Origin: a virus
Virus record (IMG/VR): IMGVR_UViG_3300042535_000049
Coordinates: 1-31,952 of that record
Reading direction: 5' to 3' (one strand)
Length of the DNA stretch: 31,952 nucleotides
Shown: one piece after another, positions 1-31,952 of the stretch
How positions within the stretch are numbered: the stretch's first letter is position 1
Layout of the letters: the number at the start of each line of letters is the position of its first letter
Made by a program: the position numbers and the translations under genes
Notes under the pieces: model-generated
Told to the model about the DNA's origin: nothing
Database searches by the model: none
Seen by the model: the letters and a program-made list of their open reading frames with translations, nothing else

Positions 1-279
1 ATGAAAAAAACTATATGTATAGAGTGTTATATAGATATTGAAGTCGACGAATCACGTCTAACAAAAGAACTCATGGATAGCTATGAAAGATATATCACTG
101 ATATCAATCAGGACTCCGACTTTGATATATTCCCAACACAGCTTGAAAAGCATATTGCCAACATTACATGGCATATTTTAAGAGGTGATGATGATTTTAT
201 CGAGGGATATGGGTATCTATCTCACCTACTTACTAAGCAAAACATTCAGTTTGGAAGCTTTGAAGATGTGAAGGATTAG
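1..279 (+). CDS. Hypothetical small acidic protein
   Basis: A 92-residue protein whose ATG is the first base of the window, so an upstream start or ribosome site cannot be judged. It is acidic, without a signal peptide, membrane segment or recognisable motif. Its codons are AT-rich compared with the transposase operon. About 160 bp of AT-rich non-coding DNA separates it from the next gene. It may be a leftmost early prophage gene or a host gene flanking the left end. I do not recognise the family. Confidence 0.55.
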   Translation: MKKTICIECYIDIEVDESRLTKELMDSYERYITDINQDSDFDIFPTQLEKHIANITWHILRGDDDFIEGYGYLSHLLTKQNIQFGSFEDVKD

Positions 280-392
280 TAATCCTTCATTCTAACTGCA
301 ATACGTACACTTATAGTGCATACCACATCATTTTTTTACCTTCACCTAAGTTTTTTATTTTGTATAGATATACATTTTATAAAGACTTCGGT

Positions 393-408
393 GTGGGTAT
401 TAACCCAC
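393..408. promoter_or_regulatory. Perfect hairpin/operator-like inverted repeat upstream of the transposase operon
   Basis: GTGGGT and ACCCAC (6-bp arms, 4-base loop ATTA) lie 30 bp before the first gene of the transposase operon, followed by TTTTACCCC. The upstream stretch from about 330 is very AT-rich and includes the imperfect palindrome GTATAGATATAC at 362-373. This is where a Mu-type phage would place early promoter and repressor or Ner operators. The role is inferred; a weak terminator for the preceding gene is the alternative. Confidence 0.35.
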
Positions 409-437
409 TTTTACCCCATCTTTTAAAAGGAATTATC

Positions 438-809
438 ATGGAACCATTAGAGCAGATGAAACTGATAATGGAAGCAATTGAACAATCAGTGCAAGATGGA
501 AAACCGCTAACCATAGAGCAGGCGCAGCGGAAGCTTCACCGCGAGCATATTACTCAGCAACTTTGGAATAAACACGGACTAAAACCGAGAGGGTTTTTAG
601 TATTGAGTGGATTTACCAATGGAAGTGATGGAGGATTTCTATCTTTTGACCCGAAGATCGATACGATCTTTAACAGCTATCTAAATATGGCAAATAAGCT
701 TACCGGATCAACCGGAGCACAAATCAGATCGGCGATGGATGCACTCGGGATCAACTATAAAAACTCACCGACCTACCCGCTCGACAATCTCGAAGAGAAT
801 GCGGCGTAG
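438..809 (+). CDS. Hypothetical early protein upstream of transposase
   Basis: A 123-residue protein. ATG 438 is preferred because AAAAGGA lies 6 bases upstream; a longer in-frame TTG start at 360 has no such site and would run through the control region. The protein is soluble, with a charged helical N-terminal 40 residues and a Gly/Ser-rich centre (SGFTNGSDGGF). Its stop codon abuts the transposase GTG, so the two are probably translationally coupled. In Mu this position is held by Ner, but no clear helix-turn-helix is visible and no function is assigned. Confidence 0.7.
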   Translation: MEPLEQMKLIMEAIEQSVQDGKPLTIEQAQRKLHREHITQQLWNKHGLKPRGFLVLSGFTNGSDGGFLSFDPKIDTIFNSYLNMANKLTGSTGAQIRSAMDALGINYKNSPTYPLDNLEENAA

Positions 810-2996
810 GTGGCCGCTATGAAATACTTGGAAGCAAGGACGGCGGCAGTTGTACTGGATGTAGGATATGAAGGTATTGCAAAAGCTGTGAAACGCGGCT
901 CAGATCAATATCCAAATATCTATATCAAAGGCAACGGTCGCGGCGGTAAAAAACTGCTGATCGGGGTGAGTGATGATGATCTGATGGAGGCATTACGCAG
1001 CGGAGTGATCGATGAGAACATCGATCTATATGACGATTGCGGGATGTTGTGCTCTATGGAAGATCGAAATACTCTTATTTCTAATTCAAAAAACGAAAAA
1101 GAGGTGATTGCGGCGGTCGTTATCGATCCTGATATGAAGCTGTATCTTAATGCATCACCGGATCAACGCACCAAAACGCTTCTAAAAATGGAGGCGGTAG
1201 AGGGTTATGATCAACGGGATCGGAGGATTAGTGCGAAAGAGTACATCCAAAGCCTAGACAATCGGTTCGATCCTATCGGTATAAACGAAGCGAAGCTGTT
1301 TCGGTGGAAAAAAGCGGTTGATGATGCGCGAAAAGTGGGTGAGAGTCCACTGGTCGCACTGCTCGATACCCGTGGTCGTGCTAAAGGCTCAGTCAGTATC
1401 AGTGAGAAGATGCAAGAAATGGCGGTGAGGATGTTCGCCCGTCGTGACAACCCGCTGAGGGTATCTGCCATCTATCAAAATATGCTCCATGAGTTTGGTG
1501 AAGCGACGATGTGCAGTTACGACGTACTCAATAATTTCCTCAATCAATGGAAGATCAAGAACCATTCGCTCTATGCGTTCGCACAGAGTGCGGATAAATG
1601 GAAGAACACTTATCTGCCTGCTATGGGTAGCTTGAGTGAAAAGGCTCTTTATCCAAACCATTATTGGGAACTGGATTCTACCCCTGCGGATATTATCTGT
1701 CGGGATGGCAAACGGTATGCGATACTAGGAATGATCGACATCTATTCGAGACGATGTGTGTTTTGGGTGGATGAGAGATCAAGCAGTTACAGCATTGCTC
1801 GGCTGCTTCGTAAAGCAATCCTACGATTGGGAATACCTGAGAACGTAGTCGTGGATAACGGGAAAGATTATCAATCCAACCACTTCGACTCGATCTGCTA
1901 CAACCTCGGTATCGCAAAGGTAACGGTTCCACCGTTTAGCGGTGATATGAAGCCGCATATCGAACGGATGTTCGGGACACTGAGCCGTGAGCTATTCGAA
2001 GAGTTAGAGGGATATATCGGTCACTCGGTGGCGGAGCGTTCAGCGATCCAATCACGGAGAGGCTTTGCCCATAAGATCGAGTCTCAAGCGAAATGGAGAG
2101 AGGAAGCACGAAAGGCGGAACAAAAAGAGTTTGAGAACCGATTCGCTATCAAAAAAAGCAATCTTGGATTAGAACTCAAGCTTCCGATAGAGGCGGATCA
2201 GCTTCAAAAGATTATTGACAAATGGTGTGACAATATCTATGAGCACAGAGGTCATAGCGGTATTAAAGATAAAACACCTGTAGCGAAATGGAAAGAACAA
2301 GCGATACCGGTCAAAGGTATCAGCGATTCGAGGATGCTCGATCTTCTCCTCGGAGAGAGCTTCGAGCGGAAGGTCGGGAAGAAAGGTATTCGACTCGATG
2401 GTGCGCTCTATCAGCATGTGGCATTAGCCGAATATGTCGGAGAGATCGTTCGGATCATGACTCACTCCGATATGGGGTATGTAAGCGTGTACCGGATGAA
2501 TTATGAACCGATCTGCGTTGCTGAGGATTATGAGTACATGGGCAAAAGCCGTGCTGAACTCGCCGAAGGTAAACGGATCGGACATCGGATCGCAAGAGAA
2601 TACGCCAAGCTTCTTGAAACTTGGGAAGAGACAAGCCGCCGACTTGATCCAACGATTCGAGATCGTATCGAAGCATCGATGGAAGAGAGAAGCGGATGGA
2701 GCGGAGCGGCTACCATCGCCGTATCCAAAACAACTGAGACGATACGTGCAGTTAGTGATGGGGTCAGAGCATTTGCTGTGGCAGATGAAAAAGCTCTCGA
2801 AGAATCCAATATTATCAATATGGATGGAGAGAAACTGCTTCCGAGCGGACGACCGACATTTAATCAACTCGTTGATCGCTTCATGTGGGATTTAGAACAT
2901 GACATGGTGGATGAATCAACCGATAAACTCAAACAAAAACAGCCTGATTTGTGGGACATCGCATATCGGGAGCACAAACGTAAGAAGATTGGATAG
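810..2996 (+). CDS. A: MuA-like DDE transposase
   Basis: A 728-residue transposase expected to bind the phage ends, nick them and join them to target DNA, for both integration and replicative transposition. The N-terminal 60 residues contain a GNGRGGKK segment like the winged-helix DNA-binding part of Mu-type transposases. The catalytic RNase H-fold core has D289 (WELDST), D349 (VVVDNG) and E385 (PHIERM), giving D-60-D and D-35-E spacing. A Mu_transpos_C-type beta-barrel follows at about 526-578, and the C-terminal 150 residues are charged and helical, where MuA contacts MuB and ClpX. GTG 810 abuts the previous stop; ATG 819 is an alternative start. No catalytic residue is missing. Confidence 0.95.
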   Translation: MAAMKYLEARTAAVVLDVGYEGIAKAVKRGSDQYPNIYIKGNGRGGKKLLIGVSDDDLMEALRSGVIDENIDLYDDCGMLCSMEDRNTLISNSKNEKEVIAAVVIDPDMKLYLNASPDQRTKTLLKMEAVEGYDQRDRRISAKEYIQSLDNRFDPIGINEAKLFRWKKAVDDARKVGESPLVALLDTRGRAKGSVSISEKMQEMAVRMFARRDNPLRVSAIYQNMLHEFGEATMCSYDVLNNFLNQWKIKNHSLYAFAQSADKWKNTYLPAMGSLSEKALYPNHYWELDSTPADIICRDGKRYAILGMIDIYSRRCVFWVDERSSSYSIARLLRKAILRLGIPENVVVDNGKDYQSNHFDSICYNLGIAKVTVPPFSGDMKPHIERMFGTLSRELFEELEGYIGHSVAERSAIQSRRGFAHKIESQAKWREEARKAEQKEFENRFAIKKSNLGLELKLPIEADQLQKIIDKWCDNIYEHRGHSGIKDKTPVAKWKEQAIPVKGISDSRMLDLLLGESFERKVGKKGIRLDGALYQHVALAEYVGEIVRIMTHSDMGYVSVYRMNYEPICVAEDYEYMGKSRAELAEGKRIGHRIAREYAKLLETWEETSRRLDPTIRDRIEASMEERSGWSGAATIAVSKTTETIRAVSDGVRAFAVADEKALEESNIINMDGEKLLPSGRPTFNQLVDRFMWDLEHDMVDESTDKLKQKQPDLWDIAYREHKRKKIG

Positions 2997-3067
2997 CGGG
3001 GCGAATCGTCGCTCCGTGTTCGAGTCTTTGCTGTAACAAGGACTAAAAAAACACTCAGGGAGCAACC

Positions 3068-3790
3068 ATGATCGAAGAATTTATTGAAACACGAAATTAT
3101 ACCAACCTTTTGGCTGGTTTTTTAAATCTAAAGGCTTTGCCTACTACAGCACCGCGCATGGGGCTAGGGTTTGGAAACTTCGGGTTGGGAAAAACGGTCG
3201 GACTAGAGCGGATCGCAGCGAAAGAGAACGCGATATTGCTAAGAGCTGCTCAAACATGGAGTAAAACAAGTTTACTCATCAAACTGTGTACCGAATTGGG
3301 ACTCGATACTAAAGGGCATAGCTCACAGATGTACGAACGAGTTAAAGAGTCATTCTTGATCGATCCACGTATTGTGATCATCGACGAGGTAGATGCGCTG
3401 CTAAAAGCTGAAAAGACTCCGGTGCTTGAACTGCTCCGCGATCTGCATGACGAAACACAGATCATCGTCTTTTTTATCGGTATGGAAGAGGCAAACGCCA
3501 AGTTTAAACGGCATAACCACTACTACAGCCGAATTGTAGAGCTGATCAAGTTTGAAGCGATACCGAGAGCAGACGTTGAAAAGTTTTGTGCGCTCAGTAG
3601 CGTAAAGATCGAAGCGGATTTGATGGACTTATTCGTCCAACGCTATCCGAATCTACGACAAATTAAAGTGATGCTGCTCCGACTGGAGAACTGGTGCGAT
3701 ATGAACGGCATCGAAAGTGTCAATTTGAACACATTTAAAACGAGCGGGGTTGAACATGGGCTTGGCGTACAAACGAGTAAGACGAAGTAA
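3068..3790 (+). CDS. B: MuB-like AAA+ target-DNA activator
   Basis: A 240-residue AAA+ ATPase expected to coat target DNA, deliver it to the transposase and confer target immunity. Walker A is GNFGLGKT at residues 36-43 and Walker B is IVIIDE with D106 and E107. RHNHYYSR near 150 is a plausible arginine-finger region. MuB is longer (312 residues) and begins with a helix-turn-helix domain; here the ATPase starts almost at the N-terminus, so that domain is absent. ATG 3068 follows AGGGAG by 6 bases. The gene lies 71 bp after the transposase and overlaps the next gene by 35 bp, so it sits in the same operon. Confidence 0.9.
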   Translation: MIEEFIETRNYTNLLAGFLNLKALPTTAPRMGLGFGNFGLGKTVGLERIAAKENAILLRAAQTWSKTSLLIKLCTELGLDTKGHSSQMYERVKESFLIDPRIVIIDEVDALLKAEKTPVLELLRDLHDETQIIVFFIGMEEANAKFKRHNHYYSRIVELIKFEAIPRADVEKFCALSSVKIEADLMDLFVQRYPNLRQIKVMLLRLENWCDMNGIESVNLNTFKTSGVEHGLGVQTSKTK

Positions 3791-4343
3791 GAAACAGCAG
3801 ATTTGGGAGTTTATGCGAAGAAACCGACAATTCAGAGCCGGAGATTTGATGATGATCTTGGACGTTTCCCAAGATTTTTTAATGCCTATCTTCCGAGCTC
3901 TTGAATTATGCGGGTATCTGCAGCTAAAAGCCGGAACCGATACGTTTAGAGATCGTATGTATCGGCTCAATAAAGATACAGGTGTGCGATCCCCAAGCGT
4001 CCTTAAAAAACCATGCGACATTGTACGTGATATCAATACCGGAGAAGAGTTTATCCTCGATGGTACTCACCCCGTACAGATGGCGGATAAGCTCACCCTA
4101 CTCTACGCGATGAAGTACAAAGAGATGTTTCGTGAGCAGATCGCAACCATTGCCAGCATCCACCTATACTCTGCAAAAATGATCAGATACATGGATGAGT
4201 TTACTGAGTACGGGATCATGGAACGGCTTCCTAGATCATCCAAGCGTCGTGATGATCGAAGAGTATTTAAAATCAACTTGGATAAGCGTAATGACCTCAT
4301 TAGAACTATTGAAGAAAGCCTGCGACCTGCACGGTCAGCGTAA
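3756..4343 (+). CDS. Winged-helix-like early regulatory protein
   Basis: A 195-residue basic protein with no family I can name. Residues 10-60 look like a winged helix (FRAGDLMMILDVSQDFLMPIFRALELCGYL) and a second DNA-binding-like segment lies near 130-180 (LYSAKMIRYMDEFTEYGIMERL). ATG 3756 is chosen over TTG 3750; the start lies inside the 3' end of the B gene, implying coupled translation. The position between B and a small helix-turn-helix gene suits an early regulator or accessory transposition factor, but this is inferred from context. Confidence 0.75.
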   Translation: MGLAYKRVRRSKKQQIWEFMRRNRQFRAGDLMMILDVSQDFLMPIFRALELCGYLQLKAGTDTFRDRMYRLNKDTGVRSPSVLKKPCDIVRDINTGEEFILDGTHPVQMADKLTLLYAMKYKEMFREQIATIASIHLYSAKMIRYMDEFTEYGIMERLPRSSKRRDDRRVFKINLDKRNDLIRTIEESLRPARSA

Positions 4344-4611
4344 GGTTGCGAAGACTCTTAACCGCAGTGCAACGACAATCAATCAAACGCTTCACGGTAA
4401 GTATCCAAAACCCGAACCGATACTTGAAATGGTCAAGCTGGCGTTTTCAAGCTTGAGAAGTAGCGATGTCCCCTGCCCCGTTTTGGGTTCGATACATCGC
4501 CAAACCTGCGAACGGTACCGAGAGTGGGCTTCGTGTGAAAAGGTGCATCCTGATCGACTGTATCGGGATGTTAAAGATAAGTGTGCGAGTTGCACGATAG
4601 GAGGGAAATGA
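4291..4611 (+). CDS. Phage HTH regulator with cysteine-rich C-terminus
   Basis: A 106-residue protein. Residues 1-45 form a Cro/XRE-like helix-turn-helix (QRKVAKTLNRSATTINQTLHGKYP). The C-terminus carries spaced cysteines in the pattern CPVLG, TCERY, SCEKVHPDRLY and CASC, resembling a zinc-binding knuckle. The CPVLG ... C ... P-RLY ... C-x2-C arrangement recurs in small early-region proteins of Mu-like phages. Longer in-frame starts exist upstream, but ATG 4291 gives the compact domain and a 53-bp overlap with the preceding gene. Likely an early regulator; the DNA target is unknown. Confidence 0.75.
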   Translation: MTSLELLKKACDLHGQRKVAKTLNRSATTINQTLHGKYPKPEPILEMVKLAFSSLRSSDVPCPVLGSIHRQTCERYREWASCEKVHPDRLYRDVKDKCASCTIGGK

Positions 4612-4724
4612 TGAGCCAAGTCTACATTTGGAAAAAGAAAAAGGTGCATACCTATGGGTGGCTAATTGCTTTGATTATCGTGGCTTTAGGCGGAACGATC
4701 ATTGATTTAACGATGGGAGGATGA
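4611..4724 (+). CDS. Small single-TM protein
   Basis: A 37-residue peptide supported by a near-perfect ribosome site, AGGAGGG at 4599-4605, five bases before ATG 4611. It overlaps the previous stop by one base. After a basic N-terminus (WKKKKVHTYG) there is one hydrophobic helix at about residues 17-30 (WLIALIIVALGGTII), predicting a tiny inner-membrane protein with its N-terminus inside. The family is not recognised; such early micro-proteins could act in exclusion or host interference, but nothing here proves that. Confidence 0.6.
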   Translation: MSQVYIWKKKKVHTYGWLIALIIVALGGTIIDLTMGG

Positions 4725-4725
4725 T

Positions 4726-4905
4726 GTGGAACAAAAAGAGATCAAAGAAGGTGACTTTGTATTGGCGGATGGGTTTAGAGGCAGAGTAATCCGTTTCCGT
4801 AAACTCCATGGTGAGACGTTAGTCGATATCGAAATAGGAGGTGTAATCAATCCATATCAGATGAAAGATATTAAACCGGAGCAAAGCGATGAAAGCGGTG
4901 GATGA
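4726..4905 (+). CDS. Small KOW/SH3-like hypothetical protein
   Basis: A 59-residue protein starting at GTG 4726, supported by GGGAGG at 4715-4720 five bases upstream. The pattern EGDFVLADGFRGRVIRF followed by VDIEIGG and INPYQMKDIKP resembles a small SH3/KOW-type barrel of the kind in which xGDxV...GxV precedes a ligand-binding strand. It starts one base after the previous stop and overlaps the next gene by 17 bp, so it fits the continuous early operon. Function unknown. Confidence 0.6.
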   Translation: MEQKEIKEGDFVLADGFRGRVIRFRKLHGETLVDIEIGGVINPYQMKDIKPEQSDESGG

Positions 4906-5122
4906 GTTTGTTTCAACTAACGAAATTGTTGAACGTATCAAGGATGCTATTAGTACAAAGGTCGGCAATAAAAAAGTCTTTGATCAAGATGTAGCGGACT
5001 TATTAAATATTCCAAGAAAGTCATTTGGTTGCGTAAAAAAAAGAGGTTACCCAATTTTTTATCTGGAAGTTATAAAACTTTGCTATCGGACCGGACTTGA
5101 TCCGATGAAGTTGTTGTTTTAG
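4889..5122 (+). CDS. CI-repressor-N-terminal-like HTH protein
   Basis: A 77-residue DNA-binding protein. Residues 34-77 (DQDVADLLNIPRKSFGCVKKRG...LEVIKLCYRTGLDPMKLLF) match the layout of the N-terminal domain of phage CI-type repressors: helix-turn-helix, then a helix ending in a Gly-hydrophobic-Asp turn. No C-terminal dimerisation or peptidase domain follows. GGAG at 4878-4881 precedes ATG 4889 by 7 bases. The gene ends the first early cluster, just before a non-coding stretch with three hairpins. It probably acts as a Cro-like or auxiliary regulator rather than the main repressor. Confidence 0.75.
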   Translation: MKAVDEFVSTNEIVERIKDAISTKVGNKKVFDQDVADLLNIPRKSFGCVKKRGYPIFYLEVIKLCYRTGLDPMKLLF

Positions 5123-5134
5123 AGTGTTTCTCAA

Positions 5135-5185
5135 GATCGCCGACGGGCGGTCTGATGGAGTTCTCCATAGGTGGTCTGTGCAGAC
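5135..5185 (+). promoter_or_regulatory. Three consecutive short hairpins in an intergenic leader
   Basis: Within the 89-bp gap before the DUF3164 gene there are three closely spaced inverted repeats: GATCGCC/GGCGGTC (5135-5152, one G-T pair, loop GACG), ATGGAG/CTCCAT (5155-5168, loop TT) and GTCTG/CAGAC (5174-5185, loop TG). None is followed by a clear T-run, so a simple terminator is less likely than an RNA leader, an mRNA processing site, or operators for the adjacent HTH protein. Confidence 0.4.
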
Positions 5186-5211
5186 TTAATAAATCATGAC
5201 AAGGATAGATT

Positions 5212-5862
5212 ATGACAAAAAACGAACAAGGTCATTGGGAAGATAAACAAGGCGGTTGGGTACATCCTGATCTGATTGCGGTTGATAAGCAGCTGGAAGA
5301 TGAAATGGTTGAATCACTGGTCGATGAAGCAAAACAAGTACATGAAGTACTGATTGATTTTAAAGTCAGAGCGTTTGATAAATGCTTTAGCTTGGTGAAT
5401 CTACTTCGTCAAAACTACGGTCTTGATCGTATGAAAAAGAGTGAGTCCGGGTCAGTCACATTTAAAAACTTCAACGGCACGAAAGAGGCACAGATCAAAG
5501 TCGCAAAACTGATCACATTCGATGCAAAGCTGAAACTTGCGAAAGAAAAGCTAGACGAGTACTTCACCGAGAAGACAGAGGGTGCCGATCCTGAGATTCA
5601 AACATTGATCACTCGCGCTTTTGAGGTCAAAAATGGCAATGTAGATACTAAGCAGATTCTATCGCTTAAGTCCTATCAGATCAAGCATCCGAAGTGGCTT
5701 GAAGCTATGGCAATGATCGATGATGCGACCGAGATTGCCGGAACGAAAAGCTATCTCGGTTTTAAAGAGCGTGAGGGTAATTCAATCGACGGTGAACTTA
5801 AAACCATCGTGCTTGATTTCGCATCGGTACCGACACGAAAAAAAGAGGGAGGTGCGGAATGA
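5212..5862 (+). CDS. DUF3164 family phage protein
   Basis: A 216-residue soluble protein matching the DUF3164 family typical of early regions in Mu-like phages. Visible hallmarks are the N-terminal tryptophan segment HWEDKQGGWVHPDLI, a long helical centre, and the later part with EIQTLITRAFEVKNGNVDTKQILSL. The biochemical role is unknown; proximity to transposition and replication genes suggests DNA metabolism. AAGGA lies 7 bases before ATG 5212. The next gene overlaps by 4 bp. Confidence 0.85.
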   Translation: MTKNEQGHWEDKQGGWVHPDLIAVDKQLEDEMVESLVDEAKQVHEVLIDFKVRAFDKCFSLVNLLRQNYGLDRMKKSESGSVTFKNFNGTKEAQIKVAKLITFDAKLKLAKEKLDEYFTEKTEGADPEIQTLITRAFEVKNGNVDTKQILSLKSYQIKHPKWLEAMAMIDDATEIAGTKSYLGFKEREGNSIDGELKTIVLDFASVPTRKKEGGAE

Positions 5863-6098
5863 GTGCCGTCCCCGGAATCATGCGTGAGGTACAAGATGGC
5901 GGAATCGTAGTCTTTAACAATAAAAAGCTACAGCATGATGAGCTAAGGGGTTATGAGGGAAGCGATGTCGAACTCGAATTGGAGATCGATGTCGATACTG
6001 AAAAAGCGTGTTTTCGTGTCTACACGATGTTCGATGATGAAATCTGCGTGATCGAGTTGGATGATGTCGAATCTATTGGGGAGGCGGTCAATGCCTAG
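5859..6098 (+). CDS. Orphan transposase-C-terminal-like beta-barrel protein
   Basis: A 79-residue acidic protein. Residues 15-74 line up with the beta-barrel of this prophage's own transposase (residues 526-578): both have an initial GI, then an L-x-x-Y-x-G-x-x-V turn, a VY strand, an ICV strand and E...(I/M)G at the end. It therefore looks like a stand-alone copy of the Mu_transpos_C fold without a catalytic core. Such a piece could compete for partners or DNA and modulate transposition; that role is inferred. It overlaps both neighbours, so it belongs to the early operon. Confidence 0.6.
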   Translation: MSAVPGIMREVQDGGIVVFNNKKLQHDELRGYEGSDVELELEIDVDTEKACFRVYTMFDDEICVIELDDVESIGEAVNA

Positions 6099-6615
6099 CG
6101 CAAACTTTATGACAACCATATCCGGCAAAAAGATTGTTTATGATGATCTACAGCCTGAGATGTTTGATATTACTGATATTGCTCACGCATTATCGAATAT
6201 TTGCCGTTTTGGAGGACATATCGAACAGTTCTACAGCGTGGCACAGCATAGTGTAATGGTGTCGAAAATGGTACCTAAACACTTGGCTTTAGCGGCACTG
6301 CTGCATGATGCCAGCGAAGCGTATCTGAGCGACATTGTCCGACCTGCTAAACGTATGCTTCCACAGTATAAAGAGTTAGAGCTTGAGCTTCAGAGTGTTA
6401 TCGAGGAACGATTCAAAGTCACGTTTGATCATGAAGATATTCATATCGCCGATAACCGTGCGCTGTATGCAGAAGCCGAATACTTCTATGGTGACATTAG
6501 AGACTGGGGATTGGATAACTTTGTGTGGGATGCAGTAATCCATCCTTTTAGTCCGCAAGAGTCAAAACTGTTGTTTATGCATCGGTTTAATGAGCTGGCA
6601 TTTGGTGGTGGGTGA
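6091..6615 (+). CDS. HD-domain phosphohydrolase (YfdR/YfbR-like)
   Basis: A 174-residue HD-superfamily enzyme. Metal ligands are visible: H53 (SVAQHSVMVS), H72-D73 (ALLHDASEAYLSDIVRP) and D121 (HIADNRAL). The ITDIAHALSNICRFGGH segment before the HD core is typical of the phage and prophage family that includes E. coli CPS-53 YfdR and is related to YfbR-type deoxynucleotidases. It probably hydrolyses a (deoxy)nucleotide phosphate. ATG 6091 is chosen because GGGGAGG lies 6 bases upstream. Roles in nucleotide-pool adjustment or in countering a nucleotide-signal host defence are both possible; neither is shown. Confidence 0.85.
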   Translation: MPSANFMTTISGKKIVYDDLQPEMFDITDIAHALSNICRFGGHIEQFYSVAQHSVMVSKMVPKHLALAALLHDASEAYLSDIVRPAKRMLPQYKELELELQSVIEERFKVTFDHEDIHIADNRALYAEAEYFYGDIRDWGLDNFVWDAVIHPFSPQESKLLFMHRFNELAFGGG

Positions 6616-6950
6616 TGGAGATCAACTACAAAGATTTCTCTCCCAGTGATTATGAAACCATCATGTCAGCGCTAATCGAAAGCAAGATGTTCCCAGACAT
6701 TGAAGGTGTTATTCTAAGAAGTCTTCATACAGAAAAATATCGAAGACTTCAGAAACTGTGGAACAAAAAGGTAACTGAGCATGAAACAAAGTTCAGCAAG
6801 TATAAGAGCAGAGGACTTCCAAAGCATGTCATGCCTGAATATACCAAGTATGTCAGATACATGGATACTTTGAAAAAGAATCTGAATAAACAGGTTGAAA
6901 TACTTAAGCAAATCGGTGTAATCAGTGATGAACCGAAAGTAGAACAATGA
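6615..6950 (+). CDS. Hypothetical charged helical protein
   Basis: A 111-residue, Lys/Glu-rich, largely helical protein without membrane segments or motifs I recognise. ATG 6615 overlaps the preceding stop by one base; GTG 6612 is an alternative. Residues 40-105 look like a continuous basic helix pair (KYRRLQKLWNKKVTEHETKF and later YMDTLKKNLNKQVEILKQIG), compatible with nucleic-acid or protein binding. The next confident gene starts 73 bp later. Confidence 0.65.
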   Translation: MEINYKDFSPSDYETIMSALIESKMFPDIEGVILRSLHTEKYRRLQKLWNKKVTEHETKFSKYKSRGLPKHVMPEYTKYVRYMDTLKKNLNKQVEILKQIGVISDEPKVEQ

Positions 6951-7023
6951 CGTGGATTTAACAGCCTCCATAGTGATGGGGGCGATTGAATCAACTTGCA
7001 TTTTAAATTCAAAAGGTAAAAAA

Positions 7024-7926
7024 ATGAATCCATTTCGCGGTCAAGGACTAAAGTCCGAACATTTTAATCACGAAGTTAACTACATCATCGATAACTTCTT
7101 GGTCGAGCAAGCGATTACGATCTACTTTGCCCCGCCTAAGCAGGGTAAGAGTCGATACAGTCTCGGATTGACGAAGTACCTTTATGAAAACACTGACAAG
7201 ATCATTCAGTATTTCGACTTTGATAATCCGCTCTCGGCTCTGAAAGAGCGCGGAGCTTCGAAGATCATCGAGGAGTTATGCGAACGGCTTGACTACGTTC
7301 ACCCTGAAACTGCGGCTATGACTTCGCATGAGGTTTTAAAGCTTCTCGTTGAGGGTGCGGTAGGTGATGCATATCGGGATTACATCTTCTTCTTCGACTC
7401 AATCACCGACTTCGTCAGAGACGTGCAGAATGAAGCGATGGCTAAAAGCTTTATGAACGCGATGAAGCGATTACGCAATGCCGGAGCGACTGTCATACTG
7501 TTACATCATACGAACAAAAACGAAAAGAACTATCAGGGAGCCGGAGTCTTTAAGTCGGCGGCTGACAATGTGTACTTTATGCGTCAAGGTAACGGAACTG
7601 TAGAGAACGATCTCTTCTTGCTCGATGTCGAAGCGGGACGGTTCCATGTCGAGAACTCAGCGTTCTATCTCGATAAGAAGACCTATGACCTCAGCATCGT
7701 TGCTTATGATCAAGCGATGATCCGACCTGAAGAGCAATCATTCATCGACTCGATCAAAGAGGTGATCAAAAAGAATCCTGACGGTATCGGTCAGAGTCAA
7801 CTCCTCGCCGAGATCGGAAAAGCCAAAGACGACAAACTCGCCCGAACCAATCTCGCTAAATATACAGGTCGCTTTTGGGAAGTCAAAGACGGCAAAGGCA
7901 AGTTAAAACTCTACTTTCTCCTATAG
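7024..7926 (+). CDS. RepA/RecA-fold hexameric ATPase (AAA_25-like)
   Basis: A 300-residue ATPase of the RepA/DnaB-like RecA fold. Walker A is APPKQGKS at about residues 36-43, Walker B is YIFFFDS with D125, and ILLHHTNKN at about 158-166 is the conserved His-His sensor of RepA-type and AAA_25 proteins. A C-terminal winged helix (about 235-300) seems present. ATG 7024 follows AAAAGG by 7 bases; earlier in-frame GTG and ATG codons give a poor N-terminus. Mu itself recruits host DnaB and needs no such ATPase. A repeat cluster resembling iterons lies four bases after the stop. Confidence 0.8.
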   Translation: MNPFRGQGLKSEHFNHEVNYIIDNFLVEQAITIYFAPPKQGKSRYSLGLTKYLYENTDKIIQYFDFDNPLSALKERGASKIIEELCERLDYVHPETAAMTSHEVLKLLVEGAVGDAYRDYIFFFDSITDFVRDVQNEAMAKSFMNAMKRLRNAGATVILLHHTNKNEKNYQGAGVFKSAADNVYFMRQGNGTVENDLFLLDVEAGRFHVENSAFYLDKKTYDLSIVAYDQAMIRPEEQSFIDSIKEVIKKNPDGIGQSQLLAEIGKAKDDKLARTNLAKYTGRFWEVKDGKGKLKLYFLL

Positions 7927-7929
7927 TCT

Positions 7930-8028
7930 ACCACACGAACCACACAACCACAACCACTTACAAAACCCCATAAATAGCCATTTAGTTAGTGGTATTTATG
8001 TGGTTAGTGGTTAAGTGGTCTATGTGGT
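7930..8028. repeat. Inverted cluster of ACCAC/GTGGT pentamers
   Basis: Four ACCAC copies (starting 7930, 7939, 7947, 7953) face five GTGGT copies (ending 8028, 8019, 8011, 8004, 7993) with nearly mirrored spacing (9, 8, 6 against 9, 8, 7, 11). A perfect 8-bp pair CATAAATA/TATTTATG (7969-7976 and 7993-8000) lies inside. The whole could fold as an imperfect hairpin of about 100 nt or bind a protein repeatedly on one helix face. It occupies almost all of the gap between the RepA-like ATPase and GemA. Candidate origin, operator or RNA element. Confidence 0.65.
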
Positions 8029-8055
8029 AAAACATCACTAAATAAGGACTGCATT

Positions 8056-8460
8056 ATGACAAAAAAACAAAAAGACGCTCATGCAAGCCTGATAAAACAG
8101 GTGCATACATCGATACGGTATCAGAACTATTATCGCAATGAGAGAGAGGAATACGTCGAAATGCTCGAAGGAGCTTTCGGCAAAGACTCATCGGTTGCAC
8201 TGAGTGTGTCAGAGCTGATCATGCTGGTCGATTATCTGAATATGAAGCGTGACGAACTCCCGACATTTACGCCCAAACAATCCTCTCCGGCACAGGTATG
8301 GAAGATCATGCAGTTGTGGGAAGCCAAAGCACGGGATAAGAGCGATGCCGCACTGCTGTCGTTTTGCAAACGGATCATCAAAAAAGAGTATGAGACACCG
8401 AACCAGATGGAGTTTAACGAAGCTCAAAAGGTGATTTTAGCACTGGAAAAAATGAAGTAA
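8056..8460 (+). CDS. gemA: GemA-like (Mu gp16 / DUF1018) regulatory protein
   Basis: A 134-residue protein with the GemA/DUF1018 layout: an N-terminal HASLIKQVHTSIR helix, then YVEMLEGAFGKDSSVALSVSELIMLVDYL, then PAQVWKIMQLWEAKARD. In Mu, GemA alters host gene expression and DNA supercoiling during the lytic cycle. It sits immediately upstream of mor, as in Mu-like genomes. AAGGA lies 8 bases before ATG 8056. The gene starts 28 bp after the pentamer cluster, so its expression could be controlled by that element. Confidence 0.8.
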   Translation: MTKKQKDAHASLIKQVHTSIRYQNYYRNEREEYVEMLEGAFGKDSSVALSVSELIMLVDYLNMKRDELPTFTPKQSSPAQVWKIMQLWEAKARDKSDAALLSFCKRIIKKEYETPNQMEFNEAQKVILALEKMK

Positions 8461-8468
8461 GAGAAACG

Positions 8469-8533
8469 CCCCTCGTATGAGAGACGTGTGTAATTCAGGC
8501 GTGAGAACCGAATTATACATCATCTGCGAGGGG
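8469..8533 (+). promoter_or_regulatory. Long hairpin that sequesters the mor ribosome site
   Basis: Three nested stems align around one axis: CCCCTCG (8469-8475) with CGAGGGG (8527-8533), ATGA (8477-8480) with TCAT (8520-8523), and GTGTAATTC (8488-8496) with GAATTATAC (8510-8518, one G-U pair). The 3' arm contains GAGGGG, the only good Shine-Dalgarno sequence for ATG 8540. Folding would therefore hide the start of the late activator. No T-run follows, arguing against an intrinsic terminator. The trigger that would open it is unknown. Confidence 0.6.
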
Positions 8534-8539
8534 TTTGCA

Positions 8540-8818
8540 ATGGATTCAAAAGATACCGTAACTAATTTAGACATTTTCAGAGAGTTTACCCGCCGAATCA
8601 GAGAAGATGGAGCGAGCGATGAAGAGCTGATGCAAGAGTACGGCGGAATGCCGATCTATGTACCCTCGTGGAAGCTCAACGGACGCAACGATGAAATCAT
8701 CAAAGACTATCTCGAAAATAAGCTTAATGCTAAACAACTAGCTATGAAATATTCACTCAGCGGATCTCAAATCTATGAGATTATAAACAAAGTCCGCACC
8801 CCTCAACTATTCTCCTAA
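8540..8818 (+). CDS. mor: Mor-family late/middle transcription activator
   Basis: A 92-residue Mor/C-family activator. Conserved features are EYGGMPIYVPSW at about 33-44, an arginine before the DNA-binding region, and a C-terminal helix-turn-helix (NAKQLAMKYSLSGSQIYEIINKVR, about 63-86). Mor binds as a dimer near middle or late promoters and recruits RNA polymerase. A longer in-frame reading from 8477 would start inside the hairpin and lacks a ribosome site, so ATG 8540 with GAGGGG 6 bases upstream is preferred. No separate C activator was found, so this protein may control both late operons. It overlaps gpG tail to tail by 12 bp. Confidence 0.9.
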   Translation: MDSKDTVTNLDIFREFTRRIREDGASDEELMQEYGGMPIYVPSWKLNGRNDEIIKDYLENKLNAKQLAMKYSLSGSQIYEIINKVRTPQLFS

Positions 8819-9283
8819 ATACCCCAACAATATATCCAACACCTCAATTTTAGCATTGTCATATAACTCACCATCGTTCGTGATCGGCATAAACGGTCGC
8901 GCTTCGATCTTCCCGTCTTCGGTACCAAACTGGTGAACGATAGGATAGGGATAACGATCTTTACTGTACGCGTTTACCCCAACGATCACACTCGTATCAT
9001 CGGCACTGTATCCGGTACTCTCTCGCGTATTTCGGTCTTTACTCTGCAGTATCTTGCTTCCGCCATACTTTTCTTTGTAAGCCTTTGTCGAATCGGCAAG
9101 GGGATGCCATGCGTGACCGTCGGGCGATGTCTCACTATCGAAGCTCTCTTCCATGATGTTCGTGAGATAGGAACCTACTGCGCTAAAAGGCTTTTGAAGG
9201 TTTTGCATTTTATGCAGTAGATCCGCAATCGCATGATCTACCTGATCCGCTCCGGTGACTTGGATATTTATCATCTCCGACAT
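8807..9283 (-). CDS. G: Phage virion morphogenesis protein (Mu gpG / P2 gpS family)
   Basis: A 158-residue member of the gpG/gpS tail-completion family, last gene of the leftward head operon. Visible family features are FDSETSPDGHAWHPLADSTKAYKEK and the C-terminal HQFGTEDGKIEARPFMPIT. It is expected to act at head-tail joining or tail completion. The start at 9283 is preferred because AAGGAG (9289-9294) lies 6 bases upstream on this strand; a longer reading to 9358 lacks one. It is separated from gpF by 90 bp containing inverted repeats (ATGGA/TCCAT at 9334-9358 and CGCAT/ATGCG at 9331-9372). Confidence 0.85.
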   Translation of the reverse strand: MSEMINIQVTGADQVDHAIADLLHKMQNLQKPFSAVGSYLTNIMEESFDSETSPDGHAWHPLADSTKAYKEKYGGSKILQSKDRNTRESTGYSADDTSVIVGVNAYSKDRYPYPIVHQFGTEDGKIEARPFMPITNDGELYDNAKIEVLDILLGYLGE

Positions 9284-9373
9284 TCTCGCTCCTTTGTGGT
9301 ATAATTTTTTATTCAATCGAAAAGATACGCCGCATGGAATGAGCAATGAGCACTCCATCGTGTAAAGATGCGG

Positions 9374-10537
9374 TTAACGGGTGCCTTCTTTTCGATAGAT
9401 CAACTTCTCACCCCTCTTTTTCTCCACAGTCGATGCACTATCAATCAAATACAAACTGACTCCCTGAGTTTTATCGCTCTGATATTCAAACACTGCCATA
9501 AGCGCTTTTTTCTTCCCTTTGTCATCCGTAAAGTACCGCATCATCTTTTTAACGAGGCGTTTTGCCTTATCATCCCACTCCAAATAAATCTCGTCCGGAT
9601 CATCGATAGTGGTGGCAAACTCATCGATAAAGAGATGCCGATCTTTTTTAGTGATCTTCGAGTGTCCGCTGAATGAGTGGAAGAGACTATCATCGATCAC
9701 AGTGGGATCACCGATTTTGTCAATATAAGTATCTCCGGGCTTGATACGAAGATCATCATAGAACTTTTGCTTGAGAGCGGCATCACTAAGCTCTTTATAT
9801 TCTCGTTTTGGGAGTATCGTCGGAAGAGAGAGCAGGCTTTTATCGAGATCGATCTTCGAGAGCTTACCGACACGATTACCGGCTCCCGGATTGTATGACC
9901 ACTCAGGTGTCGCGATATTATCAAGAGTGCCTTTGTGTACACTCCACCCGCGTCGTTTGATCTGCGCTTCACTCCATGCTCTCACTTCACAATGACATAG
10001 CCATGCATTCGGTGGATAGTTATATGCCCACCACGGATCACTTTTAGGGAGTACAATGCCGTTTTTCGCCTTGTGGCTCATACGCGGATGTTCGGAGAGC
10101 CCACCGATATATTGGAGATACGGAAGATCACTCGCCATCTGCTGATCGTATCGCGCGGTGGCACGGGCGACCATTGTGTTGGTTTTGAAAATAGTTTTGA
10201 GGCGGCGACCGCCGATCACTACCTCTTTGACCTCTCCGGTAGATGGATTTACGATCTCTTTTTTACCCCACCATCCTTTCGCCTCAAGCGTCGGGATGAT
10301 CTGCTTTTTCCAATCTTCGAAGCGTGTCCCGTTCGCCATCGCTTCAGCGATAGAGCCGTGAATGTCACTGAGCAGATCCGCGCGGGTTACTTTGGCTACG
10401 GTGAATGCTTTATGATGAGCTTCGCGTTGCATCTCCTGATAATCAAAGGTGAGTTTGTAGCCTTTGGATCGGAGGTACTCTATCGCTGCAGTGGGTTTAA
10501 GTCCGAATGCGAACGACGGTTTAGGGAGAGGAGGCAT
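9374..10537 (-). CDS. F: Mu gpF-like minor head protein fused to a PBECR-like nuclease domain
   Basis: A 387-residue protein. Residues about 45-190 match the gpF-like minor capsid domain: TIFKTNTMVARATARYDQ, HPRMSHKAKNGIVLP, and YNYPPNAWLCHCEVRAWSE with its Cys-x-Cys. After a linker, residues about 265-384 (GDTYIDKIG, GHSKITKKDRHLFIDE, DDPDEIYLEW, then LMAVFEYQ and VSLYLIDSAS) resemble the PBECR-type barnase/EndoU/RelE-like nuclease modules attached to phage head proteins. The head part helps connect portal and capsid; the C-terminal part could enter the cell with the DNA. The nuclease assignment is by pattern only. It lies 2 bp after the portal gene, with GAGGA before its ATG. Confidence 0.85.
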   Translation of the reverse strand: MPPLPKPSFAFGLKPTAAIEYLRSKGYKLTFDYQEMQREAHHKAFTVAKVTRADLLSDIHGSIAEAMANGTRFEDWKKQIIPTLEAKGWWGKKEIVNPSTGEVKEVVIGGRRLKTIFKTNTMVARATARYDQQMASDLPYLQYIGGLSEHPRMSHKAKNGIVLPKSDPWWAYNYPPNAWLCHCEVRAWSEAQIKRRGWSVHKGTLDNIATPEWSYNPGAGNRVGKLSKIDLDKSLLSLPTILPKREYKELSDAALKQKFYDDLRIKPGDTYIDKIGDPTVIDDSLFHSFSGHSKITKKDRHLFIDEFATTIDDPDEIYLEWDDKAKRLVKKMMRYFTDDKGKKKALMAVFEYQSDKTQGVSLYLIDSASTVEKKRGEKLIYRKEGTR

Positions 10538-10539
10538 TG

Positions 10540-11937
10540 CTAATCCTCTTCGCTATCACGCTCTACTTCAGCGGTGCCGAGGATGTAAGAGCTTTGCAAT
10601 GCCATATCCATCGTATCCTGTAACTCTGCGATGTCCATGCCCGGATAAGCTGCGTGTAAAAGATCAATCGCCTCTTCGAAACTGTTTGCTTGATCGATTA
10701 TTTCCACGATTTGAGTTTGAAATGAGAGTGCGATCTTGTGGATATCGACACTGTCACTCAGTTCATCCGTCGTTGTAATCGGCTTGGTAGCACTCAGAGC
10801 GTAAAGCTTTTTCATGAGAGCATGGTTAGCGATTTTAGAGGGTTCGATGGCTTCAACGGTGATGTTGTAGGTCTTCTCGATGTAATCCTGTGTCGGTCGG
10901 TATCCCATTTTCGTGATCCGCTCGTCCCGCTCTGCAAGGGAGAGGTTCGGATCGTCTTTGTCTTTTAGGGTCACTTCGATGGTTACACTGAGATTATTGA
11001 TCGCTATATAAGCTTCAATCACCCGCTCAATGAGCGTGATTGTCATGTTCTCATCCGCCATTGCGATGTCTTCACGGATATCATTATGGGTTTCAGCAGC
11101 AGCGTAGCTTCCCCCTTTGACATTCCCAGTGAGGTTTCCGCCGAGGATGGCTTCGCGGATCTGATCGTCGAGGTAGGATGTGATCTTGTCAAAGTCACCC
11201 GTTTTGTCTGCGGTCTTAATCTCGATGCTCTCTTCATTATCGATTACAGCTGAATCTCCTGAGAGCATCGCATAGAGTTCGTCCGCCATCGTGTCTTTGT
11301 CCCCGTCCGTTTTACCGATAGCCCACGGTACGCCGTATTTTTCGAGGAACTTGACCCAAAACTGCAACGAAGCATTTTTAAACTTCACGTACCAAAACAG
11401 TGACTCGGCGAGTGGTGTACCCATCGGACGGTGGTATTTGTCTTCATAGAGAGCATAGACGGCTTTGTGTTCAGGGATCTCTTCGAGTGATCCATACGGG
11501 GCATAGTAAAGGATCTCATTTTTGATCATGAACTGTGTATAGTCACGCTCGATGAGTTTCGGAACTAATACCGAATCCTCATCATTCCAGTTGATCTCAA
11601 AAATAGCCGCACCTTGAAACGGAGCATCGAGGACTTTGCGAAGTGTTCCGGGATGAAATACGCCATAGAGTCTATTGGCCATCTCCTCATTGTCGCTGGT
11701 GAAGATAATCTCTTTTTTGAGTGTCGCCGCTTTACGGCTCCCGAGTGATGAAATGACCGTTGCATCTCGAATAATGCGGTCGAGTTCTTCACGACTTAGC
11801 CATTCATGGCGTATCGGAAGATTGTCCATGATGCTGACAAGGAGATCAACTGCGGGAGCTGCTGAGGCTTTACGTTTGTCCTTACTATTCGGCTGCGGTT
11901 GTTTGGATGCAAAAAGGTTTGAAAATAGACGTTTCAT
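10540..11937 (-). CDS. Portal protein (Mu gp29-like, DUF935)
   Basis: A 465-residue portal of the DUF935 family, forming the ring through which DNA enters the head. Typical segments are RDATVISSLGSRKAATLKKEI near 58-80, ALYEDKYHRPMGTPLAESLFWYVKFKN near 160-190, and FLEKYGVPWAIGKT near 200. Length and position between large terminase and gpF-like protein match Mu gp29. AGGAGAGG precedes the ATG, which overlaps the terminase stop by 4 bp. The last 80 residues are helical and acidic. Confidence 0.92.
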   Translation of the reverse strand: MKRLFSNLFASKQPQPNSKDKRKASAAPAVDLLVSIMDNLPIRHEWLSREELDRIIRDATVISSLGSRKAATLKKEIIFTSDNEEMANRLYGVFHPGTLRKVLDAPFQGAAIFEINWNDEDSVLVPKLIERDYTQFMIKNEILYYAPYGSLEEIPEHKAVYALYEDKYHRPMGTPLAESLFWYVKFKNASLQFWVKFLEKYGVPWAIGKTDGDKDTMADELYAMLSGDSAVIDNEESIEIKTADKTGDFDKITSYLDDQIREAILGGNLTGNVKGGSYAAAETHNDIREDIAMADENMTITLIERVIEAYIAINNLSVTIEVTLKDKDDPNLSLAERDERITKMGYRPTQDYIEKTYNITVEAIEPSKIANHALMKKLYALSATKPITTTDELSDSVDIHKIALSFQTQIVEIIDQANSFEEAIDLLHAAYPGMDIAELQDTMDMALQSSYILGTAEVERDSEED

Positions 11938-13664
11938 TGTCCTCTCCTATGGGAATTTCGAGGTCGAACGGATCGGCGGTTACTACGCGGTTCGGAAGTG
12001 TGTTGTTTTTTGGCAAGCTTGCTTAGGCGATAGACACCGGCTAATCCATCGGGGGCATCATCGTTTTTACCTTCAGGATGATCTTCAAGCTGCTCAATGA
12101 GAATAATCTGATCTTCGTGAAGTAAGATCTCTCCGTTTTCGATTGGAAGCTCCAGCTCTTCGATACGGGAATCTTTGTTGTCGCTGTTATGAATACCTTT
12201 GAGCGGCATGTGAACACCGCGCTCGTATGCCTCTCTTAAGATGAAAGGCTTGAGATGGAATTGCCCGCCGTTGGTCTCTACCCCGAAGACCTTGCACCCG
12301 TATCGATCTTGCAAAGTTACTACCCGCTTAATGATTTCTATTGATCCGATCACCTCGTTGATCGATTCGAGGACGTACCCTTTGAGGGCTTTATCATCAA
12401 CTCCGAAAATCGTCATATTCGTGAAGTCGCTCTTCTTTCCGCTTCCTGCGGGGTCACACCATCCATAGATTGTCAGTTGCTTGAGAGGTGGATGAGATCG
12501 CCAAAAGTGCATTGATTCACGTTTGAAGTTTTGAGTATCTAAGCTTGGATTATTTTGGAGTTCTTTGGCAAATGCTCTAGGAGCCTCGGAGCGTTTACGC
12601 ATCAATGTTTCAATCCCAACTGCATCCGGCCATAAGACACGAGCACCCGCATCCATTTCCGGCTTTTGGCTCATATAGAAATCGTGTGCCTCTTCGGTAC
12701 CGCGTGATTTGTAGATTATTGCGTACCGTTCCCATAGATCAAGACGATCCGGGAAGGTGATGATCGCCCGAAATATCTTCGGATTCCAAAACCCGAACTT
12801 CAGCTTACGAGCGAGTACCGAATCGCGGTGTAGGATGGTTCCGATGTAGATGATGTCCATATTACCATCTACGCTTCCAAGGTTAGCAACCGCTTCATCG
12901 ATCCATGATTCGAGCTTGTCACGCTGATCTCGGCTTCGGACGTTCTCATCGTTCTCAAGATCATCGATGAGGGCGAGGTCTACACGATAAACTCCGTGCT
13001 TGACACCACGTACCCGTTTACTCGATCCATAACCCTTTACCCGTATTCCGTTACGGGTGATGATGTCTCCGATCCTCCACGTTTTTCCGATTCCGGTTGC
13101 GTGAGGAAAGTCAGCCTTTAGGTTGTCGTTTTCGGATAGCTCGGCTTTGATCGATTCGATGAGTGTTTCAGTCAGCTCTATCGCATCGGAGAAGATCGTG
13201 ATGAAGTGCTTGAGGTCATTGACGATACACCAAATGACATAGACTAACGATACATCGGTGGACTTACCGTGACCGCGCGGTGCGGCGATAGCATACTTGT
13301 AACCCATCGCTGAAGCAGCGCTATTGCTCGTAGAACATCGATCCGCTATACGATGATAAACACCTTCGAGATGCTCTTGAAGATCCGACTTGCCCGAAAG
13401 ATAATAGTAATGCGGGAAGTAAGTTGTTCGGAAATAGTGGAAGTCATGGCGTTGACGATCTTTTCGCTCGTCTCTCTGCTCTGGAGGAAGTGTGGCATTG
13501 GATCGGATCGTCTCTTTTAGATCACTCGTATATTCGCCGATCCATTTGATGTATTCACGGCGGGTGAGCCGCTCTGCCATGTGTTCACTATTGCCATCGG
13601 CTAACAGATCGGCTTTGGTATCCGATAAGAGACGGCGGAGTTCTTCTTTGTCAAATAGCGACAT
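11934..13664 (-). CDS. Large terminase subunit (Mu gp28-like)
   Basis: A 576-residue packaging motor. The ATPase has Walker A APRGHGKST at about 128-136 and Walker B LALIDDLE at about 230-237. The C-terminal RNase H-like nuclease shows acidic positions in IYGWCDPAGSGKKSDF, KVFGVETNGGQF and DDAPDGLAG. It cuts packaged DNA by headful, as in Mu, with host DNA flanking the phage ends. ATG at 13664 is chosen because AGGGG lies 9 bases upstream; ATG 13673 directly touches that site. The gene overlaps its small subunit by 14 bp. Confidence 0.93.
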   Translation of the reverse strand: MSLFDKEELRRLLSDTKADLLADGNSEHMAERLTRREYIKWIGEYTSDLKETIRSNATLPPEQRDERKDRQRHDFHYFRTTYFPHYYYLSGKSDLQEHLEGVYHRIADRCSTSNSAASAMGYKYAIAAPRGHGKSTDVSLVYVIWCIVNDLKHFITIFSDAIELTETLIESIKAELSENDNLKADFPHATGIGKTWRIGDIITRNGIRVKGYGSSKRVRGVKHGVYRVDLALIDDLENDENVRSRDQRDKLESWIDEAVANLGSVDGNMDIIYIGTILHRDSVLARKLKFGFWNPKIFRAIITFPDRLDLWERYAIIYKSRGTEEAHDFYMSQKPEMDAGARVLWPDAVGIETLMRKRSEAPRAFAKELQNNPSLDTQNFKRESMHFWRSHPPLKQLTIYGWCDPAGSGKKSDFTNMTIFGVDDKALKGYVLESINEVIGSIEIIKRVVTLQDRYGCKVFGVETNGGQFHLKPFILREAYERGVHMPLKGIHNSDNKDSRIEELELPIENGEILLHEDQIILIEQLEDHPEGKNDDAPDGLAGVYRLSKLAKKQHTSEPRSNRRSVRPRNSHRRGQ

Positions 13665-14139
13665 CGAGTCCATCCCCTATTCGTTCGACGATCTCGATGA
13701 ACTGCTCCAGCATCGCTTTGTCTCCAAAGGCTTTTAACTCTTCGGCAATCGCTTGGATGACATGCTTGATGATTCCATGCTTATAGGCTATCGGGTCTTC
13801 ATGACGGACGATACCGCGCATTTTGGAAAAGGCATCGGCGAGCTTTACGATCTTATCCGCTTTGTCCTCAGCCGGCATTTTAGAATCGCGCACCTCTTTG
13901 AGGGTATCATGCATATATCCGACGAAGTCACTATAGAGATGCTCACGGCGAGGAGAGTCTGCGGCGATATGCTTCTCGGCTCTGAGCACGTCCCAATCAT
14001 ACCCTGCTGCCGCATCGGCTGATTTGTAGTTTTGGATGGTGCGTTTGCTCGATTCGAGGATAGCGGCGATCTCTTCTTCATTCTTACCTGTGATATAGAG
14101 AGCTCGTGCTATCTCGATCTTTTGTTCTCGCGTTGCCAT
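13651..14139 (-). CDS. DUF1804 protein, probable small terminase (Mu gp27-like)
   Basis: A 162-residue protein beginning with a helix-turn-helix (REQKIEIARALYITGKNEEEIAAILESSKRTIQNYKS), the expected DNA-recognition module of a small terminase. The rest is helical (LADAFSKMRGIVRHEDP, then GIIKHVIQAIAEELKAF) and matches DUF1804, the gp27 position of Mu. It should recognise the pac region near the phage left end and feed DNA to the large subunit. It overlaps both neighbours slightly, so it is cotranscribed. Confidence 0.85.
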   Translation of the reverse strand: MATREQKIEIARALYITGKNEEEIAAILESSKRTIQNYKSADAAAGYDWDVLRAEKHIAADSPRREHLYSDFVGYMHDTLKEVRDSKMPAEDKADKIVKLADAFSKMRGIVRHEDPIAYKHGIIKHVIQAIAEELKAFGDKAMLEQFIEIVERIGDGLDVAI

Positions 14140-14522
14140 CAGTTGAACCCTCCGAAGTTGATCGGTCGAGTTCCGTGTCGGAATGCGCTTGATGTGCCTT
14201 TAGGCTTTTGCGGTTCGCTCATCGTTGTCGGGATCGTCCCTTTGCCCATTTTCGTCAGAGCTGATTCGAGTTCTTTTCGATCTTTCGGATCGTGGAGGTC
14301 GTGGAGCTTTCTGAGTTCGTAGATGGCTAGATCGACGGCGATGGTTTTTAGGTATGGTGTTGGATTTGAGGGAATGACGAGGAATGAGGAGATAAAGGCT
14401 ATCGCATCGTTGATGGCTTCATCGACTACTGCGGTATCAATCTCTCCCGTACCGTTGAGATCGCTCATCTGAGTCAGCTCTGTAGTACTGAGTTCTTTTT
14501 TTAAGTCTGCGATAGTAATCAT
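14139..14522 (-). CDS. Mu gp36-like protein (DUF1320)
   Basis: A 127-residue DUF1320 protein, the head-tail adaptor-like family of Mu gp36. Features are the N-terminal ITIADLKKELSTTELTQMSD, an acidic VDEAINDAIAFISSFL helix, and YLKTIAVDLAIYELRKLHD. GAGAGGG precedes the ATG. In Mu this gene follows the capsid gene; here it also lies directly downstream of the capsid gene but is followed by the terminase block, showing module rearrangement. Confidence 0.85.
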   Translation of the reverse strand: MITIADLKKELSTTELTQMSDLNGTGEIDTAVVDEAINDAIAFISSFLVIPSNPTPYLKTIAVDLAIYELRKLHDLHDPKDRKELESALTKMGKGTIPTTMSEPQKPKGTSSAFRHGTRPINFGGFN

Positions 14523-14644
14523 TTGACCCTCTCATAGTAGTGTTTAATAGGTGTTTAAAATCGCTTAGAAACGATTTAAACCTTTTCGGCGATAAATGAC
14601 GCGGATTAAGACTTAAAACGTTTTTAGGGCTATTTATGAGGCTA

Positions 14645-14658
14645 TCCCCAAAAGGGGA
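14645..14658. terminator. Hairpin just after the capsid gene
   Basis: TCCCC-AAAA-GGGGA is a perfect 5-bp stem with a 4-base loop, 6 bases beyond the capsid stop on the minus strand. It lacks a following T-run, so it is at best a leaky terminator or an mRNA-stabilising 3' structure that would raise capsid message over terminase message. A second inverted repeat, TTTAAAATCG/CGATTTAAA at 14554-14580, lies in the same 142-bp gap, before the gp36-like gene. Confidence 0.4.
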
Positions 14659-14664
14659 AAGCGA

Positions 14665-15648
14665 TTAGACTTTTTTGCCGCGAATGACTGCGTTTGGATT
14701 GAGACAGATCGGAAGTGGCTTGGTTTCACTCATAACTTTGACACCTCGTCCGCTCGGAAGAACTTCTGTGGTACCGAAGAAAAGAGTCGGAGCGCTTTTT
14801 ACCGCTTCAGTATGATCAGCACGACCATAGACAAAGTCAGTGAAGTTAGCACTGTTCGGAATGGCTGCCATTTCATTAGTACCTACGAATGAGACAAGTT
14901 GCCCATGTGTGTTTTGGTATTTAACAACATAGCCTTCAAAACGACGTCCATGAACTACGAGGAAGATAGTCTCACCCTCGGTAATGATAGAGGCAAGTTT
15001 TTTGGTAAACAAGTCTTCGGCTGTAGCCAATCCCATTACGTGGTTGTAAAACCCGCGACCGCATTTAACGATATAGCCCGGATTCATCCCAAGCTCTTCA
15101 ACCATCGCATCATCGATCTCAGTAATTGATTCAAGTAACGGTTTGCCGGATTTGAATTCAACCTGCGAACGAGTCGAAGCGAATTCAAAAAGGGTCTTAC
15201 CTGTTCCGTCCATGACCTTACCGAAGAGTGCTCCGGTACACATATATTCGATAGTCGTATCGAAGCTAAGACGATGCTCTTCTTGAATATTTCCGATTTC
15301 TGAGGCAAGCTGAACCGGTTGTGACTCATCATCAAGGCTTGAAATTTCGTTCAAGGTTGAAGCACCGATAGTATTTTCAAGCGGGAAACGTGGAAGCTTG
15401 ACAGATAGTTCAAATACAGTCGGTCGTTCATGAACCAAGTGTTCCGCATCCGGTGCTACTGATTGAAGAATCAATCCTGAGCCTTTCATAATCTTGATCG
15501 TAGCAGTACTGCCTAAAATACCGCGAGCTTTAGCTTTGAAGTATTTATCAAAGATAGGTGTATCAGTCACTTTCTTTAGTGACAACGTTTTACTTGTGTT
15601 TTTGACGCCCCATTTTTTAGCGACGTCTTCAGCGTTCATTACAGGCAT
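14665..15648 (-). CDS. E: Major capsid protein (lambda gpE family)
   Basis: A 327-residue protein matching the lambda E-type HK97-fold capsid family rather than Mu gpT. Supporting segments are PIFDKYFKAKARGILGSTATI, the middle LLESITEIDDAMVEELG, and the C-terminal FVYGRADHTEAVKSAPTLFF followed by a basic end. The preceding gene on this strand looks like the gpD decoration partner, which supports the call. AAGGGG lies 6 bases before the ATG at 15648. It forms the icosahedral shell around the scaffold. Confidence 0.85.
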   Translation of the reverse strand: MPVMNAEDVAKKWGVKNTSKTLSLKKVTDTPIFDKYFKAKARGILGSTATIKIMKGSGLILQSVAPDAEHLVHERPTVFELSVKLPRFPLENTIGASTLNEISSLDDESQPVQLASEIGNIQEEHRLSFDTTIEYMCTGALFGKVMDGTGKTLFEFASTRSQVEFKSGKPLLESITEIDDAMVEELGMNPGYIVKCGRGFYNHVMGLATAEDLFTKKLASIITEGETIFLVVHGRRFEGYVVKYQNTHGQLVSFVGTNEMAAIPNSANFTDFVYGRADHTEAVKSAPTLFFGTTEVLPSGRGVKVMSETKPLPICLNPNAVIRGKKV

Positions 15649-15658
15649 TCATATCCCC

Positions 15659-16108
15659 TTATTGCATTGTGATTTTATTTTTGAAAAATGTGTGACGCAT
15701 TGCCGAATCGTAGCCGCGTAGTTTGTTCTCTACGGCAACACCTGTAATCAGAATCGAAGCCATACCTGTGACATCGATGTTTTCCATCAGGATACCGTTA
15801 GCATCCCATACCCCATCATCATTCCACTTGGTTGCATCTGTTCCCGGTTCTGCAGTATTCAAAGCTGCAAGTGATGTGTAAATATGTCCATTGTGATAAA
15901 CAACAACATCAATGGCATGTTCACCTGCTACCCAATGAGGTACAGTCATAGCATCAAAAGTGACACCTCCATCTGTAGTGCACAGAACTTTTCCGATGAA
16001 ATATTCATCACCTTCCGTAACAGTTGCAGGTACGTTTACGGTCGCATATATAACACGCTCTTTTTTGACGATGACTTCATCGACGAGCGGTGGACGTGTG
16101 TAAATCAT
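15659..16108 (-). CDS. Head decoration protein (lambda gpD-like) with carbohydrate-binding-like insert
   Basis: A 149-residue protein. The outer parts fit the lambda D decoration fold: EYFIGKVLCTTDGGVTFDAMT early, and GILMENIDVTGMASILITGV late. Between them, residues about 56-97 carry a chitin-binding (CBM5/12) type pattern: W, then VVVYHNGHIYTSL, N, EPG and a closing W. The gene lies between protease/scaffold and capsid, as D precedes E in lambda. It would sit on the outside of the head, stabilise it, and might display the insert to bind cell-surface or environmental glycans. AGGAGG precedes the ATG, which overlaps the protease stop. Confidence 0.7.
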   Translation of the reverse strand: MIYTRPPLVDEVIVKKERVIYATVNVPATVTEGDEYFIGKVLCTTDGGVTFDAMTVPHWVAGEHAIDVVVYHNGHIYTSLAALNTAEPGTDATKWNDDGVWDANGILMENIDVTGMASILITGVAVENKLRGYDSAMRHTFFKNKITMQ

Positions 16109-16443
16109 TGAACTCCTCCTACGGCAGCTTTAAGTTCTTCGGGGCTTAGTTCCCCATCATCTTTTTTTGGATTGTTTTTGTTGTCAAACATATCGTCGCC
16201 CGGTTTTTGGATCATCGGTTTGGCAGCACTCATAAAGGTGTCAAATCCTGCGGGATCTGCTTTACACATTTTTAACGCCGATTCTTTTTGATCCGGGTGC
16301 AGTTTTTTGGCTGCGATTGCCGCCTCTACTTTTGCTTCCGCCTGATCTTCGACATATTTTTCGTTTTCAGTTTTTAGCGCTTCATTATCAGCTTTGAGCT
16401 TTTCGTTATCAGCAATGAGCGCCAACTCTTCTTCTTTGGTCAT
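16105..16443 (-). CDS. Z: Nested in-frame scaffold protein (Mu gpZ-like)
   Basis: An internal ATG at 16443 (residue 185 of the protease frame) is preceded by AGGAGG at 16452-16457 with an 8-base gap, one of the strongest ribosome sites on this strand. The product is 112 residues: a coiled coil (EEELALIADNEKLKADNEAL), then KLHPDQKESALKM and a short acidic C-terminus. This reproduces the Mu I/Z arrangement, where the scaffold is made from the 3' part of the protease gene. It should assemble inside the prohead and be degraded before packaging. Confidence 0.75.
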   Translation of the reverse strand: MTKEEELALIADNEKLKADNEALKTENEKYVEDQAEAKVEAAIAAKKLHPDQKESALKMCKADPAGFDTFMSAAKPMIQKPGDDMFDNKNNPKKDDGELSPEELKAAVGGVQ

Positions 16444-16995
16444 GGTTCCTTCCTCCTTTGTGTGGTTGGTTTGTGTGAGTTTGTTGATTCGTACCTCTCC
16501 GAGCTCTTCGAGGAACGGTTTGTTGGTAAGCGCGACCGAATGAAGAGTCCACCCGATGTTGCTCGCATCCGTCTGGGAGAGTGTATTTGGTGCAAACACC
16601 GGGGAGAGGTAACGGTATTCTTTTGCCAAAATATGTTCTTTGGCTTTATCTGTCCAATCGATTTTGGCGAGGAGTTCTCCGTTTTCAGCCTTGAGAGATA
16701 TAGGCATTTTATTAATCCAACCCGCTGCAGGAGCAGCACTGCCCCACAGTGTCTGATGTTCATAATCTACGACAATGTCGATCCCTGCTTGTTCATAATT
16801 GGCGACCATCTGCTCAAAAATAGTCTGATTCATTTCGAACGTTCCGCCGGAATGTCCGTCCCATTTTCCGGTCACACCGATTTTTTGCCAAGGAGTGTCC
16901 TTGGTAATATCAATAGAAGCTTTCAGTACGAAATAATCCGTATTGGCTGCAGCTCCTGCAGCACTAAGTGCGATCATAAGCATTTTGTTTTTCAT
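16105..16995 (-). CDS. I: Prohead protease (Mu gpI-like) with C-terminal scaffold
   Basis: A 296-residue Mu I-type protein. The protease part spans about 15-165, with DIVVDYEHQTLWGSAAPAAGWI carrying the family histidine (H80), and YRYLSPVFAPNT and GWTLHSVALTNKPFL downstream. A linker at about 170-184 leads to a Lys/Glu-rich coiled scaffold ending in an acidic tail. In Mu this protein cleaves the scaffold and itself during head maturation. A nested start for the scaffold alone lies at residue 185. The hydrophobic first 18 residues resemble a signal peptide, but family context argues against export. Confidence 0.88.
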   Translation of the reverse strand: MKNKMLMIALSAAGAAANTDYFVLKASIDITKDTPWQKIGVTGKWDGHSGGTFEMNQTIFEQMVANYEQAGIDIVVDYEHQTLWGSAAPAAGWINKMPISLKAENGELLAKIDWTDKAKEHILAKEYRYLSPVFAPNTLSQTDASNIGWTLHSVALTNKPFLEELGEVRINKLTQTNHTKEEGTMTKEEELALIADNEKLKADNEALKTENEKYVEDQAEAKVEAAIAAKKLHPDQKESALKMCKADPAGFDTFMSAAKPMIQKPGDDMFDNKNNPKKDDGELSPEELKAAVGGVQ

Positions 16996-17435
16996 TCAAT
17001 ATCCTCGTTGATGGTTTGGGTGTCGTTGAGTGTTGCGGTGAGCACCATCTGATAGACGGTGAGGTAAGCGGAGTCTTTTGCATCGTCATAGATCTTTTTG
17101 ATCCGTGTGATTTCAATCGGATCGGAATCACTGAGTGATACACGCATCAAGGCTTTTTTAATTTGAGTGTGAAAGTCCAATAGAGTCACATCGGTTTGTG
17201 TTCGATGGATCTCTTGCTTCGAGTAGGTAGCGTGAACGATATATAAAGAGAAAGTGACGTTATCGCGGTTTAGCCCATCGGGTTTAGACTCGACAAAATC
17301 GACCATAATCCCAGGTAAGAATGTTTTGAGCAGTTTAGCTTCACTCGGACGAGTAAACTCCCCAAAATAATCTTTGGTATTAAACCCGGCAGTTTTCAAA
17401 TGTTCGATAAGAGCGGTCTGAAATGCTGCGATCAC
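16992..17435 (-). CDS. Mu gp37-like protein (DUF1834)
   Basis: A 147-residue DUF1834-like protein, first gene of the leftward head operon. GTG 17435 is chosen because AAGGAG lies 7 bases upstream; a longer reading to 17519 would run through the promoter region. Family-like segments are ALIEHLKTAGF, a long helical and strand centre, and the final AYLTVYQMVLTATLN. In Mu, gp37 is a head-tail connector or tail-terminator candidate. It overlaps the protease gene by 4 bp. Confidence 0.75.
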   Translation of the reverse strand: MIAAFQTALIEHLKTAGFNTKDYFGEFTRPSEAKLLKTFLPGIMVDFVESKPDGLNRDNVTFSLYIVHATYSKQEIHRTQTDVTLLDFHTQIKKALMRVSLSDSDPIEITRIKKIYDDAKDSAYLTVYQMVLTATLNDTQTINEDIE

Positions 17436-17600
17436 TATGGGTCTCCTTGTGCGAATTAAAATGATAAGCGTATGGTAGCCCCCGACCTTCCCGACCCGCC
17501 ACTCACCCCTATGAAACAAGAAGATGAAACAAGGAGTTGAATAGAAAACCGGAACACTATCGCGGCATCATTCGGCTATCAATAAAAAAGGATGTGCGGG
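17436..17600. promoter_or_regulatory. Divergent late control region between head and tail operons
   Basis: This 165-bp gap separates the leftward head operon from the rightward tail operon, so promoters for both should lie here. It holds a tandem 13-bp repeat with one mismatch, ATGAAACAAGAAG (17511-17523) and ATGAAACAAGGAG (17524-17536), and a C-rich stretch at 17478-17510. Leftward, TATCAT upstream of the gp37 gene is a possible -10; rightward, TTGAAT near 17537 is a possible -35. The repeats are candidate Mor binding sites. All promoter assignments are inferred. Confidence 0.45.
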
Positions 17601-17843
17601 ATGGAAGAGTTAAATAAATGGTTGCCTCTTATACAGTTGGTTGCAGTCGTATTTATTATTCCTCTTCTAAGAGCTGCTTATCGAACTATCCAAAATCAAG
17701 AGATCCAAATCGGAGAGCTAAAAGTAATCATCACGGCTCAACAAAGACAAATTGACCTACTTGAAGCGATAGTTCTTGAAACGGCCGCTCCTGAGACTAT
17801 CAAAAAGCATCTGATCCGCAGAGGCGAACATGCCAAACACTGA
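17601..17843 (+). CDS. Small membrane-anchored coiled-coil protein
   Basis: An 80-residue protein with one N-terminal membrane helix (WLPLIQLVAVVFIIPLLRAAY, about 7-27) and a following coiled coil (IQNQEIQIGELKVIITAQQR, about 30-50). It opens the tail operon and overlaps gpV by 14 bp. ATG 17592 directly touches the AAAAAGG site, so 17601 is the preferred start. The shape resembles phage spanin or anti-holin-like helpers, but a proper spanin pair exists downstream. Function unknown. Confidence 0.65.
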   Translation: MEELNKWLPLIQLVAVVFIIPLLRAAYRTIQNQEIQIGELKVIITAQQRQIDLLEAIVLETAAPETIKKHLIRRGEHAKH

Positions 17844-18324
17844 CAACCTAATCCAACTCGGAACCATTGTCGGAGTCGATACGGCTAACCGCGCTTTGGT
17901 TCGCGTGCAGATCGATGATCGCGTAACGGATTGGATTCCCTATGCTATGAAAGCCAGCAAGCACATCAAGATATGGATTCCTCCTCAAATCGGAGAGCAA
18001 GTTGAAGTTCACTCGCCATACGGTGAAGGTGATGACGGCGTTGCACATGGATCAATCTATAACAAAGAGTGCAAAGAGCCTGCGGGGGCGGATGGATTCA
18101 CGACGATTATCGAATGGTCGGACGGTACTCGTGTCGAAGTAGATACTCAAGCCCATACTATAAAGCTCAAAAGTCCGAGCGAAGTTATGATCGATGCCCC
18201 AACGACACACTTAAGTGGAAATCTGATCGTTGATGGAACAATCACCGATGAAAAAGGTTCTGTTACTTCACACAACCATACTGACGTTATGCCGGGTACA
18301 GCACTTAGTGGAGATCGTCCATGA
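17830..18324 (+). CDS. V: Baseplate spike protein (P2 gpV-like)
   Basis: A 164-residue P2 V-type spike. An N-terminal OB-fold (QLGTIVGVDTANRALVRVQID, then WIPPQIGEQVEVHSPYGEGDDGV) is followed by a repetitive beta-helix (KLKSPSEVMIDAPTTHLSGNLIVDG). The tip HNHTD is a candidate metal-binding apex like the iron-holding tip of P2 V. The trimer pierces the outer membrane as the sheath contracts. GAGGCGAAC precedes ATG 17830; the stop overlaps gpW by 4 bp. Confidence 0.92.
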   Translation: MPNTDNLIQLGTIVGVDTANRALVRVQIDDRVTDWIPYAMKASKHIKIWIPPQIGEQVEVHSPYGEGDDGVAHGSIYNKECKEPAGADGFTTIIEWSDGTRVEVDTQAHTIKLKSPSEVMIDAPTTHLSGNLIVDGTITDEKGSVTSHNHTDVMPGTALSGDRP

Positions 18325-18602
18325 CACAAGTCCAACGCATTATCCGTATTTTGACTACCCGACTGGGTGAGCGTGTCGGGCGTCCAACGTATGGCTCTGA
18401 GCTTTATCTACTGCGTGATCGTGGGTTCACATCTGAGACTCGACTTCTCTTCGCAAAATACTGTAAAGAAGCAATAGAGAAGTGGGAGAGTGTCAAAGTC
18501 ACCAAAGCAGAGCTGACATCACTCGATGCCATCAGCGGTAAGTTCGGTTTTACGATCACTCTATCAAACGGTGACACGATCACTTCGGGAGTGGCAGCAT
18601 GA
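18321..18602 (+). CDS. W: Baseplate wedge protein (P2 gpW / T4 gp25 family)
   Basis: A 93-residue gp25-like protein. Typical features are RIIRILTTRLGERVGRPTYGSEL with the conserved RxGxRxxxPxxGS-type turn, and AIEKWE...VKVTKAEL. It links the baseplate hub to the sheath start in contractile tails. ATGA overlaps with gpV and gpJ on either side show an operon. Length matches P2 W closely enough to rule out truncation. Confidence 0.92.
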   Translation: MTQVQRIIRILTTRLGERVGRPTYGSELYLLRDRGFTSETRLLFAKYCKEAIEKWESVKVTKAELTSLDAISGKFGFTITLSNGDTITSGVAA

Positions 18603-19675
18603 GTGTTGAATTTGTAGCCACAAAAACCTTTGACGAAATCGTGAACGAATACATCGCGATTCATCAGATGTTTAACCCCGACTATGTTCCAAATGAATCA
18701 GATGACATACTGCCAACACTTCAAACATTTGCTTATCGTGAGTTACTTTTGCGCACCGAGATGAACATCGGATGGAAGAAGTCTTATTGGATGGATGCGA
18801 CCAGAGAGGATCTTGATTGGTGTGCATTATTCTTTTTCGGGCTTAAACGGTTGCTCGGTGCCAAACCATATGCACCGTTTACATTTGAGTTAGTAGCTCC
18901 GATGACTGTGGATTATCGAATAGCTGCAGGACTGTTGCTATCCTCTCCAGACGGATTAACTGCCGAATTGGTGGAAGATATCATTATTCCTGCCGGATCA
19001 ACTATAAGCGGAAGCGGTCGAGTAGATTTGGATGCCTATGTAAGTTCAACCACTGTTAAAACCGAGCAGATTATCACACCTCTTCCATATACATTGAGTG
19101 CAAAACAAATAGGTGATTTTGTCGGAGGAAAAGATACTGAAAGTGATGATGGTTTGCGGGAACGCATTGAGCTTTCATTTGAACAATTCAGTACCGCAGG
19201 GGCAATCGGTGCATACAAATATTATGCAAAAAGTGCTGATGTCCGGATCGATGATGTAGCTGTATATAGTACATCGGATGCCGTGGTTCATTTGAAATTA
19301 CATAGCATCGGAGGTGTAGATCAGGTGATGATTGACCGTGTATACGCTGCTGTAAATCCTGATGAAGTCAGACCGCTTACCGACCACGTTCTCGTCGCAG
19401 CTGCCATCGCCGTAAATTATACGATATCCGGCACGGTTACAATTGATCCTTTATATGATACGGCTACCGTGCTGGCAAAAGTATCGGAAAATTTGGATGT
19501 TATGACCAAATCCGTGAAGATCGGAGAGAGTGTTTCGATCCCAAAAATAACCGGTGCGATTATGAAAGTGGATGGAGTAACGGATATGACGCTGGCATCT
19601 CCTACGTCCAATGTTACGGTACCGGACAAATCGAAAGTAGCTATCTGCACGTTGGTGGAGGTAGTCAATGCTTGA
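18599..19675 (+). CDS. J: Baseplate wedge protein (P2 gpJ-like)
   Basis: A 358-residue Baseplate_J protein. The N-terminal helical region is followed by YRIAAGLLLSSPDGLTAELVEDIIIPAGSTISG and GDFVGGKDTESDDGLRERIELSFEQFSTAGAIGAYKY, where the ESDDxxRxRI motif is the family signature. A C-terminal domain with KIGESVSIPKITGAIMKVDGV completes it. It forms the baseplate wedge with W and I. The stop overlaps gpI by 8 bp. Confidence 0.93.
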   Translation: MSVEFVATKTFDEIVNEYIAIHQMFNPDYVPNESDDILPTLQTFAYRELLLRTEMNIGWKKSYWMDATREDLDWCALFFFGLKRLLGAKPYAPFTFELVAPMTVDYRIAAGLLLSSPDGLTAELVEDIIIPAGSTISGSGRVDLDAYVSSTTVKTEQIITPLPYTLSAKQIGDFVGGKDTESDDGLRERIELSFEQFSTAGAIGAYKYYAKSADVRIDDVAVYSTSDAVVHLKLHSIGGVDQVMIDRVYAAVNPDEVRPLTDHVLVAAAIAVNYTISGTVTIDPLYDTATVLAKVSENLDVMTKSVKIGESVSIPKITGAIMKVDGVTDMTLASPTSNVTVPDKSKVAICTLVEVVNA

Positions 19676-20297
19676 TTCACTATTGCCGAAGCACTATACA
19701 CAACGAGAGCATGATCTCGATCTAACCGGGGCTGAAGGCATTGCTCAATTTCGTCCGGCGGTAGATGAAGTATCGAGGCTTCTTGACCCGATGCGATGCG
19801 ATGCAAAATACTTACCAACGCTCGCTAAGTTTTATTGCGTGGACATGTGGTCTGATGCTATGAATGAGCTTGATAAGCGTACCTATATTCAAAACACTAT
19901 GCTACTCAAGCGCAGAAAAGGATCAGCATGGGCAACGAAGCACGCGCTATCCTCTATCGGCGTCGAAACTGTTTTAGAAGAATGGTTCCATTATGCCGGT
20001 ACTCCTTTTCATTTTAGGGTCTCAGTCAATGTCAAAGACAGAGGGTTAGATGATGCGACTATCGAACTGATAGAGAAAATGGTGAGTACTCATAAGAATG
20101 AACGTTCACAACTCGATGCCATTATGATCTATTTATCGAACACCTGTTCCGTACATTACGCATCGGTTTCAATGTCAGGAGAGGTTACAACCGTTTATCC
20201 GTACTTTCCTGAACCTATCAATATTATCGCACCTCAGTATATGGGTGCAGCATATCACGCCGTCGATACGACGGTCATCTATCCACAAGGAGCTTAA
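19668..20297 (+). CDS. I: Tail protein I (P2 gpI-like)
   Basis: A 209-residue P2 I-type baseplate protein that bridges gpJ to the tail fibre. The family start LDSLLPKHYTQREHDLDL is followed by CRxG-like TYIQNTMLLKRRKGSAWATKHALSSIGVETVLEEWF, the usual core. The C-terminal part (ISxPxEP-like VYPYFPEPINIIAP) leads into the fibre gene, which starts at the very next base. It shares the letter I with the Mu-type protease but is unrelated. Confidence 0.9.
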   Translation: MLDSLLPKHYTQREHDLDLTGAEGIAQFRPAVDEVSRLLDPMRCDAKYLPTLAKFYCVDMWSDAMNELDKRTYIQNTMLLKRRKGSAWATKHALSSIGVETVLEEWFHYAGTPFHFRVSVNVKDRGLDDATIELIEKMVSTHKNERSQLDAIMIYLSNTCSVHYASVSMSGEVTTVYPYFPEPINIIAPQYMGAAYHAVDTTVIYPQGA

Positions 20298-21701
20298 ATG
20301 GCGTTCTATACTCTTTTAACCAATATCGGAAAGGCAAAACTAGCCAATGCCACTGCGCTTGGAACGACAGTACAGCTGACGCATATCGCCGTCGGTGATG
20401 GAAATGGTGCGGCTATCACACCTGTCGATACGGCAACGGTTCTCACGCACGAAGTTTGGAGAGCATCTCTCAATAGTATCGCAGTTGATCCTGCCAATAC
20501 CAACTGGATCGTTGCTGAAGGATACATCCCATCCACGAGCGGAGGGTTCACAGTACGTGAGGTCGGGTTATTCGATATCGATGGTGATCTGATTGCAATC
20601 GGAAGCTATCCGGATACTTATAAACCGACTTTGGCGAGCGGATCGGCAAAAGACCTCTACATCAAAGTGATCATTGAGGTTACGAACTCTAGCACCGTGA
20701 CTCTTAAAATTGATCCGGCAGTGGTGTTATCGACACGAAGCTATGTTGATTCCAAAGTAGTAGAGCACGAGGCGAAAGCGGATCCTCATTCGCAGTATTT
20801 GACGATAGATAAAATACATGCCGCACCTTTTGAATCTACGTTGGGCGGAACTGACGAATGGGCGATTTGGGATAGTTTTACTGGTTTACTTAGAAAGATA
20901 AGTGTTACAGGGTTTATTTCCTATTTAGCCTCTATCTTTGTACAGCCATCGCAGTTATTTGGTATTAAAAATTTGCTGATAAATGCAAATGGGTTAATAA
21001 ATCAAAGAGGATATGTGAGTGGTACCGCTACAACTGTAGCAAATCAATACACGCTTGACAGATGGCGTGTTGTTGTGAGTGGTCAAAACTTGACATTTTC
21101 TACTGTTGACGGAGTCACAACCTTTACAGCTCCAGCAGGAGGAGTTGAGCAGGTTATCGAAAACCTGAATGTAATCGGAGGAAGTCATACGATTACTATC
21201 GGAGGAACTGCTACTGCTACCGTTTCGCAATCTACCGACAATGTGACCTATACAGTAGTAACTCAATCAAATGGAGTATATACAATTACTGGCGGAAACT
21301 ATATAAAAATCAACTTCGCAAGCGGTACATTCAGCCTACCTCAGTTTGAAAGAGGAAGTATAGCAACTCCATTCGAGAATCGCCCGTATGGCTTAGAGTT
21401 AAGCTTGTGCCATAGATATTATCAAAAATTTGGAACAGATACCTCGGCATTAGTTATTACAGGTTTATATTCAAATGGGGCTTCTTCTACTCTCTCCTTT
21501 CCTATCTCACTTCCAGTTCCAATGAGAGTTATTCCGACTGTATCATCTTTAAATTCCGTATCAACAAATGTTACTTCAATTTCTGTTGTTCCTATTTCAA
21601 ATAGGTCATTAGACATTAGACCTGTCGCAAGTGCATTAGGGTTCGTATCTCTTAGTTATACATCACCATCATCATACATAACTGCATCAGCAGAACTATA
21701 A
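20298..21701 (+). CDS. H: Tail fibre protein with P2 gpH-like N-terminus
   Basis: A 467-residue fibre. Residues 1-150 match the DUF3751-type fibre N-terminus (YTLLTNIGKAKLANATALG, GFTVREVGLFDIDGDLIAIGSYPDTYKP) that docks on gpI. From about residue 190 the sequence changes to a Thr/Ser/Gly-rich beta region with NANGLINQRGY, TLDRWRVVVSG and FERGSIATPFENRPYGLELSLCHRYYQKF, a receptor-binding module seen on many fibres. DNA from about 20870 is visibly more AT-rich than the 5' part, suggesting domain exchange. It should decide host range. Confidence 0.88.
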   Translation: MAFYTLLTNIGKAKLANATALGTTVQLTHIAVGDGNGAAITPVDTATVLTHEVWRASLNSIAVDPANTNWIVAEGYIPSTSGGFTVREVGLFDIDGDLIAIGSYPDTYKPTLASGSAKDLYIKVIIEVTNSSTVTLKIDPAVVLSTRSYVDSKVVEHEAKADPHSQYLTIDKIHAAPFESTLGGTDEWAIWDSFTGLLRKISVTGFISYLASIFVQPSQLFGIKNLLINANGLINQRGYVSGTATTVANQYTLDRWRVVVSGQNLTFSTVDGVTTFTAPAGGVEQVIENLNVIGGSHTITIGGTATATVSQSTDNVTYTVVTQSNGVYTITGGNYIKINFASGTFSLPQFERGSIATPFENRPYGLELSLCHRYYQKFGTDTSALVITGLYSNGASSTLSFPISLPVPMRVIPTVSSLNSVSTNVTSISVVPISNRSLDIRPVASALGFVSLSYTSPSSYITASAEL

Positions 21702-21711
21702 GGAGCTATGA

Positions 21712-22203
21712 ATGTACAAATCAAACGGTGAAAATTCAGTTACTCGTTTATCTGATGGGGCAATTATCCCATTTGTAAATGGTAATCGTGACTATGAAGA
21801 ATACAAACAATGGGTTGCTGATGGCGGGGTTCCTGAGCCTGAGTTTACGGATGCAGAACTTTTAATTAATGCTAAAGCAGCTAAGACCGCCACCATAAGA
21901 CAAGACTATGAAAATGCAGTTAAAGCAATGACAGGCAACACCGATCCAGCTGAGATGGCATCGTGGACGAAACAAGAGCAGGAAGCACGTGCGTGGATTG
22001 CTGATAATACTGCGATTACTCCCATCATCGATAACTTGATCATCGGTCGTGCTATGGGTGAGAGCAAGGCGGATCTCGTCGCGAAGATCATCGCCAAAGC
22101 GGATGCGTATGCCGTAGCGTATGCTCAACTCCTCGGTGCATATCATGCGAAGCAAAAAGCAATTGAAGTGGCAACCACCGTTGCGGAGGTTGAAGCGATA
22201 TGA
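21712..22203 (+). CDS. Tail fibre assembly-like protein
   Basis: A 163-residue protein directly after the fibre, where chaperones lie in P2-type phages. The N-terminus (RLSDGAIIPFVNGNRDYEEYKQWVADGGVPEPEFTD) is the typical fibre-tip or assembly-protein form, with a DUF4376-like helical C-terminus (IIAKADAYAVAYAQLLGAYHAKQ). AGGAG at 21701-21705 sets ATG 21712; an overlapping ATG at 21708 ends after seven codons. It may fold or cap the fibre. Confidence 0.75.
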   Translation: MYKSNGENSVTRLSDGAIIPFVNGNRDYEEYKQWVADGGVPEPEFTDAELLINAKAAKTATIRQDYENAVKAMTGNTDPAEMASWTKQEQEARAWIADNTAITPIIDNLIIGRAMGESKADLVAKIIAKADAYAVAYAQLLGAYHAKQKAIEVATTVAEVEAI

Positions 22204-22418
22204 AACGCATTTGGATCGCATTACTCCAACTAGATGTATGGACAAATGTCAAAGTGTTTCGCGGTCAAAAAGAAACTATGTCAGATCGGATGGGTGAAAA
22301 CCTGCTTGAGAAAGATTATGGTTGCTGTAAGTGGCGTGTGGCGGTGTGCAAGGTACTTTCGTGGATTGATCCACGCAAAGGGAACCATTGCATCGAATCG
22401 ATTGAACAGATCGACTAA
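22200..22418 (+). CDS. Small cysteine-containing phage protein
   Basis: A 72-residue protein. The pattern KRIWIALLQLDVWTNVKVFRGQKETMSDRMG ... CKVLSWIDPRKGNHCIESIE resembles a short phage family (NVxxxGxxxETxSxRxG then HC near the end) commonly found near tail or lysis genes and sometimes mislabelled as a helicase. Cysteines are clustered (GCCKWRVAVCK and NHC). No enzymatic motif is seen. Its ATGA overlap with the fibre assembly gene puts it in the tail operon. Function unknown. Confidence 0.7.
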   Translation: MKRIWIALLQLDVWTNVKVFRGQKETMSDRMGENLLEKDYGCCKWRVAVCKVLSWIDPRKGNHCIESIEQID

Positions 22419-22444
22419 GTTATCAAATCATAAGGAGGTAACAA

Positions 22445-23539
22445 ATGTTATTCGGAATTAATGGAAGTATCAGTGCCGATGCCGCGCGTCCGATCACGGT
22501 CACATCGACCACGCCTATCGCCATCGTCGGAACAACGGATGCGGGGACACTCGGTTTACAGTTTTTCGGGACAGTGGCACTAGCGATCACCGCTTTCGCA
22601 TCAGCGACAACGGGAACGATCAAAGAGGCGCTCAGTGCCATTGATGCTCAGGGGGTAACTTGCCCGATCATCATCAACGCTTTGACGGATACGGCAGTAG
22701 AAGCGGATGTGATCGCAGCGGTTACAGCACTCAACACTGCCTATGCTTATACCGGGTATCGCCCTGATCTGATTGTTTGCCCCGAATGGTCGGGAACGCT
22801 AACAGTCGGTACCGCTATGGACTCGGTAGCGACGAAACTATGGGGAACGGCGATCATCGATGTCACTGCAATGACCGAGACGGCCGCTCTTGCTTATGCC
22901 GGTAATTTCGGAAGCCGTTTCGTCCTTCTAGTCGGTCCCGATTCAATCACAGTCAATGGAACGGTGACAACACCTTCTGCCGCAGTTGCAGGTTTGATCG
23001 CGGCGATGGACGCATCCAATCCGTTCGGATGGGCGGAGTCTGCATCTAACCGTGTCGTCAAAGGGGTTAGCTCAACGGAGCGTATCACAGACTATGCGGA
23101 TGGTCAGGATTGTGAAGCTCGTCGCCTTCGTAATGCCGGAATCGCTTCTATCGTCCGTGATGTGGGCTGGCGATTATATGGGTTTGAGACAACCGATATC
23201 GATCCTATTTGGCAATCGCTTGAGCGTGTTCGAACATTCTACCGAATGCTCCGCGCAATGCAGACAGCAAGTAAATGGGCTCGTGATCGTCAAGCCGATG
23301 AGCTGCTTATGGTTAAAAAGTCGATCGAAGAGTTTATGCGTGAGCTGATCGGTAACGGTGTGGGTCTTGGCTTCGAAGTCTTTTTCGACAGTACGAAGAA
23401 CACAAAAGCGACCGTCACTGCCGGAAAGTTTTATCTAACGGTACGTTTCCAAAACATGCCAACCATTCGTGAGCTGAACATTGAACTCGTCTACACTGAC
23501 GATTACAGCGATGTATTGCTCACGATCATCAACGGGTAA
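22445..23539 (+). CDS. FI: Tail sheath protein (P2 FI-like)
   Basis: A 364-residue contractile sheath subunit. The N-terminal TTPIAIVGTTDAG strand, PIIINALTDT and YRPDLIVCPEWSG mark the middle domain. The conserved C-terminal sheath domain covers about 200-364 (RITDYADGQDCEARRLRNAGIASIV, WRLYGFETTDIDPIWQSLERVRTFYRML). It is a little shorter than P2 FI (396). AAGGAGGT at 22433-22440, six bases before ATG, is the strongest ribosome site in the tail block, as expected for an abundant protein. Confidence 0.92.
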   Translation: MLFGINGSISADAARPITVTSTTPIAIVGTTDAGTLGLQFFGTVALAITAFASATTGTIKEALSAIDAQGVTCPIIINALTDTAVEADVIAAVTALNTAYAYTGYRPDLIVCPEWSGTLTVGTAMDSVATKLWGTAIIDVTAMTETAALAYAGNFGSRFVLLVGPDSITVNGTVTTPSAAVAGLIAAMDASNPFGWAESASNRVVKGVSSTERITDYADGQDCEARRLRNAGIASIVRDVGWRLYGFETTDIDPIWQSLERVRTFYRMLRAMQTASKWARDRQADELLMVKKSIEEFMRELIGNGVGLGFEVFFDSTKNTKATVTAGKFYLTVRFQNMPTIRELNIELVYTDDYSDVLLTIING

Positions 23540-23551
23540 GGAGAGTAGATA

Positions 23552-24052
23552 ATGGCAACGAAAAATCGTCAAATTTGGAGAGACCAAAATATCTTGGTCA
23601 ATGGTATCGGGAACCTCGGAGTCAGTAAGTCGCTGAAAGTTCCTGAGATCGAGTTTTTAACAAGCGAGCGTGAGGGTGCGATAGCGGTAGAGGAAGTGAT
23701 TCCTCTGATCAAAGCGATGAGTGCCGAGATTGTACTCAATGAGTACAACACGGAAGTTTATTCTGCCGTTTCTAAACAGTTTAGCAACTCACCAACCTTT
23801 TTCTGTAAAGGGTCACTGGTTCAGGGTGATCAAAAGATCCCGGTACTCCATACGATCAAAGGTAAAGTTAAAAAACTCGGAAGCCCGATCCCTGATCGCG
23901 GTAAAGAGGTTGAGATGACGCTTGAGATTTCTGTGAGTGCGTTTAGCAAAGAGATCAACGGAGTTAAGGTGATCGACATCGATCTCGAAAATATGATTTG
24001 TATCATCGACGGTGTAGATCTATTCGCAGAGCTTCGCGCTCATATTCAGTAA
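23552..24052 (+). CDS. FII: Tail tube protein (P2 FII-like)
   Basis: A 166-residue tube subunit. Typical features are the start NRQIWRDQNILVNGIGNLGVSKSLKVPEIEF and the strand pair with KIPVLHTIKGKVKKLGSPIPDRGKEVEMTLEISVSAF, ending in DLENMICIIDGVDLFAELRAHIQ. It stacks inside the sheath to form the DNA channel. It lies 12 bp after the sheath with GGAGAG upstream. Length matches P2 FII (172). Confidence 0.92.
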   Translation: MATKNRQIWRDQNILVNGIGNLGVSKSLKVPEIEFLTSEREGAIAVEEVIPLIKAMSAEIVLNEYNTEVYSAVSKQFSNSPTFFCKGSLVQGDQKIPVLHTIKGKVKKLGSPIPDRGKEVEMTLEISVSAFSKEINGVKVIDIDLENMICIIDGVDLFAELRAHIQ

Positions 24053-24064
24053 AAAGGAAACAAC

Positions 24065-24307
24065 GTGAAAAAAGAAGAAATTGTACGAGCTAATGAAAAA
24101 GAGATTAAGTTGCATGATGGGAGGGTAGTAAAAATGCGTCGTCCAAAAGCACGTGATCTGATTGCTGCATCTGAAGCAAGTAACAATACGGCAAAGCAAG
24201 AAGCAATTCTAATCGCTAATCTTTGCATGATGACCTTCGATGACGTCGAAGATCTCGATGCAGATGATTTTATGAAATTATCAAAAGAGCGCAATGATTT
24301 TTTGTAA
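24065..24307 (+). CDS. E: Tail assembly chaperone gpE (unshifted product)
   Basis: An 80-residue P2 E-type tail assembly protein (KKEEIVRANEKEIKLHDGRVVKMRRPKARDLIAASEAS, then LIANLCMMTFDDVEDLDADDFMKL). It binds the tape measure protein during tube assembly. GTG 24065 has AAAGG 7 bases upstream. The stop TAA (24305-24307) follows immediately after a T TTT TTG slippery heptamer, and the open -1 frame beyond gives the longer partner described separately. The symbol is the P2 tail E, not the lambda capsid E. Confidence 0.85.
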   Translation: MKKEEIVRANEKEIKLHDGRVVKMRRPKARDLIAASEASNNTAKQEAILIANLCMMTFDDVEDLDADDFMKLSKERNDFL

Positions 24308-24453
24308 TCAGTCGTGAAGACTGTATCAGTGCTATGGCTATTGTGGGGCATTGGCTCCATTTTAGCTACAGCGACATGGTAGATATGGATTTAGAGCTTT
24401 TATTGTGTTTTATGGACGAAGCTAAAGAGATGGGAAGGGGACAGGATGGATAA
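24065..24453 (+). CDS. E+E': gpE-E' fusion by -1 programmed ribosomal frameshift
   Basis: At 24298-24304 the heptamer T TTT TTG lies in the zero frame as TTT TTG just before TAA. After a one-base slip, reading continues from GTA at 24304 for 49 codons to TAA at 24451-24453, giving a product of about 129 residues. The added part contains AMAIVGHWLHFSYSDMVDMDLELLLCFMDEA, matching E' extensions (hydrophobic-HW, then a D/L-rich helix). The region has no start-based gene of its own. The heptamer is the same as that used in P2. The extension overlaps the tape measure start by 8 bp. Confidence 0.8.
24298..24304 (+). promoter_or_regulatory. Slippery heptamer for -1 frameshift
   Basis: T TTT TTG read in the zero frame as GAT TTT TTG TAA. 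Both tRNAs can re-pair one base back on TTT TTT. The stop directly after the site should make ribosomes pause. A downstream stimulatory structure was not clearly identified; AGTCGTGAAGACT at 24310-24322 offers a short stem (AGTC/GACT). Confidence 0.8.
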
Positions 24454-26302
24454 AACGTTAACGCTTGGTATTTTGCTAACGGCAAGAGATCAGTTCAGCC
24501 CTGTATTATCATCATTTAAGAGTTCTCTGTCAAACATGACAAAAGGTACCAAAGAGTTCGGAATCGCCATGTCTGGAATCGGTACCGGGCTCAAGGGAGC
24601 ATCGCTTGCCACTCAAGGCAGTACTGAAACCATTATCAAATCTTTCGTTGATTTAGAAGATGCGCGGACACAGCTCGAAAACACTCTGATGAAGAGTGAT
24701 GGAAGCATCAGCCCGTTTTTTAAGTCAATCAACGATGAGGCTATGAAACTCGGTGATGCTCTTCCCGGAACGACTGCCGACTTCTATAAAATGGCATCTC
24801 AGCTCAAATCACTCGGAGTCGAAGAGAAAAGTATCGTAGGGGGTGCTCTCAAATCTGCCGCCTATCTCGGTGTTGTCCTAAAAATACCCTATGAAGAGGC
24901 GGCAACCGCAACGGCAAAGTTCAAAGAGGCTCTGGGTATCGCGGATGATGAACTTCTACCGTTTATCGATGACATCCAGCGTCTTTCTCACATGGGTGTC
25001 CAAGTCGGAGAGATGAGTTTTGCGTTTTCAAAAATCGGGGCAACGATGAAAGGGCTTGGAATGAGCGGATTAAAAGCCGCTCGCGATGTAGAGCCGTTGA
25101 TCGGAATGTTGATCAAAGCAGGATTTTCAGGAGAAACGGTCGGTACCAATCTCGGAAATGTTATCAAAGATGCGGTCTCATTTAAGGGCAATAAAAATCT
25201 CGATGCTATGGGTATCAAGTTAAATTTCAATGATGCCGGAGGAAATTTCAAGGGCACGGCAAATATGATGAGCGAGCTGGAGAAACTCAAAGCGATCAAA
25301 AGCGACTCTGCTCGGCTCGGTATCGTCGAATCGATATTCGGAAAAGGCGAAGCGTCCGGGATGGTCAATGTACTGATCAATAACGGAACTAAAGGGCTAG
25401 GAGCATTTAATAAAAAACTTGCCGAGCAGGCTGATCTTAATGCACGTGTCAAGAACTCATCGCAAACGCTTGGAAATATGTGGGAAGCATTAACCGGAAC
25501 GGCAACGAACTTTACTGCCCTCATCGGAGAGAGCTTGGCTCCGGAACTGAAAGGGATGACAGAATGGTTTAACGGTGCTACCTCGTCATTATCATCGTTT
25601 GCCAAAGAACATCCGGGGGTTACGAAATTTGTAGGAGTAGCCATCGTAGGGTTTACGGTAGTCACCGGAGTACTCGGAACGCTTGGGATTGCGGTTGGAG
25701 CAGTAACAATGGCGTTGGGAGCATTGGGGATCACATCTATGGTAACTTTTGGATGGATTATTGGCGGTGTAGCGCTGATCGCTGGAGCTGCTTATTTGAT
25801 CATGTCGACATGGACTCCGCTTAAAAGCTTTTTTGCTGGAGTATGGAATGGTATATCTACGGGTGTGTCTGTCGCTTGGGGAGTAGTCAAAGCTATTTTC
25901 GGGTGGACTCCTCTCGGTCTTATTATCAATAATTGGACTCCGATCGTAGGTACCTTTAAATCCATTATCGGGATGATCATCAAACCTTTTGCAGATTTCT
26001 TTAACTGGGTGGAGTCAAAACTAAACTTCGTCTCCAGCAATCTGCAAGGTATAGGGTCATTTTTTGGAGTCGGTGGTTCTGCTCCTACTCCGGCACGTGT
26101 TGCCGTGCGTAATCCGCGTGTCGCTGAAGCAAGAGCGATACCTACTCGCGGCGGAACCAATAATACAGTAGCCGTAACGATCAATAACCCTAACTTCACT
26201 TCAAAAGAGCACGCTGCACAAACTCAAAAGCAGATCGATGAGCAGGTTCGACGTGCAATGAATAAACAGGCGAATGATAAAAAAGATCGGAGCTATTCAT
26301 GA
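24446..26302 (+). CDS. T: Tail tape measure protein (P2 gpT-like)
   Basis: A 618-residue tape measure. The N-terminal region (LTLGILLTARDQFSPVLSSFKSSLSNMTKG) is coiled. The centre contains the phage minor tail domain (SLGVEEKSIVGGALKSAAYLGV, GMSGLKAARDVEPLIGMLIKAGFSGETVGTNLGNVI). Two or three hydrophobic helices follow at about 395-455, and WTPL/WTPI repeats lie at 455-500. Its length sets tail length, and the hydrophobic part may help DNA cross the inner membrane. AAGGGG precedes ATG 24446, which overlaps the E' end. Confidence 0.92.
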   Translation: MDKTLTLGILLTARDQFSPVLSSFKSSLSNMTKGTKEFGIAMSGIGTGLKGASLATQGSTETIIKSFVDLEDARTQLENTLMKSDGSISPFFKSINDEAMKLGDALPGTTADFYKMASQLKSLGVEEKSIVGGALKSAAYLGVVLKIPYEEAATATAKFKEALGIADDELLPFIDDIQRLSHMGVQVGEMSFAFSKIGATMKGLGMSGLKAARDVEPLIGMLIKAGFSGETVGTNLGNVIKDAVSFKGNKNLDAMGIKLNFNDAGGNFKGTANMMSELEKLKAIKSDSARLGIVESIFGKGEASGMVNVLINNGTKGLGAFNKKLAEQADLNARVKNSSQTLGNMWEALTGTATNFTALIGESLAPELKGMTEWFNGATSSLSSFAKEHPGVTKFVGVAIVGFTVVTGVLGTLGIAVGAVTMALGALGITSMVTFGWIIGGVALIAGAAYLIMSTWTPLKSFFAGVWNGISTGVSVAWGVVKAIFGWTPLGLIINNWTPIVGTFKSIIGMIIKPFADFFNWVESKLNFVSSNLQGIGSFFGVGGSAPTPARVAVRNPRVAEARAIPTRGGTNNTVAVTINNPNFTSKEHAAQTQKQIDEQVRRAMNKQANDKKDRSYS

Positions 26303-26673
26303 TGGCAATGATCGGCGATTTCGCTTTTAATCTCAATGACAAATACTTCGACCGTATGAATCGAACCATGACCTATAGCTTTGCTGACATTCCAAAAGCT
26401 CAGGACTATGAAAGCTCTCAAAGCGTCGGTAAAGATGTCGAAGAGATCAGTATCAGCGGAAACCTAATCACACTCAAAAGCGGTCTGAAACCTCTCGCCG
26501 CTCTCGAAGCGATAGCCGATAAGAAACAAGCCGTACCTTTTATTATGGGGTATGGTGATGTACTCGGAGATTTCAAGATAACCAAGATCAGCGAAGATCG
26601 AACCGTATTCCTTGATGACGGAAAATCGGTAAAAATTGGTTTCGATATCGATCTAAAAAGAGTCAGATCATGA
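26299..26673 (+). CDS. U: Tail protein U (P2 gpU-like)
   Basis: A 124-residue P2 U-type tail completion protein with the family pattern MIGDFAFNLND...YDF-like SFADIPKAQDYESSQSVGKDVEEISISGNLITLKSGLKPL and LGDFKITKISEDRTVFLDDGKSVKIGFDIDL. Three near-adjacent ATG codons (26299, 26302, 26308) are possible starts; 26308 corresponds to the usual family N-terminus. ATGA overlaps join it to tape measure and X. It terminates the tube or sits at the baseplate hub. Confidence 0.9.
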   Translation: MMAMIGDFAFNLNDKYFDRMNRTMTYSFADIPKAQDYESSQSVGKDVEEISISGNLITLKSGLKPLAALEAIADKKQAVPFIMGYGDVLGDFKITKISEDRTVFLDDGKSVKIGFDIDLKRVRS

Positions 26674-26870
26674 AACATACCATAGCGACTAAAGGCGACC
26701 GACTCGACGTGATCATCTATCAGCATTACGGAACACTCGATGTCATGAATGAGGTGATGATGAACAATTCGCATCTCATGAGTACTCCGATCCTCCAAAG
26801 TGGTGACAAAGTGTATCTGCCTGATATCGCCGAACCTGAACAATCAGAGACGGGAGTTAGCCTATGGTAA
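26670..26870 (+). CDS. X: Tail protein X (P2 gpX-like, LysM-type)
   Basis: A 66-residue P2 X protein with a single LysM-like fold: HTIATKGDRLDVIIYQHYGTLDVMNEVMMNNSHLM, then LQSGDKVYLPDI. The GDRLD...YG...N...L...GxxVxLP pattern is characteristic. It may bind peptidoglycan or attach the hub. It lies between U and D in the same order as P2 and overlaps both. Confidence 0.92.
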   Translation: MKHTIATKGDRLDVIIYQHYGTLDVMNEVMMNNSHLMSTPILQSGDKVYLPDIAEPEQSETGVSLW

Positions 26871-27808
26871 AGTTTCCGGATTTTAAGATCACCGTTAATG
26901 GCAAAGATGTGACCGAGAGCCTACGCCCTTATCTGATCAGCATCGAATATACGGATGACATCGACGATACCGCCGACGGGCTTACTCTTAAGTTCCAAGG
27001 TGAATCCTTTACGCCTCCGTCATTCAAGGACAAGCTAAAGGTATGGCTCGGATACAAAGGTGATCTTTGGTATATCGGCTCATTTAGCGTCCTCAAGCCT
27101 CGTCTCGAATATGAGACGATGCATATTGAAGTTACAGCAACTCCGGTGAACTTCGGAAGCGGAATCAAAGAGAAGCGTACCGAGTCGTTTGACAATGTAA
27201 CTCTCGATCAGATCCTCCATAAAATCGCTACACGCCACGGGCTGAAAGTCAAAAACAGTTTTCCAAAACACTCCTACACCCATAAGAGCCATACGAATAC
27301 GAGTGATTTAGAGTTTATGCGCCGCCTCGCCAAAGAGCTGGGGGCTACGTTCGCGATCAAGAACGATACGATCCTATTCCGACCGAAAAACGGAGGAGAT
27401 CAAAATAGCGAGCTTCCCATCATTCAGATCGATGCTAAAAAAACAAAAGGGCTCTCGATAGAGATCCTCGATAAAACCTCTTACGGATCCGCCAAAGCTT
27501 CATGGCATAGCACTAAAGACAATAAGACGAAAAGCGTCACGGTCGGAAGTGGTAAGCCCGTCCTGCAAGTAAAAGGCTCATTCAAGGGTGAGAGTGACGC
27601 TCGAACAAAAGCTAAATCCAAATTGGAAGCTGCCAATCGCGGAACGGGTCGAGGCGACTTTGAATATGAGGGGATCAACGTGATCGCCGGAGCGAAGATG
27701 AAACTATCCAACATTCCACCGGGATGGCCGTCATCGTTTGGGATCAAACAGGTGCGTCATTCATGGAGTGAAACTGGATACACGGTAAACGTGGAACTTG
27801 AAAACTAA
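26864..27808 (+). CDS. D: Baseplate hub protein (P2 gpD-like)
   Basis: A 314-residue P2 D-type hub (T4 gp27-like). Hallmarks are FKITVNGKDVTESLRPYLISIEYTDDIDDTADGLTLKF, KVWLGYKGDLWYIGSFSVLKP and the gpD core TLDQILHKIATRHGLKVK, HTNTSDLEFMRRLAKELGATFAIKND, with LRxxNRG-like KLEAANRGTGRGDFEYEG at the end. It forms the trimer holding the V spike. It ends the tail operon; the lysis cassette starts 12 bp later on the same strand. Confidence 0.92.
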   Translation: MVKFPDFKITVNGKDVTESLRPYLISIEYTDDIDDTADGLTLKFQGESFTPPSFKDKLKVWLGYKGDLWYIGSFSVLKPRLEYETMHIEVTATPVNFGSGIKEKRTESFDNVTLDQILHKIATRHGLKVKNSFPKHSYTHKSHTNTSDLEFMRRLAKELGATFAIKNDTILFRPKNGGDQNSELPIIQIDAKKTKGLSIEILDKTSYGSAKASWHSTKDNKTKSVTVGSGKPVLQVKGSFKGESDARTKAKSKLEAANRGTGRGDFEYEGINVIAGAKMKLSNIPPGWPSSFGIKQVRHSWSETGYTVNVELEN

Positions 27809-27819
27809 GGAGAAAAAAA

Positions 27820-28095
27820 GTGAGAAAAGAGACGTTACGGTTATTGTTTGACCTACTGCTTATTGCGGTTGGTATGTGGTTTTTTATTGAGGGTGCTTAT
27901 CGGTTTGCTCCGAATCCTTTACAGTTGATTGCCGTTAAGGTGATTTTGGTGTCGGGTGCTCTTGCACATGCGCATATTGCAGGTAAGGCTATCTTCAAAT
28001 CGGTCAATTGGAATTCATCCAACTGGACTCCGGCTCATGTTGCACGATTGGTTTTATATGCGATTGTTCCTATTTCTTACGCTTTTGGCGGTTGA
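27820..28095 (+). CDS. Candidate holin
   Basis: A 91-residue membrane protein with three hydrophobic segments at about 8-25 (LLFDLLLIAVGMWFFIEG), 34-53 (PLQLIAVKVILVSGALAHAH) and 73-90 (ARLVLYAIVPISYAFGG). GTG 27820 has AAGGAG 8 bases upstream. Small size, TM content, and position directly before a lysin and spanin pair support a holin. It would permeabilise the inner membrane at the end of infection. No family-specific motif was seen. It overlaps the lysin by 38 bp. Confidence 0.75.
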   Translation: MRKETLRLLFDLLLIAVGMWFFIEGAYRFAPNPLQLIAVKVILVSGALAHAHIAGKAIFKSVNWNSSNWTPAHVARLVLYAIVPISYAFGG

Positions 28096-28642
28096 GCTGT
28101 GTGCCGGGGGTTCGATCTCCCGGTGCCAGTCTTATGTTCAGGATGTTCGACGTGCGCACTGGACGCAGTTTGGAGTTGACTTTCCATACCAATACGGTGT
28201 AGGTCAGCTCGTTCAAGAGTCAGGATGTCGAAATGTAATAAGTCTCGATGGTGTAGGGTCGGAGGGTCTGCCTCAGATCACGTACCGTCTTTGGCAAAAA
28301 TCTCTCAAAGCTAAAGGGGTAGAGAGCATCAAGGCGATCCCTGATCAGCTCAAAGCTCAAGCGATTATTATGAAGTCGGTCTATCAGCCTAAGTATGGTC
28401 TATGGGCGACGTATCAGGTGTATAACGGCGGCGGATTGGTTCTTAAAGAGATCAACCGTGCCGGAGGAGAGAATTGGGAAAAAGCGAAAGCACAATGCCG
28501 TCGCGGCCAGAGTTGCTTTACATGGAAAGGTCAACGGTCATGTCGCTCGAATTGCGACATCAATTACGAGTACTCGGTGCTCGTCTATAAATACGGAGAG
28601 AAATATGCGTCTGTCAGAAGTAAGCAGTACCGTTATTGGTAA
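28058..28642 (+). CDS. Secreted lysozyme/transglycosylase-like endolysin
   Basis: A 194-residue protein starting with a hydrophobic stretch (LFLFLTLLAVELCAGG) that could be a cleaved signal or a SAR anchor. The enzymatic part fits the lytic transglycosylase fold: a candidate catalytic E54 in GQLVQESGCRN, then SEGLPQITYRLW, and a YQVYNGGGLVLKEINRAG segment. Seven or so cysteines in the mature part suggest disulfides formed in the periplasm. ATG 28058 is favoured because longer readings spoil the signal sequence. It probably cleaves peptidoglycan glycan strands. It overlaps the holin and the i-spanin. Confidence 0.8.
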   Translation: MRLFLFLTLLAVELCAGGSISRCQSYVQDVRRAHWTQFGVDFPYQYGVGQLVQESGCRNVISLDGVGSEGLPQITYRLWQKSLKAKGVESIKAIPDQLKAQAIIMKSVYQPKYGLWATYQVYNGGGLVLKEINRAGGENWEKAKAQCRRGQSCFTWKGQRSCRSNCDINYEYSVLVYKYGEKYASVRSKQYRYW

Positions 28643-28979
28643 GGTACTGATCGGGGTTATTATAGGTTTAATCGGGGTGATCATCGCTCTTGGATTTTAT
28701 AATTTAAGCGTCTCCGGAGAGCGCAACGTTCTCGAACAAACCGTTAAGACTAAAGATGCTGAAATTGCCGGCAAAGTCAAAGATGTTGCTTTTATGAAAG
28801 CTTGGATGGCACGAGATAAGTTGGACGCTATCGCTAAAGATGCAGAGTTTAATCGAACTATGGCAGCAAAGCCGAAGTACATCACATCGATCAAGTATGT
28901 ACCAACCGGAGATAAGTGTACTGATCTGAATGCTATCGCAGAGGAAGCGCGTAAAAATGCTGAGGGAGGTCAATTATGA
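28605..28979 (+). CDS. Inner-membrane spanin candidate (Rz-like)
   Basis: A 124-residue type II membrane protein: one helix at about 13-33 (KVLIGVIIGLIGVIIALGFY), then a coiled periplasmic part (NVLEQTVKTKDAEIAGKVKD and onward) and a polar C-terminus. GGAGAG lies before ATG 28605, which overlaps the lysin end by 38 bp. A lipoprotein gene overlaps its stop. This is the two-component spanin layout; the pair fuses inner and outer membranes at lysis. A longer in-frame reading to 28395 is a shadow of the lysin. Confidence 0.8.
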   Translation: MRLSEVSSTVIGKVLIGVIIGLIGVIIALGFYNLSVSGERNVLEQTVKTKDAEIAGKVKDVAFMKAWMARDKLDAIAKDAEFNRTMAAKPKYITSIKYVPTGDKCTDLNAIAEEARKNAEGGQL

Positions 28980-29218
28980 AAGCATTGTATTTGATGGTTT
29001 TAACTGCCGTTTTGATCTTCTCCGGGTGCGCTACGAAACAAGCCCCATGTGATCCGATAACGATCACGAAAAAATGTGAAACGAAAAAACCAAAATGCGA
29101 AGATCCAACTCCTGAAAGCGGAGATATCGTTCAGTGGACTAAAGCACGTTTGGAAAACTACCCGAAGTTACAGAGTTGTCTTTATGATTTTGAAGCGGCT
29201 TTAGATAGATGTTTATAG
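28976..29218 (+). CDS. Outer-membrane lipoprotein spanin candidate (Rz1-like)
   Basis: An 80-residue lipoprotein precursor with a hydrophobic signal and lipobox LIFSGC (Cys18). The mature part is short, Pro/Lys/Cys-rich (KCETKKPKCEDPTPESG) and ends in a helix with two more cysteines, fitting an o-spanin. It starts inside the last codons of the i-spanin gene, a common separate-but-overlapping arrangement. It ends the rightward lysis cassette. Confidence 0.82.
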   Translation: MKALYLMVLTAVLIFSGCATKQAPCDPITITKKCETKKPKCEDPTPESGDIVQWTKARLENYPKLQSCLYDFEAALDRCL

Positions 29219-29234
29219 AAAACAAATAGTTCCG

Positions 29235-29249
29235 CCCGATTAAATCGGG
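29235..29249. terminator. Convergent terminator-like hairpin
   Basis: CCCGATT-A-AATCGGG lies between the rightward lysis cassette and the leftward small secreted-protein gene. The stem is stable and G/C at its base, with extra G residues following. T-rich sequence occurs only a few bases further on each side (TATTTGTTTT on the minus strand), so it is a plausible but not classic bidirectional terminator. Confidence 0.5.
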
Positions 29250-29261
29250 GGGTATATGCTA

Positions 29262-29510
29262 TTAATTTGATACTTTCTTGTTTAGCATTTTATCAGTGGC
29301 ATCAAAACCTTTTTTGCATGCTTCAGCTTCTGCACCTTGGTATTGTTTGTCGCAATCACTTTTAGGTTGTTGACCAAGACTACGCATAGCTGAGCCTGCT
29401 GCACTGGCTATTGATTCATGAATTGATTGTTCCTGAGTTTTTGTTTCATTTGCATTTGCTGCTAATGAAATAAAAATGATCAACACTGCTTGGATAAGTT
29501 TTAAATTCAT
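29262..29510 (-). CDS. Small secreted protein (accessory/moron candidate)
   Basis: An 82-residue protein with a clear signal peptide (NLKLIQAVLIIFISLAANA, probable cut after ANA). The mature part is polar, Gln/Ala/Lys-rich, with two cysteines (SDCDKQY and AEACKKG) likely forming a disulfide. AAGGAG lies about 10 bases before its ATG. It is transcribed against the lysis genes, is AT-richer than they are, and has its own AT-rich upstream region, all features of a lysogenic-conversion gene. Family unknown. Confidence 0.65.
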   Translation of the reverse strand: MNLKLIQAVLIIFISLAANANETKTQEQSIHESIASAAGSAMRSLGQQPKSDCDKQYQGAEAEACKKGFDATDKMLNKKVSN

Positions 29511-29588
29511 ATTTTATGAATCTCCTTTTTTTGAAAAGTATTATATATAAATATTGGACTACAGCCAACCTCTGACAGAAAGCTGCAG

Positions 29589-29642
29589 TACCGGCATTAT
29601 GCTCGGTATCTTAATTTTGCCGTGGAAATATGACACGGTGTC
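29589..29642. promoter_or_regulatory. Two palindromes upstream of the methylase gene
   Basis: TACCGGCA-TTA-TGC-T-CGGTA (29589-29608) and GACAC-G-GTGTC (29632-29642) lie in the 140-bp gap between the divergent secreted-protein and methylase genes. The second abuts the AGGAAA ribosome site of the methylase, so a protein bound there would block its expression. The first is followed by TCTTAATTTT and could act as a terminator or operator. AT-rich promoter-like sequence lies at 29535-29560. Confidence 0.4.
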
Positions 29643-29652
29643 AGGAAATTAT

Positions 29653-30438
29653 ATGCAGCATCTCAAAGCCCCACTAAAAGCCCCGTTTGCGTGGATAGGT
29701 GGCAAATCAAAACTCGCAGACGATATTGTGGCCATGTTCCCGGATCATCGTCTCTATGTCGAAGTGTTCGGCGGTGCTCTTAACGTTCTCTACCGAAAGC
29801 CCTGTACTACCAAACAAGCCGAAGTCGTCAATGATATCAACGGTGAGCTAATCAATCTCCACCGCGCTATTCGTACTAACCCGCAGTCTCTATCGATGTA
29901 CCTCAGTACTCTGCTTATCAGCCGGGAACTATTCGCCGATATTAGATCCGGACGCATGAAGCCTAGGAATAACATCGAGCGAGCGGCACAGTATTATTAT
30001 CTACTCTCTCAGAGCTTCGGAGCAAAAGGGACTACGTTCGCCATGAACGCTAAGAGTGGCCGTCGACCGAAAGATATCTACAAAGACTTCGGCCAGTGGT
30101 CTAACCGGCTGAAGTTTGTTACGATCGAGAACATGAGCTTCGATAAGCTGATCGCTACCTATGACAAAGAGGATGCGTTCTTTTACTGTGATCCTCCATA
30201 CGTGTCGACCGAGAAGTACTATCAGCATACGGGCGGGTTTGGAGAGGTAGAGCATCGTAAACTTGCAGAGCTGCTTCACGGCATCAAGGGTAAGTTTCTA
30301 TTGAGCTATAACGATTGTGAACTGGTCAGAGAGCTATATGCAGATATGAAGATCACGTCCACAAAGGAGATCAACTATACCCTTCGAGGAGCGGGAAGTA
30401 AGAAGACAGTGCGGGAGGTGTTTATTACGAACTATTAG
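29653..30438 (+). CDS. DNA adenine methylase (Dam/D12 class)
   Basis: A 261-residue N6-adenine methyltransferase of the D12 class. The SAM-binding motif is FAWIGGKSKLADDI (12-25), followed by YVEVFGGALNVL (35-46) and NDINGELINL (60-69); the catalytic motif is DPPY at 180-183. ATG 29653 is preferred, with AGGAAA upstream; the longer reading to 29554 crosses both palindromes. It may methylate phage DNA to evade host restriction, analogous in position but not chemistry to Mu mom, or control phage genes. It overlaps the next gene tail to tail by 4 bp. Confidence 0.9.
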   Translation: MQHLKAPLKAPFAWIGGKSKLADDIVAMFPDHRLYVEVFGGALNVLYRKPCTTKQAEVVNDINGELINLHRAIRTNPQSLSMYLSTLLISRELFADIRSGRMKPRNNIERAAQYYYLLSQSFGAKGTTFAMNAKSGRRPKDIYKDFGQWSNRLKFVTIENMSFDKLIATYDKEDAFFYCDPPYVSTEKYYQHTGGFGEVEHRKLAELLHGIKGKFLLSYNDCELVRELYADMKITSTKEINYTLRGAGSKKTVREVFITNY

Positions 30439-31100
30439 AAGGATATCTTCTCTCTGATCTTATCGACCTCTTCATCGAGGTCGGATGATAAGCCATCGAA
30501 TAATCCTTTTGTCTTTTTATATACAGATTTTCTCCACTGATCATGACAATACTCCCAATCATCAGGGTCAGCTGCGGCTTCATGGCGCCATGCTTCTGCG
30601 TCAGCAGAAATTTCATTATATATCTGATTAATCACATCATAATGGCTATATATCTTTTTAGACAAAACAAGTTCATTGGCTTTCAAAAAATCCAGTATTT
30701 TAATAAGGTGATCTGCAAAAACTCCTTCAGTTGTATTCCCATATGTTTCAGGATACCCTGTTACATGATTGATTCCGCGTTCCTCATATAGATATGATGC
30801 CGCTTCATTTCTATAATCTCTGATTAGTCCTTGCAGCTCTTTATATGCTCCTACCTTTTGATTGAATATATCTTTATAGGCTTCTTTTGTTACACTTGAT
30901 ACCAGTTCTGCTTCAATCTTTTCCCTATCCAGCTTATTCCTATCAATATTTATAAGCGCCGTCAATACTACCGATGCAAATGCTGTAAGACCACCCAATA
31001 TAGCCAGTGACCTGTCACTTTGATCCATCATGATATAAATAAGAAGACCTACAATGATAATTACTGAAACTAAAAGAAGATATTCGTTTTTAGTACGCAT
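30435..31100 (-). CDS. Two-TM accessory protein of unknown function
   Basis: A 221-residue protein with two N-terminal membrane helices (about 8-24, LLLVSVIIIVGLLIYIM, and 32-52, LAILGGLTAFASVVLTALINI) and a long charged, largely helical cytoplasmic domain. It is AT-rich and stands at the extreme right end, transcribed inward. Such terminal genes in prophages often act in superinfection exclusion or defence. No catalytic motif was seen and no family is recognised. Its ribosome site is weak. Confidence 0.7.
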   Translation of the reverse strand: MRTKNEYLLLVSVIIIVGLLIYIMMDQSDRSLAILGGLTAFASVVLTALINIDRNKLDREKIEAELVSSVTKEAYKDIFNQKVGAYKELQGLIRDYRNEAASYLYEERGINHVTGYPETYGNTTEGVFADHLIKILDFLKANELVLSKKIYSHYDVINQIYNEISADAEAWRHEAAADPDDWEYCHDQWRKSVYKKTKGLFDGLSSDLDEEVDKIREKISF

Positions 31101-31209
31101 TCGGATTCCATTTAATAAATTGTTATGTCATTATAGTATCTATTTGAATTTAAAATGTAAGTGTGTTCTAATTGTCGGCTGTTGTTACTGTTTTTTAGAT
31201 TTGTGTTTG

Positions 31210-31292
31210 AAATGATAGTGATTTAGTCAAATGGAGGTCAAAAAAGGTACGTTACTATCATTTTAAAATCAAATTACTATCATTTTAAAATC
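31210..31292. repeat. Right-end transposase-binding-site-like repeats (R1/R2 type)
   Basis: TTACTATCATTTTAAAATC occurs twice without mismatch at 31252-31270 and 31274-31292, 22 bp apart start to start, which equals the abutting spacing of Mu R1 and R2. A third partial copy in inverted orientation, AAATGATAGTGA, is at 31210-31221. Beyond the outer copy, the sequence reads TGTACA to 31301, giving the terminal CA (TG on the other strand) expected for a Mu-type end. The host frame resumes from about 31302. Confidence 0.75.
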
Positions 31293-31438
31293 GTTTGTAC
31301 ATCATATTCCGAAAAATAGTACCGATGAAAGGTATCGGCAATGATATAAGCACCCTCTTCTCTTTTTATCCGAAATGCCGCGGCTTCGATCACGTCATGG
31401 ATATTGGCGGAGTTGGTTTCAAAGTCCAGAATGATCAC
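31280..31438 (-). pseudogene. 5' fragment of a host DEDDh exonuclease-like gene cut by the prophage
   Basis: A short minus-strand frame of 52 codons. It begins at GTG 31438 with GGAG 5 bases upstream and encodes [20 protein letters not shown], where D5 and E7 form the DxE start of a DEDDh 3'-5' exonuclease (DnaQ-like), followed by [21 protein letters not shown]. The host-like sequence ends at about residue 46; the last six residues and the TGA come from the phage end repeat. The remaining 3' part should lie beyond the left end, outside the window. Confidence 0.65.
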
Positions 31439-31535
31439 ATGTTCTCCATCGCTATTTAATTCGGTATTTTACCCAGAAGGGGCAGTCGATTGGTTTATAA
31501 TGTCAAAGATAATAATTCATCTTTCGAGGCCATTC

Positions 31536-31952
31536 ATGATTCAAACCCCTTTTTTAGCCGTTGACGGTATTGTCGAAATGTACAATGAAGCGGGTTTGTT
31601 TGAAGGGATTGTACTGATCGAGCGGTTGAATACGCCAAAAGGGCTTGCACTGCCCGGGGGTTTCGTCGATATCGGAGAAACGGTAGAGAGTGCGGCAGTC
31701 CGTGAGATGAAAGAAGAACTGACATTGGATGTGACTATCAACTCCTTACTGGGGGTCTATTCCGATCCCTCACGGGATTCACGATTTCACTGTGTCTCGA
31801 TTGTGTATGTTTGCAAAGCCTCCGGTGTACCGAAAGGGGCAGATGATGCGAAAGAGGCATTTATCTATCCTATTGAAGACATCCCCTTTGATAAACTCGT
31901 CTTCGATCATGCCAAGATATTACGTGACTATTGCGATATAAAACAGGTTTGA
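31536..31952 (+). CDS. Nudix hydrolase
   Basis: A 138-residue host Nudix enzyme. The Nudix box is [21 protein letters not shown] at about residues 46-66 (G-x5-E-x7-RE-x2-EE), with Thr in place of the usual final Gly. LPGGF precedes it, and the [11 protein letters not shown] start is typical of ADP-ribose or ADP-sugar pyrophosphatase-like members. The substrate cannot be fixed from sequence. ATG 31536 has GAGG 6 bases upstream; ATG 31500 is an alternative. It is divergent from the interrupted exonuclease-like gene; the 97-bp gap between them should hold both promoters. Confidence 0.88.

Follow-up and report, generated by a model that had tools for sequence, protein, structure and literature searches.

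The 79-nt gap between gemA and the late transcription activator gene mor of a Mu-like phage appears to hold a two-strand control element, in which a short RNA, antisense to the mor leader, would act together with a sense-strand lock on the Shine-Dalgarno (SD) sequence, in the manner of lambda aQ and Q; we give this reading a probability of about 0.5. The phage DNA is a virus record of 31,952 bases, analyzed at full length (the window). Its rightward early genes end with gemA (8056 to 8460, plus strand; PF06252, E 4e-13; phrog_286), followed by mor (8540 to 8818, plus strand; 92 amino acids; PF08765; phrog_532, late transcriptional activator), and the leftward late operon (8807 to 17519) has its end, 8807, converging on mor. 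The start of mor at 8540 was fixed from conservation among relatives, whose sources are Campylobacterota (Sulfurospirillum and an Arcobacter MAG); an in-frame ATG at 8477 is an unlikely start, its frame being closed in L005 and L006. The late promoter region (17519 to 17592), inspected by eye, had no obvious common motif. The Mu F-like head protein at 9374 to 10537 (minus strand) has PBECR2 (Barnase/EndoU/ColicinE5-D/RelE-like nuclease) as its C-terminal domain and is likely a MuF-type toxin fusion.

The gap contains a long-range hairpin that was described in an earlier note on this DNA (8469 to 8533, plus strand), and folding bears it out. The sense RNA folds at -28.9 kcal/mol, against -13.8 kcal/mol (standard deviation, 2.6) for shuffled sequences (z = -5.87; 0 of 200 as good), and the wider segment 8440 to 8570 gave a z of -3.3. 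The paired structure stands, but the stems of 7, 4, and 9 bp given earlier do not hold exactly; the minimum-energy fold has about 9 + 2 outer and 11 + 2 inner pairs. The mor SD lies within the 3′ arm, as had been claimed: GAGGGG (8528 to 8533, plus strand), far from being left single-stranded, is entirely paired with CCCCUC (8469 to 8474), and the anti-SD 5′ arm, CCCCUCG (8469 to 8475, plus strand), pairs with 8527 to 8533 in the minimum-energy fold and the alignment. Mean accessibility of this SD is about 0 (0.009), the lowest of 31 ribosome sites in the phage; the other 30 range from 0.035 to 0.84. A search of the window against Rfam gave nothing above the gathering threshold, the best weak match having an E value of 0.85.

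The same GAGGGG is hidden, in the modelled ensemble, in seven phages: the window, L002, L003, L005, L006, L043, and L074. Comparison with these six related leaders, the check suggested earlier, confirmed that the SD pairing is kept but gave no clean double compensation, the arms of the outer stem being almost invariant. When arms were swapped among six phages, 12 of 720 combinations, six of them identical-arm ties, matched the native fold in stability, which suggests weak to modest coevolution of the outer stem in a permutation test that takes no account of kinship; the main clade comprises about six independent, mutually related lineages. The inner stem arms gave no coevolution signal in the arm-swap test. 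In L022 there is a possible substitute pairing, GUCCCU/AGGGAC, with an SD accessibility of 0.27. The lock is absent in L026, L027, and the Sulfurospirillum phages, where Mor is 60 to 73% identical; because the pairing is lost in these relatives, the hiding stem is a feature of this clade and not of mor genes in general.

Translational control of mor, the central proposal of the earlier note, is partly supported by the in silico sequestration of the SD in seven phages, with the outer-stem coevolution a weak addition. As to what might open the lock, control by temperature is unsupported: the modelled SD stays shut across 10 to 65°C, still closed at the upper end, which is not the behavior of an RNA thermometer. 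A ribosome finishing gemA fares partly better, since one placed at the gemA stop opens the modelled SD to some degree (0.01 to 0.44); the spacer between that stop and the hairpin stem is 8 nt (8461 to 8468) and is 8 nt in 8 of 8 clade phages. The whole element might be read on the sense strand only, as a lock on the SD that gemA translation (coupling) or some other factor opens, the features of the opposite strand being by-products of the inverted repeat. The hiding of the SD in seven phages, the 12-of-720 result for the outer stem, the constant distance to the gemA stop, and the 4-bp overlap of gemA and mor in Mu are all in keeping with this reading. It is nonetheless rather unlikely in our estimate: the modelled ribosome frees the SD only in part, the minus-strand hairpin described below survives loss of the lock (L026 and L027), and the G.U signature of that local hairpin has no explanation on the sense strand.

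The minus-strand hairpin (8466 to 8487), ACGUCUCUC-AUAC-GAGGGGCGU followed by UUCUCUU, folds at -12.1 kcal/mol on the minus strand and -3.7 kcal/mol on the plus strand. In eight phages (the window, L002, L003, L005, L006, L026, L043, and L074) it is perfect on the minus strand (-8.4 to -12.4 kcal/mol) and poor on the plus strand (-2.2 to -6.0 kcal/mol). Across its 8 to 9 bp, 70 of 70 pair cells pair on the minus strand versus 52 of 70 on the plus strand, the 18 others being A.C mismatches; cells were counted by hand alignment, MAFFT having put the short hairpins out of register. Both-sided changes occur at three pairs, 1 (A-U/G-C), 2 (C-G/U-A), and 9 (C-G/U-A), and among 5040 arm permutations the native minus-strand combination is, ties aside, the best (a count of 6, versus 60 on the plus strand), again with kinship left out of account. 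L006, whose arm is 2 nt shorter, and L074, where a minus-strand G.U is a plus-strand A.C, agree with the minus-strand fold only. A stable, covarying structure is thus found on the antisense strand, as in cis-antisense RNAs of the aQ/OOP/sar kind. A local hairpin on the sense strand had been considered as an alternative switch conformation and was dropped, since the same hairpin is perfect only on the minus strand.

A second, more distant clade, L022 and L027, carries a hairpin of different sequence at the same place, similarly far from the -10 described below, with energies of -12.5 and -11.7 kcal/mol on the minus strand and -6.1 and -4.3 kcal/mol on the plus strand. Over ten phages the minus segment beat the shuffle mean every time, weakly in L043 (z = -0.6); the plus-strand z was above -1 in seven. 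The minus-strand hairpin explains the purine run GAGAGAC, which is conserved though largely unpaired in the sense hairpin. Wobble pairs let one C-run match the SD in the sense RNA and close the hairpin in the antisense RNA, and both pairings may constrain that run; L026 has the C-run without a GAGGGG SD.

Upstream of this hairpin, a scan of both strands found a sigma70-type match on the minus strand, TTGCAA-17-TATAAT (8540 to 8512). The -35-like TTGCAA (8535 to 8540, minus strand) overlaps the mor start codon and is invariant in 7 of 8 phages, and at the -10 TATAAT (8512 to 8517, minus strand) TATAATTC is invariant in all eight; the spacing is 17 nt in six of seven phages and 19 nt in L005. 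The 9-bp hairpin with its pyrimidine-rich tail begins about 24 nt past the -10. A promoter match opposite the target is thus present, as in cis-antisense RNAs of the aQ/OOP/sar kind. L027 carries TGCTATAAT and L022 TGCTACAAT, both extended -10 boxes; because these distant phages keep the -10 and a minus-strand hairpin of their own, the antisense layout is, to judge from sequence, more widely shared than the SD lock. In the Sulfurospirillum leaders, neither is clearly visible. The window has just one case of a perfect TATAAT promoter followed directly by a hairpin of 9 bp or more, versus 0.017 expected per shuffled window. Scanning a virus collection for the promoter-plus-hairpin pattern returned 40 loci, of which 35 were new, encoded neither mor nor gemA, and looked chance-like.

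The -10 lies within the inner dyad, TGTGTAATTC/GAATTATACA (8487 to 8519, plus strand), whose 3′ half is near-invariant and whose 5′ half is variable in the eight phages; the partner of the invariant TATAATTC appears as TGTAATTC, CATAATTC, TGTAATTG, or TATGATTC. With 10-bp arms spaced about 13 bp apart, the dyad might serve as a DNA operator for Mor or the repressor. The half-sites are, however, unequally conserved, a second copy was not found in the window, the inner arms do not coevolve, and an operator would leave the outer stem and the minus-strand hairpin unexplained, so that we consider it very unlikely. Slighter still are the prospects of an arrangement like that of T4 gene e, in which the SD is hidden in read-through transcripts, while a mor mRNA lacking the 5′ arm comes from a plus-strand promoter within the hairpin. 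The layout is that of T4 e, soc, 49, and I-TevI (PMC3014915), and TATACA does lie within the conserved 3′ arm, but this is a weak -10, no plus-strand promoter was called here, and the same stretch reads as a perfect TATAAT on the minus strand.

The main and strongest rival takes the minus-strand hairpin to mark the 3′ end of the converging late operon (8807 to 17519) or to be its terminator, the promoter match being incidental and there being no antisense RNA gene; coupling on the sense strand, a promoter as in T4 gene e, and a DNA operator are all less likely than this. The hairpin is the best terminator-like site on the minus strand within 1 to 18000, and nearly all relatives have a late operon that converges on mor. 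Against this, the U-tract is not conserved: the tail after the hairpin is U-rich in the window, L002, L003, and L006 but poor in L043, L005, L026, L022, and L027. In L006, moreover, promoter and hairpin persist even though mor is parted from the late operon by two plus-strand ORFs, one of 101 aa and one encoding an AAA protein of 323 aa, and a terminator gives no account of the invariant TATAATTC or of TTGCAA held at 17 nt (19 in L005). On balance we judge the terminator unlikely, while taking it seriously.

We favor the antisense RNA acting together with the SD lock. By default, the mRNA hairpin would hide the SD, and early read-through transcript would yield little mor translation. The minus-strand promoter would give a stem-loop RNA of about 50 nt or more (predicted ends 8455 to 8505, minus strand, from the positions of promoter and hairpin), whose sequence complements the last part of gemA and the 5′ half of the mor leader. 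Like lambda aQ in the case of Q, this RNA and the opposed transcription might then impose a threshold on Mor. We slightly favor a repressive effect, through cleavage by RNase III or collision of polymerases. Translational activation is a live alternative in the models: the antisense RNA would cover the 5′ arm and not the SD, and therefore its pairing would free the SD in this clade; covering the 5′ arm raised modelled SD accessibility from about 0 to 0.5 to 0.7. Control by a small RNA is the best supported of the candidates in the earlier note, which had overlooked that the RNA would be cis-antisense, encoded by the opposite strand of the same hairpin.

One inverted repeat might even encode two opposed RNA devices, with the antisense RNA unlocking translation and so turning the lytic activator on. 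The G.U pairs would let the local hairpin fold on the antisense strand only, on the sense strand that same arm would keep the mor SD locked, and the antisense RNA's own GAGGGG copy would compete with the SD for the anti-SD arm; we hold this fuller scheme to be improbable. A leftward peptide behind the antisense promoter was rejected, its 72-aa ORF not being conserved. Antisense to gemA, about 155 to 308 nt upstream of the mor start, a minus-strand frame of 42 to 49 codons is open in seven related phages and is probably a by-product of gemA conservation.

Other relatives have other mor leaders. In the Sulfurospirillum-type phages L007, L019, L021, L023, and L024, a different conserved leader has a TTCTCAAATTGAGAA palindrome after the gemA stop; in most leaders of this type TTTACATGTAAA precedes mor, and the SD is not hidden. 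More distant Campylobacterota mor-like genes (L045, L047, L048, L049, L075, L076, and L077) seemingly have TATAAT-type sense promoters of their own, and several have repeated TTGCAAT/ATTGTAA motifs upstream, both judged by eye. The Campylobacterota prophages L053, L054, and L055 resemble Mu in that mor overlaps the stop codon before it (ATGA). In L006, a homologue of the window's early AAA protein (1074 to 2045, L014 contig; 35% identical) sits after mor, not before gemA.

The annotations and literature searched describe nothing past transcriptional control around mor in Mu-like phages, and a literature search of incomplete coverage found no relevant publication on an antisense RNA to mor. For the Mu-like phage Fc02, strand-specific RNA-seq places gemA and mor in the early operon, antisense RNA being unmentioned in the available part of that report (PMC9936078). 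The strand-specific G.U signature could be used to detect antisense RNA genes from sequence alone, and the element, if real, would provide a defined RNA target for studies of late-gene timing in Campylobacterota phages.

Mu itself (NC_000929) shares the gene order gemA-mor and the Mor family, but its two genes overlap by 4 bp and leave no leader. The T4 genes e, soc, 49, and I-TevI likewise hide the SD within a leader hairpin, which in e and I-TevI silences longer read-through transcripts (PMC3014915); gene e is released by late promoters on the sense strand, immediately before the ribosome site, whereas the strong promoter here faces the opposite way. Lambda OOP and P22 sar (PMC5415839, PMC12197685) are short antisense phage RNAs directed against the mRNA of a developmental regulator, cII and ant, respectively, as the candidate RNA, predicted from sequence, would be; target and position differ, and the U-tract here is not conserved. 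The closest parallel is lambda aQ, made from paQ and antisense to Q, the gene of the late activator (PMC12197685; PMC2327240). In both cases an antisense promoter opposes a phage late-activator gene and a threshold for late genes is expected, but aQ is about 220 nt long and CII activated, whereas the candidate RNA lies opposite a leader, has a conserved short hairpin and no known activator, and faces a sense leader that hides the SD, in an unrelated phage family. We conclude that the proposal combines known devices in a new way and does not amount to a new class; if true, the mor antisense RNA and translation lock would give the Mu family, a group unrelated to lambda, its counterpart of lambda aQ-Q.
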